A stretch of 64,000 bases of DNA from Chryseobacterium tructae (GTDB taxonomy: Bacteria; Bacteroidota; Bacteroidia; Flavobacteriales; Weeksellaceae): assembly GCF_030409875.1 (NCBI RefSeq), contig NZ_JAUFQR010000001.1, forward strand, positions 1,178,001 to 1,242,000, read 5' to 3'. Shown piece after piece: positions 1 to 64,000 of the stretch (position 1 is the first letter of the stretch; the number at the start of each line of letters is the position of its first letter). The notes under the pieces were generated by a model. The model saw nothing but the letters and a program-made list of their open reading frames with translations. It was not told the origin of the DNA and searched no databases. The position numbers and the translations under genes are program-made.

Positions 1-204
1 TTTTTGTTGTTTAGCCTTTTTAATAAAATAGGTGATATATTTCCATTGCTCTGAAGGATTTTTTTCTAAGGCTTCTATTTTCATTTCAAGATCAGAATAA
101 GATGATTTTACTCCATAACTGTTTAAATCCTGAGCAGAAACCAGAGGAATGCAGAAGAATAAAATACATATTTTATAGAAATGAAATTGAAAATGTTGCT
201 TCAT
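1..204 (-). CDS. TPR-type regulator, N-terminal fragment (cut by window edge)
   Basis: An open frame reads leftward from the ATG at 204-202 and leaves the window after 68 codons without a stop. It begins with a signal peptide (a basic start, a hydrophobic stretch, then a Ser-Ala-Gln cleavage site near residue 25). The following segment contains a Pro-Ser-Glu-Gln-Trp stretch and a Tyr-Phe-Ile-Lys-Lys-Ala-Lys helix, which resembles the start of the TPR region in Chryseobacterium TPR-transmembrane-AraC proteins such as the one at 44024-45573. The family assignment is an inference from this short piece. The DNA-binding end, if present, lies outside the window. Confidence 0.6.
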   Translation of the reverse strand, partial: MKQHFQFHFYKICILFFCIPLVSAQDLNSYGVKSSYSDLEMKIEALEKNPSEQWKYITYFIKKAKQQK

Positions 205-442
205 TATGAGCAATGTAGAAAAAAAATATCATATATGTGTGATATTTTTTAATGAAATTGTAATTATTTGACTTTTAGTATTTTGTAAAATAAATTTTAT
301 TATTATAAAGATCTTTTTTATAAATATATAATCATCTTAATACTTGTAAAAATACTTTTTATAAGTGTAGCACAGTCGGCTCTGTCAATATTTGGAATCC
401 TGGATTAAGCTATCCTACTTTTAGAAAATCAAAATATTGATT

Positions 443-703
443 ATGAAAAAGATAAGAATTTGTAGTTACTTGCTTTTACTCTTCTCAACCTCATTTATCT
501 CTTGCAGACAAGATGATATTGAAGAAGGGATATCCAGTAAAAGTCTATCAGCAAAAAATTCTAAAATAATATCTTCAAATGTTGTGCCTGTTTCCATAGG
601 AACTCATAGTAATAAGATAGATACTTTACGGTTGGGAGAACCTCAGGGAAATATTGAGCCTGGTAATGATCAGGAGCCCAAAGGAATACCACCCAAAAAA
701 TAA
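443..703 (+). CDS. Small lipoprotein at head of the peptide-export locus
   Basis: An 86-residue protein with a lipoprotein signal: a Met-Lys-Lys start, a hydrophobic core and a Ser-Cys lipobox with the cysteine near residue 21, followed by Arg-Gln-Asp-Asp. I chose the ATG at 443 over an in-frame TTG two codons earlier because it gives a standard signal peptide. The mature part is about 65 residues, polar, low in complexity and Pro/Gly-rich at its end, with no recognised domain. It lies 49 bases before the outer-membrane barrel gene on the same strand, so the two are probably cotranscribed. A link to peptide export is inferred from position only. Confidence 0.6.
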   Translation: MKKIRICSYLLLLFSTSFISCRQDDIEEGISSKSLSAKNSKIISSNVVPVSIGTHSNKIDTLRLGEPQGNIEPGNDQEPKGIPPKK

Positions 704-752
704 TCAGATTGTGTTTTGAAATGATTGCCATGTTGTACATAATGAATATGCT

Positions 753-3100
753 ATGCCAAAGCTCGAGTGCTTATTTTACCTTTTCGGTTTCTTTTTTATA
801 GGAAATATCTTGCAGGCGCAAAGTATAAACGGAAGTATTTTTAATAACGATGGTCAGTCAGTATCCTATCTTGAAATAGTTATTACAAAAGGGAACATTA
901 GAAAAACGACCCTTAGTGATAAGGCAGGAAAGTTTAATTTGAAATTACCTGAAAATGGAAATTATGTATGTGAAATTTTTGATAATGGAGCCAGTATATA
1001 TAAGAAAAGCATTGTAATCAATGGGGATATCTTGGGTAAATTTCATGTATCCGGAAGAGATGAGAAAGCTATTCAGGAAATTGTTCTCACAAAGAAAGTT
1101 ATAGAGCAAGTAGGAGATAAGACTTTTTTCAATGTTGAAAATAGTGTCTTATCAAAAGGAAATAGCGGGCTTGAAGTTTTACAGAAAAGTCCCAAACTGA
1201 ATGTAAATGCTGCCGGAGAGCTCACCCTTAAAAATAAAGAGGTAAGTGTTCTCATTAACGGAAGAAAAATGAATTTATCAGGATCAGAGTTGAATTCATA
1301 TTTACAAAGTTTAAGTTCAGAAGAAATCAAAAGAATAGAAATTCAGGATATGGCATCTGCAGATCAGGATGCTACTGTTACTGGAGGAGTTGTGAATATT
1401 GTTTTAAAGAGAAATCCGAAAGGGCTTCGGGCAATCGCCAAAACGTATTATTTATTTCGAAAAGAAAAATATCAGGTTTATAATGGTGGTTTGAACATCA
1501 ATTATGGAGATGAAAAATGGAATATGTATTCTGATATAAGCTACAATGAAAATAATGATTATGGAACCTCCAACGGAGTTTTTAAATATTGGGATGGACA
1601 ACGGAATATTAATGAAAATCAGTTCAAGCAGTATTATGATAATACAAGTTTTCGTTTAGGATCTGTTTATTATCCTAATGATAAGAATACAATAGGAATA
1701 GAAGGATATTACAGTAAGAGCAATTCTAAAATGAATTCTGAGGGAACGCTGAACATATTCAATGAAGGGGTACAAACTGTGGATAGTAGAAATAATTCAT
1801 TGTCAGCTTCACCATCAGACTTATGGTATTTAACAGTCAATTATACTTTAAAAACCGATGATTTGGGAAGTACCATTAAATTTATTGGGGATGTAGGAAG
1901 AAATATTATGAAACCTTTTAATGATGTTGTTTCTGCCTATCCGGAAAGTCCACAGAAAGACAGCCATTTTTGTATGAAACTCATTTTGTTTCTAAATATT
2001 ATACGGGGCAGCTGGATTGGACACAGAAGTTGAAACAAAATTGGGAGCTCAATGCGGGAATAAAACTGGCTAGTGTAAAGAGAGATAATTTGCTTGATGT
2101 ACATTATATGGACAATATGGAATGGTCTGAGGATCTGAATCAAAAACAGAATTTTGATAACCGTGAAAATATTGTGGCAGGATATGCGATGGGAAGTAAA
2201 ACTTTTGGAAAACATTTTCTGAAAGGAGGGCTTAGAATAGAAAATACAACAATAAAAGGATTTAATAGAGTTAATGGGCAAGAGGTAAAACAAGACTATA
2301 CTAAGGTTTTTCCAAGCTTATTTTATAAGTATGATCTTGGAAATAATAAGAATATTTCATTTGCATTTAAAAGTGGTATTGTGCGACCCTCATTTAGAGA
2401 TTTGAATCCATTTGTAATTAAACAGAATGACTTTTTATATCAGATAGGAAATTCAAATTTATTGCCTCAGTATAATTATAATTTTTATCTGGATTACACT
2501 CAGAATAAACAGACTGTTTCATTGTATGCAGCCCTTACTGAAAATATGATCCACAACGTGTATTATAATGTCAATGAAATAACCTATAACCAACCTTTGA
2601 ATTATGGAAGTGCGCAAGGATATGGATTAGATTATACTTATAACTCAGATGTTTTTAAAGGAGTATACCTTAATCTGACAACAGGTATTTTTTATAATGT
2701 GTTTAAACCCATAGACCTTCAGTCTATTCAAGGAATTGCATTTTATAATAATGTATATGCGCAGTTTAAGATCTCAAAGACTGCTCTTATTGAGCTCTTT
2801 AATAATTATACAACAACCAGTAAATATAGAAATGTAGATATGGCTCACAATTATAAGATGGATATCGCATTTCAAAAATCAATACAGGATGGGCAGATAT
2901 TAATCAAGTTTAAAATATTTGATCTTTTTAATACCCAAAGAGACAAAAGCCTGTCACATTATAGAGACTTTGATTTTAATTTTTATCAAAAGAGGTTAAC
3001 GAGAGGATGGCTGATTTCTTTTCAATACACTTTTGATAATAAGCAAAAAATGAATAATAAAACAGTCAATTCTGATAATGAAAGCAGAAACAGACTATAA
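753..3100 (+). CDS. Outer-membrane TonB-receptor-like beta-barrel protein (reading frame broken once)
   Basis: The first part starts with a signal peptide (cleavage after Gln-Ala near residue 23), then a carboxypeptidase-regulatory-like beta-sandwich (about 24-100), then a plug-like region (about 110-230) with a Val-Leu-Ile-Asn-Gly-Arg motif and Gly-Gly-Val-Val-Asn-Ile-Val. The second part is barrel strands of the outer-membrane beta-barrel family 3 type. The frame breaks in the T5 run at 1967-1971. One extra T joins the halves as His-Phe-Leu-Tyr-Glu-Thr-His and gives about 780 residues, the normal size for this family. I read it as one gene with a deletion error. It is the likely outer-membrane component of the following peptide locus; import versus export is unknown. 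Confidence 0.8.
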
Positions 3101-3175
3101 AAAAAGTGATCACTAAAAAGGAGAAAGCTGAAAATCCTTACAAAGAGTAAGCACTAATTTCAAAATCAAATTAAA

Positions 3176-3361
3176 ATGGAAAAGAAGCAATTAAATCCAG
3201 CTGCATTCCTAGGAATCGAAATCTTATCACCTCTTGAGAAAAAAATGATTAAAGGAGGATATCAAGAACAACAGCAGCAGCAACAGCAGCAACAACAGCA
3301 GCAGCAGTTGTCGCCACAAACTCCTCAAACTCCTCAAACACCAACAACTATTTTGGTGTAA
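3176..3361 (+). CDS. Double-glycine leader peptide with polyglutamine core (candidate RiPP or exported peptide precursor)
   Basis: A 61-residue peptide. Residues 1-28 look like a leader for a C39 peptidase: the segment Leu-Ser-Pro-Leu-Glu-Lys-Lys-Met-Ile-Lys-Gly-Gly has the usual hydrophobic spacing before a double glycine at 27-28. Cleavage there would release a 33-residue core: Tyr-Gln-Glu, 13 consecutive glutamines, Leu-Ser, three Pro-Gln-Thr repeats, and a hydrophobic Ile-Leu-Val end. There is no Cys and only one Ser, so lanthionine or sactionine chemistry is excluded. A C39 exporter and an oxygenase are encoded just downstream, which supports the precursor role. The glutamines are coded by mixed CAG and CAA. 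What the mature peptide does is unknown. Confidence 0.75.
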   Translation: MEKKQLNPAAFLGIEILSPLEKKMIKGGYQEQQQQQQQQQQQQQLSPQTPQTPQTPTTILV

Positions 3362-3372
3362 CTCATTCACTT

Positions 3373-3401
3373 GCCTTGAGGGTAAACCCCTCAAGGCTTT
3401 T
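3373..3401 (+). terminator. Intrinsic terminator or attenuator after the precursor peptide gene
   Basis: A perfect 10-base-pair stem (GCCTTGAGGG paired with CCCTCAAGGC) with a 5-base loop is followed at once by TTTT. It sits between the precursor gene and the secreted-protein/oxygenase/exporter genes. In peptide operons such a site often lets the precursor be made in excess of its maturation genes through partial read-through; that role here is inferred. Confidence 0.75.
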
Positions 3402-3414
3402 AAATCAAAATATT

Positions 3415-3807
3415 ATGAAAAAAATACTTTTAATTTTAAGCTTAATTTTTATGTCTATTACGATATCAGGGCAAAGTACTCCCACTACACCTATCGCTAA
3501 TGCAGGAGTTACTGCAGCAGGAATCACTTATTCTTATAGTGAAAATAATACGTCAATAGCAATTTCCCTTGCTTATAATCACGCATTACAACAAAAAGTT
3601 CTCAATGTGGTTTCAGCGAATTTCCCACAGTTTGATGGAAGTCAGTATGTTAATGATAACAGTATTTATTTTGAATCGATAACCACTCAAGGCTATTCAA
3701 TGAAAATTGAATTAAGACTAAAAAATAATGTATCATCAAGTAATCAGGATTTTCAGAAAGCAAAATCGGATGTGAAGAAGATGTATAATGAAATTTATGG
3801 ATTATGA
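3415..3807 (+). CDS. Small secreted protein of the peptide-export locus, unknown function
   Basis: 130 residues with a clear signal peptide (Met-Lys-Lys, a long Ile/Leu core, cleavage after Ser-Gly-Gln near residue 20). The ATG at 3415 is chosen because the longer upstream reading would run through the terminator hairpin. The mature part starts with a Thr/Pro stretch, continues with strand-like Ser/Thr/Tyr-rich sequence, and ends in a Lys-rich helix. No family is recognised. Its stop overlaps the start of the oxygenase gene by four bases (ATGA), so the two are translationally coupled. It may help the exported peptide outside the inner membrane; that is a guess from context. Confidence 0.65.
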   Translation: MKKILLILSLIFMSITISGQSTPTTPIANAGVTAAGITYSYSENNTSIAISLAYNHALQQKVLNVVSANFPQFDGSQYVNDNSIYFESITTQGYSMKIELRLKNNVSSSNQDFQKAKSDVKKMYNEIYGL

Positions 3808-5072
3808 GTACTCTAACTCAAAATAAATTCACCAAAGAATGGTGGGATGACTTCCTGGATAATACCAATTCTCTCAAAAAAACGAACGTATTTTCTGATT
3901 GTATGCCTCATGATGAGACTGAAGAAATGAGAGCCGGAGTTTTAGATATCATAAGATTGATTATTAAGAATAAAGCTCCTAATTATGGATTCAGATTATT
4001 TGTTGAAGGCAAAACACTCACTGAAAAAGAATTAGAACTGTTCTTTGAAACGTCTATTCCCGAAGAGGGAGAGACGTTTGAAGATTGGTCTGAGAGATGT
4101 TTTGGAGACAAAAAATATGGGATTATCATCAATAGAGGTGAAAAGTTTAATCCATCATTGGTAGAACAGATCGCCAAAAAGATACAACCTTTAGTGAGCA
4201 GCGTAGGTATCCCTAGGCTAGGAGTTACTTTTACCATTTTCATTGGAAATTATGGCTGGACTCCTCTAGGCATACATACTGATGGTATCGGGGAAAATGT
4301 AATGCATTTCCATTTAGGAAAAGGCAATAAGACCATGTACACCTGGGACAGGGAAACTTATGATCAATTGGTAGAGCCGGAAAAAAGATTTAACAATACC
4401 AATATTGAGGAAATTCTTGACCACGCCAATGTATTTGATTTTGCTAATGGCGATATCTATTTTATGCCTTATGGTGAATATCATGTAGGCAAATCTGATG
4501 ATTTATCTATAGGTCTTACTTTGTGGTTCAATAACCATACAAAGACTGCACTTTTCAAAAAAATTATGGATAATTTCCTAACGGAAAATGTGAATGAAAG
4601 CGTTGATATTTTGCCGATGGATCTATCAGATTACGATGAATTGAACAATTTTAATGATATTGAGGATCTATTCATTGGTGAAAACCTTTCCGAATTAAGT
4701 TTTGTCGATCTTTTGAAAGACGCTTATAGAGATTATAAAATTGCTCTATACAGTAATTGTGGCTTTTGGGAATCACCTTTCCCTAAGGCAAAGAAAGTAG
4801 ACCATTCTCAAGAATTTATTGTACAAATTGTTCAGCCATTTAAGATTCTATATTATCAGGATGAGCTTCTGCACCTGTTTATCAGAGGCAAAAAAATTAA
4901 TATGAATAATAATGATTCCTTCCTTGATCTTATAGAAGAGCTTAACAAAGGTTCTAAATTGAACAAAACGGAAATATTTGATTTATTAGATGATACCTGG
5001 GATCATTCAATCAAAGAATATGTTATAGACCTACTTAATGAACATCATATTATAAATGTAGAATATGTTTAA
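3804..5072 (+). CDS. JmjC/cupin-like 2-oxoglutarate Fe(II) oxygenase, likely peptide-modifying
   Basis: 422 residues. The region at about 140-245 is a double-stranded beta-helix of JmjC/cupin type: His-Thr-Asp at 158-160 gives the first two iron ligands, and a histidine near 227 in Glu-Tyr-His-Val-Gly gives the third. Between them lie Lys/Thr/Tyr residues (about 173-181) where 2-oxoglutarate is usually held. The C-terminal 150 residues look helical with a small winged-helix-like end, as in JmjC-type protein and ribosome hydroxylases. It overlaps the secreted-protein gene by four bases and the exporter gene by eight, so it belongs to the peptide locus. The substrate is most simply the Gln/Pro-rich precursor (inference). 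Confidence 0.7.
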   Translation: MSTLTQNKFTKEWWDDFLDNTNSLKKTNVFSDCMPHDETEEMRAGVLDIIRLIIKNKAPNYGFRLFVEGKTLTEKELELFFETSIPEEGETFEDWSERCFGDKKYGIIINRGEKFNPSLVEQIAKKIQPLVSSVGIPRLGVTFTIFIGNYGWTPLGIHTDGIGENVMHFHLGKGNKTMYTWDRETYDQLVEPEKRFNNTNIEEILDHANVFDFANGDIYFMPYGEYHVGKSDDLSIGLTLWFNNHTKTALFKKIMDNFLTENVNESVDILPMDLSDYDELNNFNDIEDLFIGENLSELSFVDLLKDAYRDYKIALYSNCGFWESPFPKAKKVDHSQEFIVQIVQPFKILYYQDELLHLFIRGKKINMNNNDSFLDLIEELNKGSKLNKTEIFDLLDDTWDHSIKEYVIDLLNEHHIINVEYV

Positions 5073-7269
5073 GTTCATTCCCCAACATGACCAAATGGAC
5101 TGCGGTCCAGCTTGTCTTGCCATGATTTGTGCTTATTATGGTAAGGATTTTGGGCTGCAGTATCTTCGGGATAAAAGTTTTATTACCCGTGAAGGAGTAT
5201 CATTGTTGGGAATAAGCGAAGCCGCAGAAAAAATAAACTTAAAACACATGGCAGGTAAATTGAAACCAAAGGATTTCAATAGTGATCTTTTGCCTTGTGT
5301 TCTCCATTGGAACCAAAATCATTTTGTGGTTCTTTATAAAATTTCAAAAAGTATTTATTCTAATAAACTCGTTTATAAGATTGCTGATCCAGGGCATGGA
5401 ATTGTTTCCTTGTCAGAGGATAAATTTAAAAAATCATGGTTGTCTGATGGAGAAAAAGGGGTTGCCCTTTTTTTAGAACCTACGGATGAGTTCTATCAAC
5501 AAGTTCCCCCCGAAGAGGAAGAAATTTCAGCAAAATATATGTTGAATTTTTTTAAACCGTATAAAAAACAAATATTCCAATTGTTTTTTTTATTGCTTGC
5601 CGGAACACTTACTACTTTGGTATTTCCTATTCTTACACAGAAGCTTATTGATGAGGGAGTTGCCCAAAAAAATCTGTCAATTATTACTTATATCCTGCTG
5701 GCACAGCTTGCTTTTTTTATGGGGAATATCATTTTTGGGATTTTCCGTAACTGGATCATGTTGATTTTAGGGACTAAAATAAATATTCAGATTATTTCAG
5801 ACTTTTTAAAAAAGCTTTTAATACTTCCTATTAAGTTTTTTGATACTAAGCTAATGGGAGATTTTAACCAGCGTATCCAGGATCATGAGAGAATTGAGAA
5901 TTTTCTTACCTCTCAAAGTCTTTTAACCTTGTTCTCTATGATTACATTTTCTGTGTTTTTTGGAGTTCTCTGGTATTATGACTTCCGGATCTTAGCGGTA
6001 TATGTAATTTTTACCATCATTTCTGTTGTCTGGTCTTTATATTGGCTAAACAAAAGAAAAATATTGGATTATTTCCGTTTTCAGCAGAAAAGCGAGAATC
6101 AAGAATCAATCTATGAGATCATCAACGGAGTATCCGAAATAAAACTTAATCAGTTTGAAGACTACAAAAGACAAAAATGGGAGGGAATCCAGCAAAAACT
6201 ATTTAAAATTAATATTCGTATTTTAAAACTTGATCAACTTCAGCTTTCAGGTTTTGACTTCATTAACCAACTGAAGAATATTGTAGTAACTTTTCTTGCC
6301 GCATCATTTGTTGTCAAAGGAAATATGACCTTGGGAGCTTTGCTAAGTGTTTCATATATCATTGGGCAAATGAATTCTCCCATAGGCCAATTGATTTCAT
6401 TTTTCCGATCTTTACAGGATGCAAAATTAAGTTTAGCCCGTTTGAACGAAGTGCAAAACCACCCTGAAGAAGAGACTGATAGCCATTTGCCATTATTCAG
6501 TCCTCAGTATACAGAACAGAATGGAATACAGAAAGGTATTTATTTTAAAAATGTATCGTTTCAGTATGAAGGCCCTCAGTCCCCATTTGTACTAAAAGAT
6601 ATCAATCTTTTTATTCCGGAAGGAAAAATAACGGCTATTGTAGGCGCTAGTGGCAGTGGGAAAACCACTTTGATGAAAATGTTATTAAAGTTTTATGAAC
6701 CGGTACAAGGCGATATTAGCTTTAATCATCTTAATATAAAAGATATTTCACCCAAAGATTTGCGTAAGAATTGTGGAGTTGTTATGCAGGATGGTTTTAT
6801 ATTTTCAGATTCAATAGAAAGAAACATTGCTACTAATGAGGAGAATATAGATGAGCAAAAACTTGAAAACGCATTACGAATTGCCAATATTAAGAGTTTT
6901 ATAGAAGAACTTCCTTTAGGAGTAAACACAAAAATAGGATCTGCTGGAAACGGTATTTCAGGAGGTCAAAAACAAAGAATACTTATTGCCAGAGCGGTGT
7001 ATAAAAACCCACACTTCATTTTATTCGATGAAGCTACCTCTGCATTGGATGCGGAAAATGAAAGTATTATTCATCACAATCTTCTATCCTTTTTTAAAGG
7101 AAAAACAGTTGTTATTGTCGCCCATCGTTTAAGTACCGTTAAAAATGCTGATCAGATTATTGTGCTTAAGCATGGGAAGATCGTTGAACAAGGAACCCAT
7201 CAACAACTCGTTCATAAAAAAGCAGATTACTACAATCTGGTAAAGAACCAGCTTGAATTGGGAGACTAA
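5065..7269 (+). CDS. Peptidase-containing ABC transporter (C39 peptidase, exporter and ATPase)
   Basis: 734 residues forming a full PCAT. Residues 1-135 are a C39 cysteine peptidase with Gln7, Cys13 (in Asp-Cys-Gly-Pro-Ala), His86 and Asp108, so the catalytic set is complete. About 150-440 is a six-helix ABC exporter domain. About 490-734 is the ATPase with Walker A Gly-Ala-Ser-Gly-Ser-Gly-Lys-Thr, signature Ile-Ser-Gly-Gly-Gln and Walker B Leu-Phe-Asp-Glu. Such proteins cut the leader after a double glycine and export the core across the inner membrane. No HlyD-type adaptor or TolC is encoded beside it. Cysteine-peptide 37488-37736 is a possible second substrate. Confidence 0.92.
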   Translation: MFKFIPQHDQMDCGPACLAMICAYYGKDFGLQYLRDKSFITREGVSLLGISEAAEKINLKHMAGKLKPKDFNSDLLPCVLHWNQNHFVVLYKISKSIYSNKLVYKIADPGHGIVSLSEDKFKKSWLSDGEKGVALFLEPTDEFYQQVPPEEEEISAKYMLNFFKPYKKQIFQLFFLLLAGTLTTLVFPILTQKLIDEGVAQKNLSIITYILLAQLAFFMGNIIFGIFRNWIMLILGTKINIQIISDFLKKLLILPIKFFDTKLMGDFNQRIQDHERIENFLTSQSLLTLFSMITFSVFFGVLWYYDFRILAVYVIFTIISVVWSLYWLNKRKILDYFRFQQKSENQESIYEIINGVSEIKLNQFEDYKRQKWEGIQQKLFKINIRILKLDQLQLSGFDFINQLKNIVVTFLAASFVVKGNMTLGALLSVSYIIGQMNSPIGQLISFFRSLQDAKLSLARLNEVQNHPEEETDSHLPLFSPQYTEQNGIQKGIYFKNVSFQYEGPQSPFVLKDINLFIPEGKITAIVGASGSGKTTLMKMLLKFYEPVQGDISFNHLNIKDISPKDLRKNCGVVMQDGFIFSDSIERNIATNEENIDEQKLENALRIANIKSFIEELPLGVNTKIGSAGNGISGGQKQRILIARAVYKNPHFILFDEATSALDAENESIIHHNLLSFFKGKTVVIVAHRLSTVKNADQIIVLKHGKIVEQGTHQQLVHKKADYYNLVKNQLELGD

Positions 7270-7305
7270 ACCAAGTTGATATTGATCAGAAGAAATATAA
7301 GAATA

Positions 7306-7799
7306 TTATATTCGATGCTGATGTGGCCATGGTTACCTTTTCCTGTTTCACACAACAATTTTAAGCTTCTCAGAAACTGTCCCCAAGTATAATTGCATTC
7401 TGCAAACATAGGAGAATAAGTCTCCCAGCCTTTATGATGAAAAATCAATAAGGTACCACTATCGTATACCAACTGCTCTATTTGCCCTTCTAATTCGGGA
7501 TGCATTTTGCGTAAAGTTTCTTTATCTCCGGAGACAAGATGAAATGAAATATCTGTCCCAATCCATTCATGAGCACCTGTGATACAGTGCCATTGGACTT
7601 CCTCAAAAGGGGTAAGCTTTACAATTCTCATTTCTTTAAAATAATCAGGGCCAAAAGAAAATCTGGCAATACTGCCAGGCTCTGCATTTGCTTTTGTATG
7701 GGGAGTCCACCATGCAGACAACCCAGACTGACTGCTGATGGCACTGTATACTTTTTCCTTTGATGAGCCAATTAGTAAAGAATGATAAATATTAGGCAT
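7306..7799 (-). CDS. SRPBCC (AHSA1/START-like) domain protein (C-terminus frameshifted)
   Basis: About 164 residues. It opens with a short strand and the Ser-Ser-Lys-Glu-Lys-Val-Tyr helix, then Trp-Trp-Thr-Pro, as in activator-of-Hsp90-type SRPBCC proteins; the fold binds small hydrophobic ligands. The read frame runs on to 7266 and would overlap the exporter stop, but adding one base at the AA/TT pair at 7333-7334 restores the usual family ending Gly-Lys-Gly-x-Pro-Trp-Pro and stops at 7306. I treat the extension as an artefact. It is convergent with the peptide locus and probably unrelated to it. The ligand is unknown. Confidence 0.75.
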
Positions 7800-8027
7800 G
7801 TATTAAACGTTATAATGGTTTAGTTTTTAATAGAATACTAAAATTACAAAATAAAAATAAACCATAAAAAGATAAAAGCACTATTATGCATGATTTTAGA
7901 TTTTGAAATGAGGAAGCCAGAGATAGGAATTGTTTTTTGTACTTTAGTATTTATAAAAACTGTTCTGACGGGATAAGACTTTGCTTTTTCATTCAGATTG
8001 TTTACACCATGTAAGTAAAATTAATAT

Positions 8028-8672
8028 ATGAAGTATTATTCTATTGTACTCTTTGTCATCTTGATGCAGGCTTGTGATAAGAAAAAAGAAAACAAATCTA
8101 TTGTGCCATCTAAGACCGAACTAAAAGAAAGTAAAGGTAAAGCAGACTCTATGGTAAACCATACCAATCAGATTTCAGAGACAATAAAAGAAGGTCAGGA
8201 TGATGTAATGTTGGCTGAAGATATACGATTTAATGGTAAAGTCAAAAGAATTTTTGATCTTAATGATTTTGAAAAGGTTTTCGGAAAGGCAGATAGTACT
8301 AAACTGATGGCCGATGAGCAGCCATGTGCCTATATTTTTGAAGATGGAACTATAAATGATCAATATCTGTATAAAAACGGATCCTGTTTTGAAAATAGTG
8401 AGAAGAAAGTAGGGGTGAATGAATTCAGATTTCTCAATGGAAATTTTATTCTATATAAAGGAATCAGAATAGATGCTAAAACAACAATGGAGGACATTAA
8501 AAAGATATTTCCCAATTCAGTACGAAATATAGATCATTTGGAACGTTTCGGGCAAGGGGAGCTTCCGGTGATCAGATTAAGGGAAGATCAAGATGGAATC
8601 TCTGATGGACACATTAATATGTACTTTAAAAACAAAAATATCTATTCAATTTCATGGTGGTTTCCTTGCTAA
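8028..8672 (+). CDS. Putative lipoprotein, unknown function
   Basis: 214 residues. The start is a short lipoprotein signal ending in Gln-Ala-Cys (cysteine near residue 16) followed by charged Asp-Lys-Lys-Lys. A Lys/Ser/Glu-rich linker reaches about residue 65, then a compact mixed domain with two cysteines (in Gln-Pro-Cys-Ala-Tyr and Gly-Ser-Cys-Phe-Glu) that could pair. The C-terminus Ser-Trp-Trp-Phe-Pro-Cys adds another. No family is recognised. It starts a run of four small same-strand genes up to 10478 that mostly encode exported proteins. Confidence 0.6.
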   Translation: MKYYSIVLFVILMQACDKKKENKSIVPSKTELKESKGKADSMVNHTNQISETIKEGQDDVMLAEDIRFNGKVKRIFDLNDFEKVFGKADSTKLMADEQPCAYIFEDGTINDQYLYKNGSCFENSEKKVGVNEFRFLNGNFILYKGIRIDAKTTMEDIKKIFPNSVRNIDHLERFGQGELPVIRLREDQDGISDGHINMYFKNKNIYSISWWFPC

Positions 8673-8717
8673 ATGAAGACACAGAATCAATCAGAATTTA
8701 AAAAGTAGAATTAAAAA

Positions 8718-9359
8718 ATGAAAAATATAGGGGAATTTTCTGCAGATGGTTATGGCTTGGCAATTATTTCAACAGACCTCTTTACCGAATATCTTAAGGA
8801 GAAGAAGTGCAGGGGGAAAAAATTGTTATCTTATTTTGATCAACATAAAGATCTTTTTTTGACTTCCATTAAAGATGGACGATTCCTGCCATTCTATCAG
8901 ATTAGTGTTTTCGAATATACCATTTTTACTTCAGTAGATGAGAAAAGTATTGAATTTCCACAGGAATATGATGAGGTTTTCCGGTATAATAACTTTTTTC
9001 TTGAAGTAGGAGATTTGGAACGAATTTGTTTTGCAAGTTTTAATTACCTGGAATACCGCCTGGAAAATATCAAACAGAATATAACAGATAAGGAAGATCA
9101 AATTCCGACAGGAGCAGACGGACATCTTGAATCTTATTTTCCTGCAAAAGGTTTTGATCTGCCCAAAGGAATTTATGAATTTGATCTGATTGGATTGGAG
9201 CGGAAGGAAAAATGGGAAAGGGAAAGTGAAAATTATGCTTATGCATTTGTTTTTCGTAGAAATGGAAAAGCCGAAAATCATAATTTTGAGAAGGCAGATA
9301 ATGATTCTCATTGTTTTGATATTGTGGGTTATAAGAAACAATTGAATACAGAAAATTAA
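8718..9359 (+). CDS. Hypothetical protein, likely cytoplasmic
   Basis: 213 residues, with no signal peptide or membrane segment. It has many aromatic residues and acidic patches; a central motif Glu-Ser-Tyr-Phe-Pro-Ala-Lys-Gly-Phe-Asp-Leu-Pro-Lys-Gly-Ile-Tyr suggests a folded beta domain. I do not recognise it. It lies 45 bases after the lipoprotein gene and 27 bases before the next secreted-protein gene, so an operon is likely. Confidence 0.55.
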   Translation: MKNIGEFSADGYGLAIISTDLFTEYLKEKKCRGKKLLSYFDQHKDLFLTSIKDGRFLPFYQISVFEYTIFTSVDEKSIEFPQEYDEVFRYNNFFLEVGDLERICFASFNYLEYRLENIKQNITDKEDQIPTGADGHLESYFPAKGFDLPKGIYEFDLIGLERKEKWERESENYAYAFVFRRNGKAENHNFEKADNDSHCFDIVGYKKQLNTEN

Positions 9360-9386
9360 TAAGAATACAATCACCAAAATATTGAA

Positions 9387-9872
9387 ATGAAGCTGACAAA
9401 ATACTTTTCATTATGTTTTCTAATTGGATTACAGTTTGTATGCTATGGACAAACACAATCAGGAAACCAGTCGCTGCAAATAAACGCTGAAGCATTTACC
9501 AAAAAAATGATCCATCTGATTACACAGAAAGATTATGCTGCATTAAATAAACTAACGACTCCAAAAGTCTACTGTTATCTGTGTTTTGAAGAGACTCCGG
9601 GAAAGAATGCATTCATTAAGAAAGATGTTTTTTACACACAACATGCTGGTGAAATTTTTAACAAAGATCTGATTGAAAGACTGGATCGTAATGAAATAAA
9701 GTTCTCCTATGACGGATCTGATCCCGGATTCAAAGACAGAGATTATATCGTATTGTATACTACTTATCGTCCGAATGAATTTGGAGATGGTCATGAAGGG
9801 GCTCAATTTGTATTTTGGTTAAAAGAGGAAAAAGGGAACTTTAAACTTTCAGGGATTGAAACAATACCTTAA
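9387..9872 (+). CDS. Secreted protein, unknown function (possible NTF2-like fold)
   Basis: 161 residues with a signal peptide (cleavage around Cys-Tyr-Gly-Gln, residue 22). The mature part begins with an amphipathic helix (Ala-Glu-Ala-Phe-Thr-Lys-Lys-Met-Ile-His-Leu-Ile) and continues Leu-Asn-Lys-Leu-Thr-Thr-Pro-Lys-Val-Tyr, a layout that recalls NTF2/SnoaL-like proteins, but the match is weak. A Cys-Tyr-Leu-Cys pair could form a disulfide in the periplasm. It sits 15 bases before the next gene on the same strand. Confidence 0.55.
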   Translation: MKLTKYFSLCFLIGLQFVCYGQTQSGNQSLQINAEAFTKKMIHLITQKDYAALNKLTTPKVYCYLCFEETPGKNAFIKKDVFYTQHAGEIFNKDLIERLDRNEIKFSYDGSDPGFKDRDYIVLYTTYRPNEFGDGHEGAQFVFWLKEEKGNFKLSGIETIP

Positions 9873-9887
9873 AGATCAAAAAACATC

Positions 9888-10478
9888 ATGAAAATAAGTT
9901 CAATTCTTTTATTTTTTGTCATAATCGTTGGATTCCGAAGCATTAAAGCAAATGATCATCCTGTCAGTACAGGTATTGACAATACCTATTTTAAACATTC
10001 CTTTCATGGTACAGATACGTTGCGGGTTTCTCAAAATGATACTGCTGTATTCAGAAAAGAGGAATTTATGATGAAGCATCCTGAAAGTAATCCTAAACCA
10101 TCAGTACGCTATGAACTAATCAGTCCCAAAGATGGAACATATTATTTTATTTATAATGATAAGAAGCAATTGGCAGAAGAAGGAAAATACACCGCTCAGT
10201 ACAAATATGAGGGAATTACTTATGATAAGGGAGGTTTCTATAATTCAAAAACTTATTTTTATAAGACGAATGGCCATTTGAAAACAATCCATTATCAGGA
10301 AGATGGAAGAAACCTGAAGACTGAATTTTTTGATCAAGATAAGCAGTTAACCCAAATAAGATACTTCAATAAAAGATCATCAGACACCGATAAAGTTGAA
10401 TTTTATAAAAAAGGGAAATTAAAACAAACCCGTATATATACAGCTTTTAATACCTATTATACGATAAAGGAAAAGTAA
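9888..10478 (+). CDS. Secreted protein with YwqK/MORN-like repeats
   Basis: 196 residues with a signal peptide of about 21 residues ending before Asn-Asp-His-Pro. From about residue 85 the sequence is a series of short strands with the pattern Tyr-x-x-Gly-x-Leu-x-x-x-x-x-Tyr and Lys-x-Glu-Phe-Phe-Asp, as in the repeat proteins called YwqK-family antitoxin components or MORN-like repeats in Bacteroidota. The name is historical and does not prove an antitoxin role. It ends the 8028-10478 same-strand run and is convergent with the next gene, with an 8-base gap. Confidence 0.55.
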   Translation: MKISSILLFFVIIVGFRSIKANDHPVSTGIDNTYFKHSFHGTDTLRVSQNDTAVFRKEEFMMKHPESNPKPSVRYELISPKDGTYYFIYNDKKQLAEEGKYTAQYKYEGITYDKGGFYNSKTYFYKTNGHLKTIHYQEDGRNLKTEFFDQDKQLTQIRYFNKRSSDTDKVEFYKKGKLKQTRIYTAFNTYYTIKEK

Positions 10479-10485
10479 TCATCTC

Positions 10486-10830
10486 TTATAGATTGCGTGC
10501 CGTATTCAACATCCAATTACAAAAGCCATCACCACCACTCCATAAACAGCTGAGATATAATGCCGGAATAATAAAACATAAAAGAAAAGGAAGATCTATA
10601 AGTGCCGTTTTATACTCTTTCTTCCTTAATCTGATGATGAAATCTGTCATAAAGCCTATAAATAAAGAGAATAGAATAAAAGTTAACAAAAGCGCTATTC
10701 CTAATCCAACATCCGTAGGATGCTCTTTTTTACGATTGTTCTGAAATGCTATTTCAGCAAAAATATATAGGCATATTAAAGGAATGGCAGTAACCAGCAG
10801 ACGTTTCAAAAAAGGCTTAAGAATTTTCAT
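10486..10830 (-). CDS. Small inner-membrane protein, unknown function
   Basis: 114 residues with about three hydrophobic helices (near 10-27, 42-68 and 78-96) joined by short Lys/Arg-rich loops, ending in a Trp/Cys/Asn-containing tail. No family is recognised. It follows the gene starting at 11889 on the same strand with a 24-base gap, so the two may be cotranscribed. Confidence 0.5.
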   Translation of the reverse strand: MKILKPFLKRLLVTAIPLICLYIFAEIAFQNNRKKEHPTDVGLGIALLLTFILFSLFIGFMTDFIIRLRKKEYKTALIDLPFLLCFIIPALYLSCLWSGGDGFCNWMLNTARNL

Positions 10831-10854
10831 AGAAATAGAGTTGCTAAAGTGAAT

Positions 10855-11889
10855 TTATCTTTTTGAAGTTTTAGGTCTTATAAGATAGTAGAGCTGATTT
10901 TCTTCGTCAATCAGTAACAAGTAATCGCCGTTTTTCGGCTGGTATACAAAATAAGAAAAAGGATCTCTGACCTGATTGCCGGAAGAATCTATGAAGACAT
11001 CCTGCTTGTAATGCACTATTTTCTTGGGCATTTTAATAGAAAAATAAGAAGTTCCTGTCCATCCTTTGTGATTGGATCCATTTCCGGTTCCCCAGCTAAG
11101 ATTTTTGAGGCTCCAGAAAGTACGATCACTCCATTTTTCTTTTTGAACATGTTCTCTTTTGATAATTCCGGAAGGCTTATCTACCTCATAACCGGAATTT
11201 CCATAGTTAATAGCCTTTTTGTTGGGAGTGTTTTGGGGATAGCCATGCCAGTCTTTTTCCGCATAAAAGTAGTTCCAGACATTATCTTTAAATACAGTCA
11301 ATTTATATTTATATTCATTCCCTGTTGTATCAGAATGAATGATATCATCATACATATATTCTCTTTCTGCAGTAATAGCTTTCGTCTCTGCTACTGAAAA
11401 TATTTTAGCATCGTTTATATTTTTATAGGGATAATGGGTTGTATCCCCATTTTTTATCCAGTTAGTATAAGTATTCTGATCTACATCCAGAATATAATCA
11501 TTGAAGGTTTGGTAATTATGAATTCCTTTTTCAGTATTGTATTTGTATTGGAGGCTATCTGTTATTTGTCCTTTCAGATTGATTTTATACCATGTATAGA
11601 TATTATCGGCACCTTCTTTTTTAGAATCATGATCTCTTTTGGTAATGATGACAATAGTACTGTCGTTTTCCTGGATAACAGGCTCATGGATGCCTCGGGA
11701 AAGCTTAATGATTTCATAGTCATTATCTTTCAGGCTATCTAATGTAGTATATGATTGGTATTGTTCCGGAAGTTTTTCTGATCTCAGTTTATACCGTTGA
11801 TAATACATCTCAGCATCAGGTAAGATGATAATGGCAACAATAGCAATGCCCCAGAATATAAAAGATTTCTTTGTGAGATTAAATTTCAT
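10855..11889 (-). CDS. Membrane-anchored hypothetical protein
   Basis: 344 residues. One hydrophobic segment near the N-terminus (about 10-25, no lipobox) anchors it; the remainder is a large polar domain outside the membrane, rich in Tyr, Trp, Asp and Asn with alternating strand-like patterns that hint at a propeller or beta-rich fold. I do not recognise a family. The ATG at 11889-11887 gives Met-Lys-Phe-Asn-Leu-Thr-Lys-Lys-Ser before the hydrophobic segment, a sensible membrane start. Confidence 0.6.
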   Translation of the reverse strand: MKFNLTKKSFIFWGIAIVAIIILPDAEMYYQRYKLRSEKLPEQYQSYTTLDSLKDNDYEIIKLSRGIHEPVIQENDSTIVIITKRDHDSKKEGADNIYTWYKINLKGQITDSLQYKYNTEKGIHNYQTFNDYILDVDQNTYTNWIKNGDTTHYPYKNINDAKIFSVAETKAITAEREYMYDDIIHSDTTGNEYKYKLTVFKDNVWNYFYAEKDWHGYPQNTPNKKAINYGNSGYEVDKPSGIIKREHVQKEKWSDRTFWSLKNLSWGTGNGSNHKGWTGTSYFSIKMPKKIVHYKQDVFIDSSGNQVRDPFSYFVYQPKNGDYLLLIDEENQLYYLIRPKTSKR

Positions 11890-12075
11890 CGTAGGTTTTT
11901 TAGTTTTTTATGAGGGAAGGCAAAATACGATAAAATACAGAATATTGAAAATAAAATGTGGTCAAGAAGTACATTTAAGTATATTCTTTAGAGCATTTAT
12001 AGCGATGATAGTCCGTTTTTAAAAATGAAAATAATCATTTCCAGAACTTTCGAATTGATACAATAGAGTTATACC

Positions 12076-12370
12076 TTATTTCAAAAGTTTAAGTAGTTCT
12101 GCATTTTTATGGGCTTTAGCCATTTGTAAGATTGTCTTTACGGAAACGGTGCCATTATATAATATATATCAAAAGTGATTCTGGACTTTTTATCAGCTCC
12201 CTGAGACGGAAGATATTTTCTAATTTTAGTATCATCTTTTTCTAAGCAAGCAATAAAGCTTGATGTCCGTCATAATTGAAAAATCGATTGGTGAATCTTT
12301 TGTTTTTAGAGGGATTTTTTTGATGAATTCCAAGCCTTTGCTTTTTACAGCCAATAATAAAAGTTTTCAA
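12076..12370 (-). pseudogene. Decayed ankyrin-repeat gene fragment
   Basis: No intact gene lies between 11890 and 12442. On the minus strand, pieces in different frames read as ankyrin-repeat sequence: Asp-Gly-His-Gln-Ala-Leu (about 12255-12275), then in another frame Ile-Ala-Cys-Leu-Glu-Lys-Asp-Asp and Gln-Gly-Ala-Asp-Lys-Lys, then the terminal helix Met-Ala-Lys-Ala-His-Lys-Asn-Ala-Glu-Leu-Leu with a stop at 12078-12076. These match the ankyrin pattern of Ala-Leu-Leu-Ile-Ala-Cys, then Gly-Ala-Asp. Several frame changes in under 300 bases point to real decay more than a single sequencing error. The left boundary of the fragment is uncertain. Confidence 0.5.
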
Positions 12371-12442
12371 GGTGTGATAGAAAAGACAAACCTGTAATGA
12401 GAACTGGCTCACCACAGGTTTCATCTAATCAATATAATCCAG

Positions 12443-12796
12443 TTATAGGATTTCCACCTCTTCCGGAACGATAAATAGGATGATACATCCGTTTTCAGAT
12501 CGTACCGAATGTTTGAAATTGGGTGGAGTATATAAATAATCTCCCTTTTCCAGATGTCCACCAGCAATAAGAGCATCACCTTCCAGAATAAAAAGTTCTT
12601 CTCCTGCAGGATGATTATGATAGGGATAGCTTGCCCCAGCTTCAAACTTTAAGAGGATTGTAGTAGATCTGTTTTTCTCGGGATCAAATTTTAATGATTT
12701 TACAAAAATGCCTTCATAATGAATTCCTTTTTCAAGTAAAGGCTGCCATTCTTTTTGCTCTGTTTTTACAATGTAGTCATAGATGTTAGTGTTCAT
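12443..12796 (-). CDS. Cupin-domain protein (ChrR-like cupin)
   Basis: 117 residues, a single small cupin barrel. Motif 1 is Tyr-His-Asn-His-Pro-Ala-Gly-Glu-Glu-Leu-Phe-Ile-Leu-Glu-Gly and motif 2 Gly-Asp-Tyr-Leu-Tyr-Thr-Pro-Pro-Asn-Phe-Lys-His, giving the two His, Glu and His that bind a metal. It resembles the anti-sigma ChrR-like cupins used as stand-alone sensors or small enzymes. It follows the DoxX gene by 22 bases on the same strand, so both likely share a transcript. The substrate is unknown. Confidence 0.8.
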   Translation of the reverse strand: MNTNIYDYIVKTEQKEWQPLLEKGIHYEGIFVKSLKFDPEKNRSTTILLKFEAGASYPYHNHPAGEELFILEGDALIAGGHLEKGDYLYTPPNFKHSVRSENGCIILFIVPEEVEIL

Positions 12797-12818
12797 GATA
12801 TTACAATTTTAAATTATT

Positions 12819-13241
12819 TTATGATTGATGTAAAAGTTGTTCTAAAGACCAGGAATATCTAGGAAAAGTACTCAATAAGAATGCACCGGCACTGAAAACA
12901 AAAACAGAATAATCCAAAGGTTCCTTACAACCAAAAGAAATACTCATGGCGACAGCAAAGACAAAAGTAAGAGCAGAACCGAACAAAGCTGCGTTACGGA
13001 TCTTATATCCTGTAAGAAGTAAAAAACCAAGGGTAAATTCTGCAATGGTAGATAAAACAGCAATAGAGGGAACCCATGAAAGAGGTAAAAATGAATTCAC
13101 TTCAGCGGTATAATGAACAAAATTTTTCCAACCGGAAGATGAGTTTCCCCAAAGATTGAGTCGACTGGCCACTGCAGATAAAAATCCAGTTGCTAAGGCT
13201 ATTCTTAATAAAAAAATGGCGATGTCTTGTCTTGTTTTCAT
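12819..13241 (-). CDS. DoxX-family membrane protein
   Basis: 140 residues with four hydrophobic helices and the DoxX-type pattern: an N-terminal Arg-Ile-Ala-Leu-Ala-Thr-Gly-Phe-Leu-Ser-Ala-Val-Ala-Ser-Arg-Leu helix, then a Glu-Phe-Thr-Leu-Gly-Phe-Leu-Leu-Leu-Thr-Gly-Tyr segment in the middle. Two ATGs in a row exist at 13241 and 13244; I use the inner one. DoxX relatives act in redox processes or as uncharacterised membrane subunits. It heads a two-gene unit with the cupin. Confidence 0.75.
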   Translation of the reverse strand: MKTRQDIAIFLLRIALATGFLSAVASRLNLWGNSSSGWKNFVHYTAEVNSFLPLSWVPSIAVLSTIAEFTLGFLLLTGYKIRNAALFGSALTFVFAVAMSISFGCKEPLDYSVFVFSAGAFLLSTFPRYSWSLEQLLHQS

Positions 13242-13541
13242 CATGATAATTGTTTGATCTTATTGACAGGTACAAAGTTCAGAGAAAGAGCACTTCTAAA
13301 GAATAGACAATTCCGGGAAAAGCATATAATATTTGATAGAAATGATTTTTTTTAGATGGATTTTATTTAAAAAAAAGTGATTCTTATTGTGTTTTTTTTA
13401 TAAAAATGTGGTATATGTTTTTATTTGTGTTGTGATTATGTAATGTTTTTTGATTTTTATGTAATCTAATTGAATTGTTATTAAGTAACTTTATTTCACA
13501 AAATATTGAGACATAATTAGAATAACATTAAATCTGAAATT
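13242..13541. other. Intergenic spacer between divergent genes
   Basis: About 300 AT-rich bases separate the divergent DoxX and ThDP-enzyme genes. It must hold both promoters, but I see no clean TAnnTTTG box, hairpin or small gene in it. Confidence 0.4.
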
Positions 13542-15265
13542 ATGGAAAAGCGTCTTACTGAAAAACACCCTTTGTTATCATTATTAAACGATTTAGGTAT
13601 CGTATTCTATGCAGGAGTAACCGGGGGTGGGGTTATTCATTTTCTGAAATATATTTCGCAATATTCAGAAGATAAGGTAAATGAGCCATCTTTTTTGACC
13701 ATTGGTGAGTATGTCGCGGGATTTATCCCTTTAGGATACTTTTTAGCAAGCAGGAAAGTGGCTTGTGGAGTGGCAACTACAGGTGCTGCTACCAAACTCC
13801 TTGCCTGTGGAATGAGTGATGCCAAGCTGCATAATATTCCTTCAATATATGTTGTCCCTGAAACTGATATAGAGTATACATTTCCGGGGGCATTACAAGA
13901 TACCTCAGTATTTGGAAGCAATATGGTTCATCAGATAATGGCAGAATTTCCTAATTCAACTTTTGTGCTTAATGAATTTTTTTCTTTTCAAAATCATGCC
14001 CAGAAGATTCATGAGTTTCTAAAACAAAGTCGTCCGATCATCTTTATCCTTTCCAAACATACCACACGTCTTCAGTATGAAAATGTTTAAAGTTAAAAGA
14101 ACCCGAAAATTCCGATCATAATAATAGGGAGCTCTTGCAGGAGGTGAGATCATTTGTGTCAGTATTCAGATCAGCAATTCATCATCGGAGATTAATTATT
14201 ATGGTGGGGGAAGAACTTTTTCACTGCGCTGATGCAAAAGTTTTGACCACTCTTTTGAGTGAAGGTCTACAAGCTGAAACTATTTGGAGCATGAATGGAG
14301 CTAATTCTGTGAGTCGAAAGAATAAATATGGATTTGGTCATATTGGCTTTGGTGGAAATGATCTGGCAATGGATATTTTTCAATCTATTAATGAAAATGA
14401 TTGTGTTTTACTTTTAGGAATATGTCCTGATGAATATACAACCAATTTTAAACAGCTTACCGCTGCTGAAGTTTTTTATGTAGGTCAGGCAGGTGAGGTC
14501 TATGGGTTGGTGGATCATAAAATGACTTATTTTATAAAAGGAAATTTTCATGCAATTCAAGGAGATCTGTCGTTGATATTAAATGAAATGGTGAGTGATA
14601 TTCAAAAAGGAGGATATACCCATATTTTGGCATCGGAAGCTCCTCAAAACCTTAATAAAGAGAATTTTCAAGCCGCAAGAGAAGGATATGTTGATATGGC
14701 AGATTTTTACCTGCAGCTTGATGAATTATGGGCTGAAAACTCAATAGCATTTTTAGATGTTTGCCTAGCTTATAAAGATCATCAATATGTAATTCCGAGA
14801 CCTAATGATCATATAGATTTTATATCTTTATATAGAGGATCAGCAATGGGAGGAGCATTTGGGCTCGCAGTCGGCGCTAAGATTGGCGCACCAGAAAAGA
14901 ATGTTTTTTGTTTTACCGGAGATGGATGTTTTCGTTTATTTGCGGGAACTATGGCTGAGGTTTCTGATTTGGGAATCGTCGTTTTTCTTTTGAATAACCA
15001 AACATTAGGGATTGTATCTCAGGGATTACGTAAAATTCTTCCTGATGTTATTGAAGAAGGTTATCATTCTGTTGTTAAAGAAGTAGATTATTGTGGAATA
15101 GCCCGTTCTTTTGGTTGGAAATCATTTAAACTAAATCCGGATTTGAGCAACTTATCTACGATCTTTGAAGAGATAAAACCAGATATGAAACAGTCTGTTT
15201 TCATTGAGTTAGAGGTTGATCCTGAACAACAATTAGGGAAAAATCCAAGATTAGCCAACTTATAA
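13542..15265 (+). CDS. Thiamine-diphosphate-dependent enzyme, decarboxylase type (frame broken once)
   Basis: Two frames join into about 574 residues, the normal size of a ThDP decarboxylase. The first holds the PYR domain with the catalytic-type glutamate near residue 56 (Ile-Gly-Glu-Tyr-Val-Ala-Gly). The second holds the central and PP domains with the cofactor motif Gly-Asp-Gly, then about 25 residues to Asn-Asn. The break is in the TTT at 14086-14088; one more T reads through as Glu-Asn-Val-Leu-Lys-Leu-Lys-Glu-Pro-Glu and removes the in-frame stop. It resembles phosphonopyruvate- and sulfopyruvate-decarboxylase-like enzymes, but the substrate cannot be told. Its flanking genes do not reveal a pathway. 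Confidence 0.75.
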
Positions 15266-16053
15266 TTACATTTTTACTGCTTTCTGGTACTCTTTAGGAG
15301 ATTTTGAAGTGTGTTTTTTAAAGAAATTTGAAAAATAAAAAGGATCATTGAAACCAAGTTGGTAGGCAATTTCTTTAACACTTAGCTTTCATACAACAAC
15401 AATCTTTTAGCTTCAGAAATGGTAAGGCTATAGATTACATTCTGGGCCGTTTTATTGGTGTGAAGTTTAGATACTTCATTTAATTTAGCCTCTGTAGTTG
15501 TCAATACATTTGCATGATAGGAGACAGGATAGGTATTGGAGAAATTATGACGAACACTTTCTAAAAACTTTAAAAACAATGCATCCGGCTTCCATATTTC
15601 ATCACCATTGGCAATTTTAGAACGGTTAATTTCTACTAAAAGTAATTCTACCAAAGAATGAGTTGAGGTCAGGTATTGGTAGGGCTTTTCGTGGATTTCC
15701 TTTTCAATCATGTTGAGAGTATCTGTGAAAAAATCTGGGTGCTGAATGGTAATCATTTCATTCATTCCAAAATGACAGAACAATCCGTTGTGAAAAATCA
15801 ATTCAATATCACTATCGCTTTTACAGAAAAAATCGAGGGTAAATTCAAGAGAGGTGAGATCGCCTTCCACAGAAATTAACTGATGAAACTGTCCGGAAGT
15901 AATGGTAACGGTTTGACCGCTTTTCAGGAGAAAAGTATTCTCGTCAATCAGAATTTCAGCAGTCCCGGTATTGCACCAGAACAAAGTATACTTTACCACC
16001 CGTCGTGGCGCCGGATGTCCTTCCTGATGAGAATATTTTTTTACTTCAATCAT
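15266..16053 (-). CDS. AraC-family transcriptional regulator (frame broken once)
   Basis: About 262 residues. The N-terminal 130 residues form a cupin-like effector domain; the C-terminal 100 hold two helix-turn-helix motifs, the second reading Val-Lys-Glu-Ile-Ala-Tyr-Gln-Leu-Gly-Phe-Asn-Asp-Pro-Phe-Tyr-Phe-Ser, an AraC hallmark. The apparent stop at 15382 is caused by one missing base near 15384-15386; adding it restores this second motif and a natural stop at 15266, one base past the ThDP gene's stop. The ATG at 16053 is preferred to a longer upstream start, which would overlap the upstream non-coding stretch. It might control the divergent nucleoside hydrolase gene (inference). Confidence 0.82.
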
Positions 16054-16215
16054 TTTTATTCGTGATAATGGTAAGTACCCGATAGGGCTGAATCTTTTCA
16101 CTAAATTACAAAGACTTCGGGATTTAGTGTCATATTTAATAAACGATTTTTGTTTGAGAAAGAAATTATTATTTTTCAATGACGGTCTCAAAAAAAGCAT
16201 AATCTTTATTTTTTA

Positions 16216-16223
16216 TATTTTTG
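16216..16223 (+). promoter_or_regulatory. Possible -7 box (TAnnTTTG) before the nucleoside hydrolase gene
   Basis: The sequence TATTTTTG fits the Bacteroidota -7 consensus and lies 31 bases upstream of the start at 16255. I found no clear TTG partner at the usual distance, so this is tentative. Confidence 0.35.
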
Positions 16224-16254
16224 CCGCTGAAAACTAATATACTATAAAAACGAT

Positions 16255-17124
16255 ATGCAACTTAAATTGCCTTTCCATTTCGATATGGAAACTGCAGATC
16301 CTGATGATTCTATGACCCTTGCTATTTTAGCAACCCATCCAAAAGTTAATTTGGTAAGTATTTCTGTACATCCGGGAGGAACAGATCAAATTGGCTTTGT
16401 ACGCCATGTTTTACGAATTCTTGATAGAGAAGACGTTCGCATTGGAGCTGGAACTCCCAAATCTATAGCTAAACGTGTTTCGGGGTTTTACCGTGACTGG
16501 GTAGGGAATTTTGAAGATTCCAATGCAGATGATACTGCCGCGAATATTATGGCAGAAACACTTCAGAAATTTCCTGATTGCACTTTGCTAACCGGGGCAG
16601 CACTTACGAATCCACATTCTTTATTGGAAACCGGAGTATTCTTTAATCGCTGGTTTTGCCAGGGAGGTTTTGCAGGAGATAATATTGTTTCAAAGGAACA
16701 CCGTCTGGAGAAATTTGATGGAAAACTTGTTTGTGCGACTTTTAATCTGAACGGTAACCCGCTTGCGGCTGAAGCTTTGCTTTCAATCCCTATGGCTGAA
16801 AGACGAATGATTAGTAAAAACGTTTGTCATGGGGCTGTTTTCACCAAAGAAGATGCTAAACTGCTTATTCCGTTTCGTAATCACAACAAAGGGCTGGATC
16901 TGTTTCTGAAGGCTGTAGAACTAAAAGAGAAAGCACTCCATGATACAGTAGCGGCTTTACTGGCAATTGATCCCTCTAAAGCAAATTGGGCAGAAGTTAT
17001 CCCGTACAGAAAAAAAGGAGAGTGGGGATGCCTGGAAGCAGAAAAGCATCCGGAAAAGAGTATGTCATTAATCACGACTTATATCCCAGATTTAACAGAT
17101 CTTTGGATGGTGATAAAACCCTAA
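16255..17124 (+). CDS. Nucleoside hydrolase family protein
   Basis: 289 residues. The N-terminal strand ends in Phe-Asp-Met-Glu-Thr-Ala-Asp-Pro-Asp-Asp, a form of the Asp-rich calcium-binding motif of nucleoside hydrolases that splits the N-glycosidic bond of ribonucleosides. The mid-protein Leu-Leu-Thr-Gly-Ala-Ala-Leu-Thr-Asn and Phe-Asn-Leu-Asn-Gly-Asn-Pro-Leu-Ala-Ala-Glu-Ala stretches fit the family's later active-site loops (Asn and Asp/Glu ligands). The first motif is shifted from the usual Asp-Thr-Asp-Pro-Gly form, so substrate or activity may differ. A cytoplasmic salvage enzyme is the simplest reading. Confidence 0.75.
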   Translation: MQLKLPFHFDMETADPDDSMTLAILATHPKVNLVSISVHPGGTDQIGFVRHVLRILDREDVRIGAGTPKSIAKRVSGFYRDWVGNFEDSNADDTAANIMAETLQKFPDCTLLTGAALTNPHSLLETGVFFNRWFCQGGFAGDNIVSKEHRLEKFDGKLVCATFNLNGNPLAAEALLSIPMAERRMISKNVCHGAVFTKEDAKLLIPFRNHNKGLDLFLKAVELKEKALHDTVAALLAIDPSKANWAEVIPYRKKGEWGCLEAEKHPEKSMSLITTYIPDLTDLWMVIKP

Positions 17125-17177
17125 GTATTATCATAAAAGGCGAAGAACGCTAAAAAAAGCCTTCTCCGCCTTTAAAA

Positions 17178-17570
17178 TTATTTTCCAAAATATATCTGAT
17201 CTTGCTTCTGCTGTTCATTATAAATGATCTGGAAGCTTACAGGCATATATTGATAAAGGAGTTTCCAATGAGCGATCTTAGCATGTTTTTTAAAACTTTC
17301 AAAAGATCTTACAAAGATATTTTCGATCATTGTTCTTACATAGGAATTTCCGTTTCTGTAAAGTCCGTCCATCAGTTTGATGTGATGGGCAATAATGTTG
17401 ATCTTTGATTCCTGCAACAGACCTTTCAGATAATTAACTGTCATTTGCATAATTCCTGCAAAGTTATCCTGTACAGACAACTGTATGATTTCATTGCGAA
17501 GTCGCGGATAGAAAAATTTTAAGTATTCAACAGCTATTTTTTGATTAATAGTTTGCATTTGTACTTTCAT
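17178..17570 (-). CDS. Helical protein of a duplicated two-gene module (copy 2), unknown function
   Basis: About 130 residues, all-helical in appearance, with no signal or membrane segment. It is a paralogue of the 17839-18195 product: Asp-Gly-Leu-Tyr-Arg-Asn-Gly-Asn with Ile-Glu-Asn-Ile-Phe-Val-Arg-Ser aligns with Lys-Met-Tyr-Leu-Asn-Gly-Asp and Ile-Glu-Asn-Thr-Phe-Ile-Tyr-Ser. Its family may be one of the DUFs found near polymorphic-toxin immunity genes (weak memory, not certain). Just upstream lies a 43-residue membrane protein gene, the same order as in copy 1. I chose the start at 17570; ATGs at 17573 and 17558 are alternatives. Confidence 0.6.
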   Translation of the reverse strand: MKVQMQTINQKIAVEYLKFFYPRLRNEIIQLSVQDNFAGIMQMTVNYLKGLLQESKINIIAHHIKLMDGLYRNGNSYVRTMIENIFVRSFESFKKHAKIAHWKLLYQYMPVSFQIIYNEQQKQDQIYFGK

Positions 17571-17624
17571 CATAATTAAGAATTTTTCAAACACTTTTTA
17601 TTGCAGCGAAATGTATACCAAAAT

Positions 17625-17756
17625 TTAAAGACATGCTGCAAAAATAAAAACCCCTACAATCACAGCGATGTGAGTGAGTAATATCTCCGAATTGTGTCTG
17701 TTAGTCGTGTTTTTCCAGGTTTTCCAATCGGAAATCCTTCTGATTTTGTTTTTCAT
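17625..17756 (-). CDS. Tiny single-pass membrane protein (module copy 2)
   Basis: 43 residues, too short for normal gene callers. It has a basic, amphipathic start (Met-Lys-Asn-Lys-Ile-Arg-Arg-Ile-Ser-Asp-Trp) of about 27 residues, then one hydrophobic helix (His-Ile-Ala-Val-Ile-Val-Gly-Val-Phe-Ile-Phe-Ala-Ala) to the end. Its gene sits directly upstream of the helical-protein gene. The same layout (basic helix then one membrane helix, followed by the helical protein) occurs at 18207-18371. I call it on this parallel as well as on its reading frame. Confidence 0.55.
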   Translation of the reverse strand: MKNKIRRISDWKTWKNTTNRHNSEILLTHIAVIVGVFIFAACL

Positions 17757-17838
17757 AATCTATTGATTGTGAGTTATTTTTAATTTTGTTTAATTTAAAC
17801 ACTTTGTAATGAAACAGTCTAAAAATGTAATAAAAGCT

Positions 17839-18195
17839 TTATATACCATGACTGTAAATTTGTCTTGAATAGCTGTTTTTCAGGTCTGAAGAAATATGAC
17901 TGAAGATCATTTGGCGGTATTCTTTGCTGCAAAACGCTGTAAAATTGTCCAAAGAGTAGATAAAAGTGTTCTCAATAGCATTTTTTAACAACGTATCTCC
18001 ATTAAGGTACATTTTGTCAATCTTTTGTAAACTTTTGAACAACAGATTACTGTCATTCTGGCGGATCATATTTTTGATACGTTCTGTGAAAGTCCTGATC
18101 ACACTGTATGAGTTAGGACTTTTCGTTTTATTCAATTCTCTTTCAAAGTCAGGAAACAGTTCATTGATTTCCTGTACAGCTTGTAAATAGTTCAT
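17839..18195 (-). CDS. Helical protein of a duplicated two-gene module (copy 1), unknown function
   Basis: 118 residues, helical, without signal or membrane segments. I use the ATG at 18195 (Met-Asn-Tyr-Leu-Gln-Ala-Val-Gln), which lies 11 bases after the stop of the tiny membrane protein gene; the longer reading would run through that gene in another frame. It is a paralogue of the 17178-17570 product, sharing an Asn-Gly-(Asn/Asp) turn followed by an Ile-Glu-Asn helix. No function is known to me. The cognate partner may be the adjacent membrane peptide. Confidence 0.65.
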   Translation of the reverse strand: MNYLQAVQEINELFPDFERELNKTKSPNSYSVIRTFTERIKNMIRQNDSNLLFKSLQKIDKMYLNGDTLLKNAIENTFIYSLDNFTAFCSKEYRQMIFSHISSDLKNSYSRQIYSHGI

Positions 18196-18206
18196 AGTAT
18201 ACATTG

Positions 18207-18371
18207 TTAAATATGGTTTTGTTCCAGCAATTTGATGAAGCCTCCAAACATGAAAATGATTAAAAACGCGATAAATAACAGGTGATAAGGCTTTAACCAT
18301 TTAGGCGTTTGTGGGCCTCTGCTTTTTAATCTTCTTAATTTGTCTATTCTGTTCAATGTTTTCAAGTCCAT
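18207..18371 (-). CDS. Tiny single-pass membrane protein (module copy 1)
   Basis: 54 residues, below usual gene-calling length. The first 28 residues are basic (Met-Asp-Leu-Lys-Thr-Leu-Asn-Arg-Ile-Asp-Lys-Leu-Arg-Arg) and include Gly-Pro-Gln-Thr-Pro-Lys-Trp. A hydrophobic helix (Leu-Leu-Phe-Ile-Ala-Phe-Leu-Ile-Ile-Phe-Met-Phe-Gly-Gly) follows, and a short Lys-Leu-Leu-Glu-Gln tail ends it. The gene lies 11 bases before the helical-protein gene. A longer overlapping frame at 18301-18495 is a shadow of this gene. Confidence 0.6.
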   Translation of the reverse strand: MDLKTLNRIDKLRRLKSRGPQTPKWLKPYHLLFIAFLIIFMFGGFIKLLEQNHI

Positions 18372-18571
18372 TTTTGTATGTTTTGAAAATCATGATGCCA
18401 ATGGTGTACCTTTGAATATGAAATTGATTTAAGATATTGATAATTAATGCTTTGTTGATTTTTAATTGAAGATTTGAATTAAAAAAGCATTTCAAAATGA
18501 TAAGGATTTTATCAAATTGGAAGAAACAGGAATTGTTTTACCCTCTAAAGGTTATGAATAAACTTGTTTTT

Positions 18572-19215
18572 GATGAACCACAAAAGTCACAAAAGAGTTT
18601 AAACACTTAAGTTATCTTTAAGTGACAAGCTTGACGCATAAGAAGTACACATAAGCTTTAAAATCTTAGATTTTCGTCTTATATGTGCTTTTCAATAGTG
18701 TTATTTTAAACTTTTCAAGTGAACTAAAGTGTTTTTTAGAATAAAACTTTTGTGACTTTTGTGGTTTAAATATGGGTCTCAAAAGAATTATGACACTTAA
18801 GTTATTTTAAGATAGAAGCTTTTATGAGAACTATTTTCAACTTCTCAAGTGAACTAAAGTGTTTTTTAGGATAAAACTTTTGTGACTTTTGTGGTTTAAA
18901 TATGGGTCACAAAAGAATTTAAACACTTAAGTTATTTTTAAGTGACAAGCTTGACGCATAAGAAGTATACATAAGCTTTGAAAATCTAAGATTTTCATCT
19001 TAAGTGGACTTTTCAGGAGAACTATTTTCAACTTCTTAAGTGAACTAAAGTGTTTTTAGAATAAAACTTTTGTGGTTAAAATATTGGTTTCAAAAGAATC
19101 ATAACACTTAAGTTATTTTAAAATAGAAGTTTTATGTGTACTTTTCAATAGTGTTATTTTAAATTTTCAAGTGAACTAAAGTGTTTTTGAAATAAAATTT
19201 TTGTGACTTTTGACT
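18572..19215. repeat. Intergenic repeat block: two copies of a ~320-base dimer with internal inverted repeats
   Basis: This 800-base stretch without a gene holds four related units: about 18572-18772, 18773-18903, 18904-19083 and 19084-19215. Each runs from an AACACTTAAGTTATTTT-type left half to an AACTAAAGTGTTTTT right half and ends in an ACTTTTGTGACTTTTGTGG-type tail. Units 1 and 3 share an extra GACAAGCTTGACGCATAAG core; units 2 and 4 lack it. So the order is long, short, long, short, consistent with one duplication of a dimer. No coding potential is seen. It is not a CRISPR: the repeats are long and diverged, with no unique spacers of constant length. Confidence 0.8.
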
Positions 19216-19295
19216 TTGTCGAATCTTCGATTTGTGGTTTAAAAATTCAGTACAATCAAACCTGTTTTTCAGTTTCATGTGAAGAATAGAATGAA

Positions 19296-19303
19296 TATCT
19301 TTG
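19296..19303 (+). promoter_or_regulatory. -7 box (TAnnTTTG) of the nucleoid-associated protein gene
   Basis: TATCTTTG matches the Bacteroidota -7 consensus 19 bases upstream of the start at 19323. No exact TTG element was found at the expected distance. Confidence 0.45.
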
Positions 19304-19322
19304 CAATCCAAATATTCAGAAG

Positions 19323-20336
19323 ATGTTTTCAAAAATTATAGTACACAGAGTCGGAAATAAGATCAACGGAGATTCTCTAACGCTTTCCCAAGAGGAATTG
19401 AAGTTGGAGGAAGGAATGGCAGAGATGCTTGAAGATTACTTTTTAGGATCATTCAAGTCAGAAGAAACTTTTCATTTTTACAGTGACACTTACCTGGTGA
19501 ATAACCCGGTTTACAGTGCGGTATCTGAAATTTTTGAAGATAAATCCAAATTTATCTGGGAGTCTGAGAATATTGCAAAACACCTTTTCGAAGCGGCTGA
19601 AAATCCTAGAGTTCAGAGTGGAGAATTGTTTATCGTTCTTTTTGAAGACGAAAGTGATCGCCCGGACAGAGTAGATAAGATCGGGATCTTTAAAACGGAA
19701 AAAAGAGAATCATTCCTGAAAATTAATCCATCAGAAGAAACATTTGATATTGAAAAAGATCAGGGAATTGGTTTGTCTAAAATTGATAAAGCAGCTTTGA
19801 TCTACAACAATAATAAAGATACAGGATATGTACTTTCTGTGGTTGATAACAACAAAAACGGAGATATGTATTACTGGTTCGAGGATTTCTTAAAAGTAAA
19901 ACAGCGTGATGATGAGTATTTCCACACTCAGGAAGCACTGATGGTTTACAAAGATTATATCACGAAGCAACTTCCACAGGAATTTGAGGTTTCAAAAGCT
20001 GACCAGGCTGATTTCCTGAATAAATCGATCAATTTCTTTAAAGAAAAAGAAGAATTCAAATTAGATGAATTTGCTAATGAGGTATTGGGCGATGAGCACG
20101 TGATTGAAAGTTTTGTAAATTTTAAAACCGATTACGAACAAGACATGCAGGTAAATATTGCTGAAGAGTTCCCTATCAGTGAAGCTGCAGTAAAGAAAAC
20201 CCAGAGACACTTTAAAAGTATTATCAAACTAGATAAAAATTTCCACATCTACATTCATGGTGACAGACAGAAACTGGAAATGGGAGAAGATGATAAAGGG
20301 AAATACTACAGATTGTATTTCGAGAAAGAAGTATAG
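19323..20336 (+). CDS. Nucleoid-associated protein, NdpA/YejK family
   Basis: 337 residues, the usual family length. Matches are the early Val-His-Arg-Val-Gly-Asn-Lys segment, the mid-protein Leu-Ser-Lys-Ile-Asp-Lys-Ala-Ala-Leu-Ile motif, Tyr-Trp-Phe-Glu-Asp-Phe-Leu, and a final Phe-His-Ile-Tyr-Ile-His-Gly-Asp strand. Members bind DNA in the nucleoid; their exact role is unclear. It is a single gene with its own promoter after the repeat block, and no operon partner is evident. Confidence 0.85.
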   Translation: MFSKIIVHRVGNKINGDSLTLSQEELKLEEGMAEMLEDYFLGSFKSEETFHFYSDTYLVNNPVYSAVSEIFEDKSKFIWESENIAKHLFEAAENPRVQSGELFIVLFEDESDRPDRVDKIGIFKTEKRESFLKINPSEETFDIEKDQGIGLSKIDKAALIYNNNKDTGYVLSVVDNNKNGDMYYWFEDFLKVKQRDDEYFHTQEALMVYKDYITKQLPQEFEVSKADQADFLNKSINFFKEKEEFKLDEFANEVLGDEHVIESFVNFKTDYEQDMQVNIAEEFPISEAAVKKTQRHFKSIIKLDKNFHIYIHGDRQKLEMGEDDKGKYYRLYFEKEV

Positions 20337-20376
20337 CATAGAAAAGTTTTCGGGGTAGCATTCCTGATTGTAATAA

Positions 20377-20516
20377 GTTGGAAGTTGGAAGCTGGAAGTT
20401 ATGAAGGCTATAAGAACAGCTATTCGTTTGTTTTTATCCTTTTTAAGGTGAAATTAATGATGTCATTGACTATTAGTAAATTATAACTGAAAGTAAGTTC
20501 CAGCTTCCAACCTTTG
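20377..20516. repeat. Inverted-repeat intergenic element
   Basis: The left arm (GTTGGAAGCTGGAA at 20384-20397, within a GGAAGTT-type heptamer run) recurs as its reverse complement at 20497-20512 (TTCCAGCTTCCAAC). The element lies between two same-strand genes and may be a small non-autonomous repeat. Confidence 0.6.
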
Positions 20517-20588
20517 TGTTTAACTTACTTAAACCGACTTAGGTTAAAAATAATATCATAACTTTATCACTATCACAAAATATTAGTT

Positions 20589-21551
20589 ATGAAATTTATG
20601 CTCATTTTCTGGACGGTTTACATGTTGGTTTTCTGCATACCGTTTCCTATTTTCTTGTATATGATGATCGAGGAAGTAAGTACAGAACCGAGAAATTCAT
20701 TAGCCGTGAGCTATGGATATCTCGGTTTTTCTGTTGTTGTCTGGTTGTGTGTTATGTATTTTCTAATCAATAATCTTCTTATAAAAACTTTTAAAGAAAA
20801 AAATCGCATCAGTCATATCTCACAAAATGGAATTCCGAGAGATGCTGAAATTATAGATTATAAATTGGTGAAATACAATCCAAAGACCAATATCAATATG
20901 ATTCATATTGTTCTTTCCTTTCAGAATCTCAGAAATGCACCTATCCGACAAGAAATGATGTTTTATGATACTAAACCACAGGAAAAAAGATTTGAGAAAG
21001 GTAAAATAATTAAAGTCCTTTTAAATCCTGTACCATCCAAAGAACCTTATTTTATTTTAAGTGGTATGCAGACTAAATTTAAAATCAATAATCTGACGGT
21101 AAGGCTTGTATTTATTGCATTTATGATGGTTTATATAATAGGTCTTTACAGCTATTTTTATAGGCGGGAATCTTTTAATTTCGGGTGGAGGTTTCTGACT
21201 TTTGTACATCCTATTATTCTTAGTGGTGTAATATTTTTAGTTACAATATTAATAGTCAATTATATCGTTGGAAAATTTGTGAGAAATAAAAAAGATGAAA
21301 AAATTCTTTTTGCTGGAAGGAATACTGAGGGGCAACTTATGAGTGTGAGTGAGACCGGATTAATGGTCAACGACCAGCCACAGCTTATATTTCAGGTCGG
21401 TTTTAAAGACTATAAAGGGAATGACCATATTGCTGTTTATAAAAAGGTTGTTAGTCTTTTAAACCTTTCCTCTGTACCAAAATCAGGAACTATAGAGATT
21501 ATATATGATGAGAATGATCCGAAGAAGATTATGATTCCGAAGATATTTTAA
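20589..21551 (+). CDS. Integral membrane protein, DUF3592-like
   Basis: 320 residues. Two membrane helices at about 5-25 and 40-62, a soluble beta-rich segment, two more helices at about 175-195 and 210-235, then a second soluble segment. Both soluble parts share a pattern (a charge-rich Arg-Asp-Ala-Glu-Ile or Thr-Glu-Gly-Gln-Leu strand, then a Lys-Val-Leu-Leu-Asn-Pro or Ile-Glu-Ile-Ile-Tyr-Asp-Glu strand ending in Asn-Pro or Asp-Pro-Lys), which is typical of DUF3592-type proteins with two repeats. Function is unknown. Confidence 0.6.
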   Translation: MKFMLIFWTVYMLVFCIPFPIFLYMMIEEVSTEPRNSLAVSYGYLGFSVVVWLCVMYFLINNLLIKTFKEKNRISHISQNGIPRDAEIIDYKLVKYNPKTNINMIHIVLSFQNLRNAPIRQEMMFYDTKPQEKRFEKGKIIKVLLNPVPSKEPYFILSGMQTKFKINNLTVRLVFIAFMMVYIIGLYSYFYRRESFNFGWRFLTFVHPIILSGVIFLVTILIVNYIVGKFVRNKKDEKILFAGRNTEGQLMSVSETGLMVNDQPQLIFQVGFKDYKGNDHIAVYKKVVSLLNLSSVPKSGTIEIIYDENDPKKIMIPKIF

Positions 21552-21597
21552 AAGGCAGGAAGTTAATCTCAGTCTATTAATTTATCATTATGACTCT

Positions 21598-21679
21598 GTC
21601 ATTCTGAATGAAACAAAGTGAAATGAAGAATCTCTGTATTATAATTTGATATAGAGATTCTTCCTTCGTCAGAATGACA
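21598..21679. repeat. Palindromic intergenic element (GTCATTCTGA ... TCAGAATGAC)
   Basis: The left arm GTCATTCTGAATGAA with AGAATCTCT is mirrored on the right by AGAGATTCT with TCGTCAGAATGAC. The arms can form a long imperfect hairpin. This type of element is frequent in flavobacterial spacers. It may act as a terminator for the membrane-protein gene. Confidence 0.7.
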
Positions 21680-21755
21680 GCGGTGTTAAACTATACCCAT
21701 CAGAAATATTTATTCTAAACTTACGTTATTATGTTTATTCTCTAAGTTACCCCCT

Positions 21756-22526
21756 ATGAAAACAACCATCATCGATTTATCGAAACCTATTCAATACAAT
21801 GCAGGAGATCCATGGTTTATGAGGGTGAAAATCAAACATAAACCTCATAAAAAGTCCCATTGGTTGATTCGTCTCGCATTGGATCTTCCGTTCAGGCTTT
21901 TTCCTAAAAACTGGACAGGTTGGGCAGATGATACGATTAAAAATATGGGACTTCATGCGACAACCCATATTGATGCACCATGGCATTATGGGCCTGTTGT
22001 GGAAGGAAAACCTGCTAAAACAATCGATCAGATTCCCTTAGAATGGTGTTATGGAGATGGTATTGTCATAGATTGCAGTCATAAAGAGGACTTTGTAGCC
22101 ATCACAATAGATGATCTTAAAAAAGATCTCGATAAAAACGGAATCATTATTCAGGAAGGGAATATTGTTTTAATAAGAACCGATAGGGACAAGCTTATGG
22201 GAACTTCCGATTTTGTAGAAAAAGGAACAGGAATGAGCAAAGAAGCTACAGAATGGCTGATTAATCAGGGGGTAAAAGTGATGGGAATTGATCAATGGGG
22301 ATGGGATTTACCACTAAAATTTATGGCTAAGAAAGCCAAAGAGCTCAGTGATCCGGAATACTTCTGGGAAGGGCACCGTGTGGGAATTGAAAAAGAATAT
22401 TTGCATATAGAGCAGCTTACCAATCTTCAGGCATTACCGCCTTCAGGATTCAAAGTATGTGTATTTCCTTTAAAGATCGTTGGTGGTTCTGCCGCTCCGG
22501 CAAGAGTAGTGGCCATGATGGATTAA
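21756..22526 (+). CDS. Cyclase-family (kynurenine-formamidase-like) metal hydrolase
   Basis: 256 residues. The cyclase-family signature His-Ala-Thr-Thr-His-Ile-Asp-Ala-Pro-Trp-His is at about residues 66-76; its His and Asp residues bind the metal pair. Later motifs are Gly-Asp-Gly-Ile-Val-Ile-Asp and Gly-Ile-Asp-Gln-Trp-Gly-Trp. The family includes formamidases such as KynB and polyketide-related cyclases; the neighbours are not tryptophan genes, so the substrate cannot be named. A Trp-rich segment near 205 (Tyr-Phe-Trp-Glu-Gly-His-Arg) is part of the active-site face. Confidence 0.8.
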   Translation: MKTTIIDLSKPIQYNAGDPWFMRVKIKHKPHKKSHWLIRLALDLPFRLFPKNWTGWADDTIKNMGLHATTHIDAPWHYGPVVEGKPAKTIDQIPLEWCYGDGIVIDCSHKEDFVAITIDDLKKDLDKNGIIIQEGNIVLIRTDRDKLMGTSDFVEKGTGMSKEATEWLINQGVKVMGIDQWGWDLPLKFMAKKAKELSDPEYFWEGHRVGIEKEYLHIEQLTNLQALPPSGFKVCVFPLKIVGGSAAPARVVAMMD

Positions 22527-22599
22527 TAAAAATCGATCAAGTGCAAAATTTGATTATTGGTATAAATCTATACTTTTTATTGAACCAACAGATTATTTT

Positions 22600-22700
22600 T
22601 TAATCGCAAAGAAAGGTGATTCAAATGTTTTATTTTAGGAAACTAAGAAGTGCGACTTTATCGCTGAAGAAGCTTAGTGGATATAAAAACTTTGCGTTAA
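22600..22700. repeat. MITE-like element with terminal inverted repeats
   Basis: A 101-base stretch begins TTAATCGCAAAG and ends CTTTGCGTTAA, inverted copies differing by one inserted T. Inside is AT-rich sequence with no gene. It has no transposase and so would be non-autonomous if mobile. It occupies the middle of the 300-base spacer between the cyclase and sdhB. Confidence 0.55.
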
Positions 22701-22764
22701 ATTAAATACCAACAATATGATCCCAGTTTTTGAGACTCATCCATAAAAATTTATTTTAAAAATA

Positions 22765-22800
22765 GAAAGAGTAAACCTGCATTTGCAGATTCACTCTTTC
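22765..22800. terminator. Hairpin between convergent cyclase and sdhB genes
   Basis: GAAAGAGT and ACTCTTTC flank an inner complementary pair (CCTGCA/TGCAGA), giving a hairpin of about 14 pairs with A/T tracts on both sides. It could end transcripts from both directions. Confidence 0.6.
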
Positions 22801-22832
22801 ACATAATATTATTTTTAGCGTTCTTCGTTTAT

Positions 22833-23585
22833 TTACCCTTTTTTATTGAAAAATAGGGCTCTGTTGTACTCAAAATTCATTCTGGCAATATTCAGGACAG
22901 AGATGCCTTGCGGACATTCTACTTCACAGGCTTCCGTATTAGAACAATGTCCGAACAATTCGGTATCCATTTGGTAAACCATATCCAAAACACGTTTGCT
23001 TCTTTCTTCTTTACCTTGAGGAAGTAATGCCATGTGAGCTATTTTTGCAGAAGTAAATAAAGCTGCACTTCCATTTTTACAGGTGGCTACACAAGCGCCA
23101 CATCCGATGCAGGCAGCAGAATCAAAAGCTTCCTCCGCAGTCTGATGGGTAACCGGAATAGCTGTAGCATCCGGAGCTTGGCCTGTATTTACTGATACAA
23201 AACCTCCGGAAGAAATAATTCTGTCAAAAGCAGAACGGTCTACTTTTAAATCTTTCTTCACAGGAAAAGCATCTGCTCTGAAGGGTTCTATCAAAATAGT
23301 CTCACCATCTTTAAAAGAACGCAGGTGAAGCTGGCAGGTTGTTGTATTTTTTAAAGGGCCATGGGCGATACCGTTAATCATCATTCCGCACTGTCCACAA
23401 ATTCCTTCGCGACAGTCGTGATCGAATTCTACAGGTTCATCTCCTTCTGTAATCAGTTTTTCGTTTAATGTATCTAACATTTCAAGGAAAGACATGTGAG
23501 AATTTAATCCTTTAAGGTCATAGCTGACCAGTTTTCCCTCACTTTTTTTGTCTTTCTGTCTCCATATCTTAAGGTGTAAATCCAT
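22833..23585 (-). CDS. sdhB: Succinate dehydrogenase/fumarate reductase iron-sulfur subunit
   Basis: 250 residues. The N-terminal ferredoxin domain has Cys-Arg-Glu-Gly-Ile-Cys-Gly-Gln-Cys (2Fe-2S). The C-terminal domain has Cys-Ile-Gly-Cys-Gly-Ala-Cys-Val-Ala-Thr-Cys and Cys-x7-Cys-x3-Cys-Pro, which hold the 4Fe-4S and 3Fe-4S clusters. It passes electrons from the flavoprotein to the haem membrane subunit and the quinone. It follows sdhA by 12 bases and ends the porin-transporter-sdhCAB unit. The frame is intact. Confidence 0.95.
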   Translation of the reverse strand: MDLHLKIWRQKDKKSEGKLVSYDLKGLNSHMSFLEMLDTLNEKLITEGDEPVEFDHDCREGICGQCGMMINGIAHGPLKNTTTCQLHLRSFKDGETILIEPFRADAFPVKKDLKVDRSAFDRIISSGGFVSVNTGQAPDATAIPVTHQTAEEAFDSAACIGCGACVATCKNGSAALFTSAKIAHMALLPQGKEERSKRVLDMVYQMDTELFGHCSNTEACEVECPQGISVLNIARMNFEYNRALFFNKKG

Positions 23586-23597
23586 AATTTTTGTTTT

Positions 23598-25511
23598 TTA
23601 TTTGTAACTTCTTACCGTTGGCTGTATTTCTTCGAAGGTTAATGGTTCCTTAACCAGTTCTGGTTCGCCATTTTCACCTGTCCATGCCCATGCTGAGATA
23701 AACTGGTATTCTGCGTCATTTCTCATGGCTTCACCATCCGGAGTTTGGTATTCTTCACGGAAGTGAGCACCACAGGACTCATTACGGGTTAAAGCATCAT
23801 AACACATCAGTTCTCCAATTTCAAAATAATCAGCAACACGGCCAGCCTTTTCCAGCTCAGCATTCATCTTGTCCCCTTGTCCGGAAACCCTTACGTCTTT
23901 GTAGAACTCCTGTTTTAGCTTTCTGATTTCCTGAATAGCGTATTTCAATCCTTCTTCATTTCTTGCAAGTCCGCAATAGTCATATAGTAATTTTCCTAAT
24001 GTTTTATGGAAGTAATCAACGGTTTTGGTTCCTTTGATATTCATTAAATCCTGAATTTGATTTTTAACGGCCTTTTCGGCCTTTTCAAACTCTGGAGTGT
24101 CCGGAGAAATTTTTCCGGTGTGAATTTCATCCGCCAGATAATTGGCAATGGTATAAGGAGCAATAAAATAGCCGTCTACAGAAGCCTGTAGAAGAGAATT
24201 GGCTCCTAATCTGTTGGCTCCATGGTCTGCAAAATTAGCTTCTCCCAATGCAAATAGTCCCGGAATAGTAGTCATTAATTCATAATCTACCCAAAGACCA
24301 CCCATTGAAAGTGGGCAGAAGGCGATATCATCATCGGTTCTTTATAAGCATCATATCCTGTAATTTTAAGATACATGTCAAATAGATTTCCGTATTTCTC
24401 TTTGATTTTATCTTTTCCCTGTTCTTTAATGGCTTTTGAAAAATCAAGATATACTGCATTTTTTAAAGGCCCGATTCCAAAGCCTGCATCAATTCTTTCT
24501 TTGGCAGCCCGAGAAGAAATATCTCTTGGGGCTAAGTTCCCGAATGCCGGATATCTTCTTTCCAGATAATAATCTCTTTCATTTTCAGGAATGTCATTCG
24601 GGGGTCTGTTTTCATCCTGTTTTGCAGGAACCCAGATTCTACCGTCGTTACGCAATGATTCAGACATCAGCGTTAATTTAGACTGATAATCTCCGGATTG
24701 CGGAAGGGAAGTAGGGTGTACCTGGATCCAGCTTGGGGAAGCCATTAAAGCTCCTTTTTTATGTGCTCTCCAGATAGCTGAACCATTACATCCCATAGCC
24801 AACGTAGACAGGTAATAGATCTTTCCATACCCTCCGGTTGCCAGTATTACAGCATGAGCTGCATGTCTTTCAATCTCACCGGTATCTAAATTCCTTACGA
24901 TAATTCCCCTTGCTTTGCCATCAATCGTGACAAGATCAAGCATTTCATGTCTCGAAAATAATTGTACAGAACCTTTTCCTACTTGTCTCATCAAAGCCTG
25001 ATATGCTCCTAAAAGTAATTGTTGTCCGGTTTGGCCTCTGGCATAGAAAGTTCGGCTCACCTGAACCCCTCCGAAAGAACGGTTATTAAGATAACCGCCA
25101 TACTCCCGTCCAAAAGGAACTCCCTGTGCTACGGCCTGATCGATGAGGTTTAAAGAACATTCTGCCATTCGGTACACATTGGCTTCACGGGCTCTAAAGT
25201 CTCCACCTTTCAAGGTATCAACGAACATTCTGTATACACTGTCACCATCGTTTATAATTTTTAGCAGCATTTACTCCACCTTGTGCAGCGACAGAATGTG
25301 CTCTTCTCGGGCTGTCCTGAAAGCAGAATGCTTTTACATTATATCCCATTTCTCCTAAAGAAGCAGCGATAGAACTTCCGGCAAGACCTGTCCCTACAAC
25401 AATCACATCAAGCTTTTTACGGTTGGCCGGGTTAACAAGCTTGGCTTTCTTTTTATAATAAGCCCATTTCTGTTCCAATGGACCTTGAGGTATTTTTGAA
25501 TCTAAAATCAT
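23598..25511 (-). CDS. sdhA: Succinate dehydrogenase/fumarate reductase flavoprotein subunit (frame broken twice)
   Basis: Three frames together give about 638 residues, normal for the Bacteroidota enzyme. The N-terminus has the FAD motif Gly-Thr-Gly-Leu-Ala-Gly and the Ser-Val-Ala-Ala-Gln-Gly-Gly segment beside the flavin-linked histidine. The middle has Arg-Ser-Phe-Gly-Gly and [10 protein letters not shown]. The C-terminus holds [17 protein letters not shown]. One base is missing at the TTT at 25251-25253 (restores Tyr-Lys-Asn-Asp-Gly-Asp) and one at the AAA at 24308-24310 (restores His-Phe-Ser-Met-Gly-Gly). An enzyme this central is unlikely to be truly broken twice, so I infer deletion errors. 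Complex II, inner membrane. Confidence 0.93.
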
Positions 25512-25523
25512 GATAAGGTCTTT

Positions 25524-26179
25524 TTAATGATAGGTAAAGAATACATAAACAGGCATAAGGGCGAAACCTAAACTGATAATGATAGAGTAGGCTGTTCCAA
25601 TAATTTTAACCCATTTCACGAACTTAGGATGGTATAATCCAAGAGTTCTTACGGAACTATATAATCCATGGATCAAGTGGTAACATAAAGCAATCATAGA
25701 GAGTACATAAATAACCACATACCACCACTCTTTAAACACTGTGACTACCAAGATGTATAAGTCTTTATTTCCATTCTCATCCAAAGGCGGATTTCCGAAT
25801 TTGTAGATATACCAGAAGTTTTGAAATGGATTACCAGGAAGATCAGGATCAATGTTCCAAGAATGCCCATGTTTCTGGAAGCCCATTTGCTGGCTCTTCC
25901 GCGTCTGTCATTTTGATAGCTGTCACCGGATTTTTTGTTTTTCAGAGTGATCATCAATCCATCTACAGCATGCAGAATGATACTGGCATACAAAACATAA
26001 GAAACTATTTTGATAATGATATTTCCTGATAAAAAATGCGAATAGGCATTGAATTGCAGATGCGCCTGTTCCTGAGGGAGAAAAAGCTGAAGATTTCCGA
26101 GGAAATGAATCAACAGGAAGAATCCCAAAAAGAGTCCTGTAAGGCACATCAGCATTTTTCTTGACAATGTTGATAACAT
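25524..26179 (-). CDS. sdhC: Succinate dehydrogenase/fumarate reductase cytochrome b subunit (frame broken once)
   Basis: About 219 residues in two frames. It has five hydrophobic helices with the histidines expected of a di-haem subunit: Leu-Leu-Ile-His-Phe-Leu-Gly-Asn in helix 1, Ile-Leu-His-Ala-Val-Asp-Gly in helix 2, Val-Ile-His-Phe in helix 3 and Cys-Tyr-His-Leu-Ile-His-Gly in helix 4. The break is in the TTTT at 25819-25822; one more base links Val-Ile-His-Phe-Lys-Asn-Phe-Trp-Tyr. The single fused membrane subunit with no sdhD marks a type B complex II. It lies 12 bases upstream of sdhA and 16 after the transporter gene. Confidence 0.92.
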
Positions 26180-26195
26180 ATATTTGATTTAATAA

Positions 26196-27626
26196 TTAAT
26201 AATATCCTAAAACTTTCATCCATAGACCTCCTACAACCATATAGATAATTAAGAGTACCACTCCTATTTCAAGGCCTCGAAGCCACCAGACTTTAAGATC
26301 AACATATCCACTACCAAAGAATACCGGAGCTGGACCATGTCCGTAATGAGTAAGCACTCCATAAATTGAGCCCATGAATCCTAGCATCATTGCCAACAAC
26401 ATAGGTGGAATTCCTAAAGAGACACCTACACCCAACAAGGCGGCATACATCGCTGCTACGTGAGCTGTAGCACTTGCGAAAATATAGTGACTGAAAAAAT
26501 AAACGACGATAATAACCGGGAAGGCTACCTGCCAGCTCAGTCCTCCAATTTGTATCTTGATAAGATTACTGAACCAGCCAATGAAGCCTAATTCATTTAA
26601 AGAACTTGCCATCATTACTAAAACAGCAAACCATACAATGGTATCCCAAGCTCCTTTCTCACCTTTTACATCTTCCCAGGTTAATACTGAGGTTAATAGC
26701 AATAACGTTAATCCGATAAATGCTGTAGTAGTAGCATCAATGGAAAGGGCTCCTCCAAAGATCCAAAGGAATAAAAGAATAAAGAAAGCTAATAGCATTA
26801 GCCATTCGTTTCTTGAAATAGGGCCCATTTCTTTTAATTTCTGAGCCGCCATTTTCGGTGCATCCCCTGTTTTTTTCAATTCTGGCGGATACAATTTATA
26901 CAATACCAAAGGGACAACGAAGAACGCCACTAAACCAGGTACGAAACCCGCTGCTGCCCAAGACATCCAGGTAATATCAATGCCAAGGTTGGCTGCAAAC
27001 TTCTGACACATCGGGTTACTTGCAGTTCCGGTTAAGAACATAGAAGATGCAATGAGGTTCATATAATAGCTATTCAATGTTAAAAATGAGCCCAGTTTTC
27101 TATGGGTTTCCGGTTTTTCAGGAACCGAATCAAAGCTTATTGCCATAGATTTCATGATAGGATAGATAATACCTCCTCCTCTGGCTGTATTACTGGGAAT
27201 AGCAGGAGCCAGACAAACGTCTGCAAGCCCTAATCCATACGCCAGACCTAATGAGCTTTTACCAAAAACCCTGATGAACAAAAAGGCAATACGGTTTCCA
27301 AGTCCTGTTTTAATAAACCCTCTGGCAATAAAGAATGAAATCCCGATCAGCCAGATCACTTTATCTCCAAATCCGGAAAGTGCTTTGGTAATAGATTTTC
27401 CGGCGTCTCCTGGAGCTACTACTTGCGTAAGCGCTGTAAATCCAATGGCCATCATACACATGGTTCCCATAGGAGCTGCTTTTAAAATAATTCCTAAAAT
27501 GGTTGCTGCAAAGATGGCAAACAGATGCCATGCATTCTGGGCAACCCCATCAGGGGCAGGAATGAACCAGATGATTAACGCAACGACAAATGTGATCGCA
27601 ACGTTTTTAATATTAATTTCTTTCAT
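26196..27626 (-). CDS. DASS/SLC13-family anion (dicarboxylate) transporter
   Basis: 476 residues with about 12 membrane helices. Marks of the family are Pro-Ala-Ile-Pro-Ser-Asn-Thr-Ala-Arg-Gly-Gly in the first half and Phe-Ala-Ser-Ala-Thr-Ala-His-Val-Ala-Ala-Met in the second, matching the two Ser-Asn-Thr-type loops of DASS proteins; it resembles plastid 2-oxoglutarate/malate translocators and CitT-type antiporters. Its place, 16 bases before sdhC and 20 bases after a porin gene, suggests uptake or exchange of a C4-dicarboxylate such as succinate or fumarate. Confidence 0.88.
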   Translation of the reverse strand: MKEINIKNVAITFVVALIIWFIPAPDGVAQNAWHLFAIFAATILGIILKAAPMGTMCMMAIGFTALTQVVAPGDAGKSITKALSGFGDKVIWLIGISFFIARGFIKTGLGNRIAFLFIRVFGKSSLGLAYGLGLADVCLAPAIPSNTARGGGIIYPIMKSMAISFDSVPEKPETHRKLGSFLTLNSYYMNLIASSMFLTGTASNPMCQKFAANLGIDITWMSWAAAGFVPGLVAFFVVPLVLYKLYPPELKKTGDAPKMAAQKLKEMGPISRNEWLMLLAFFILLFLWIFGGALSIDATTTAFIGLTLLLLTSVLTWEDVKGEKGAWDTIVWFAVLVMMASSLNELGFIGWFSNLIKIQIGGLSWQVAFPVIIVVYFFSHYIFASATAHVAAMYAALLGVGVSLGIPPMLLAMMLGFMGSIYGVLTHYGHGPAPVFFGSGYVDLKVWWLRGLEIGVVLLIIYMVVGGLWMKVLGYY

Positions 27627-27646
27627 GATACTTACTATTTAATCCG

Positions 27647-28815
27647 TTAAAATCTACTTTGTACTTGCACTATGAATAGATTGTTGTTGTATTGATTGGT
27701 ATTTTCTACCTGATATTTGTAGCGGTCAAACTGTACTCCTAGCTGAATTCTTGCTCCATAGTTTTTAAGGAACTCAAGGCCTACCATAGGCGTAATAGTC
27801 TGTCTTGGATTAGAAGCCATTCTGAAGTTCGTGTCCAGATATTCATAACGGCAAGACAATTCAAAAGCGCTTAAGTTTTTGTGATTGATCTCATATCTCA
27901 GATTCGGAAGAAAATAAACCCCACGAACCAGATACTGATCTGGATTTTCTGATCGTAACTCGGGAGCAATGGAGTTGTAAAGAATATGATTGGTAGCTTG
28001 TTTAGCTTCCAATTGCATATCAAGACTCCATTTCGGGTCAAATTTGATCAGAGAGCTGAGATCAAGTCCCAAAGCATATACTTTTTTACTGAAACTTCTC
28101 CTATCCCTCCATTCAGACCAACATTGAAGTTGTATTTTTTAGACAATCCGAAAACCAAACGGGTAGAATACTGTTTTCCGTTGTCATTATCATTGATTTG
28201 ATTTTTCCCGTTTCCATTCACCACAGAAACTGCATACTGGAAAGGTATTTCTCCAAGCTGAAGCTGTCCGGTTGCAGACATCCCGATCTGGAAACTTGTC
28301 CAGCCCAGTTTTCCGAATTCCGAATACTGATTAGACCAATCCAGGGATTTGATAATGTCGATAGGATAGGTTTCTTCAATACCGAACCAGGGTCTGAACT
28401 GTCCTACGGTCAATGCCAACTTGGGACTGAAAGTATATTTCAGGTAAGCATTTTCAAGAACTCTGCCTTTAGGATCATTTTTAAAATCTGCAAGGTTAGC
28501 CAAAGCAACGACTTCCGTACGTTTACTGATCTGCGCCCTAACCTGAATTCTCATGTATTTCAACATAAAGTTATTGTCAGTTCCGGATCCGTCAGTATGA
28601 TGAAGGCCATTTACATCAACATCCTTGCTCATTCCTACCAGATAGCGTGCCTGAAAAAGCCCTTTGATCTGAAGCTGCGGATATTTCACATTATCTTCTT
28701 CTTGTTGTGGTTGTGGTGTGGTCTGTAGAGAATCCTGGATCTGTGCATTTGCTGAAAACCAGCCTATGAGTATGCATAGGATCAGGCTTCTCTTTTTTAA
28801 TGAAAAAAAGGCCAT
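27647..28815 (-). CDS. Outer-membrane porin, phosphate-selective O/P-like (frame broken once)
   Basis: About 390 residues in two frames. The ATG at 28815 gives a signal peptide ending Ala-Asn-Ala-Gln; a longer upstream reading to 28902 is less likely. The rest is amphipathic strands, with Gly-Leu-Phe-Gln-Ala-Arg-Tyr at the start of the barrel, the Tyr-Pro-Ile-Asp-Ile-Ile segment, and a C-terminal Phe (Gln-Val-Gln-Ser-Arg-Phe), the normal end of a porin. The break lies in the T6 at 28082-28087; one more base gives Val-Lys-Lys-Val-Tyr-Ala-Leu-Gly-Leu. It is first in the dicarboxylate operon and likely lets acids through the outer membrane (inference). Confidence 0.83.
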
Positions 28816-29085
28816 ATCTATTTGTTTAATTTTTGCTTTTTTTGAAATTTTATTAAGCATAAAAGTTCCTGTCTCTATCTTTGAAAAATTGAGGTAATGC
28901 ACTGTGCGTGCCCATATAATGATAAAAACTTTTTTTGCTTAAACCTTCCGTTAAATCTCCGATTTATACATTTCCAGAGGAAGGAAATGATCTTATATCT
29001 CATCCTGAATATCATCATTCAAGATGTACAAATCCTAAGTGTTTTCAAAGTATTCTTTCACCAGGAAACATTTGAGATTAAATCT

Positions 29086-30134
29086 TTATTCTAAGCCTAA
29101 GAATTTGAAAGATGGAGTTTCTTTGAAGCTATTGTTCGATTTACCGTTATAAGTCTGATAATTACTTAGATCTAATTTCATTACTTTTCCTTTTGCACTC
29201 AGGTCAAAATCTTTAAGATCTACCCAGAAAGTGTTTGGAGTGAAAACAGTTTCAAAATAATACACCAGATTTTTCTGATCCGAAACAGTACGCCATCTTG
29301 TAGAAGCAATATTAGGCTCTGTGGCTGAAGAAATTCCGTAAGGTACGGAGCAATTTCTGATAACGCTGAAATACTGGCTACAGCAGAACGAGTATCTGCA
29401 GTTTGAGGAATGGCATTCACATAGTAAGATGCTCTTACAAATCGGTCTGCTGCACGGTTTGTTCCCGGAAGCATTACAGTACCCGGAATTCCTTTCCAGT
29501 AATTATTAAGGGCAAGCTGCTCGTCAAAAACAGGCGAATTGGTCATTACGGTATAAGACGGATCATGATGAATTACTAATTTTCCGTTGATATATTCAAA
29601 TACAGCATTGTCTCCCGTTGCATCTGAAAGTGAAAGGTGGATGGTTGTAAACCTTTCTGTTCCCGGAATATAATCACTGACAACAGTGAACGGTTCTTTT
29701 TTTGAAAATTCAACCGCTTCTTTCACTGTAGAGAAGTTGTCAAGATAATACTGAGCCCATAAAGATATGGCAAGTCCCTTTTTTCCTCCCTTAGGATCGA
29801 ATTTTGGATATTGAGATTCGCCTAACCATAGCATATTGGCTACGAGTCCTTTTTCGTTCATTCCGTCTGCAGAAGCAATGTCCCAGCTGGAGCTGATAAC
29901 ACTACCGTATTTGGAAGTCCATTTTACAGATTTTGGGCCGGTTTGGCCATTGCGGTCTATTCCTTTTGGGAAAACCCAGAGGTTAGCCGGGATCTCATCA
30001 CGCCAGTCCATAGAACGGGCTGTAAGAATGGTATTTTGTGGACCTTTATAGACCACTCGGGTACATGCTTCTGATGGATTCCATAATCCCACTGAAAGGA
30101 CAAGAGAAAATAAAATTAATGGGAACTTTTTCAT
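29086..30134 (-). CDS. Choloylglycine-hydrolase (linear amide C-N hydrolase) family protein (frame broken once)
   Basis: About 350 residues. The signal peptide (Met-Lys-Lys, hydrophobic core) ends before Ala-Cys-Thr-Arg-Val-Val-Tyr: cleavage would expose Cys as the N-terminal nucleophile, as in this Ntn-hydrolase family. Arg and Asp in Ala-Arg-Ser-Met-Asp-Trp, and Asn in Met-Asn-Glu-Lys-Gly-Leu and Met-Thr-Asn-Ser-Pro, fit the active site. The frame breaks at the AAA at 29369-29371; adding a base continues with Phe-Ser-Val-Ile-Arg-Asn-Cys to a stop at 29086. The family holds bile-salt hydrolases and penicillin V acylases, so the substrate here cannot be named. Confidence 0.85.
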
Positions 30135-30504
30135 AATAGTATTATTTGATATTAAATTTTATATTGAATTTGTTGTGAATAATTCAATTGATTCTGATCA
30201 TATTCATTATTTGGTGATATAAATTTAGCAAAATTTAGTTAAATAACATAATTATTTTAACTGATAAACTGTATTTCATGTTATGAATCATAGTTTAAGG
30301 TGTAAAAACGCCGTTATTGGAAAATTTTTCGTATATTTTAGAGACATCGCAGTAAAAATAGGCGAAAATCAATAAATTTTTAATGGAGATTAATATTGCT
30401 TTTCTGCGGTGTGATACCACATGATTCGGATGAAAATTAAATACCACATCACCAAAACCAGTTAAAAAAAAGCCCTATATTTGATAGATAGACTGAAAAG
30501 AGAT
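30135..30504. other. Divergent promoter region of the amide hydrolase and bacteriophytochrome
   Basis: 370 AT-rich bases. A TATATTTG box at 30476-30483 fits the Bacteroidota -7 consensus and points right, towards the phytochrome gene. It overlaps a TTG at 30481 that could be read as a start, so the true start is the ATG at 30505. No hairpin or small gene was seen. Confidence 0.5.
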
Positions 30505-32703
30505 ATGAATTTTGTAGAATGTCACGAAGAACCTATCCATATTCCAGGCTCTATACAAAGTTTTGGTTATTTGATTGGCATTGATGCGGCATCTCATTCC
30601 ATTACTTTTTTAAGCCAGAATATATCGGATATTTTTAAAATCGGAAACCTGGATGAGGTATTCGGTAAAATACTTACGGACTTTCCGGAAAGTTTTCAGA
30701 ATATTACGGAGTCAGATATTTATACTTCCCTGGATCGGTTTACAAGAAGGGAAAATGAAACGTATTTCGACAAAATTTTTATTAATGAAAAAGAATATCA
30801 TTTTTCTGTTTTCAGGAGTGGTGGAAACATCTTCCTTGAATTCGAAGAAGTCCTGATTAATCCTGATAAAAGGATCTCCAACAAATATGATAATTTTTAT
30901 GTCATAGACAATGAGCCGGAGCTTTGGAATCACTTGTTGGAAACACTTTCCAAAGTAGTAAATTATGACCGGATGATGGTCTATAAGTTTATGATGGATG
31001 GTTCGGGAAAGGTAATCGCTGAAAAGAAAAATGAAGAGATGGAAAGTTTCCTAGGGCTTCACTACCCGGAGTCGGATATTCCGAAACAGGCAAGGGATCT
31101 TTATCTTAAAAAAAGAAAAAGAATCTTCAGTAATGTATATGCTGATACGGTTCCAATCTTAAGTAAAACGAGCAAAAATATTGATCTTAGTTTTTCCGCA
31201 TCACGGGCAATGTCTCCTGTTCATGGACAATATCTTAAAAATTCAGGAGTTTCTTCCAGTTTTAGTATATCGATTATCATTGATAATCATCTTTGGGGTT
31301 TGGTAACCTGCCAGAATGTAGATCCTAAACACATAGATCTTGAAGACAGAGTTCAGGCCGGAATATTTACGGCACTGGCTGCCAATGCTTATTCTTCTTT
31401 TAAATCAAAAAAAGAACTGAATTACCGTCTGGAGCTGAATGAGAGAATCTCACAACTGAAAACGGAGTTCTTAAGGCATAATAATCTATTTGATTCTCTG
31501 GTTGAGAGTAAAGCAGAAATCAAGAATTTGCCAGAAGCGGATGGTCTTGCTATTGTTTCTGATGAAAACATAATTACGGAAGGAGCTGTTCCGACAGCGG
31601 AATGCATCAGCCAAATTGTACATTGGGCATTGGAAAATACCAGTGATAGAATTTATGTTAACCGAAGTTTTCTGAAAAATCATGGTGAGGAACTGGAACT
31701 ATCTGAACATGCCGCCGGAATCGCTATTTATTTTATTGAAAGAGATAAAAATGAAATGCTGATCTGGTTCCGAAAAGAATTTGACGAACACATTAACTGG
31801 GCTGGGAATCCGGAAAAGAAAATAGGAGTGTTTTCTCAAAATGGAGAAGACAGACAGATGATTTCCCCCAGAACTTCATTCCGGATTTTTACGGAAAATA
31901 TTAAAGGGTATTCCAGAAGATGGAATTCTAGAAATATAAATGCTGTACAAGCGGTTAGAGATCTTATTTTAGAGACCTCTCATAAGAATTATAATGCCAT
32001 CAAAAGGCTTAATGATGAGCTTAAAAAAGTGAATGAAGAACTCGATAGTTTTTCTTACACTATTTCTCACGATCTGGGAACTCCTTTAACGGTTATGAAA
32101 TTGAATGCTCAAATGCTTTTGGGCAATCTTACTGATGATTCTGAAAAGAGTAAAACGAAAATTAATACCATTATTGAGGAGATTGACAGTATGGCTGAAA
32201 TGATGCATGATGTTTTACAGCTCAGCCGGGCAAAACATAGCGAGATACAGCTTGAAAGCCTGAAAACAAGCAATACAATTCAAAAGATTTCTGATAATGC
32301 AAAGATCACGTACGGAAGTTCAAAAAGTGAAGTCATTATTAAAGAATGTCCGGATGTTATGGCAGATAAGACTATGTTGCATCAGGTATTTCTGAATATC
32401 ATCAATAATGCGGTAAAATATTCTTCTCATAAAGATGAGCCTAAGGTGGAAATTGAAGGGACGGAAGACGGCCAAACTATTGTTTACAGAATTTCAGATA
32501 ATGGAATCGGTATTCCTGAAGAGGAAAAACATAAGATGTTTAAGATCTTTAACAGAATGGACAATGCAAAAACGTTCAAAGGAAATGGAGTAGGGTTGTC
32601 TATTGTATACCGTATTATGAAAAGAATAGGTGGAAATGTAGATTATGAGAGTAATAAAGAGGGTACATCATTCATTTTAACGTTCAAAAAACCTTACATT
32701 TGA
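30505..32703 (+). CDS. bphP: Bacteriophytochrome sensor histidine kinase
   Basis: 732 residues: PAS, GAF, PHY and histidine kinase. Cys6 (Val-Glu-Cys-His-Glu-Glu-Pro-Ile-His-Ile-Pro-Gly) is where biliverdin attaches in bacterial phytochromes. The GAF has Tyr-Pro-Glu-Ser-Asp-Ile-Pro-Lys-Gln-Ala-Arg, with the chromophore Asp. The PHY tongue has Ser-Pro-Arg-Thr-Ser-Phe. The kinase has the H-box Ser-His-Asp-Leu-Gly-Thr-Pro-Leu, N-box Asn-Ile-Ile-Asn-Asn-Ala-Val-Lys and G-boxes Asp-Asn-Gly-Ile-Gly-Ile and Gly-Asn-Gly-Val-Gly-Leu. The usual Arg after Asp-Leu in the H-box is Gly here. No response regulator is encoded nearby. It is a red/far-red light sensor, and the heme oxygenase gene follows 20 bases on. 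Confidence 0.95.
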   Translation: MNFVECHEEPIHIPGSIQSFGYLIGIDAASHSITFLSQNISDIFKIGNLDEVFGKILTDFPESFQNITESDIYTSLDRFTRRENETYFDKIFINEKEYHFSVFRSGGNIFLEFEEVLINPDKRISNKYDNFYVIDNEPELWNHLLETLSKVVNYDRMMVYKFMMDGSGKVIAEKKNEEMESFLGLHYPESDIPKQARDLYLKKRKRIFSNVYADTVPILSKTSKNIDLSFSASRAMSPVHGQYLKNSGVSSSFSISIIIDNHLWGLVTCQNVDPKHIDLEDRVQAGIFTALAANAYSSFKSKKELNYRLELNERISQLKTEFLRHNNLFDSLVESKAEIKNLPEADGLAIVSDENIITEGAVPTAECISQIVHWALENTSDRIYVNRSFLKNHGEELELSEHAAGIAIYFIERDKNEMLIWFRKEFDEHINWAGNPEKKIGVFSQNGEDRQMISPRTSFRIFTENIKGYSRRWNSRNINAVQAVRDLILETSHKNYNAIKRLNDELKKVNEELDSFSYTISHDLGTPLTVMKLNAQMLLGNLTDDSEKSKTKINTIIEEIDSMAEMMHDVLQLSRAKHSEIQLESLKTSNTIQKISDNAKITYGSSKSEVIIKECPDVMADKTMLHQVFLNIINNAVKYSSHKDEPKVEIEGTEDGQTIVYRISDNGIGIPEEEKHKMFKIFNRMDNAKTFKGNGVGLSIVYRIMKRIGGNVDYESNKEGTSFILTFKKPYI

Positions 32704-32723
32704 GAAACTTTTAAAACGTTATT

Positions 32724-33275
32724 ATGGTATCAGAATATCTTAAACAAAATACAGCAGACTATCACGATGCAGCCGAGAAACTTTTTAATTCTGAAAAGAT
32801 TTTTAATAAAACCTTCACTTTAGAAGATTATAAAAAGATCATCCATACCAATTATCTGATGCTTCTTCACAGTGAAGATAAAATATTCAACAGCCTTTCC
32901 GACAAGTATGCTGATACACTTCAGCTTGCAGATAGAAAGAAACTTCCTCTTATTGAAAAGGATCTTGCAAGCCTTTCTCTTGAAAATCAGCCAGCCTCTC
33001 ACTCCCTGGAATTTGAAAATGAACATGAAGCTTTAGGCGCAATGTACGTGATAGAAGGTTCTACATTGGGTGGAAACGTGATCGCTAAACAGCTTTCTAA
33101 AACCGAAGGTTTTGATGCGGTGACTTTTAACTTCTTTGGATGTTATCAGGAGAATACGGGATCAATGTGGAAGAACTTTAAGGAGGTTCTGGATACTGAA
33201 GTGACAGAGGAAAAGTATGATGAAGTGCTTTCTGGAGCTAAAAAACTATATACATTTTTACTGAACGTCAACTAA
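32724..33275 (+). CDS. bphO: Biliverdin-producing heme oxygenase
   Basis: 183 residues, the size of bacterial heme oxygenases. The proximal haem ligand is His14 in Asp-Tyr-His-Asp-Ala-Ala-Glu, and the distal-helix Gly-rich stretch is Val-Ile-Glu-Gly-Ser-Thr-Leu-Gly-Gly-Asn-Val. It opens haem to biliverdin, carbon monoxide and iron; the biliverdin would be the chromophore of the phytochrome encoded 20 bases upstream. The two genes form a compact light-sensing operon. Confidence 0.93.
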   Translation: MVSEYLKQNTADYHDAAEKLFNSEKIFNKTFTLEDYKKIIHTNYLMLLHSEDKIFNSLSDKYADTLQLADRKKLPLIEKDLASLSLENQPASHSLEFENEHEALGAMYVIEGSTLGGNVIAKQLSKTEGFDAVTFNFFGCYQENTGSMWKNFKEVLDTEVTEEKYDEVLSGAKKLYTFLLNVN

Positions 33276-33307
33276 TTCCTTTTAATTCTAATAAAATTTC
33301 GGAAAAA

Positions 33308-33338
33308 TTGCACATTTTTTCAGGATTTATTAAATTTG
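33308..33338 (+). promoter_or_regulatory. Promoter of malate dehydrogenase gene (TTG, 20-base spacer, TAAATTTG)
   Basis: TTG at 33308-33310 and TAAATTTG at 33331-33338 are spaced by 20 bases, a full match to the Bacteroidota consensus. The start codon follows 55 bases after the -7 box. Confidence 0.7.
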
Positions 33339-33393
33339 GGAAGTTTCAAAGTTAAATAGTAACTCAACAAATAAATAATTAAAAAGTAACAAT

Positions 33394-34320
33394 ATGAAAG
33401 TAACTGTAGTAGGTGCAGGCGCTGTAGGAGCAAGCTGTGCAGAATACATCGCAATGAAGAACTTCTGTTCAGAAGTAGTTTTGGTAGATATTAAAGAAGG
33501 TTTTGCTGAAGGTAAGGCAATGGATTTGATGCAAACTGCGTCGCTTAACGGATTCGATACAAAAATTACCGGAACAACAGGAGATTACAGTAAAACTGCA
33601 GGTTCTCATGTAGCAGTAATCACTTCAGGGATTCCAAGAAAACCTGGAATGACAAGAGAAGAGTTGATCGGTATCAACGCTGGTATCGTGAAAGAAGTTA
33701 CTGAAAACTTAGTAAAACACTCTCCTGAAGTAATCATTATTGTGGTTTCTAACCCAATGGATACAATGGCTTATTTAGTACACAAAACTTCAGGTCTTCC
33801 TAAGCACAAAATCATCGGAATGGGTGGTGCATTAGACTCTGCAAGATTCAAATACAGATTGGCTGAAGCATTAGAAGCTCCAATTTCTGATGTAGACGGT
33901 ATGGTAATCGCTGCTCACAGTGATACAGGTATGCTTCCATTATTGAGCAAAGCAACAAGAAATGGGGTTCCTGTAACTGAATTCTTAAGCGAAGATCAAC
34001 AAAAATATGTCATCGAAGAAACTAAAGTTGGTGGAGCTACGCTTACAAAATTATTGGGAACTTCTGCTTGGTATGCGCCAGGTGCAGCTGTTTCTGTAAT
34101 GGTTCAGGCAATTGCTTGTGATCAAAAGAAAATGATCCCTTGTTCTTTAATGCTTGAAGGTGAGTACGGACAAAACGATATCTGCCTAGGAGTTCCTGCA
34201 ATTATCGGGAAAAACGGTGTAGAAAAAATCGTAAACGTAACCCTTACTGCTGATGAGCAATTGAAATTCGCTGAAGCTGCTAATGCAGTAAGAGAAGTGA
34301 ATGGAGATCTTAAATTCTAA
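33394..34320 (+). CDS. mdh: Malate dehydrogenase
   Basis: 308 residues. The NAD-binding motif Gly-Ala-Gly-Ala-Val-Gly is at the N-terminus. Catalytic residues fit: Arg in Pro-Arg-Lys-Pro-Gly-Met-Thr-Arg, Asn-Pro-Met-Asp-Thr-Met for the substrate loop, Arg in Asp-Ser-Ala-Arg-Phe, and His in Ala-Ala-His-Ser-Asp-Thr. The Arg-Lys-Pro-Gly-Met-Thr-Arg loop marks the LDH-like, oxaloacetate-type MDH. It works in the TCA cycle with the complex II genes at 22833-26179. It is a single gene with its own promoter and a strong terminator. Confidence 0.95.
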   Translation: MKVTVVGAGAVGASCAEYIAMKNFCSEVVLVDIKEGFAEGKAMDLMQTASLNGFDTKITGTTGDYSKTAGSHVAVITSGIPRKPGMTREELIGINAGIVKEVTENLVKHSPEVIIIVVSNPMDTMAYLVHKTSGLPKHKIIGMGGALDSARFKYRLAEALEAPISDVDGMVIAAHSDTGMLPLLSKATRNGVPVTEFLSEDQQKYVIEETKVGGATLTKLLGTSAWYAPGAAVSVMVQAIACDQKKMIPCSLMLEGEYGQNDICLGVPAIIGKNGVEKIVNVTLTADEQLKFAEAANAVREVNGDLKF

Positions 34321-34340
34321 TTTACTGAATTTTATATAGG

Positions 34341-34377
34341 AAACCCCGCGCCCGAAGGGCGCGGGGTTTTATTTTTT
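34341..34377 (+). terminator. Strong intrinsic terminator after mdh
   Basis: AAACCCCGCGCCC and GGGCGCGGGGTTT form a GC-rich stem with a 3-4 base loop, then a T-rich tail. This is one of the most GC-rich sites in the window. Confidence 0.9.
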
Positions 34378-34437
34378 AAGGGAGTTCATCAAAGTTCGAT
34401 GAATAATCATATTTTTGCTTGAAATGATATTAAAACC

Positions 34438-34593
34438 ATGCAGCTCAATACAGAAAGATTAGTTTTACGCGATATAACTATTGAAGATAAACAGGCTATT
34501 TTTGATTATCGTTCAGATGCTGAAGCCAATAAGTTTCAAAGCTGGAGTTATTCTATAGCGACTTCCTGCTTTTATCTTTCGAGTTATCAATAA
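34438..34593 (+). pseudogene. Truncated GNAT acetyltransferase remnant
   Basis: 51 codons: Met-Gln-Leu-Asn-Thr-Glu-Arg-Leu-Val-Leu-Arg-Asp is the standard start of a RimJ/RimL-type acetyltransferase, and the next 25 residues also fit. After Phe-Gln-Ser-Trp the match ends and the frame stops seven bases into the DUF1963 gene on the other strand. The acetyl-CoA-binding part is missing. It looks like a gene cut off by a rearrangement, with its far side lost. Confidence 0.6.
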
Positions 34594-35309
34594 AAATCAT
34601 AGTACAAGCTCCACTCCCCAGTCTCCTTATTCTTAGCAAACATAAAGCTTCCACTGTCAATCACATTCAAATGTGCTTTACCATCTGAAGACACCTGAAA
34701 AACAAATTCAAAACCTTCTCCGAAACCATCTTTGAAACCAATGCCGGGCTGACAGAATGATGGGTAACCGCCCAATTTAGTACTATAACAGTGCTTAATG
34801 ATGTTATAATAGCTTTTGAAATGTCCTTCTCTTTCAAGTTTAACAATGTCAGAGATTAAGTTGTAATCTATATCTTCAATTCCGCCACCATCCCATACAG
34901 GGGCATCTTTAGGATATAATTCGGAGCGTAGGGGAAATGGTTTTAAATAAGAAACCGGACTTTGCAAATCCTTGATGACTATATTTTCCAAATCATCATA
35001 TTCCCGGATGACCCAATTGTTACCCATTTTTTCAAGCATTCTCGGAAAATCCTGAGAAATAAATACGGTAATTAATTTTTTATCCTTTATCAGTTCCGGC
35101 ACAAAAGGCTGGTTGGGAAGATAGAACTGGATAAGCGGCATCATAGGATCTCCATTTTTATCCAAAGGAATCTCTTCATCTTCGGCATAGGCAAATACCC
35201 GTCCGATCCATGATTCTTCTAATACGTTCAGAGGTCTGAAGCCACCAGTAAAAAATTCTGTAGCAGGTCTTTCTATTTTATCTTTAATTTCCTGAATTCT
35301 TTTATCCAT
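34587..35309 (-). CDS. DUF1963 (YwqG-like) protein
   Basis: 240 residues. Matches to YwqG-like proteins: Gly-Gly-Phe-Arg-Pro near residue 23, Pro-Leu-Ile-Gln-Phe-Tyr-Leu-Pro, Lys-Leu-Gly-Gly-Tyr-Pro-Ser-Phe-Cys-Gln, and a C-terminal Asp-Ser-Gly-Ser-Phe-Met-Phe. The biochemical role of the family is unknown. Two genes (this and 35325-35585) lie 15 bases apart on the same strand; 35612-36166 is also close. Confidence 0.75.
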   Translation of the reverse strand: MDKRIQEIKDKIERPATEFFTGGFRPLNVLEESWIGRVFAYAEDEEIPLDKNGDPMMPLIQFYLPNQPFVPELIKDKKLITVFISQDFPRMLEKMGNNWVIREYDDLENIVIKDLQSPVSYLKPFPLRSELYPKDAPVWDGGGIEDIDYNLISDIVKLEREGHFKSYYNIIKHCYSTKLGGYPSFCQPGIGFKDGFGEGFEFVFQVSSDGKAHLNVIDSGSFMFAKNKETGEWSLYYDFY

Positions 35310-35324
35310 TTTGTTATAAGGTTT

Positions 35325-35585
35325 TTAGTCTTCTTCTTTAAAGTCTTCCATCATCAAATTGTAATGCCCTGTATATTCAGCTTTTTCTTCATCTGTAAAG
35401 GCATCAAGCTCTAGTGTTAGATTTTTGGCTTCTAAAGTGGAGACTTGTTGATTGTACTGGGTAAACGCAAAACATCCAAGATATGAAATTCCACTGTCTT
35501 TTAATGCTCTTATTTTATGATTCAGTTCCTGTTGGTTTAGAACTCCGCAAGCAATAGCAGTTTCTTTTATTTCGTCAATAGTCAT
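35325..35585 (-). CDS. Hypothetical 86-residue protein
   Basis: 86 residues, soluble, helical, with an acidic end (Glu-Asp-Phe-Lys-Glu-Glu-Asp). No family is recognised. It sits 15 bases upstream of the DUF1963 gene and 26 bases after the glycolipid-binding gene, all on the minus strand, so it is probably part of the same transcript. Confidence 0.5.
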   Translation of the reverse strand: MTIDEIKETAIACGVLNQQELNHKIRALKDSGISYLGCFAFTQYNQQVSTLEAKNLTLELDAFTDEEKAEYTGHYNLMMEDFKEED

Positions 35586-35611
35586 TGTGTTTTTTTTATA
35601 AAGTCTTGAAT

Positions 35612-36166
35612 TTAAGAAAGTTCAGCAATTTTATCAAATAATCCGGGATAATTGACTACTAAACCACTGTCATCAACTAAAATATCAGATTTAAAATCAG
35701 TCTGAAGATTGTCATAATGATAAGTATGAGGTGCTATTCTCGTATATTGTTGAGTAACCGGTTTTACCAGATTATTCAAAACATCAATATAAATGACTTT
35801 GATTTCTTGAGTGTCATTTTCATTCAGCTTAAGGCTGTTGATTGGTAACGTATTGGTGAAAGGAGTCAAAGAAATATCAATAAAAGGGAATGCTTTAAAA
35901 TCAGAATTAATTTTATTGTTGATCACCCATTCATCCTGGATTTTTTTACCTTTTAATTTATTTTTAACTGTGTTGACTTCTGAATCGATGATAAATTCCT
36001 GGATGTTCCAATTGTGATCAATGGTTAAATGATAATCTACAGCATACATTCTGGCTTCATAAGAGCCAATAATTTTTGATTCTACGATAAAGTTCTTATC
36101 ATTTTCTGTAAGTTTGAAATATTCCAGAGATTGAAAAGCAATTCCTTGCCAGATCAATGTTTTCAT
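35612..36166 (-). CDS. Putative glycolipid-binding domain protein (DUF1089-like)
   Basis: 184 residues. The start Trp-Gln-Gly-Ile-Ala-Phe-Gln-Ser-Leu-Glu and the mid-protein Asp-Glu-Trp-Val-Ile-Asn with Ile-Asp-Ile-Ser-Leu-Thr-Pro-Phe-Thr-Asn-Thr-Leu-Pro-Ile fit the putative glycolipid-binding family. The end Asp-Asp-Ser-Gly-Leu-Val-Val-Asn-Tyr-Pro-Gly is also typical. It has no signal peptide. The binding partner is unknown. Confidence 0.65.
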   Translation of the reverse strand: MKTLIWQGIAFQSLEYFKLTENDKNFIVESKIIGSYEARMYAVDYHLTIDHNWNIQEFIIDSEVNTVKNKLKGKKIQDEWVINNKINSDFKAFPFIDISLTPFTNTLPINSLKLNENDTQEIKVIYIDVLNNLVKPVTQQYTRIAPHTYHYDNLQTDFKSDILVDDSGLVVNYPGLFDKIAELS

Positions 36167-36221
36167 TTTGTTTGGATTGGTGTGATATTAATTTTTAGAT
36201 TGGATTGGGAAGAAATTTCTC

Positions 36222-36794
36222 TTACTGGGAAATTCTTCGTTTTCTGATTCGGCTTAATGTTTCCCTGGCTACTCCTAGGAATGAAGCTAGTTGGGTAAGA
36301 GGAATCCGTTGTAACATTTCGGGATATTTATTTTCAAGATATTCCAGTCTTTCCTGCGCTGAATATAGTTTAAACAGATTCGAAAATTCTTCCTGTTTAT
36401 AAGCAATCTGTCGGATACAGTGACGTCCTAGTGATTCTATTTCAATGTACTGCTCTGCAATTTTAAACAATTTTTCCTTATCAAAAACAATAACGTGTAG
36501 CTCTTCACAGGCAACCATATTGAATTCGGAAGGTTTTCCGCTTCCGAAGCTGCTGATATTGGTTGCAATTTCATTTTCAAAGAAAAATTCGGTGTTTTTT
36601 ACAACAGCATTTATTTCGTAATAACTTTTGCAAAAGCCTTTATTAATATAAAATAACGATTTACAAACTTCGCCTTCCTGAAGCAGCAGTCCATTTTTTT
36701 TATATACTTTTTCTGAAAGAGCAGGTTGCAGTAAAGTCCAACTTTCCTCAGAAAATGGAGTAAGAGAACGAATGTATTTCAGAAGGTTTTCCAT
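36222..36794 (-). CDS. Crp/Fnr-family transcriptional regulator
   Basis: 190 residues: a cyclic-nucleotide-binding-like beta-roll (about 20-115) with a Leu-Leu-Gln-Glu-Gly-Glu-Val-Cys turn, then a long helix and a helix-turn-helix (Pro-Leu-Thr-Gln-Leu-Ala-Ser-Phe-Leu-Gly-Val-Ala-Arg-Glu-Thr-Leu-Ser-Arg). Such small Bacteroidota Crp proteins seldom bind cAMP, and the effector is unknown. The gene lies 11 bases downstream of the membrane-protein gene 36806-37354. Confidence 0.85.
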   Translation of the reverse strand: MENLLKYIRSLTPFSEESWTLLQPALSEKVYKKNGLLLQEGEVCKSLFYINKGFCKSYYEINAVVKNTEFFFENEIATNISSFGSGKPSEFNMVACEELHVIVFDKEKLFKIAEQYIEIESLGRHCIRQIAYKQEEFSNLFKLYSAQERLEYLENKYPEMLQRIPLTQLASFLGVARETLSRIRKRRISQ

Positions 36795-36805
36795 AGATGT
36801 ATTGG

Positions 36806-37354
36806 CTATACTTTTTTATTTTTAGGAATTTGTAAAAGGAGTACAACAGCCCATGTTTGAAAAATGAGTTGTAAAATATTAATAATTGCGAGAACAGGAT
36901 CAGTACTTAAATGAGTTATTATTACAGGTATTCCAAGGATGCCAATCACAAAAAGAAAGATAAACAGATATTTAGCCGCTGTATTTCCTTTTCCGATCAT
37001 ATAACCCGTTCCAAAAACAAAAGCAATTACTGCGATAGAAATAAAAACTGCCAAACCTGAATTTAATTGGTCTGATGTCCAGATTAAACCGGCAATTCCT
37101 ATAGCTCCGGTCAGGTAAATAAGATTGGATGCCGTTGTATGATTGGGATGTATTATTACGGTTTCGTTATCCTCAACTGTAGAAAGAAGAGAATTAATGT
37201 GTTCCTGTTCTTCATTTGTAAATGTTCTCCCTCGTGATTGTAAAATTTCATAAGCAAGCTGTATGGCTTGAGGAACAAATTTACTGTCAGGCTTAATATA
37301 GTGTTCAAGTTCTCGGTCAGACATCTTTTCCAACACATTCTTCTTAGTATCCAT
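36806..37354 (-). CDS. Membrane protein, unknown function
   Basis: 182 residues. A soluble N-terminal helical part (about 80 residues, Glu/Gln-rich) precedes four membrane helices and a short basic tail (Lys-Asn-Lys-Lys-Val). No family is recognised. It overlaps nothing and is followed by the Crp gene with an 11-base gap, so it could be regulated by, or regulate, that protein. Confidence 0.55.
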   Translation of the reverse strand: MDTKKNVLEKMSDRELEHYIKPDSKFVPQAIQLAYEILQSRGRTFTNEEQEHINSLLSTVEDNETVIIHPNHTTASNLIYLTGAIGIAGLIWTSDQLNSGLAVFISIAVIAFVFGTGYMIGKGNTAAKYLFIFLFVIGILGIPVIITHLSTDPVLAIINILQLIFQTWAVVLLLQIPKNKKV

Positions 37355-37441
37355 CTGATGTAAGGTTATTTTTTTGCGAAAATAACGAAATTGGATTAGA
37401 TTTATAATAAGAGATTATTGGTTTAACTTTTAAAAAAATAA

Positions 37442-37464
37442 AAGAGCGGTAAAAAACCACTCTT
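37442..37464 (-). terminator. Terminator of the Cys-rich peptide gene
   Basis: AAGAGTGG and CCGCTCTT (minus strand) pair with a T/A loop, with one G-T pair, and a T-rich tail follows. It ends the gene at 37488-37736. Confidence 0.6.
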
Positions 37465-37487
37465 CATTTTATATAATAATGTGAATT

Positions 37488-37736
37488 TTAATATCTGCAT
37501 CCACATCCGGTTTCTCCATCCTGGCAAAAACGTAAGGGTTCATGACAAGGTGTACCACCGCCTCCGGGGCCTCCTCCAGGATTGCCACCACCAGTAGATC
37601 TGTAACAAGTGTTGCCACTACAATAATAAGATCCGGTAGTAGGAGGGCAATATCCATCTAAACAAACTGCATAAGCGGTGTCACCACCACTGATCAATAC
37701 CAATTGACTTCTTTTTAATTTTTTTAAATTTTTCAT
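37488..37736 (-). CDS. Double-glycine leader, Cys-rich and Gly-rich peptide (bacteriocin-like)
   Basis: 82 residues. The leader Met-Lys-Asn-Leu-Lys-Lys-Leu-Lys-Arg-Ser-Gln-Leu-Val-Leu-Ile-Ser-Gly-Gly ends in a double glycine at 17-18. The 64-residue core contains eight cysteines (25, 30, 39, 44, 64, 71, 78, 80), a Gly/Pro-rich stretch (about 48-62), and ends Gly-Cys-Gly-Cys-Arg-Tyr. Even spacing suggests four disulfides after export. The only C39 exporter in the window is at 5065-7269, 30 kb away; it could process this peptide too (inference). Chryseobacterium genomes hold many such peptides, often labelled bacteriocin-like; function is unproven. Confidence 0.75.
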   Translation of the reverse strand: MKNLKKLKRSQLVLISGGDTAYAVCLDGYCPPTTGSYYCSGNTCYRSTGGGNPGGGPGGGGTPCHEPLRFCQDGETGCGCRY

Positions 37737-37898
37737 AGTAACTGATGTTTAATTTGTTGATTACTAATATCTAAAAAAAATAATACACCAGCAAGTGTTT
37801 AATTCTAAATTAAAGAGCATGTGAATGAAATTGGCCAACTTTGTTTGTTATTCTATTAATTAAAAATAAATTGCAAAAGATTAATTGATCCCCGCATT

Positions 37899-39239
37899 AT
37901 GAAAAAAATACTTTTCACTTTGTTTTTTACTCCTGTTGTATTGTGCGCTCAACAAATGATTCATCAGGATCCCGAAATCCTGAATCAGGTTTCACAGGTA
38001 AGTACGGATTCTCTCAAAAGTCATATCAATTCTTTGATAGGTTTTGGAACGAGGCATACGATGAGTTCTACCACAGATCCGAAAAGAGGAATAGGAGCGG
38101 CAAGAAAATGGGTGTTGAAAAAATTCAATACCTATGCGAAAAACTCGGGTGGAAGAATGGAAGTTTTTATGCAAAATCAAACGCTTCAGCCAGATGGGAA
38201 AAGAATTGACCGTCCTACCGATTTAGGAAATGTTATTGCCATTATCCGTGGAACAAACCCTAATGATAAAAGGCTGTTTATGATGAGCGGACATCTGGAC
38301 TCGCGGGTAAGTGATGTGATGAATATAAAAGACAATGCTCCGGGAGCCAATGATGATGGAAGTGGGGTAGCTGCTCTTATAGAAAGCGCAAGAATATTGA
38401 GTAAATCGAAATTTCCGGCAAGTATTGTACTGGTCGCTTTTTCAGGTGAAGAACAAGGATTATTAGGATCAAAAATGCTGGCTGAGAAAGCAGTTAGTGA
38501 AGGTTGGCAATTGGAAGCATTGTTGAATAATGATATGATTTCAAATAATCTCAGTAGTGATACTCATGTAATAAATACCCATCAGTTAAGAGTTTTTTCC
38601 GAAGGTTTGCCTTATTACGAATTGGATAAGAAAGCGGCAGATCTCAGAAAGTTCGGATTGGAAAATGATGGCGAATCAAGACAGCTGGCAAGATATATTA
38701 AAGAAATAGGAGAACGGTATGTTGATCATCTTCAGGTCAAACTGATCTATAGAAATGATCGGTTTCTGAGAGGTGGAGATCATACTCCATTTGTTGAAAA
38801 AGGGTTTGCTGCTGTACGACTGACTGAATTTAACGAAAACTTCGATCATCAACATCAGGACATCAGAAAAGAAAATGGGGTACAGTATGGAGATCTGCCT
38901 GAGTTTATGGATTTTGAATATTTTAAAAAGAATGTAGGCGTAAATATTGCGGTTTTAGCCAATCTTGCAAAAGCCCCTTCACAACCTGAAAATGTAAAAA
39001 TAGAAGTCAATAAGCTTACCAATTTTACAGATCTTTCCTGGGAAAAGCCTAAATCAGGGGAAATAGTGGGATACTATGTATTAATACGTGAGACCGATGC
39101 CTCTATGTGGCAGAAAAAAATATTTACCAAAGACAACTCAATCAAGCTACCTTATTCTAAAGATAATTATTTCTTTGCGGTACAGACAGTCAATGCAACT
39201 GGGAATGAGAGTCTGATTGTTTTACCAAAAATAAAATAA
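37899..39239 (+). CDS. Secreted M28-family metallopeptidase
   Basis: 446 residues with a signal peptide (cleavage after Leu-Cys-Ala-Gln). Zinc-site motifs in order: His in Ser-Gly-His-Leu-Asp-Ser, Asp in Gly-Ala-Asn-Asp-Asp-Gly-Ser-Gly, Glu-Glu in Ser-Gly-Glu-Glu-Gln-Gly-Leu-Leu-Gly-Ser, Asp in Leu-Asn-Asn-Asp-Met, and His in Phe-Asp-His-Gln-His. These fit the M28 co-catalytic two-zinc site of aminopeptidases. The last 90 residues look like a fibronectin III domain (Asn-Phe-Thr-Asp-Leu-Ser-Trp, Gly-Tyr-Tyr-Val-Leu). It acts outside the cell, likely on peptides. Confidence 0.93.
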   Translation: MKKILFTLFFTPVVLCAQQMIHQDPEILNQVSQVSTDSLKSHINSLIGFGTRHTMSSTTDPKRGIGAARKWVLKKFNTYAKNSGGRMEVFMQNQTLQPDGKRIDRPTDLGNVIAIIRGTNPNDKRLFMMSGHLDSRVSDVMNIKDNAPGANDDGSGVAALIESARILSKSKFPASIVLVAFSGEEQGLLGSKMLAEKAVSEGWQLEALLNNDMISNNLSSDTHVINTHQLRVFSEGLPYYELDKKAADLRKFGLENDGESRQLARYIKEIGERYVDHLQVKLIYRNDRFLRGGDHTPFVEKGFAAVRLTEFNENFDHQHQDIRKENGVQYGDLPEFMDFEYFKKNVGVNIAVLANLAKAPSQPENVKIEVNKLTNFTDLSWEKPKSGEIVGYYVLIRETDASMWQKKIFTKDNSIKLPYSKDNYFFAVQTVNATGNESLIVLPKIK

Positions 39240-39249
39240 AACATCAATA

Positions 39250-39275
39250 GAAGCGGGCTTTAGCCCGCTTTTCTT
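39250..39275. terminator. Intrinsic terminator after the M28 peptidase
   Basis: AAGCGGGCT and AGCCCGCTT form a stem with a TTA loop and a T tail, and a weaker TTGGCTTTAGCCAA hairpin follows. The next gene reads leftwards, so this may serve both sides. Confidence 0.75.
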
Positions 39276-39326
39276 ATTTATAATAGATATCCATTGGCTT
39301 TAGCCAAAACCTAAAATAGATCTTGG

Positions 39327-39863
39327 TTATTCAATATCCAATGTCATAAAAAGAGCGATTTCTTCGGATTGGTCATACAATCTTGTATTGATTCCGGTCA
39401 TGTTAAACCCCATTCTTCTGTAAAACTGTATGGCGGGATAGTTGGTATTCTGGGTTTCCAGTTCAATCACCCGACAGTTCAGCTTTCTGGCTTCTTTAAT
39501 GGCATTTTTAATCAACATGATGCCGATTCCCTGTCTTCTGTATTCTTCGTTGATCAGAATGTTTTCAATGTAAAAGCTATTGTTCCAGGTTCTGTGTTCG
39601 CAGATGATCCAGCCTTGAAGTTTATTCTCGGCAAAAGCTCCAAAAGAATGGTTATTTTCAATGATGGTATTGAGTTCTTCTATGTCATTTGCATCGGTTG
39701 TCCAGACTTTGTTATAGGACAGTTTTTTTTCTCTTAGAATAAACTCAAAAGAACCACTTAATTCGATAGAGGAAACAGAATAGATAATATTTGTTGAATA
39801 TCCATTATATCCCCAATTTAGGCTAGGATTGGAAGTTAGCTTTTCTAGTTTTTTTATTTCCAT
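39327..39863 (-). CDS. GNAT-family N-acetyltransferase
   Basis: 178 residues. The acetyl-CoA-binding part is in the second half: Asn-Glu-Glu-Tyr-Arg-Arg-Gln-Gly-Ile-Gly-Ile-Met-Leu-Ile, then Gln-Asn-Thr-Asn-Tyr-Pro-Ala-Ile-Gln-Phe-Tyr-Arg-Arg-Met-Gly-Phe. The substrate is unknown. It is encoded 12 bases after a VOC gene on the same strand. Confidence 0.85.
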   Translation of the reverse strand: MEIKKLEKLTSNPSLNWGYNGYSTNIIYSVSSIELSGSFEFILREKKLSYNKVWTTDANDIEELNTIIENNHSFGAFAENKLQGWIICEHRTWNNSFYIENILINEEYRRQGIGIMLIKNAIKEARKLNCRVIELETQNTNYPAIQFYRRMGFNMTGINTRLYDQSEEIALFMTLDIE

Positions 39864-39875
39864 AAGAGAATGCTT

Positions 39876-40268
39876 TTATTGAATTTCTGTACAGATTTCC
39901 ACTAAGTAATTATCAGGATCTTTGATATAGGCTGTTTTTTGTCCCCATGGTTTTACAGCAATATCTTCATAGAGAATAGCTCCGTTTTTTATTGCTTTTT
40001 CAATCAGGCTTTCTACATCATCAGTTACAAACCCAAGTTCAATTCCAAAAGGTTGAGCTTCGGTTTTTGAAAGCAGAAATCCCTTTTTAATATTAGAACC
40101 TGCCAGAGCAATGGAAGCAAAAGATAGAGTGGTTTCTCCTGTCAGTAATTCTCCATAATCCTTTTCAGGAGTAATGAATTTGATCTCAGCATCGAAAGTA
40201 TTTTGATAGAAATTCATGGATGATTCTACATCTCCTACATATAGAATGACATATTTAAACTTGATCAT
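39876..40268 (-). CDS. VOC (glyoxalase/bleomycin-resistance) family protein
   Basis: 130 residues of the beta-alpha-beta-beta-beta type: Phe-Lys-Tyr-Val-Ile-Leu-Tyr-Val-Gly-Asp-Val-Glu-Ser-Ser at the start, Phe-Gly-Ile-Glu-Leu-Gly-Phe-Val-Thr-Asp in the second module and Ile-Lys-Asp-Pro-Asp-Asn-Tyr-Leu-Val-Glu-Ile at the end. VOC members include metal-dependent lyases and resistance proteins. The gene lies 12 bases upstream of the GNAT gene. Confidence 0.85.
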   Translation of the reverse strand: MIKFKYVILYVGDVESSMNFYQNTFDAEIKFITPEKDYGELLTGETTLSFASIALAGSNIKKGFLLSKTEAQPFGIELGFVTDDVESLIEKAIKNGAILYEDIAVKPWGQKTAYIKDPDNYLVEICTEIQ

Positions 40269-40302
40269 ATTATCAGATTTAGTAGTGTTATTTAATTTAA
40301 AC

Positions 40303-41139
40303 TTATTTTTGATTTATAATATATTCTTCATCTACCATCAGCTCTATGTGAGGCTTGCTTTGAGGATAGTATTTTAAGCCTTCAAGATGACCAAAATGAA
40401 ATGGATATTTTTCAGCAAGCTGCCTTATTTTATTTCCAAATGAATTAAGATTAACGATCTGAATAGAATCTGCCTTCTGACGGCCATTCGTGAAGAAAAG
40501 CATCAGATTACAGTGATTTTTGAAATCATGGTTTTTGTAATAAAATACATTCAGGTTTTCTTCTCTACAGATCGCACTCAAATCATTAATGAAAAATTGT
40601 TTATCAGCTAAAGGAAGATTACAGTCAATTCTTATGGAAAGGTTTTCAGCATTATTCTTTTTGAAATCTGAGCCCACAATCTGTAGAAAACGATGTTCAA
40701 TATGACCAAAATTTTCTATTTCACTATGATAGGCTTTAGTAGATAATGTTTTAAACGGAATATGAGAGTCCAGCAATATAGCATTCTCACGGATAAGCAA
40801 GGTTTCTATTTCAAGTGCGAATTGAAAATAAAAATCAAAAAGCTGATAACTCCCAATATTGATGAAAAGTTGGTTTTCATTGAGATTAAGAAACAAAAAT
40901 GCTTCTTTAAAACGGGTTTTCAAATCCTCCAGCTTTCCGATAAAATCATCTGTATTTTCAACCTGAACTTTTGCAGCCAATTCAGCCGCATTATCAGCAT
41001 GACCACCATATCCCTCGAAAAACTTAAAAAACTTGAAATGATAGAGATCTTCAGGGAATTTAAAGTACCAGTATACTCCTAAAATCATGATAAATTGAGT
41101 TGAGAATTGAATAAAGATCAAATTTAAATAAAATTTCAT
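40303..41139 (-). CDS. Hypothetical protein with N-terminal membrane helix
   Basis: 278 residues. One hydrophobic helix at about 8-24, then a soluble, mostly helical and beta mix of about 250 residues with many Phe and Asn. No motif or family is recognised. It may be cotranscribed with the VOC and GNAT genes (34-base gap). Start and stop are supported only by the open frame. Confidence 0.5.
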   Translation of the reverse strand: MKFYLNLIFIQFSTQFIMILGVYWYFKFPEDLYHFKFFKFFEGYGGHADNAAELAAKVQVENTDDFIGKLEDLKTRFKEAFLFLNLNENQLFINIGSYQLFDFYFQFALEIETLLIRENAILLDSHIPFKTLSTKAYHSEIENFGHIEHRFLQIVGSDFKKNNAENLSIRIDCNLPLADKQFFINDLSAICREENLNVFYYKNHDFKNHCNLMLFFTNGRQKADSIQIVNLNSFGNKIRQLAEKYPFHFGHLEGLKYYPQSKPHIELMVDEEYIINQK

Positions 41140-41161
41140 GTTCTAAAACATTCAAAACCCC

Positions 41162-41169
41162 TAAATTTG
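41162..41169 (+). promoter_or_regulatory. -7 box (TAAATTTG) of pafA
   Basis: TAAATTTG fits the consensus and lies 22 bases before the start at 41192. No clean TTG partner was seen. Confidence 0.4.
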
Positions 41170-41191
41170 TGATCAATAAAATTTTACTTGG

Positions 41192-42838
41192 ATGCTTAGG
41201 AACATTTCAATTGCGGCAGCTACTTTTTTGTCCGTAGTTACAATCAATGCGCAGAAGAACAAAAATTCTCAATTGGAGAGACCCAAATTAGTAGTAGGTC
41301 TTGTTGTAGATCAGATGCGTTGGGACTATTTATACCGTTTTTACAACAAATATGGAAATGACGGTTTCAAAAGACTTTTGAATACAGGATATTCTTTAAA
41401 TAACGTACACATTCCTTATGTACCTACCATTACAGCTTTAGGACATACTTGTATCTATACAGGATCTGTACCTGCGATTCACGGAATTGCCGGAAATGAC
41501 TGGACAGATAAGGAAACAGGTAAAGGAGTATACTGTACAGCGGATGAGAGTGTTCAGCCGGTAGGAACAACCAACACGAAGACTGGAAGTCATTCTCCAA
41601 AAAACCTTTGGTCAACAACAGTAACGGATGAGTTAAGATTGGCAACCAATTTCCAAGGGAAAGTAGTTGGAGTTTCACTGAAAGACAGAGCTTCCATTCT
41701 TCCAGCAGGTCACACCCCTAACGGAGCTTTCTGGTTTGATGACAGTACCGGAAATTTTATTACCAGTACATGGTATATGAATGATCTTCCTCAATGGGTA
41801 AAATCATTCAATTCTCAGAATTTACCGGAAAAATTAGTAGCAAATGGTTGGAATACCTTACTTCCGATCAATCAGTATACAGAAAGTGCACCAGACAATT
41901 CTCCTTGGGAAGGTTTATTAGGAAGTGCAAAAACACCTACATTCCCATACAATGATCTTGCAAAAGATTATCAGACAAAAAGAGATAACATCCGTTATAC
42001 CCCTTTCGGAAATACTCTGACACTGAAATTGGCAGAAGCTTCTGTAGAAGGTGAAAAATTGGGAGGTGATAATATTACAGACTTTTTAGCAATCAATTTG
42101 GCTTCTACAGATTATGCAGGACATAAATTTGGGCCGAACTCTATTGAAGTAGAAGATGTTTACATCAGATTAGATCAGGATTTAGCAGAATTCTTCAACT
42201 ATCTGGATTCAAAAGTTGGAAAAGGACAGTACACTGTTTTCCTTTCTGCTGACCATGGTGGAGCACATTCCGTAGGATTCTTGAAAGAACATAAAATCCC
42301 GACAGGTTTCTTTGGAGAAGGTGCTGAAAAGAATCTTAACCAGAAACTAAAAGATAAATTTGGTGCTGATAAATTGATTAACGCAATCGATAACTATCAG
42401 ATTTATTTTGACAGAAAAGTATTGGCAGACAGCAAACTTGAATTGGATGATGTAAGAAACTTTGCTGTGAAAGAACTGGAAAAAGATCCTACTGTTTTAT
42501 ATGCTGTTTCTGTAGACCGAGTGTCTGAATCCAGCATTCCAGAACCAATCAAACAAAGAATCATTAACGGAATCAACAGACAGAGAAGTGGGGATATTCA
42601 ATTGATCTCTCACGACTCTATGCTTCCGCCATATTCTAAAACAGGAACTACACATAGTGTATGGAACTCTTACGATTCACACATTCCATTGATCTTTATG
42701 GGATGGGGTGTTCAGAAAGGAGAAAGCAATAAACCTTATCATATGACTGATATTGCTCCAACTGTTTCTTCATTACTGAAAATTCAGTTCCCAAGTGGAA
42801 ATGTTGGAAATCCAATCACTGAAGTTATGGGTAAATAA
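41192..42838 (+). CDS. pafA: Alkaline phosphatase, PafA type
   Basis: 548 residues with a signal peptide ending Asn-Ala-Gln. The nucleophile is Thr in Val-Pro-Thr-Ile-Thr-Ala-Leu-Gly-His-Thr. The Asn of Gly-Asn-Asp-Trp and the Lys-x-Arg of Leu-Lys-Asp-Arg-Ala match the Asn100, Lys162 and Arg164 of the studied Elizabethkingia PafA. Zinc ligands fit Asp in Val-Asp-Gln-Met-Arg, Asp-Tyr-Ala-Gly-His, Ala-Asp-His-Gly and Thr-His-Ser. It is a periplasmic phosphomonoesterase that frees phosphate. It is followed by its own terminator. Confidence 0.93.
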   Translation: MLRNISIAAATFLSVVTINAQKNKNSQLERPKLVVGLVVDQMRWDYLYRFYNKYGNDGFKRLLNTGYSLNNVHIPYVPTITALGHTCIYTGSVPAIHGIAGNDWTDKETGKGVYCTADESVQPVGTTNTKTGSHSPKNLWSTTVTDELRLATNFQGKVVGVSLKDRASILPAGHTPNGAFWFDDSTGNFITSTWYMNDLPQWVKSFNSQNLPEKLVANGWNTLLPINQYTESAPDNSPWEGLLGSAKTPTFPYNDLAKDYQTKRDNIRYTPFGNTLTLKLAEASVEGEKLGGDNITDFLAINLASTDYAGHKFGPNSIEVEDVYIRLDQDLAEFFNYLDSKVGKGQYTVFLSADHGGAHSVGFLKEHKIPTGFFGEGAEKNLNQKLKDKFGADKLINAIDNYQIYFDRKVLADSKLELDDVRNFAVKELEKDPTVLYAVSVDRVSESSIPEPIKQRIINGINRQRSGDIQLISHDSMLPPYSKTGTTHSVWNSYDSHIPLIFMGWGVQKGESNKPYHMTDIAPTVSSLLKIQFPSGNVGNPITEVMGK

Positions 42839-42851
42839 GATGATTAACATA

Positions 42852-42890
42852 CAAAAAAAACATTCCAATTCGGAATGTTTTTTTGTTTTA
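42852..42890. terminator. Bidirectional terminator between pafA and the TPR gene
   Basis: AAACATTCC and GGAATGTTT pair around an AATTC loop, flanked by A and T runs on both sides, so it can end both convergent genes. Confidence 0.8.
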
Positions 42891-42896
42891 TACAAG

Positions 42897-44027
42897 TTAT
42901 GAAGCCCTTATGATCTGCTGGATTTCTTTTTGAAATTTCTTATTTTGTTTTCTTATTTTTAAAATGAAATAGAACAAAAGAGAAATAAGAATCCCGGCAA
43001 TAGCAAAAGATATGATCTTCATATAATAATACTGGGACTTCAGTTTTCTACTTTTTATGGAAGTTTCCTTATTGTGATTGTCAATAACCTGGTTGATAGA
43101 AGTTAATTCATTTTGTTTTCTTTTGAAACTCATTTCCATGTATTTCTTATTGTACAATTGATATAAATTCTGTTGACCTATGGCGAGATAGTTATCTGCC
43201 ATTTCTTTGTAAATTCCTTCATTTAAAATGATGTCTCCTGTATTTTTACTAAGATGCTCGGCTTCTGTTAAAAGATCCAATGCCGTTTGGTTTTCGTGTT
43301 TTTGTTTGTGTAGTTCAGACATTCCTTTTAAAGCAAATGCTTCCAGACTCTTGGCATGATTTCTTTGAGCATAATTCCGGGATTGCAAAAATGCCTGTTC
43401 TGCTTTGTTGATCTCATTTAGATTAAGATAACAATATCCAATATTGTAATACACTACACTCATATTGGAATAAGTTGTTTTCTTAGAGGGTACTTTTTCA
43501 AAATTTTCTATCGAAATTAAAAATTTTTCAAGGGCAATTTCGGAATTAGACTGACCTTTATAGATCATTCCCCTGATGGCATTGCTTGTTGCGGTTTCTA
43601 CATACCTTGCAGGAGTATTTTCAGGGATTTGGGCTAAATACTGATCTGCTTCATTCAGTGTTTCAAGGCTTTTGCTGAACAATTCCATTTGTTGATATTG
43701 TATAGCAACAGAAATAAGAACGCTTACCTGACTTTTGGGATCATTGATTTTTTGTGAAAGTTCTTTTGCTTTTAAAATGTATTTCAAAGACTCATCAAAA
43801 TTTCTTTTCGCAACATTGGCAGTAGAAAGAAGCATATAAAGCTCAATCGAAGTTTTAATATCATTACTTTTCTTTAATAATTGTTCTCCAATCTGAATCG
43901 CTTTATCAGGATTATCATAGATTTCCTGTTTGGCTTTTTTCATCAGGGCAGTATCCGAAGTTTTTTGACCAGTTATAAAAATAATGGATAAAAGAATACA
44001 GGAGAATATTTTCAATTTTAATTTCAT
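42897..44027 (-). CDS. TPR-membrane protein lacking the AraC DNA-binding domain
   Basis: 376 residues: signal-like start, about seven TPR motifs across 30-300 (Ala-x3-Gly-x7-Ala pattern), one membrane helix (about 338-355), then 20 basic residues and a stop. The gene ends at a terminator with no HTH sequence after it, in any frame. In the neighbour (44024-45573) the same layout continues into an AraC domain. So this one may be a sensor without output, or a partner for it. The start overlaps the neighbour's stop by four bases, so the two are translated together. Confidence 0.7.
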   Translation of the reverse strand: MKLKLKIFSCILLSIIFITGQKTSDTALMKKAKQEIYDNPDKAIQIGEQLLKKSNDIKTSIELYMLLSTANVAKRNFDESLKYILKAKELSQKINDPKSQVSVLISVAIQYQQMELFSKSLETLNEADQYLAQIPENTPARYVETATSNAIRGMIYKGQSNSEIALEKFLISIENFEKVPSKKTTYSNMSVVYYNIGYCYLNLNEINKAEQAFLQSRNYAQRNHAKSLEAFALKGMSELHKQKHENQTALDLLTEAEHLSKNTGDIILNEGIYKEMADNYLAIGQQNLYQLYNKKYMEMSFKRKQNELTSINQVIDNHNKETSIKSRKLKSQYYYMKIISFAIAGILISLLFYFILKIRKQNKKFQKEIQQIIRAS

Positions 44028-45573
44028 GACATTTTACTTTTACTGATTTCCTGAATATAAATATTAGGTGACATTCCGGTTACGGATTTAAAAACGGTTG
44101 TAAATGCACTATGGGAAGAAAAACCAGAATATTCAGCCAGATAGCTCACTTTATAATTGAGAAACGTAGAGTCGCTTTTTAAAAGCTGAGCCATATGATT
44201 GATCCTTAATTTGTTGATATAACCATTAAAGTTTTTTTCCTTGTTATTATTAATCACTTCCGAAAGGTATTTGGGGTTAACTTCCAGCTGAGAGGAGAGC
44301 ATAGAAAGTGACATACTTTTATTCAGGTACCGATCAGATTGTTCAAATTGTTCAAGTTTTTGAAGAATTTCTTCTTCTTTTTCTTTAGAGATTTTATGAG
44401 AGCTTTTCTCTCCATCAGATATTTTTTTTGCTAGTGCAGAAGCGGAAGGTACTGCCTGCTGTTGTCGGCTATTTTGTTTTTCAAAAAAGGCAAATTGCTT
44501 TTTTAAGTCTTTATTTTTGTTGTTAATAATGAGGAAATAGATCAATGAACCAATAACGATCAGAGCTAAGATGAGAGTGGAGATCCAGAAAGATTGTAAG
44601 TAGGTTTGTTTTTGAAATTCAATATTTTTATTTTGATTGGTTTCTACCAATTTTACAATATAGCGTATCCCTTCTCTGGTGCTGGAATTTGTTTTGATTT
44701 TTAAATCATTATAATATTTGTTGTATTGATGGTACTTGCTATCATCATGAAGAGCAAAATAGGTTCTGGATAATGATTCGTAGAATTTAATTTTTAAATT
44801 ATTGAAAGGAAGGTTTTCAATCAAAGCCAATCCCAATTCTAGTTTCTGAACGGAGGTTTTATAGTCTTGTATCAAAAAATAATACCGAGATAGGTTTTCA
44901 TAAGCCAATCCGAGTAAAAATGGCTGATTTTGTTGTTTTTCAAGATCAGAAATAATGCTTTCTATGAGTTTTCTATACTCAGCCAGCTTATTTTGCTTCA
45001 TTAAATAAGAAGAACGAAAAATTCTGTTTTCTGTTTTTATAATTTTATTCTCTTCATTATAAGGATCAATGTATTGGTCACTTTTGTCAAGGTTTTTTAA
45101 TGCATTCGGGTAATCTCTGTTGATTCCTAGGTTCAGAGCTTGCAATTGATATAGTTTCGCTGTTGTTATCCTTAATTTAGGATCATTGCTTTCAGAAGTT
45201 TCTGATCCGATAAGAGATGAACAATTATCTTTTTTGACTGATTGTATAGTCCCAGGTTCTGATATTGGTCTGCCAGATTGTAATCCCCAAAGATCTGCAT
45301 GAAGTAAGATAAATTTTGATCCTGATCTTCTTTTTGGGAAAAACTATTGACAGACTGCATATAATCACCCTTCATAGCGAAAGCCTGTGAGATTATATTC
45401 TGTAGGATGATTTTATGTTCTATGTCCTGATCACTTACGAGAATTCCCTGAGTATAGCTGATGCAATCATCAGAATTTTGATACAGTTTCTGGAATGCCT
45501 TATCAGCGATAATATTAAAATCCGGGCCAGATTGTCCTTTGATAATAATAGAATATACGACAAATGTCAGCAA
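44024..45573 (-). CDS. TPR-transmembrane-AraC regulator (frame broken once)
   Basis: About 515 residues: TPR repeats, a membrane helix (about 325-345), a Lys/Gln-rich coiled segment, and a C-terminal AraC domain with Met-Leu-Ser-Ser-Gln-Leu-Glu-Val-Asn-Pro-Lys-Tyr-Leu-Ser-Glu-Val-Ile and Tyr-Leu-Ala-Glu-Tyr-Ser-Gly-Phe-Ser-Ser-His-Ser-Ala-Phe. This is a one-protein signal transducer with a periplasmic TPR sensor and cytoplasmic DNA-binding part. The frame breaks at the T6 at 45230-45235; one more base yields Ser-Lys-Lys-Asp-Asn-Cys-Ser-Ser-Leu-Ile-Gly and continues into the long frame. The start at 45573 is a TTG and uncertain; a few upstream codons could belong. Confidence 0.8.
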
Positions 45574-45811
45574 TAAAATGAGTCTGCTATTCTTATATAT
45601 TTACTGAATAACAATGTACTTTTTATGTTTTTTCTAATGATTCTTCTAAAATCAGTTTTCAAAATGAATTTTATTTAAGAGTTTGATTATTAGGGTTTTA
45701 AAATTTTAATTCTTTCGAAATTCACGAATTGTGAAAGCCTTTTCCTTTTGTTTGGTTAAATATAATATTAATATTGTTTCTGTTGATTTAAAATATTAAA
45801 TATAATCATAT

Positions 45812-47125
45812 ATGGAAAATTTTTACAAAATGACAATTAAATTATTGGTAGCTTATTTCTTCGTGAATTTTGGTGTGGCTGAAGCCCAGCTTACTGTAAT
45901 GGGATATGGAAATTATAATGTAGGAGCTATTTCTAATAAAGGAGTGGTAAGTATGCATACATCTGGTGGCGGAATATTTATGTGGGACGCTAACAATGGG
46001 ATTGTACAAATAGGATCTATATCAAATGGCTATCCGGCTGCAGGAAGAACAGTTGTTTCTAATGACGGATTGAAAATCACATCTTCAGTGACCAATACAG
46101 CAACAGGGTTTAATGAAATTTCAACTTACGATGTATCCTCTTCTACATGGGTTAACAGAGGAGGTCTCGTTCCTACGGGTTGGGATGGTAGTGTAAGTTC
46201 TGCTTGGGGAATGTCTGCTGATGGAAATACAATTGTAGGGTTAGGCTGGCTTTCGGCAGCAAGTGCTCATGCAGTTAAATGGGATGAAACCAATGGAATA
46301 ATAGATCTTGGAAGTATGGTTACAGGACGTAGTTCAAGAGCGAATGCTATAAGCTCTGCAGGAAATGTAATCGTGGGCTGGCAGGATGAACCTACAGGAA
46401 CCAGAAGTGGCGCCAAGTGGATAGATGGGGTAGAAAGCTTTATTACCGATAACAATGGTGATAATGTAGGTGAAGCAGGGGCTGTTTCTGCAGATGGAAA
46501 TACCATAATTGGTTCAGCTAATCCTAATCCTTATGTATGGAAGGCTGGAACTGGAGTTACCTATATAACACATCCTAATGCTTCATTCTTTTTCAAAGGA
46601 GGTGCAACCGGAATTTCTGGAGATGGAACGAAAGTCATTGGATTTTATCGTGCCTTTGGAGCACCACCAATGTCTGGAGAAGGCTTTATCTGGACAGAAG
46701 AGAGTGGACGTATTAATCTTAATGAGTATGCTGAAAGCTTAGGAATTAATACAAATGGAGTAACAATGGGACTGCCGTTGGCTATTTCTCAGGATGGTTA
46801 TAAAATTGCAGGAATGGGTGTGGACGCTTCCAATCAAATGGTAGCTTTTTATTTGGATATCACAGGATCTCTATCAGTAAGTGATGTGGAGAAAAATAAA
46901 AATATTATTGGTATTTATCCTAATCCGGTAACTGATATTTTATACTTTAAAGGGGCAGGAAAAATTGAAAAAGCGGAAGTGTATAATATGGTTGGGCAAA
47001 GAGTAAAATCATTCACATCTGTAGAAGATCACATTGATGTAGCTTCATTACCAAAAGGAAATTATATACTACAGCTTTCACAAAAAGGAGGAAAGCAACA
47101 GAATCATAAATTCATCAAAAAGTAA
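45812..47125 (+). CDS. T9SS-secreted protein with repeated beta motifs
   Basis: 437 residues. A signal peptide (cleavage before Gln-Leu-Thr-Val) precedes about seven repeats of a Ser-Ala-Asp-Gly-Asn-Thr-Ile-Val-Gly type motif (HAF-like repeats), probably a beta-propeller or similar. The last 80 residues form a type A sorting domain (Ile-Tyr-Pro-Asn-Pro-Val-Thr-Asp at its start, Pro-Lys-Gly-Asn-Tyr-Ile-Leu near the end). The type IX system would take it across the outer membrane, where it may be cut and anchored or released. The ligand is unknown. Confidence 0.85.
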   Translation: MENFYKMTIKLLVAYFFVNFGVAEAQLTVMGYGNYNVGAISNKGVVSMHTSGGGIFMWDANNGIVQIGSISNGYPAAGRTVVSNDGLKITSSVTNTATGFNEISTYDVSSSTWVNRGGLVPTGWDGSVSSAWGMSADGNTIVGLGWLSAASAHAVKWDETNGIIDLGSMVTGRSSRANAISSAGNVIVGWQDEPTGTRSGAKWIDGVESFITDNNGDNVGEAGAVSADGNTIIGSANPNPYVWKAGTGVTYITHPNASFFFKGGATGISGDGTKVIGFYRAFGAPPMSGEGFIWTEESGRINLNEYAESLGINTNGVTMGLPLAISQDGYKIAGMGVDASNQMVAFYLDITGSLSVSDVEKNKNIIGIYPNPVTDILYFKGAGKIEKAEVYNMVGQRVKSFTSVEDHIDVASLPKGNYILQLSQKGGKQQNHKFIKK

Positions 47126-47162
47126 GATTCAACAAATTTTAATAATAGTTATACATTGAATG

Positions 47163-47194
47163 GCTGCTTTCATTATTGGAAGCAGCTATTTTTA
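47163..47194 (+). terminator. Terminator of the T9SS cargo gene
   Basis: GCTGCTT and AAGCAGC pair around a ten-base loop and are followed by TATTTTTAT. Confidence 0.7.
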
Positions 47195-47268
47195 TGTCGG
47201 GAGTTGAAAAACGAAGGCTGGTGATTTTCATTCGTATCTTCCTGACCGCCTGTTATAAAATTCATTTT

Positions 47269-47298
47269 TTGCCTAATACATTTAAAAAACTATCTTTG
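47269..47298 (+). promoter_or_regulatory. Promoter of the cobalamin operon (TTG, 19-base spacer, TATCTTTG)
   Basis: TTG at 47269-47271 and TATCTTTG at 47291-47298 with a 19-base spacer fully match the Bacteroidota consensus. The riboswitch begins about ten bases further on, so the transcript should start at its 5' edge. Confidence 0.75.
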
Positions 47299-47307
47299 CA
47301 AAAATTA

Positions 47308-47457
47308 TGGTTTCCAGTATATTGGAATGAAAAGGGAATTGGGTGAAACTCCCAAACTGTCCCCGCAACTGTAAATCGCAACAAGAATTTCTGTACATAG
47401 CCACTGTATAAAAACGGGAAGGCACAGAAAGCGAAAGTCAGGAGACCTGCCAGAATA
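47308..47457 (+). promoter_or_regulatory. Cobalamin (B12) riboswitch
   Basis: The hallmarks occur in order: GGGAATTGGGTGAAACTCCC, then the universal CCCCGCAACTGTAA, a GCCACTG (47400-47406), GGGAAGGC, and GTCAGGAGACCTGCC. This is the conserved cobalamin-binding core. It lies in the 5' leader of the BtuB-like gene whose start is 47504 (Shine-Dalgarno-like GGAGGA at 47485-47490), so high cobalamin should shut off receptor and lipoprotein expression. Confidence 0.95.
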
Positions 47458-47503
47458 ATAATCAAAAAAAAACATATTGCTTTCGGAGGAAAAGTAGAAG
47501 AAT

Positions 47504-49345
47504 ATGGATATAAAAAGATCTTTAGTACTGTTTTTGTCATCTTATGGCTGCTTTCTTTTCGGACAGGAGAAAGTTGTTGATACGATATATATATTCGACA
47601 GCCAGATGAATAAGGTGAAACTTTTCCATCCTGTAAAAACGATTACTCCTATAGAAGCTCAAAAGAATTCTACTAACCTTTCCGAATTGCTGAGGTTTCA
47701 ATCTAATCTTTATATTAAAGAAAATGGCCGTGGCGCTGTTTCTTCACCGTCTTTTAGAGGAACATCAGCCTCACAGACCGCTTTTGTCTGGAACGGAATT
47801 AATATTAATTCTAATTTTTTAGGTCAGGGAGATATTAACAATATTGCATTGTTTGGCTATGATCAGATCGGAATAAAACCGGGCGGGGGAAGTGTTATCT
47901 ATGGTTCGGGAGCTATTGGAGGAAGTATTCACCTGAACAATAATCTTGATTTTAATAAAGGATTTCATGGTTCTCTGTTTTCGGAAGTAGCTTCTTTTGG
48001 TACTTATAATAATTTTGTGAAAGGTTCTTACAGTAATGATAAATTTAGCTTTAAAGCTTCTGCAAATTATGCCGTAAGTGCGAACGATTATGAAGTTCCG
48101 GAATTGGTAGTAGGCAGAACCCCATTTAAGAATATCAATGGAAGGTATTACAATACAACCTTTAATATTGGTGCAGCTTATAAAATTGCAGATGCTCAGA
48201 CAATTTCATGGCAGAGCCAGATGTTTGATGCTTCGCAACATTATATGATTTACGAGGAAAATGGTAACAGAACAAAATATAAAGCAAACACCGTACGAAG
48301 CCTTATTTCCTGGGATATTAATAAAACCAATCTTTCCAATAGCTTAAAGGCTGCTTATACCGAAGATAATTACCGGTATTTTTCGGATATTCATTCGAGC
48401 AAATCAAGTGGAGCTGAAGGAAAGAATTATATCTTTAAAAACGATTTTAATTACTTTATAACTCCCAAAATCAATATTAATGCTATTGGAGAGTTTCAAG
48501 TGAATAAAGCAGTGGGATATGATACGGGAATAAAAAATATTAGCCGAAATATAGGTTCTGTATCCGGAATGATTAGATATTTTGCTTCCAAAGACTTACG
48601 TTTTGAAGCAGGTATAAAGAAGGATTTTATAGAGGGAATCTCATCTCCGGTTCTGTATTCTTTTTCTGGGAAATGGAATGCTTTGAAATGGTATCATATA
48701 GGAGCAAGCTTTTCAAGAAACTTCAGATATCCTACTTTTAATGATCTTTATTGGCAGCCGGGAGGGAACCTGAATTTAAGGCCTGAGACTTCTTTTAATC
48801 TTGATATGGATCATGAGTTTAATTTTGGAGGTTTTAAGATTACGCTTAGCCCATATTACATGGATATTAAAGATTATATTAGCTGGCTTCCTACTCCTTA
48901 TGGATATTGGTCTCCTTTTAATACCTATAAATCTGAATTTTACGGATTGGAATCACAGGTTACCTGGAATAAAAATTTTGGCAGACATAGTCTGAAGATC
49001 AATGCAGGATATACCTATTCAAGGTCTACGAATAAGGAAACTCAAAAACAATTGATGTACGTTCCTTTGCATAAAGCAACGGGATCTATAGATTATAAAT
49101 TTGACTTCCTTACAATCTATGCTCAGGGACTTTTTAACGGACTTACTTATACCACAGCAGACCAAAAACGATCGGTAGCTTTAGATCCTTATTTTATTTT
49201 AAATGCAGGAGCTTCTGCAGATATTTTAAAAAAATATACTCTGGGATTTAAAGTGAATAATCTTACAGATATCGTTTACCAGACAGTAGCCGATTATCCT
49301 ATGCCGAAAAGAAACTATAGTATTTACGCAACAATTAATTTTTAA
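47504..49345 (+). CDS. btuB: TonB-dependent cobalamin receptor, BtuB-like
   Basis: 613 residues. A signal peptide (about 20 residues, ending Phe-Gly-Gln) is followed by a plug domain (about 45-150: Ser-Glu-Leu-Leu-Arg-Phe-Gln-Ser, Arg-Gly-Thr-Ser-Ala-Ser-Gln-Thr, Tyr-Gly-Ser-Gly-Ala-Ile-Gly-Gly-Ser-Ile-His) and a 22-strand-type barrel ending in Asn-Phe. The C-terminal strand and the Arg-Pro-Glu-Thr-Ser motif near 430 are standard. The assignment to cobalamin rests on the riboswitch in its leader, not on the barrel itself. It works with the TonB complex, which is not in this window. Confidence 0.88.
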   Translation: MDIKRSLVLFLSSYGCFLFGQEKVVDTIYIFDSQMNKVKLFHPVKTITPIEAQKNSTNLSELLRFQSNLYIKENGRGAVSSPSFRGTSASQTAFVWNGININSNFLGQGDINNIALFGYDQIGIKPGGGSVIYGSGAIGGSIHLNNNLDFNKGFHGSLFSEVASFGTYNNFVKGSYSNDKFSFKASANYAVSANDYEVPELVVGRTPFKNINGRYYNTTFNIGAAYKIADAQTISWQSQMFDASQHYMIYEENGNRTKYKANTVRSLISWDINKTNLSNSLKAAYTEDNYRYFSDIHSSKSSGAEGKNYIFKNDFNYFITPKININAIGEFQVNKAVGYDTGIKNISRNIGSVSGMIRYFASKDLRFEAGIKKDFIEGISSPVLYSFSGKWNALKWYHIGASFSRNFRYPTFNDLYWQPGGNLNLRPETSFNLDMDHEFNFGGFKITLSPYYMDIKDYISWLPTPYGYWSPFNTYKSEFYGLESQVTWNKNFGRHSLKINAGYTYSRSTNKETQKQLMYVPLHKATGSIDYKFDFLTIYAQGLFNGLTYTTADQKRSVALDPYFILNAGASADILKKYTLGFKVNNLTDIVYQTVADYPMPKRNYSIYATINF

Positions 49346-49350
49346 ATAAT

Positions 49351-50399
49351 ATGAAACTGAACAAATTTTTACATCTTCTTTTTGCTTTCACGATTCTTGT
49401 GGGGGTAGCATCATGTAGCCTTGATACTACTGAAGAGCTAACTCTACAACCTAGAGTTGATTATAGCAACGGATTCCTGATTGCCAATGAAGGTAAATAT
49501 GGAACACCTAATGCAGAAGTTACCTTTGTTACTTCGGATCTAAGCGTTAAGCAGGATAATATTTATTCTTTAATAACGGTGGAAAACTAGGAGATGTTCT
49601 TCAGATGATCGCTTTTAATGGAAACAATGCTTATTTATTATTAAATAACTCAAACAAAATTCAGATTGTAAACCGCAGTACTTTTAAAGCAACTGGTGAA
49701 ATTACTGCAGGGCTTAACACGCCTCGTTATATGGCATTTGCTAATAATAACATGTATGTAACTAATGATAAGTATAATGGGGATAAATTTGTAAGTGTTT
49801 ATAAGACTTCAGACAATTCTCTTGTTAAAAAAATCACTTTTACAGAAGCTGTTGAGAGAATCGTAGAAGCTGGGAATAATATTTTTGTACAAAATGCTTC
49901 ATTTGGATATGGAAATAATATTACGCTTATCAACACAACAACGAATGAAATTCAGAAGACTTTTTCTGTAACGGGAAATATCAATAAGATAATTTCAAAT
50001 AATCAAAATGTTTATGCTATTGCAGCTGGAACAACAGATTCTTATATCTATCAGATATCAAGTGCAGGAGATATTATAAAAACAACTACTTTAACAGGCA
50101 TTGCTAATGCTAAAAACCTGGAAATTTCAAACAATAAATTCTATTTCAGCTCAGATAAAAGTGTGTATACAATGGATATGAAGAATGGAATTGTACCTAC
50201 TACACCATTGTTTACGGTAGCAAGCAGCTCTGAGCAATATTCTGATCTTTATGGATTTAGTGTAGTAAAAGATCTGATCTTTACTTCTGATGCTAACGGA
50301 TTCACGAAGGATAGTAAGATTGTTGTTTACAATACATCTGGAGCTATTGTTAAAACGTTCTCTGCAGGTATTGCTTCTAATTCTGTATACTGGAACTAA
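49351..50399 (+). CDS. Surface propeller lipoprotein, BtuG-like (frame broken once)
   Basis: About 350 residues. The signal ends in Val-Ala-Ser-Cys (lipobox cysteine near 22). The rest is a set of YncE/DUF5074-like blades with Asn-Lys-Ile-Gln-Ile-Val-Asn, Pro-Arg-Tyr-Met-Ala-Phe and Asn-Ile-Tyr-Ser patterns. The frame breaks at the TTT at 49569-49571; one base more reads Tyr-Ser-Phe-Asn-Asn-Gly-Gly-Lys-Leu-Gly-Asp-Val-Leu. It begins five bases after the receptor gene, under the same riboswitch. Bacteroides BtuG proteins are propeller lipoproteins that capture cobalamin for BtuB, so the same role is likely (inference). Confidence 0.8.
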
Positions 50400-50461
50400 A
50401 ATAGGATACGTCATAGGCGTATACCATATAATTTTTATTTTTTCATCATTTGTGTTTTTTT

Positions 50462-50490
50462 CCGGGCGGGTTCTTTAGAACCCGCCCGGC
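50462..50490 (+). terminator. GC-rich hairpin after the cobalamin operon
   Basis: CCGGGCGGGTTCT and AGAACCCGCCCGG form a 13-pair stem with a TTT loop. It is followed by CTTTG rather than a strong T run. Confidence 0.8.
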
Positions 50491-50516
50491 TTTGGTATCT
50501 ATCCCATTGAAACATA

Positions 50517-50552
50517 AAAGAAGGGCTGGATCAATATCCAGCCCTTCTTTTT
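50517..50552. terminator. Bidirectional intrinsic terminator
   Basis: AAAGAAGGGCTGGAT and ATCCAGCCCTTCTTT pair around a short loop, with A and T runs on either side, between the convergent lipoprotein and cca genes. Confidence 0.85.
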
Positions 50553-50565
50553 TATGTAATAAAAT

Positions 50566-51987
50566 TTAATTCATTTTTAATCCCAGCTTTTCCGCTTCGA
50601 TAATGACAAATTTTGTTGCTTCTTCTTTTTCATTGGCAATCTCTCCCTCAAGGATGGCTTCCTTTACCTTTTCCTTTAGAATACCGATTTCACGTCCCGG
50701 CTGAAGGTTAAACATTTCCATGATTTCTTCTCCGGTAATAGGAGGCTGGAAGTTTCTTACCTGATCTTTTTCTTCTACTTCTTTGATCTTAACCGCTACA
50801 TATTCAAAATTTTTCTTGAATTTGTCCTGCTTTTTAGAGTTTTTAGTCGTAATATCTGCTTTGCAGAGAGTAAAAAGGTCTTCAAGGTTTTCTCCAGCAT
50901 CAAATAAAAGCCTTCTCAATGCAGAATCTGAGGCATCATCTGTAACTAAGGCAATCGGTCTGGAAGAAAGTTTTACCATCTTTTGAACATACTTCATATC
51001 ACTTCCCAATGGGAGTTTTAATCTCTGGAAAAGAGTTTTTACCATTTTGGAGCCTAAAAATTCATGCCCGTGGAATGTCCACCCTGTTCCTTCCACAAAT
51101 TTTTTCGTAGGGGCTTTTCCTACATCGTGAAGTAATGCAGCCCAACGCAGCCAAAGATTATCAGTATTCAAGGAGATATTATCTACTACCTCAAGGGTAT
51201 GGTAGAAGTTATCTTTGTGAGTCTGGCCTTCAACTTCTTCTACTCCTTTAAGTTCAATTAATTCAGGAATAACAAGCTTTAAAAGTCCTGTTTGTTCCAT
51301 TAATCTTAATCCTACAGAAGGTTTTTCAGATAACATGATCTTATTGAATTCTACCATGATCCTTTCCATAGAAACAATCTTGATTCTTTCTGCTTCCTGT
51401 TTGATTGCATGTAAAGAATTCTCTTCAATGGTGAAACGTAAAGTTGAAGCAAATCTTACGGCTCTCATCATTCTCAATGGATCATCAGAATAAGTTTGAG
51501 CAGGCTCCAATGGTGTTCTTAAAATTTCTTTTTCCAGATCTTCAACGCCATTGAATGGGTCAATCAGTTCTCCGAAATTGTCTTTATTCAGAGAAATGGC
51601 CATCGCATTGATCGTAAAATCTCTTCTCTTTTGATCGTCTTCCAAAGTTCCGCCTTCTACTTCAGGCTTTCTGCTGTTTTCAGTATAACTTTCTTTTCTT
51701 GCTCCTACAAATTCCAGTTCAAGATCTTTATATTTGATCATCGCTGTACCATAGGTTTTGAATACAGAAACCTTTAATTTCGGATCAATGTCCTGTGCTA
51801 CATGTTGAGCCAGCTCAATACCGCTCTGTTCAGTCACAAAGTCTATATCCGTAGAAGCCTTTCTCTTCATCAGGAGATCACGCACATAACCACCAACAAT
51901 GTATACCGTTTGGTTATTCCTTTCTGCAGCTTCAGAAATTATTTTAAAAAGTTTTAAATCCTTATTTTGAGTAAGATTAATTTTCAT
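50566..51987 (-). CDS. cca: CCA tRNA nucleotidyltransferase, HD-domain type
   Basis: 473 residues. The N-terminal polymerase head has Val-Gly-Gly-Tyr-Val-Arg-Asp-Leu-Leu and Asp-Ile-Asp-Phe-Val (catalytic Asp pair), then Arg-Arg-Asp-Phe-Thr-Ile-Asn-Ala-Met and Arg-Ala-Val-Arg-Phe. The middle has an HD domain: Leu-Leu-His-Asp-Val-Gly-Lys and Phe-His-Gly-His-Glu. It adds CCA to the 3' ends of tRNA. A poly(A) polymerase use cannot be excluded from sequence. The frame is intact. Confidence 0.9.
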   Translation of the reverse strand: MKINLTQNKDLKLFKIISEAAERNNQTVYIVGGYVRDLLMKRKASTDIDFVTEQSGIELAQHVAQDIDPKLKVSVFKTYGTAMIKYKDLELEFVGARKESYTENSRKPEVEGGTLEDDQKRRDFTINAMAISLNKDNFGELIDPFNGVEDLEKEILRTPLEPAQTYSDDPLRMMRAVRFASTLRFTIEENSLHAIKQEAERIKIVSMERIMVEFNKIMLSEKPSVGLRLMEQTGLLKLVIPELIELKGVEEVEGQTHKDNFYHTLEVVDNISLNTDNLWLRWAALLHDVGKAPTKKFVEGTGWTFHGHEFLGSKMVKTLFQRLKLPLGSDMKYVQKMVKLSSRPIALVTDDASDSALRRLLFDAGENLEDLFTLCKADITTKNSKKQDKFKKNFEYVAVKIKEVEEKDQVRNFQPPITGEEIMEMFNLQPGREIGILKEKVKEAILEGEIANEKEEATKFVIIEAEKLGLKMN

Positions 51988-52024
51988 CGTTTATAATAGC
52001 GTCAATTTCAACCAATGCCGTTCA

Positions 52025-52369
52025 TTAGTCATAATGAGCGTACATTTTATTTATTTTCCCTTCTTCATCAAAAAACATCACTTCTATAGCGTGTTTATCC
52101 ATGATAGATTTATAAAATAATGCTACGGAACCTACACCTTCCGTGGAATGAATCAGATCAAAATGCAGATTCGGAAATTTATCAAGTGCCTTTCTCCAGT
52201 ATTCACGAACCGCTTTTTTCCCTTTTAAAGAACTTTCTTTTCCTCCGGTAGCCATGGAAATCATGGGCGTTGTAATTTCAATATCCTCAGAATAATGGGT
52301 GAGGATATTGTCTAAATCATGAGAGTTCCAGGCATTTATCCACATCTGAGCGAATTCTTGATGATTCAT
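52025..52369 (-). CDS. SnoaL/NTF2-like protein
   Basis: 114 residues from the ATG at 52369 (Met-Asn-His-Gln-Glu-Phe). The fold is shown by Trp-Asn-Ser-His-Asp-Leu-Asp-Asn-Ile-Leu-Thr-His-Tyr-Ser-Glu-Asp, then Gly-Lys-Lys-Ala-Val-Arg-Glu-Tyr-Trp, a classic NTF2-like start. Such proteins include ketosteroid isomerases and unknown ligand binders. No partner gene is linked. Confidence 0.75.
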   Translation of the reverse strand: MNHQEFAQMWINAWNSHDLDNILTHYSEDIEITTPMISMATGGKESSLKGKKAVREYWRKALDKFPNLHFDLIHSTEGVGSVALFYKSIMDKHAIEVMFFDEEGKINKMYAHYD

Positions 52370-52679
52370 AGCATGTATTTTATGTATTGGATTTTGCAAA
52401 GATAGAATTAAAAAAAAGAAATCCTGCCGATATACAAAGACAAGACTCTAAAAATTAAATCTATTTCCCTGAATTCTAGAGAAGGTTTAAGCTAAGGAAA
52501 TGGGAAGATGGGAAAGGAAAACTGGTATCAAACTATTTTGGGAAATAAAAACCACTATAAAGTCAGTGGATTTAGAAAATGTTAATGCTGAACTTCAGTT
52601 GATTATTATTAATCAATAATTTTTTTCAGTTTCCATCCTCTGTTTGCATCCCGTTTCCTTATTAAAACCTTAGAATTTT

Positions 52680-53228
52680 TTATTCTCTAAGAACTTTGAT
52701 CCTGTTATCATTCCATATTTTAATAACCGAAGATCCTGAATATTTTGAAACTTTATCTCGATCTTCTTCTACTGCGTAATCCACAAGACTGATGATTTCC
52801 GGAGAAATATCAGAGAACTTCAATGGGCTTTTATCACCACTGAAATTGGCTGATGTAGAAACCAAAGGCTTATTCAGTTTGGTAATTAGTTTTTTACAAA
52901 AGTCATTTTTTACCAATCTAATTCCAATACTACCATCTTCTGCCAACAATTCTTTAGGCAATCCTTTAGGGTTTTCGTAAACGATGGTGACCGGCTTTTC
53001 ACTTAAGTCAATAATTTCCCAGGCCATTTCGGGAACATCTACCAGATCTTGAAGTCTTTTTTCAGATTCTACCAGAATGATCATCGATTTGTTTTTTTCA
53101 CGTTTTTTGATGTCAAAAATCTTATTGACAGCTTCTATATTGGTTGCATCACAGCCAATTCCCCAAATGGTATCAGTAGGGTATAGAATAGTTCCGCCGG
53201 ATTTTAATATTTCAATAATAGGTTCCAT
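52680..53228 (-). CDS. tsaC: L-threonylcarbamoyladenylate synthase (Sua5/YciO/YrdC family)
   Basis: 182 residues from the ATG at 53228; a longer reading adds 31 residues of no known family. Family marks are Gly-Gly-Thr-Ile-Leu-Tyr-Pro-Thr-Asp-Thr-Ile-Trp-Gly-Ile-Gly-Cys-Asp, then Lys-Lys-Arg (in Ile-Lys-Lys-Arg-Glu) and Pro-Leu-Val-Ser-Thr-Ser-Ala-Asn-Phe-Ser-Gly. It makes the activated threonylcarbamoyl used for t6A in tRNA. Its shorter form fits YrdC/TsaC rather than the longer Sua5. Confidence 0.85.
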   Translation of the reverse strand: MEPIIEILKSGGTILYPTDTIWGIGCDATNIEAVNKIFDIKKREKNKSMIILVESEKRLQDLVDVPEMAWEIIDLSEKPVTIVYENPKGLPKELLAEDGSIGIRLVKNDFCKKLITKLNKPLVSTSANFSGDKSPLKFSDISPEIISLVDYAVEEDRDKVSKYSGSSVIKIWNDNRIKVLRE

Positions 53229-53361
53229 ATTTTTATTACATTCAAAATAATGGATAAAGGTAGAGAATATATGAACTTTAGACAAAAAATGAAGATATAA
53301 ATCAAATAGTTTCGAATACATTTAAAGTAGATTCACATTCTTTTATCTTTATATTAAAGTC

Positions 53362-53952
53362 TTATCCATGAAAAAAAGATCTGAAGTAGCTCTTATTCTT
53401 AATCTCTAATTCTGGTTCATTCTGTTGAAGTATTTTTTTGAATTGCATTTTGAAGAAGTGTTGAGAAAGTAATACTGGTAAATTAGTTTTAGAACCTTCT
53501 TTAAGTAGAGTATAAAGAATAGAATTGTCTTTGAAAAAGATAATTACTGTCTGTTCATAGTTTCCTGGACTGTACAAGTCTGTTGGTTCATTAAGATATA
53601 GTAGATTATTGGCTGGTGTAGATATTCTGTAGCGTTTTTGAGCATATTTGATGACCCTATCTTTTGCTTCAGTTTTAGAAATATCGAATTTAATTTCCTT
53701 TAAATGTTTTTCAGTAAACTTACAATATAGAACATATAATGAGAAAGAGAATATACAAGTCAGAACTAAATATTCCAGACCATTATCAATAGATATTTCA
53801 GTTTCCTTAATTCCCCATATAGAAAACCAAATTAACGCTAGAAAAGCAAAGTAGACGGTAAGAGTATCAAACCTATCCGTCCACCCTTCTTCAAAAATTA
53901 ATTTTTTGGAGTGAATACTTTTTCTGATATCTAATTTCTTTAATGCTCTCAT
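53362..53952 (-). CDS. Hypothetical protein with two membrane helices
   Basis: 196 residues: a short basic N-terminus, two hydrophobic helices close together (about 30-48 and 58-76), then a 120-residue soluble part with a beta-rich centre and a basic, Phe-containing C-terminus. The layout resembles PH-like membrane proteins, but I do not recognise a family. Confidence 0.5.
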   Translation of the reverse strand: MRALKKLDIRKSIHSKKLIFEEGWTDRFDTLTVYFAFLALIWFSIWGIKETEISIDNGLEYLVLTCIFSFSLYVLYCKFTEKHLKEIKFDISKTEAKDRVIKYAQKRYRISTPANNLLYLNEPTDLYSPGNYEQTVIIFFKDNSILYTLLKEGSKTNLPVLLSQHFFKMQFKKILQQNEPELEIKNKSYFRSFFHG

Positions 53953-54016
53953 GTTGGAAGCGGACGGTTTATAAAATTAAAAGCCGGACAAACTTATCTC
54001 TATTGATATTATCATT

Positions 54017-54529
54017 TTACATCCATCCTAATTTAGATAAATATCTTTCCTCAATAATATTCAGATGGTGATAATTATGACCAATAATCAGTTTTCCTAT
54101 CGTTTCCACGGAGATTTCATTGCCATTGGCCATTCCAATATTTTGTAAAGAGGAAGGTTTCATGGTTTCCAATAGAATCTGAGAAGATTTTCTTACCAAT
54201 TTATATTCTTCCAATAAAGATTCTAAAGATCTCTCACTGGCAAAAGATTGCTCGGCATATTCATTTTCATCAAATCCCGGAAGGTTGTTTTTATCTCCTC
54301 TGGCGAAAGCTAATATTCTGTATTGAAAAACTCTTTCCGTATCGGATAAGTGGAGCAACAATTCCTTTAGTGTCCATTTACCTTCAGCGTAGGCAAATTT
54401 TGATTGTTCTTCGGTAAGGTTAGAGTAAATTCCGACCGTTCTATTTTCTGATACTTTTAATTCAGTCAACCAATCTCCTGATGGGATCAGGTCTAAATAT
54501 CTTTGAATGTATTTTTGAAAATCTGTCAT
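54017..54529 (-). CDS. DinB-family protein
   Basis: 170 residues from the ATG at 54529 (Met-Thr-Asp-Phe-Gln-Lys). Family marks are Trp-Thr-Leu-Lys-Glu-Leu-Leu-Leu-His-Leu-Ser-Asp-Thr-Glu-Arg and, near the end, Gly-His-Asn-Tyr-His-His-Leu-Asn-Ile-Ile; the three histidines would bind a divalent metal. These four-helix proteins include thiol transferases and unknowns. No adjacent partner gives the substrate. Confidence 0.85.
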   Translation of the reverse strand: MTDFQKYIQRYLDLIPSGDWLTELKVSENRTVGIYSNLTEEQSKFAYAEGKWTLKELLLHLSDTERVFQYRILAFARGDKNNLPGFDENEYAEQSFASERSLESLLEEYKLVRKSSQILLETMKPSSLQNIGMANGNEISVETIGKLIIGHNYHHLNIIEERYLSKLGWM

Positions 54530-54539
54530 AGTTTTAAAA

Positions 54540-54610
54540 TTTAACAATTTAGCAGTCTAAGAATGTAACAATCATTGGTAAACCGTTAAACTGATACATT
54601 GTTATATTAT
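54540..54610. repeat. Copy of a short dispersed repeat (TAAACTGATAnATTGTTAnATT)
   Basis: The 54586-54609 sequence (GTTAAACTGATACATTGTTATATT) matches 63523-63546 (GCTAAACTGATATATTGTTACATT) with only a few differences. Both sit in spacers between genes, so this is a dispersed repeat in the genome. The function is unknown. Confidence 0.55.
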
Positions 54611-55053
54611 TTATTTGTCCATTCGTAAAAATTCACAGAGTCATAGAGTTCAAAGCCGCAGGCAGGATACAGCTGATTTCCTACATCATTACCCTTTCCT
54701 GTTTCAAGCAAAACTCCGCAGGCGTTTGAAGCCTTACATAATTCTTTTGACTTTTCAATAAGTTCTTTGGAGTAGCCTTTTCCTCTGTGGTGAGCATTAA
54801 CATATAAATCATTCAGTAACCAATAGCGTTGCATTCTTGTAGATGAAAATATTGGATATAACTGCACAAAACCAATAAGGATACCATTTTCTTCTGTAAC
54901 GAAAATTTCAGAGTCTTTGTTTTCAAGCCTTTCCTGAAGAAAATCTGAAGCTGCAGGGATATCTGATGATTTATGGTAGAATATTCTGTATTGATCAAAT
55001 AGTTCAGCGAGTTGAGGTAAATCTGCAACGACTGCTTTTCTTGTGTTTTTCAT
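54607..55053 (-). CDS. GNAT-family N-acetyltransferase
   Basis: 148 residues. Acetyl-CoA site: Val-Asn-Ala-His-His-Arg-Gly-Lys-Gly-Tyr-Ser-Lys-Glu-Leu, then Gly-Asn-Asp-Val-Gly-Asn-Gln-Leu-Tyr-Pro-Ala-Cys-Gly-Phe-Glu. It starts Met-Lys-Asn-Thr-Arg-Lys-Ala-Val. The substrate is unknown. Confidence 0.85.
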   Translation of the reverse strand: MKNTRKAVVADLPQLAELFDQYRIFYHKSSDIPAASDFLQERLENKDSEIFVTEENGILIGFVQLYPIFSSTRMQRYWLLNDLYVNAHHRGKGYSKELIEKSKELCKASNACGVLLETGKGNDVGNQLYPACGFELYDSVNFYEWTNK

Positions 55054-55073
55054 ATGTATTTGGTGTGATAATA

Positions 55074-55107
55074 AAAATGAGAAAGATATTAAATCCTTCT
55101 CATTTTA
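55074..55107 (-). terminator. Terminator of the cystathionine gamma-synthase-like gene
   Basis: AAAATGAGAAG and CTTTCTCATTTT (minus strand) form a stem with a short AT loop and T-rich tail, lying 15 bases past the stop of the gene at 55122. Confidence 0.7.
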
Positions 55108-55121
55108 TTGATTGTAATGTT

Positions 55122-56260
55122 TTAAGAAAAAGCTTTTTCCAGATCTGCAATAAGATCTTCGGCGTCTTCAATTCCAACGCTTAAACGAACAAGGTCATCT
55201 GTGATTCCCAATTCAGCACGTTTTTCAGCCGGAATAGAAGCGTGAGTCATTAAAGCAGGATGGTTTGCCAGAGATTCTACTCCTCCTAAAGATTCTGCTA
55301 ATGTAAATACTCTTACTTTTTCAAGGAACTTGATCGCATCCTCTTTCTTTCCGGATTTGAAAGTGAAGGATACCATTCCTCCAGATTCTTTCATTTGAGA
55401 TTTTGCAAGCTCGTATTGAGGGTGAGATTCTAGTCCCGGATAAATTACTTTATCTACTGCAGGATGAGTTTCAAGATATTTTGCTACAGCAAGACCATTA
55501 TCAGAATGTCTTTGCATTCTTAATGCTAATGTTTTGATTCCTCTTAATACAAGATAAGAATCGTGAGGGCCTAAAATACCACCACTTGCAAATTGAATAA
55601 AGTGAAGTTTTTCACCCAATTCTGCATCTTTAGCAATAAGGGCACCAGCAATGACGTCAGAATGTCCTCCTAAATATTTGGTAGCAGAGTGCATTACGAT
55701 ATCAGCTCCCAGATCAATAGGTCTTTGGATGTATGGTGTTGCGAAAGTATTGTCTACAGCAACTAAGATATCTTTCCTTTAGCAATGTCTACAACAGCTT
55801 TGATGTCTACCAGTTTCATCAATGGGTTTGTTGGAGTTTCTACCCAGATTAGCTTTGTTTTATCTGTAATAACATCAGCAATTTTAGAAACATCATCAAA
55901 ATTCACAAACGTGAACTTCAGCTGATATTTTTCGAAAAGTCTGGTGAACATTCTGTAAGTACCACCGTAAAGATCATCTACAGCAATGACTTCATCACCA
56001 GGGTTTAATAGTTTCAAAACACAATCTATAGCAGCAAGTCCAGAACCGAAAGCTAAGCCTCTCGCTCCGTTTTCAATGCTTGCTAAAGAATCTTCTAACG
56101 CCTGTCTTGTAGGGTTAGCTGCTCTTGAATATTCATATCCGGAGTGTACTCCAGGGCTTTTCTGTGCAAACGTAGAGGTTAAAAATACAGGAACATTTAC
56201 AGATCCCGTTGCAGACTCATGATGCTGCCCTCCGTGAATTACTTTAGTATTAAAATTCAT
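55122..56260 (-). CDS. Cystathionine gamma-synthase/lyase-type PLP enzyme (frame broken once)
   Basis: About 380 residues in two frames. The PLP lysine lies in His-Ser-Ala-Thr-Lys-Tyr-Leu-Gly-Gly-His-Ser-Asp; Tyr-Glu-Tyr-Ser-Arg and Ala-Asn-Pro-Thr-Arg fit the cofactor and substrate site. The frame breaks at the TTT at 55773-55775; one base more gives Gly-Lys-Asp-Ile-Leu-Val-Ala-Val-Asp-Asn-Thr-Phe-Ala and links the halves. The family includes gamma-synthase, gamma-lyase and beta-lyase forms, and the exact reaction in sulfur amino acid metabolism cannot be told from sequence. Its own promoter and terminator suggest a single-gene unit. Confidence 0.9.
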
Positions 56261-56375
56261 ATTTATATAATTTGATAATTTGAAAATTCAATAATTTGAA
56301 AATGAAATTGATACTGTTACAAATATCAGTCCTTTTATTTTCAGATCCTTAAATTACTTCATTCTCAAATTGTTT

Positions 56376-56699
56376 TTATTTTATCGCCGATTTTACAGCA
56401 AATTCTTCCGCAACTTCTTCCAACCATTGTGCTACATCTTCCTCTCCGGTTGCTCTTTGGTACGTATTTCCTAAAGAAACTAAAATCTGATGGATAAACA
56501 TCTTCATCTGGTCTACAGGCATTTCCTTTGTCCAAAGATCGATTCTTAAAGCCTCCATTGTTTTATCATCCCATACAGAGATCATGGTAGCCTTTGTTTC
56601 CTCTTTTTCAACACCCCCATCCTGAGCATTCCATGTAATGTTTTCCGGAACGTGGTTTTCATCAAGCTCTACATCTATCGTAATCTGAGTTTTTCTCAT
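56376..56699 (-). CDS. gldC: Gliding motility protein GldC
   Basis: 107 residues, the length of GldC. It begins Met-Arg-Lys-Thr-Gln-Ile-Thr-Ile-Asp-Val-Glu-Leu-Asp-Glu-Asn-His-Val-Pro and carries Ile-Thr-Trp-Asn-Ala-Gln-Asp-Gly-Gly, with Trp-Thr-Lys-Glu-Met-Pro-Val-Asp-Gln-Met-Lys and Leu-Gly-Asn-Thr-Tyr-Gln-Arg-Ala-Thr-Gly. Usually gldB is next to it; here 3.2 kb of ABC genes lie between. GldC is soluble and its exact role in gliding is unclear. Confidence 0.88.
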   Translation of the reverse strand: MRKTQITIDVELDENHVPENITWNAQDGGVEKEETKATMISVWDDKTMEALRIDLWTKEMPVDQMKMFIHQILVSLGNTYQRATGEEDVAQWLEEVAEEFAVKSAIK

Positions 56700-56724
56700 A
56701 TCAATCTAAAAATTTTTGGCAAAG

Positions 56725-58923
56725 TTAATACTTCTTAAGCTTATCCAAAATTTCTACGAAATTATCTTCATCAGGAAATGGACTATTTAGGTTGAAAACT
56801 TTCCCTGCAGGATCAATAATAATAAATCTTGGAATAGATTGGATTTTATAACGAGTCATGAATTCACTAGCATTAGATAGCCAGAACTGAGGCGTTTTTG
56901 AAGGTTTTGTTTTTAAATAGTTTTGCCATTTGGATTGGCTTTCATCCAGGCTTATAGAAATAAACTGAATGTTATCATAATAATGATACTGGCGGCTTCT
57001 GGTATCAAATACCGGTCGGATCTGCTTACATGGCCCACACCAGGTTGCCCACAGATCAATAATTACATGTTTTCCTCTGTATTCGGAAAGAAGGTGAGCT
57101 TTTCCTTTGGCGTCAATGAATTTTAAATCAGGAAAAGGAGCTCCTTTTTGAGATATATTGAGCTGTTCAAGTTTGGATGCTGCTAATTTTTTGTAATCAT
57201 GATTGTTCAACATTTGAAATTCTCGGGAAAAGAGTTGATTTCGGGAAGTACTATCAGATTCAAGTTCCATACTTTTTACAAGATGCCTAGTGAGTAAGCG
57301 ATCTTTGCTAATATTACTTGGTAAAGCGTTCAATTTTATAAAAAGGAGACTGTCCGGATTAGATAATCTTTCTTTATCGGTAAGCATCTGATCTAGTTTA
57401 TACTGAAGATAATCATCATTTTTACTTAGTAAAACAGTTGGGCTGGTGATTCTTGCATTCAGCTCATTTAAAAAAGCTTTAGGAGGTGCGAATTTAGGAT
57501 CGTCCCATGAAGTCATTTTTCTATAATTACTAATTTCATTCAGGTATTGGATAGCCAATAGTTGTTTTCGATACGCTAAATATTCATCAGATAAAGCATT
57601 GTTTTCAGTATCGGTATAATGGCTGAGTTTGTCAATGTTTTTCTCCCAGTCAGCTTGTGCCAATTCATAAAACTTTTTCGGATTATCATTGTACTTTTGC
57701 TGCTCAATAGAGTAGGATAGTTCATATCCGAATCCATCCTCTTTATTTTTGTACTCTTGCTCTGCAGAGCGATTAGACGTAAGGAAATATTTGATATTGG
57801 CTGCATTGCAGTCGATAATGAAATTAAAATAATCTCCATTTCCCATCATGAAATCAATCTTTTTATTTCCAAATTCAAGGCTGTACTGGTCGAATGGGAG
57901 CTTTTGCTTGCTTTTCCATAGAAATGCTCCATTTTTGATTGCAGCACTTCCTATTTTTTTATGGAAATCTTTGGAGAATATCTTAACGGAATCTATTTTA
58001 AGGTCTGTAGAAATTTTTCCCTGAACTAGTACTTCTGTCCCTTCACTTCTATAAGATTTAGGCTTCTGTAGAATAAAAAATGCTCCAGCTGTGATGAAGA
58101 TGAATACAGCTGAAAAAATGATCTGTTTTTTATTTTTTAAAAAAGCCGTTTTAAATCCTTTCCCTTTGTACCAGAAATAACCGATAATAAGAAATACAAG
58201 AGCCCAGAAAATACTTAAATATTCACTATAGGTAATAAAATGGCTCAGGCTCTTTATATTGGTAGATTGACAAAGGATATATAGTGAATTGTATGGACAG
58301 AAAGGAAGAGACACTTTCTGAACCAAAGAAAATATATTGATGATGAGTCCCAGAATTCCTATAAGAAATGCCCAGATAAATCCTGGAAAAGCAACAGATA
58401 TACACAATTGAAGGGCTGCAATCCCTAATATGGCAACACAGAGCCTTATGAATGTTTTTAAAACCCATATGGTATCAAACGTGAGGAGTTTTACTTCACT
58501 AGGATTTATATAGTAATCTAATAATGAAAACAGAATGGTAAATCCAATATAAGAAGCAATACATATAATAATTAAGATCAATACAACCAGGTATTTTGAA
58601 AAATACAGCTGAAATTTACTGATTGGCTGGGTTTCCATAAGCTGCCAGCCATTATTTTTATGATCTGTTTGGGCAATTCTGTTAGCTGCGATTACGATGT
58701 AAAGCAGAAGCAGAAACATACAAAATGCTTTAAGGTTACCACTTATGGCTTCTTCAAAAACAGAATAAGGAAGATCTTCCGGTGTGAGAAATGTAGGGCT
58801 ATAAATTTGGAATAAAAATACTGTAAAAGGAATTAAAAGCCCCATAATTAATGCCAGATATACCAAACCCAGCCCTTTTATTTTCAGCCATTCCGTATGG
58901 ACTAATGTAATTAATTTTTTCAT
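56725..58923 (-). CDS. ABC permease fused to a TlpA-like thioredoxin
   Basis: 732 residues. About 1-285 is an ABC-2 type permease with seven or so hydrophobic helices; the Leu-Met-Glu-Thr-Gln-Pro-Ile-Ser motif in its second loop is seen in lantibiotic-immunity type permeases. About 290-590 is a linker with a DUF4369-like start. About 590-732 is a TlpA-like thioredoxin with Trp-Ala-Thr-Trp-Cys-Gly-Pro-Cys-Lys (active Cys pair). The whole is one open frame. If the thioredoxin is outside the cytoplasm, the protein would tie export to disulfide reduction. The fusion is unusual; it lies 11 bases after the ATPase gene. Confidence 0.8.
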   Translation of the reverse strand: MKKLITLVHTEWLKIKGLGLVYLALIMGLLIPFTVFLFQIYSPTFLTPEDLPYSVFEEAISGNLKAFCMFLLLLYIVIAANRIAQTDHKNNGWQLMETQPISKFQLYFSKYLVVLILIIICIASYIGFTILFSLLDYYINPSEVKLLTFDTIWVLKTFIRLCVAILGIAALQLCISVAFPGFIWAFLIGILGLIINIFSLVQKVSLPFCPYNSLYILCQSTNIKSLSHFITYSEYLSIFWALVFLIIGYFWYKGKGFKTAFLKNKKQIIFSAVFIFITAGAFFILQKPKSYRSEGTEVLVQGKISTDLKIDSVKIFSKDFHKKIGSAAIKNGAFLWKSKQKLPFDQYSLEFGNKKIDFMMGNGDYFNFIIDCNAANIKYFLTSNRSAEQEYKNKEDGFGYELSYSIEQQKYNDNPKKFYELAQADWEKNIDKLSHYTDTENNALSDEYLAYRKQLLAIQYLNEISNYRKMTSWDDPKFAPPKAFLNELNARITSPTVLLSKNDDYLQYKLDQMLTDKERLSNPDSLLFIKLNALPSNISKDRLLTRHLVKSMELESDSTSRNQLFSREFQMLNNHDYKKLAASKLEQLNISQKGAPFPDLKFIDAKGKAHLLSEYRGKHVIIDLWATWCGPCKQIRPVFDTRSRQYHYYDNIQFISISLDESQSKWQNYLKTKPSKTPQFWLSNASEFMTRYKIQSIPRFIIIDPAGKVFNLNSPFPDEDNFVEILDKLKKY

Positions 58924-58934
58924 TGGTGTTGAGT

Positions 58935-59837
58935 TTAGTTTTTAGTAATTTCCATGAACCAGTCTTCCAATCCTGCACTGTTTCTGATCTCAAAAATTTC
59001 AGCATCTTTAAGTACCAGAATTTTGGTAAGCTTAGTAATGTCTTCTTTGGATTGAACGGTTACTTCTATGGTATGATGGTCGATGATTTGCGCTGTATAA
59101 TTCTCCGGAATATATTGTATAAAGGAAGAAGGCTCATTTAATCCTATCCTCACACGATTATGCCGATAATAAGTATTGAGTTCTTCAACACTTCCTGAAA
59201 ATTTGATAGCGCCATTGGAAATGATAGCCAGATGAGTCACCATTTTCTCTACTTCCTGTAATAGATGGCTTGAAATAAATATAGTAATCCCTTGTTCTTT
59301 ATTCAGTTTAAGTAATAATTCACGAATTTCCAGCATTCCATTCGGATCAAGACCGTTTACAGGTTCATCAAGAATTAAAAGCTCCGGAGATCCAAGAAGG
59401 GTCATGGCAATAGCCAGCCTTTGTTTCATTCCTAATGAATACCTTTTCATCTTTACATTTCTGTTTTCCCAAAGATCTACAAGATGCAGAACTCTTTCAC
59501 ATTCAGAATCGGGGAGATCTCTTAATTGAGAAAGAATAATAAGATTATCCCATCCTGATAAATGATCATAAAAAGCAGGGCTGTCTATGAGACTTCCAAT
59601 TTTTTGAAATCCATTAGGGTAGAGTAGTGTAAGATTTTTACTAAATATTTCGATGGCATTATTTTCATCGGGAAGATTTCCCAGCATGACTTTCATGGTT
59701 GTTGATTTTCCGGCTCCGTTGGCTCCCAGAAATCCAAAAATACTTCCTTTAGGGACAGCAAGACTTACATTTTTGAGAATGAGTTTATTTTTGGTGAATC
59801 CATAGTTGAGATTACGGATGTTAATTAGATTTTCCAT
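58935..59837 (-). CDS. ABC transporter ATP-binding protein, lantibiotic-protection/BcrA-like
   Basis: 300 residues. Walker A is Gly-Ala-Asn-Gly-Ala-Gly-Lys-Ser-Thr-Thr, signature Tyr-Ser-Leu-Gly-Met-Lys-Gln-Arg, Walker B Leu-Leu-Ile-Leu-Asp-Glu-Pro, and Ser-Ser-His-Leu-Leu the H-loop. The Gly-Leu-Asp-Pro-Asn-Gly-Met after Walker B and the permease partner match lantibiotic-protection or BcrA-type transporters. The gene is 11 bases upstream of the permease-thioredoxin gene. Confidence 0.92.
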   Translation of the reverse strand: MENLINIRNLNYGFTKNKLILKNVSLAVPKGSIFGFLGANGAGKSTTMKVMLGNLPDENNAIEIFSKNLTLLYPNGFQKIGSLIDSPAFYDHLSGWDNLIILSQLRDLPDSECERVLHLVDLWENRNVKMKRYSLGMKQRLAIAMTLLGSPELLILDEPVNGLDPNGMLEIRELLLKLNKEQGITIFISSHLLQEVEKMVTHLAIISNGAIKFSGSVEELNTYYRHNRVRIGLNEPSSFIQYIPENYTAQIIDHHTIEVTVQSKEDITKLTKILVLKDAEIFEIRNSAGLEDWFMEITKN

Positions 59838-59861
59838 AGATACTTGTGTGATGGTTATGAA

Positions 59862-59895
59862 TAAAAAAAGACTTTCTGTAATTACAAAAAGTCTT
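59862..59895 (-). terminator. Terminator of gldB
   Basis: AAGACTTTTTGTA and TACAGAAAGTCTT (minus strand) pair over an ATT loop and are followed by TTTTTTT, 20 bases past the gldB stop. It separates gldB from the ABC operon. Confidence 0.75.
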
Positions 59896-59915
59896 ATATA
59901 AGTATGAGGTTCAGG

Positions 59916-60902
59916 TTATTTTGTTACACGAGGCTTATATCCTGATTCGTTAAAAATTTTAGTAGCATCCATCTTTAGAAATTCTTTCAGTTGTGTGTCT
60001 GGTTTTTCTTTAAAGTACGCTTTACAGATCTGCCATCCTGTGAAAATTCCAATTTGTGGGGAAGATTCGTTGTCGATTTCAGTGTAGAACTTTGAGAATG
60101 GCCCCGGAGCAATAAAACGCTCACCCAGTCTTGGGTCATCACCAAATAAGAGATTGCTTTCCACAAAATAATTCCAGATATTGGCTTCATTATAAGTAGC
60201 CCATTCGTATTGCTTTTGGGTATAATTCATTTTCAGATAATCAGGGAAATCAGGAAGAAAAGCGTCCTGCAAGATCATTACTTTTCCATTAAGAATAACC
60301 TGATCTATGAATTTCTGATGATCCGGAGACTCCGTGACAATATTTTCAGCAAAAAGTTGAGAAACTTTAGGAACAATATTCTGTGGATTCATCGACTTCT
60401 GGAAATATTGTTCAAGTCCTTTATAATGAGCATTACCATCTCCCATAAAACCTGTAATATCTATGAATAAAAGATTTTTCTTTTCATCATAAAAGATAGG
60501 ATCCTGAACCATTTGAAGAGCCGATGAAAATAGATATACCTTGGGACTTTTAAATTGTGGGAAGTAGTATTTGATATGGGAAAATAATCCCTGAAGTTCT
60601 TTCTGTAATTTAGTCTGATCTATTTTCCCGATAGCTTCTTTATAGATTTTTATTTCTTCTGTGTCAATTCTTCTTTTGGCAAAATCTGCATCAGAAACAG
60701 TTCCCTGAAACCATGGGAATTGTGCCTTAAATTGATCCAACGGAATATTGGGGTTATAAAGTTCTTTAGAAATATCCGTCATTTCAATTTTTTCGGAGGG
60801 ATCTTTTACTTCTACTTTCCATTGGTTTTCCGGTTCTTTTTTGCAAGAATTCAGTCCCGCAATTAAAATAGAAGAAAGGGCAATATATCTGAAAATCTTC
60901 AT
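59916..60902 (-). CDS. gldB: Gliding motility lipoprotein GldB
   Basis: 328 residues. The lipobox Gly-Leu-Asn-Ser-Cys gives a lipidated Cys20. Family marks are Phe-Pro-Trp-Phe-Gln-Gly near residue 63, Tyr-Tyr-Phe-Pro-Gln-Phe-Lys-Ser-Pro-Lys-Val-Tyr, Phe-Ile-Asp-Ile-Thr-Gly-Phe-Met-Gly-Asp-Gly, and Gly-Pro-Phe-Ser-Lys-Phe-Tyr-Thr-Glu near the end. GldB is needed for gliding and type IX secretion in Flavobacterium johnsoniae. Gliding of this organism is not implied; Chryseobacterium keep gld genes mainly for type IX secretion. Confidence 0.93.
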   Translation of the reverse strand: MKIFRYIALSSILIAGLNSCKKEPENQWKVEVKDPSEKIEMTDISKELYNPNIPLDQFKAQFPWFQGTVSDADFAKRRIDTEEIKIYKEAIGKIDQTKLQKELQGLFSHIKYYFPQFKSPKVYLFSSALQMVQDPIFYDEKKNLLFIDITGFMGDGNAHYKGLEQYFQKSMNPQNIVPKVSQLFAENIVTESPDHQKFIDQVILNGKVMILQDAFLPDFPDYLKMNYTQKQYEWATYNEANIWNYFVESNLLFGDDPRLGERFIAPGPFSKFYTEIDNESSPQIGIFTGWQICKAYFKEKPDTQLKEFLKMDATKIFNESGYKPRVTK

Positions 60903-60954
60903 TATTTTTACATAGATTTAAGGTTTACAAAAGTAAGGATTAAATGCAAAATTC

Positions 60955-61599
60955 ATGATGAAAATTAAAATATTTACAACCCTCCTTTTTATTTTCGGAT
61001 TTATTTTTTTTCAGGCTCAAAAGCTTGAGTTTAAAGATAAAAATCTGGAAAAAGCAATCCTTGAAAATTTTGATGTAAACAAAGATGGAATGATTACCCA
61101 GCCCGAAGCAGAAGCAATTAATAACCTGTTTCTGGTTCAAAAAGGAATTACTTCTACAGATGATCTGCATTTCTTTAAAAATGTAAAAATGATAATGCTG
61201 GATGATAATACGATTCCGGTGATTGTTCTGAAAGATATGGACAAGTTGAACCTGTTTTCGTGTACAGGTTGTAAAGCAACATCATTTAAAGCAGAAAACT
61301 TGAAACATTTGACTTCTTTATACATTGATAATAACCTTTTAGAAGGAATCTCATTAAAAGATACACCCAAAATTGACCAATTAACATTATCTTTAAATCA
61401 GCTAAAAATAATAGACCTTTCTCAGCTGAAAAATTTAAGAAGATTAAATGTAGAACACAACAAAATCCAACACATTGATATTTCAGGAAACCCCATTTTA
61501 CAAACTTTAAATGTAGGCGGAAACAAAATAAAAGAAGCAGACATAAAGAAAGGAATAACGAAAGAGGTAACCATATTTGGAGCTGATGAACAAAACTAA
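60955..61599 (+). CDS. Secreted leucine-rich-repeat protein with EF-hand-like start
   Basis: 214 residues. Signal peptide ends Phe-Gln-Ala-Gln. An EF-hand or dockerin-like loop Asp-Val-Asn-Lys-Asp-Gly-Met-Ile-Thr follows at about 40-50. Then about seven leucine-rich repeats (Leu-x2-Leu-x-Leu-x2-Asn pattern: Asp-Asn-Asn-Leu-Leu-Glu-Gly-Ile-Ser-Leu, Arg-Arg-Leu-Asn-Val-Glu-His-Asn-Lys-Ile). A surface or periplasmic protein-binding role is likely, partner unknown. It is divergent from gldB with a 52-base gap. Confidence 0.8.
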   Translation: MMKIKIFTTLLFIFGFIFFQAQKLEFKDKNLEKAILENFDVNKDGMITQPEAEAINNLFLVQKGITSTDDLHFFKNVKMIMLDDNTIPVIVLKDMDKLNLFSCTGCKATSFKAENLKHLTSLYIDNNLLEGISLKDTPKIDQLTLSLNQLKIIDLSQLKNLRRLNVEHNKIQHIDISGNPILQTLNVGGNKIKEADIKKGITKEVTIFGADEQN

Positions 61600-61603
61600 T
61601 AGT

Positions 61604-62125
61604 ATGAAAATAGAAACCGAAAGACTTATTTTAAGAGAACTTGAAGACACTGATTTTGAACGAATGTTCCTTATGGATTCTGACCCTGAGGTAATGAAAT
61701 ACCTTGGAACTCCCGTAACAAATCTGGATGAATCAAAGGAGATCATCAAAATGATCAGGAAACAATATGAGGAAAATGGAGTAGGAAGATGGGCGGTCAT
61801 TGAAAAAGAAAGCGGATTACTGATAGGATGGTGCGGTTTAAAACTATTAAAAGAACCTATCAATGGGCATGTAGAAACTTTGGATCTTGGGTATCGTTTT
61901 ATTCCTGAGTTTTGGGGCAAAGGATACGCTTGGGAAGCCGCAAAGGCTACACTGGATTATGGTTTTAATGAATTGAAAGCAAATACAATATATGCTTTTG
62001 CCGATGCCGGAAATTCAGGTTCTCATTATATCTTAACAAAAATGGGCTTTGAAAATACAGGTGCATTTGAAGACTCAGGAGTCAAATGTTTTTGGTATGA
62101 ACTGAAGCGTGAAAAATATATTTAA
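61604..62125 (+). CDS. GNAT-family N-acetyltransferase, RimJ/RimL-like
   Basis: 173 residues from the ATG at 61604, where Met-Lys-Ile-Glu-Thr-Glu-Arg-Leu-Ile-Leu-Arg-Glu-Leu begins; an earlier GTG would overlap the LRR gene. Acetyl-CoA motif: Tyr-Arg-Phe-Ile-Pro-Glu-Phe-Trp-Gly-Lys-Gly-Tyr-Ala-Trp-Glu-Ala, then Asn-Ser-Gly-Ser-His-Tyr-Ile-Leu-Thr-Lys-Met-Gly-Phe. It lies four bases after the LRR gene stop and four before the next gene. Confidence 0.88.
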   Translation: MKIETERLILRELEDTDFERMFLMDSDPEVMKYLGTPVTNLDESKEIIKMIRKQYEENGVGRWAVIEKESGLLIGWCGLKLLKEPINGHVETLDLGYRFIPEFWGKGYAWEAAKATLDYGFNELKANTIYAFADAGNSGSHYILTKMGFENTGAFEDSGVKCFWYELKREKYI

Positions 62126-62129
62126 TATC

Positions 62130-62660
62130 ATGACGATACGACAGGAAGAGGAAAAGGATTATCAAAAGGTCTTTCAGCTTATAGAAGAAGCATTCTGGGA
62201 AATGGAGCACAGTGATCATCAGGAACATTTTCTCGTTGAAAAATTAAGAGAATCTGAAGCTTTTATTCCAGAACTCTCATTGGTAGCAGAAGATGAAAAT
62301 GGCAATATTGCCGGACACATTTTGTTTACAAAGCTTAAAATTGAAAATGACTCAGAAACTTATGAGTCGTTAGCGCTAGCCCCTGTTTCTGTTAAACCTG
62401 ATTCTCAAAATAAAGGAATTGGTGGTCAGTTGATTCTTTATGGACATCAAATTGCTAAAGAACTGGGATATGATTCTGTCATTTTAATTGGCCATGAAAA
62501 TTATTATCCAAGGTTTGGTTACAAAAAAACAAGTAATTTTGGGATTTCATTTCCGTTTGAAATTCCGGAAGAAAACGGAATGGCCATTGAGTTGGTAAAA
62601 GACGGATTAAAAAATAAAAAAGGGATAGTGAAATATCCTAAAGAATTTGGAATAGATTAA
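62130..62660 (+). CDS. GNAT-family N-acetyltransferase, YhbS-like
   Basis: 176 residues starting Met-Thr-Ile-Arg-Gln-Glu-Glu-Glu-Lys-Asp at 62130. Matches: Leu-Ala-Leu-Ala-Pro-Val-Ser-Val-Lys-Pro-Asp-Ser-Gln-Asn-Lys-Gly-Ile-Gly-Gly-Gln-Leu, and Gly-His-Glu-Asn-Tyr-Tyr-Pro-Arg-Phe-Gly-Tyr, both seen in YhbS-type proteins. Acceptor unknown. It is in line with the LRR, acetyltransferase and nadE genes (4 and 13 base gaps). Confidence 0.88.
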   Translation: MTIRQEEEKDYQKVFQLIEEAFWEMEHSDHQEHFLVEKLRESEAFIPELSLVAEDENGNIAGHILFTKLKIENDSETYESLALAPVSVKPDSQNKGIGGQLILYGHQIAKELGYDSVILIGHENYYPRFGYKKTSNFGISFPFEIPEENGMAIELVKDGLKNKKGIVKYPKEFGID

Positions 62661-62673
62661 AAAAATATAAACG

Positions 62674-63468
62674 ATGCAGACACAAAAAGTGATAGATCAT
62701 ATCGTTGGCTGGTTAAAAGATTATGCAACGAAAGCTAGAGTAAATGGATATGTAATAGGAGTTTCAGGAGGCGTTGATTCAGGAGTAGTTTCTACATTAG
62801 CAGCAATGACCGGATTAAAAACATTACTGATTGAAATGCCAATCCGCCAGAAAGCCGATCAGGTAGATCGTGCAAAGGATCACATGAATGATCTGAAATC
62901 CAAATTTTCAAACGTGGAAATCATGTCTGTAGACTTAACACCCGCTTTTGAAGAACTTTATAAAACCTTTGATGTAAAGGATGATCTATACCCGAATGAG
63001 AAATTGGCATTTGCCAATACAAGATCCCGTTTGAGAATGCTTACCCTGTATTATTATGGTCAGCTTAACGGGCTTTTAGTGTGTGGAACCGGAAATAAAG
63101 TTGAAGACTTTGGAATTGGTTTTTATACCAAATATGGGGATGGTGGAGTAGACGTATCACCAATCGGAGACCTTTATAAAACTGAAGTATATGCTTTGGC
63201 AAAAGGATTGGATCTGATCAAAAGTATTCAGGAAGCTATTCCTACAGATGGTCTTTGGGATGTGGATCGCACGGATGAACAACAGATTGGAGCCACTTAT
63301 CCTGAATTGGAAAAAATTCAAAAAGAATACGGAACCAAAACAGCAGAAGACTACGAAGGAAGAGATAAAGAAGTATTCCTGATCTTTGACAGAATGCATA
63401 AAGCTGCCAAACATAAGATGGATCCTATCCCGGTTTGTGATATTCCTGAAGATTGGAGAGAATCATAA
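62674..63468 (+). CDS. nadE: NAD+ synthetase, ammonia-dependent
   Basis: 264 residues, no glutaminase domain. The P-loop Ile-Gly-Val-Ser-Gly-Gly-Val-Asp-Ser-Gly binds ATP. Further marks are Asn-Thr-Arg-Ser-Arg-Leu-Arg-Met, Gly-Thr-Gly-Asn-Lys-Val-Glu-Asp and Phe-Thr/Tyr-Lys-Tyr-Gly-Asp-Gly-Gly-Val-Asp. It turns nicotinate adenine dinucleotide into NAD. In related genomes it sits beside gldB, as here (2 kb away). Confidence 0.95.
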   Translation: MQTQKVIDHIVGWLKDYATKARVNGYVIGVSGGVDSGVVSTLAAMTGLKTLLIEMPIRQKADQVDRAKDHMNDLKSKFSNVEIMSVDLTPAFEELYKTFDVKDDLYPNEKLAFANTRSRLRMLTLYYYGQLNGLLVCGTGNKVEDFGIGFYTKYGDGGVDVSPIGDLYKTEVYALAKGLDLIKSIQEAIPTDGLWDVDRTDEQQIGATYPELEKIQKEYGTKTAEDYEGRDKEVFLIFDRMHKAAKHKMDPIPVCDIPEDWRES

Positions 63469-63484
63469 AAATAGATATCTACTT

Positions 63485-63531
63485 AGTTTAGCAATATAAT
63501 ATTGTACACATTATTGTTATATTGCTAAACT
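63485..63531. repeat. Long palindrome after nadE
   Basis: AGTTTAGCAATATAA and TTATATTGCTAAACT are inverted copies around a 15-17 base centre, giving a near-perfect 15-pair hairpin. It overlaps a copy of the dispersed repeat described at 54540-54610. It may be the nadE terminator or a repeat-element end. Confidence 0.7.
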
Positions 63532-63562
63532 GATATATTGTTACATTAATACATTTACTACT

Positions 63563-64000
63563 ATGAACAGTAAAATAAGAGCCGTATTTTTCATCTGTCT
63601 GGGGCTCCTTTTCGGAATGTCTGTGATGTATATCTATAATAATTTCATTAAAAGTAATGACCATTCATCCTCAGCTAAAACAGAGCATGTAAGTTATGGA
63701 AGCACTTCTACGGAAGATCAGACTAATATCGATAATTCATCAACCCAGGTTTCTATTGAAAAACTGACAGAGGAAAAAACGGTGATCAGCTATGTAAAGC
63801 AAAATCATAGACTACCAGATTATTACATTACAAAAAGTGAGGCCAGAAAACAAGGATGGAATCCTTCAAAAGGAAATCTTTGTGAGATGCTTCCCGGAAA
63901 AGCCATTGGTGGAGATAAATTCGGAAACAGGGAAGGAAGATTACCGGATGGAGACAAATACTTTGAAGCCGATGTCAATTACCGCTGTGGCGGAAGAAAT
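63563..64000 (+). CDS. Barnase-like ribonuclease, cut by the window edge
   Basis: 146 codons, open to the right edge. A hydrophobic start (about 8-28) is a signal peptide or membrane anchor, then a Ser/Thr-rich linker to about residue 70. From there the sequence follows barnase: Leu-Pro-Asp-Tyr-Tyr-Ile-Thr-Lys-Ser-Glu-Ala-Arg, then Gly-Trp-Asn-Pro-Ser-Lys-Gly-Asn-Leu, Gly-Lys-Ala-Ile-Gly-Gly-Asp, Asn-Arg-Glu-Gly-Arg-Leu-Pro, and Glu-Ala-Asp-Val-Asn-Tyr (catalytic Glu73 of barnase). The later Arg and His of the active site are outside. A barstar-type inhibitor gene would be expected downstream. Confidence 0.85.
   Translation, partial: MNSKIRAVFFICLGLLFGMSVMYIYNNFIKSNDHSSSAKTEHVSYGSTSTEDQTNIDNSSTQVSIEKLTEEKTVISYVKQNHRLPDYYITKSEARKQGWNPSKGNLCEMLPGKAIGGDKFGNREGRLPDGDKYFEADVNYRCGGRN

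Follow-up and report, generated by a model that had tools for sequence, protein, structure and literature searches.

The window, a 64,000-nucleotide stretch of Chryseobacterium tructae DNA, contains a compact locus that is probably of the RiPP type, in which a JmjC hydroxylase guided by an RRE-like domain would modify the core of a polyglutamine (polyQ) precursor peptide and a C39 exporter would cleave and export the product. An earlier note on this DNA had listed six same-strand genes here; all are present on the forward strand, but the outer-membrane barrel comprises two ORFs separated by a frameshift. The genes for the peptide, a small secreted protein, the oxygenase and the exporter lie close together on one strand, downstream of those for a lipoprotein and the barrel, and the gene overlaps of 4 and 8 bases that had been pointed out are found at 3804-3807 and 5065-5072. 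The features are as follows.

443..703, + strand: putative lipoprotein, 86 aa, upstream of the barrel (ORF; signal and Cys read by eye)
753..3100, + strand: TonB-receptor-like outer-membrane barrel, split into ORFs 753-2033 and 1970-3100 (Pfam PF14905)
3176..3361, + strand: precursor peptide, 61 aa (ORF; family profile A2)
3176..3259, + strand: precursor leader, MEKKQLNPAAFLGIEILSPLEKKMIKGG (131 pooled precursors compared)
3260..3358, + strand: precursor core, YQE-Q13-LSPQTPQTPQTPTTILV (Q13 at 3269-3307)
3415..3807, + strand: small secreted protein, 130 aa (DUF6705-like below cut-off; signal read by eye)
3804..5072, + strand: JmjC-type Fe(II)/2-oxoglutarate oxygenase with C-terminal RRE-like domain, 422 aa (predicted fold, conserved residues)
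4800..5069, + strand: RRE-like domain of the oxygenase, residues 333-422 (domain folded alone)
5065..7269, + strand: C39 peptidase/ABC exporter, 734 aa (Pfam C39, ABC_membrane and ABC_tran)

The analysis shows the gene set, the protein family with its conserved residues, the folds as predicted, and the close pairing of oxygenase and precursor. In the pathway that we propose, the precursor leader would bind the C-terminal RRE-like domain of the ROX-like JmjC oxygenase, the catalytic domain, with Fe(II), O2 and 2-oxoglutarate, would hydroxylate side chains that recur along the low-complexity core, and the C39 exporter would then cut after Gly-Gly and export the core. In the window core the hydroxylated residue would most likely be Gln, possibly many times along the run and probably at the β-carbon, a position proposed because ROX enzymes hydroxylate there. 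The lipoprotein/barrel pair may, as a guess, handle the core at the outer membrane in release, re-uptake or self-protection.

No modifying enzyme other than the oxygenase was recognised in the window locus. The His-x-Asp...His iron site described earlier is present as H158-x-D160 and H227, and among 62 family members H158 is kept in 61, D160 in 62, K176 in 61 and H227 in 61. The JmjC label is based on these residues and the predicted fold; the Pfam cut-off is not reached: the protein scores 12.3 bits against JmjC_2 (PF08007), below the gathering cut-off of 22, and lies above the cut-off of no Pfam or NCBIfam model. Among 37 relatives, JmjC_2 was matched at E ≤ 0.01 by four (best 0.0012) and Cupin_8 by one; automatic annotation thus misses most of the oxygenase/precursor family. 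A search of the oxygenase sequence against solved structures returned chance-level matches only. The AlphaFold2 model (pLDDT 92.9) has both hallmarks of a ROX-like enzyme, a double-stranded β-helix with the HxD...H site and a C-terminal winged-helix-like domain, and its closest folds are the ribosomal oxygenases YcfD, NO66 and MINA53, which share these features and the overall fold at about 10-16% identity in structural alignments. When folded alone (pLDDT 91.4), residues 333-422 resembled McbB, TruD, ThcOx, MccB, NisB, the RRE of PbtF and the NRPS oxidase BmdC, as well as the C-terminal domain of NO66/MINA53, and contained the winged helix of βββ-ααα type that is expected of an RRE. On the strength of these models we describe the domain as an RRE-like, putative leader-recognition domain; Pfam was uninformative about it, with 0 matches to PqqD among 29 domain members at E ≤ 1.

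The core could instead be oxidised to something other than a simple hydroxylation product, by desaturation, oxidative cross-linking, epimerisation or backbone cleavage, which we consider unlikely. An HxD...H-type active site can support several oxidations, but the enzymes with the closest folds are named as protein hydroxylases. Within RiPP pathways, an α-ketoglutarate-dependent HEXXH enzyme is reported to cleave the peptide backbone (PMC12636437); against this alternative, the JmjC protein BipG hydroxylates Orn of its precursor (PMC12707348).

Oxygenase and precursor are closely paired. In a set of 246 genomes from the bacterial family, the oxygenase was found in 15 (E ≤ 0.001), the precursor in 15 (E ≤ 0.01) and both in 14 (Fisher p = 9.6e-21), and among 296 genomes of the phylum the two were found in the same two genomes, one of them the window's own. 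The genome with an oxygenase and no precursor (G147) has a match that begins at contig base 71 and query residue 83, so that the start of the contig truncates the oxygenase gene. One genome (G014) was considered as a case of a precursor without oxygenase and rejected, the match being weak, interrupted by an internal stop and treated as a relic or chance; no oxygenase or exporter was seen within the 3.1 kb fetched around it. The search for conserved gene order that the earlier note had proposed placed a leader-family precursor upstream of the oxygenase in 36 of 45 named loci, at 5-503 bases from the first oxygenase (middle values 73 and 76; the oxygenase start of L041 is off by a few bases and the gap of L020 disregards a masked stretch). 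Some clusters carry two or three oxygenase copies side by side.

These data bear on whether the oxygenase instead targets a protein of the ribosome or the envelope and merely shares a transcript with the peptide exporter, as might be supposed from its nearest structural relatives, which by their structure entry titles act on ribosomal proteins. YcfD, NO66 and MINA53 are solitary enzymes, whereas the window oxygenase sits in a peptide cluster, bears a predicted RRE-like domain and belongs to a family that is accompanied by the precursor in all but one of its genomes in the bacterial family and in both in the phylum; nor would a housekeeping target explain the adjacent copies. We regard such a target as very unlikely, and the genomic context argues for the precursor over a ribosomal protein.

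In the 61-aa precursor the double-glycine leader is borne out, with GG at residues 27-28, and the core contains a run of 13 Gln at residues 32-44 and the tail LSPQTPQTPQTPTTILV. Alignment of the leaders, also suggested at the outset, revealed the shared consensus FLxxKxLSPLExxxLxGG: FL-x14-GG occurs in 131 of 131 pooled precursors, which were collected with a pattern that demanded F, then L/I/M, and GG and permitted a spacing of 9-16 residues, and, counted back from the core, position -11 is S/T in 131, -10 is P in 113, -9 is L in 121 and -8 is E in 126. The leader family includes 96 database proteins at E ≤ 0.001; an NCBIfam scan of 35 precursors gave scattered single matches only. The cores are divergent and of low complexity (94 of 115 unique cores fall within the lowest 5% of entropy), which together with the conserved GG-ending leader is the pattern of RiPP precursors. 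Compared with its counterpart in Chryseobacterium sp. c4a, the window precursor has 0 amino-acid and 6 synonymous differences over 61 codons, five of the six in the core, and its polyQ codons are a mixture of CAA and CAG; this conservation and codon mixing suggest more than chance.

The peptide might also be an unmodified, bacteriocin-like product, for which the oxygenase-like protein serves chiefly as a chaperone that binds the leader and holds aggregation-prone repeats in solution until they are exported. Although β-prone repetitive or polyQ cores could aggregate and the RRE-like domain would suit such a role, the retention of the metal-site residues and K176 in 61-62 of 62 sequences is unexpected for a pure chaperone, and we give this explanation little credence. 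Slippage can generate polyQ runs, but the mixed codons, the purely synonymous changes and the recurrence of the leader in 96 database proteins make it scarcely conceivable that the polyQ ORF is a functionless slippage product.

Pfam identified Peptidase_C39 (E = 6.6e-32), ABC membrane and ABC ATPase domains in the exporter. Its C39 triad is complete, as had been stated, with C13, H86 and D108, which we take to be the catalytic residues, lying in the motifs DCGPAC, NHFVV and ADPG; a Cys-His-Asp C39 peptidase joined to ABC membrane and ATPase domains is the architecture of PCAT exporters. The family is generic: 146 of the 246 bacterial-family genomes contain a match at E ≤ 1e-100, and we rejected the exporter as a diagnostic marker because the same family serves other peptide loci without the oxygenase; the oxygenase-precursor pair is diagnostic. 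The earlier note had held that exporters and oxygenases occurring independently of the precursor would count against it; exporters are indeed widespread without the oxygenase, but 14 of the 15 bacterial-family genomes with the oxygenase also have the precursor. Other GG-leader/C39 loci of Chryseobacterium relatives have exporters 65-85% identical to that of the window, and in the 15 inspected of 30 fetched the neighbours were by eye rSAM-, LanB- or LanC-like in several and included no member of the oxygenase family.

The type of core follows the relationships of the enzymes. By oxygenase clade, the cores are polyQ, Lys/Glu, Lys/Val, Val/Thr, Val/Arg/Gln or His/Asp; further polyQ cores are found in loci L017, L018, L019, L021, L022 and L039 and in L020, where the core is partly masked. 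On a tree of 62 oxygenases of at least 320 aa, built by a quick method with X placeholders removed and with core labels assigned by eye, core class required 16 changes, compared with a mean of 40.1 when shuffled (0 of 200 shuffles as low), a figure that counts the 13 of 62 unlabelled rows as a group of their own; the labelled rows alone required 9 changes. Clustering is less clean for the His-type rows (7 changes; 5 of 500 shuffles as low). We also compared distances among 31 loci with precursor, oxygenase and exporter, using the first oxygenase of each and excluding the window, its twin L017, L028 and loci without one of the three parts. With exporter distance controlled, leader distance tracked RRE distance and core distance tracked catalytic-domain distance (0 of 2000 permutations as high in each case), whereas the correlation of core with exporter distance (r = 0.225; 9 of 2000) was gone (-0.115) once the catalytic domain was controlled. 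The His/Asp loci L023 and L024 and the Lys/Glu loci L027, L031 and L060 have two oxygenases each; one oxygenase per repeated residue type was rejected as a rule, since L059 (with KEKEKE in its core), the Lys/Val loci and the Val/Arg/Gln loci have a single enzyme. The sequence of events first suggested, with the oxygenase acting on a Gln/Pro/Thr-rich core before C39 export, is supported by the pairing, the RRE-like domain and the agreement of core type with enzyme relationships, but it is the repeat, and not Pro/Thr as such, that varies with the enzyme.

More tentatively, and as a possibility rather than an expectation, one RRE-guided, ROX-like JmjC scaffold may have diversified across Bacteroidota and Betaproteobacteria into hydroxylases of successive residues in homopolymer or dipeptide-repeat cores (Gln, Lys/Glu, Lys/Val, Val/Thr, Val/Arg/Gln, His/Asp). 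What is secreted would then be polyhydroxylated repeat peptides, forming a RiPP class whose product is the repeat itself. The His/Asp members, each with a pair of oxygenases, might be metal-binding.

Loci of this type appear to encode modified peptides of a class that has not been described. Our literature searches agree with the earlier statement that no RiPP class with this combination had been described, but single elements of it have been reported, namely hydroxylation by a JmjC protein within a RiPP pathway (BipG; PMC12707348) and JmjC-RRE fusions (PMC12710340). The literature matches listed, mostly titles and abstract openings, contained no description of the precursor family or its repetitive cores, and a term search of PMC10352776 gave no occurrence. 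The biphenomycin-type RiPPs are similar in that their clusters encode a JmjC or cupin-like protein, BipG, BpmG or PbsQ; these clusters have their own MNIO and partner protein, arginase, rSAM and MFS transporter, and BipG requires Orn derived from Arg (PMC12707348, PMC12257519). By that description the window locus differs in the RRE-like domain on the JmjC protein itself, the repetitive core and the C39 exporter, and no MNIO, arginase or rSAM gene was found among the eight window ORFs (443-7799) scanned with Pfam. The fusions of PMC12710340 likewise join a JmjC domain to an RRE-fold domain, and according to that paper the bacterial proteins nearest to them (~30% identity) are found in RiPP-like contexts; the passage in question, compared by description, concerns fish and algal proteins of PF08007, whose cut-off the window oxygenase does not reach, and names no precursor family, core type or class.

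If our reading is correct, the locus represents a new RiPP class in which the chief enzyme, a JmjC oxygenase, carries its own leader-reading domain, and its relatives provide naturally matched sets of enzymes and repeat cores (Q, K/E, K/V, V/T and H/D) for studying how JmjC enzymes choose residues. A secreted, possibly hydroxylated bacterial polyglutamine would be unexpected, and would give a simple system in which to study how repeat peptides stay soluble in cells.

The lipoprotein gave no match in a Pfam scan and is fast-evolving (78% identical to its homologue in Chryseobacterium sp. c4a; dN = 0.125). In c4a the barrel gene is intact as a single 782-aa ORF (L017), relative to which the window lacks one base near 1966, perhaps through an assembly error; the barrel N-terminus is CarboxypepD_reg-like below the Pfam cut-off. 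The homology cluster of the barrel is represented in 27 of 45 related loci by single-linkage clustering, which may include other receptors. The small secreted protein scored 18.1 bits against PF20448 (DUF6705; cut-off 24.4), and its homology cluster is represented in 8 of the 45 loci, 7 of which belong to the polyQ clade.

The earlier note had described a precursor, oxygenase and C39 exporter locus on one strand. The locus is real, and the coordinates bear out the 4- and 8-base overlaps between its genes:

443-703, + strand, small lipoprotein (putative)
753-3100, + strand, outer-membrane barrel, frameshifted
3176-3361, + strand, precursor
3415-3807, + strand, secreted small protein (putative)
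3804-5072, + strand, oxygenase
5065-7269, + strand, C39 exporter

All of these genes are real and on the + strand, but the barrel is not the one gene that had been described: a frameshift divides it into two ORFs, compared with a single 782-aa ORF in Chryseobacterium sp. c4a, the nearest relative at the locus (oxygenase identity 97%; the matching genome, G221, belongs to the same genus), the window being one base short near 1966. The break may be a true lesion, but an indel in the assembly could reasonably account for it, since some other genes of the window, which belongs to a genome of 5.63 Mb in three contigs, also read as split ORFs. Adjacent same-strand ORFs resembling the pieces of one gene lie at 23598-25270, 27647-28902, 42897-45573 and 55122-56260; read by eye, they include a succinate-dehydrogenase-like flavoprotein (23598-25270) and a trans-sulfuration PLP enzyme. 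Such splitting across the window suggests indels in the assembly. The precursor is a real gene: over its 61 codons the window and c4a differ by six synonymous and no nonsynonymous changes, five of the six falling in the core, and the run of 13 Gln mixes CAA and CAG codons, so it is the protein sequence of the polyQ tract that is kept and not a DNA repeat.

In a database search, 210 proteins related to the oxygenase scored E <= 0.001. When genome contigs were scanned with an alignment of 36 of these, drawn from the best 120 of the 210, plus the window's enzyme, 45 named oxygenase loci were obtained from Flavobacteriia, Chitinophaga, Niastella and Pedobacter and also from Chromobacterium, Paucibacter and Massilia. 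BLAST with the window's exporter placed a C39 exporter within the fetched stretch at 40 of the 45 (on the opposite strand in about eight; just ~28-30% identical in Chromobacterium and Paucibacter), and a barrel of one homology cluster is present at 27. A GG-leader peptide of one family precedes the first oxygenase by 5 to 503 bases (middle values 73 and 76) at 36 of the 45. Among the nine loci lacking it, L025 and L055 start at a contig end, L046, L050, L057 and L058 carry the most divergent oxygenases, L061 is broken, and at L032 and L036 no upstream precursor was found, without explanation. The oxygenase region of L061 (Massilia sp. H-1, 9674-12453) reads as several overlapping frames, so at least one oxygenase copy there looks broken.

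In the family Weeksellaceae, the oxygenase (E <= 0.001) and the precursor (E <= 0.01) each occur in 15 of 246 genomes and together in 14 (Fisher p 9.6e-21, relatedness ignored); because the precursor profile derives from oxygenase-adjacent peptides, this test asks whether such a peptide occurs elsewhere and not whether other peptides exist. Across Bacteroidota, both are found in the same 2 of 296 genomes (E <= 1e-4 and 1e-20), including the window's own. The earlier note had tied oxygenase and exporter alike to the precursor, which stands for the oxygenase, accompanied by it in 14 of its 15 genomes, but not for the exporter, whose relatives at E <= 1e-100 are spread over 146 of the 246 family genomes. 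Several of the 15 exporter loci viewed (of 30 fetched) have, by eye, rSAM-, LanB- or LanC-like neighbours. With its relatives so widespread and at other peptide loci, the exporter is a shared module; what defines this system is the pairing of oxygenase and precursor.

A profile built on 35 precursors matched 96 database proteins. In all 131 pooled sequences (35 + 96, some peptides duplicated) the leader has the spacing FL-x14-GG, under a pattern that demanded F, then L/I/M, and GG and permitted a gap of 9-16 residues; ahead of the core, position -11 is S or T in 131, -10 is P in 113, -9 is L in 121 and -8 is E in 126. VL or IL replaces FL at three Chromobacterium loci (L028, L030, L034). Low complexity marks the cores: of 115 unique ones, 94 fall in the lowest 5% and 68 in the lowest 1% of entropy relative to equal-length random segments from neighbouring proteins. 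Their types comprise polyQ, KEKEKE, KKEKKK, KVKVKIK, VTVTVT, VVRVVRVVQQVQ, IRIRIR and HHHDHD; with Cys in just 4 of 115, the design is not lanthipeptide-like. In one MAG (L020, 9014-9526) the polyQ tract runs into an N stretch that partly masks the core; some assemblies may thus lack or conceal repeat cores. One stretch of Chromobacterium vaccinii (L028) holds two precursor-oxygenase sets (4479-7376 and 9669-11263), a His/Asp-rich one with two oxygenases and a Gln-rich one with one.

Mapped onto a maximum-likelihood tree of 62 oxygenases, made by a quick method, the core classes require 16 changes, a figure that counts 13 unlabelled rows as their own class, against a shuffled mean of 40.1 (0/200 as low). 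Taken singly, the clustering exceeds that of all 500 of 500 shuffles for the Q, K, Val/Thr, Val/Arg/Gln and Lys/Val classes, and that of 495 for the His class. The window's enzyme falls in a group of eight (SH-aLRT 96) whose members all have polyQ cores and come from Chryseobacterium, Riemerella, Altibacter, Kordia, Aquimarina and two MAGs. Core type follows the enzyme more than the species, since within the one genus Chryseobacterium separate enzyme groups carry the polyQ, Val/Thr and Val/Arg/Gln types, and a two-enzyme His/Asp type is common to Chitinophaga and Chromobacterium. Across 31 loci (2000 permutations), core distance correlated with catalytic-domain distance (r 0.45; 0.413 with the exporter controlled; 0/2000 each) and with exporter distance at 0.225 (9/2000), a value that dropped to -0.115 once the catalytic domain was controlled for. 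Leader distance followed that of the oxygenase's RRE-like domain, at 0.558 when the exporter was controlled for and 0.393 when the catalytic domain was (0/2000 each). Two values run counter to the pathway reading given below: with the RRE domain controlled, core versus catalytic domain fell to 0.102 (97/2000), whereas core versus RRE, with the catalytic domain controlled, was 0.267 (0/2000). These distances show peptide and enzyme changing together; an active site tuned to the residue does not follow from them.

The best reading of the pathway has the oxygenase acting on the core before C39, its chemistry being predicted. Most likely, the leader would be held by the RRE-like domain, repeated core residues would be hydroxylated by the JmjC domain, and C39 would remove the leader as the core is exported. 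Two points favour hydroxylation: protein hydroxylases have the nearest folds, and the JmjC protein BipG, which belongs to a RiPP cluster, hydroxylates Orn in its precursor (PMC12707348). PMC12707348 and PMC12257519 place BipG, and BpmG and PbsQ as its relatives, in clusters that carry other enzymes. Metal binding by the His/Asp cores is speculation. The barrel's matches to PF14905 (Pfam) and, weakly, to TonB-dependent receptor models make a role in re-uptake or self-protection possible. In fish and algae, according to PMC12710340 (section 6), JmjC proteins (PF08007) carry a fused RRE-fold domain, and the nearest bacterial JmjC homologues are found in RiPP-like contexts; that section defines no class. 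In the literature searched, a single paper mentions PF08007 together with RiPPs. The earlier statement that no described RiPP class has this combination agrees with the literature matches listed, among which no account of the precursor family, its repetitive cores or the C39-JmjC pairing was found, but it needs qualifying in that BipG already places a JmjC hydroxylase in a RiPP cluster. We predict that the locus represents a new class within RiPPs.

In Riemerella columbina (L018, 7300-9580) the precursor lies just 3' of what looks, by eye, like a conjugation coupling protein gene, a hint of carriage by a conjugative element. Loci of the Lys, Lys/Val and Val/Arg/Gln types (L042, L044, L045, L047, L048, L049 and L056; partly L027, L031, L052 and L053) often encode upstream a ThiF-family protein, a protein resembling FeeM/autoinducer synthases (below cut-off) and a LuxR-type regulator. 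These were identified through homology clusters, with one representative of each scanned, and might provide a second modification or a connection to signalling.
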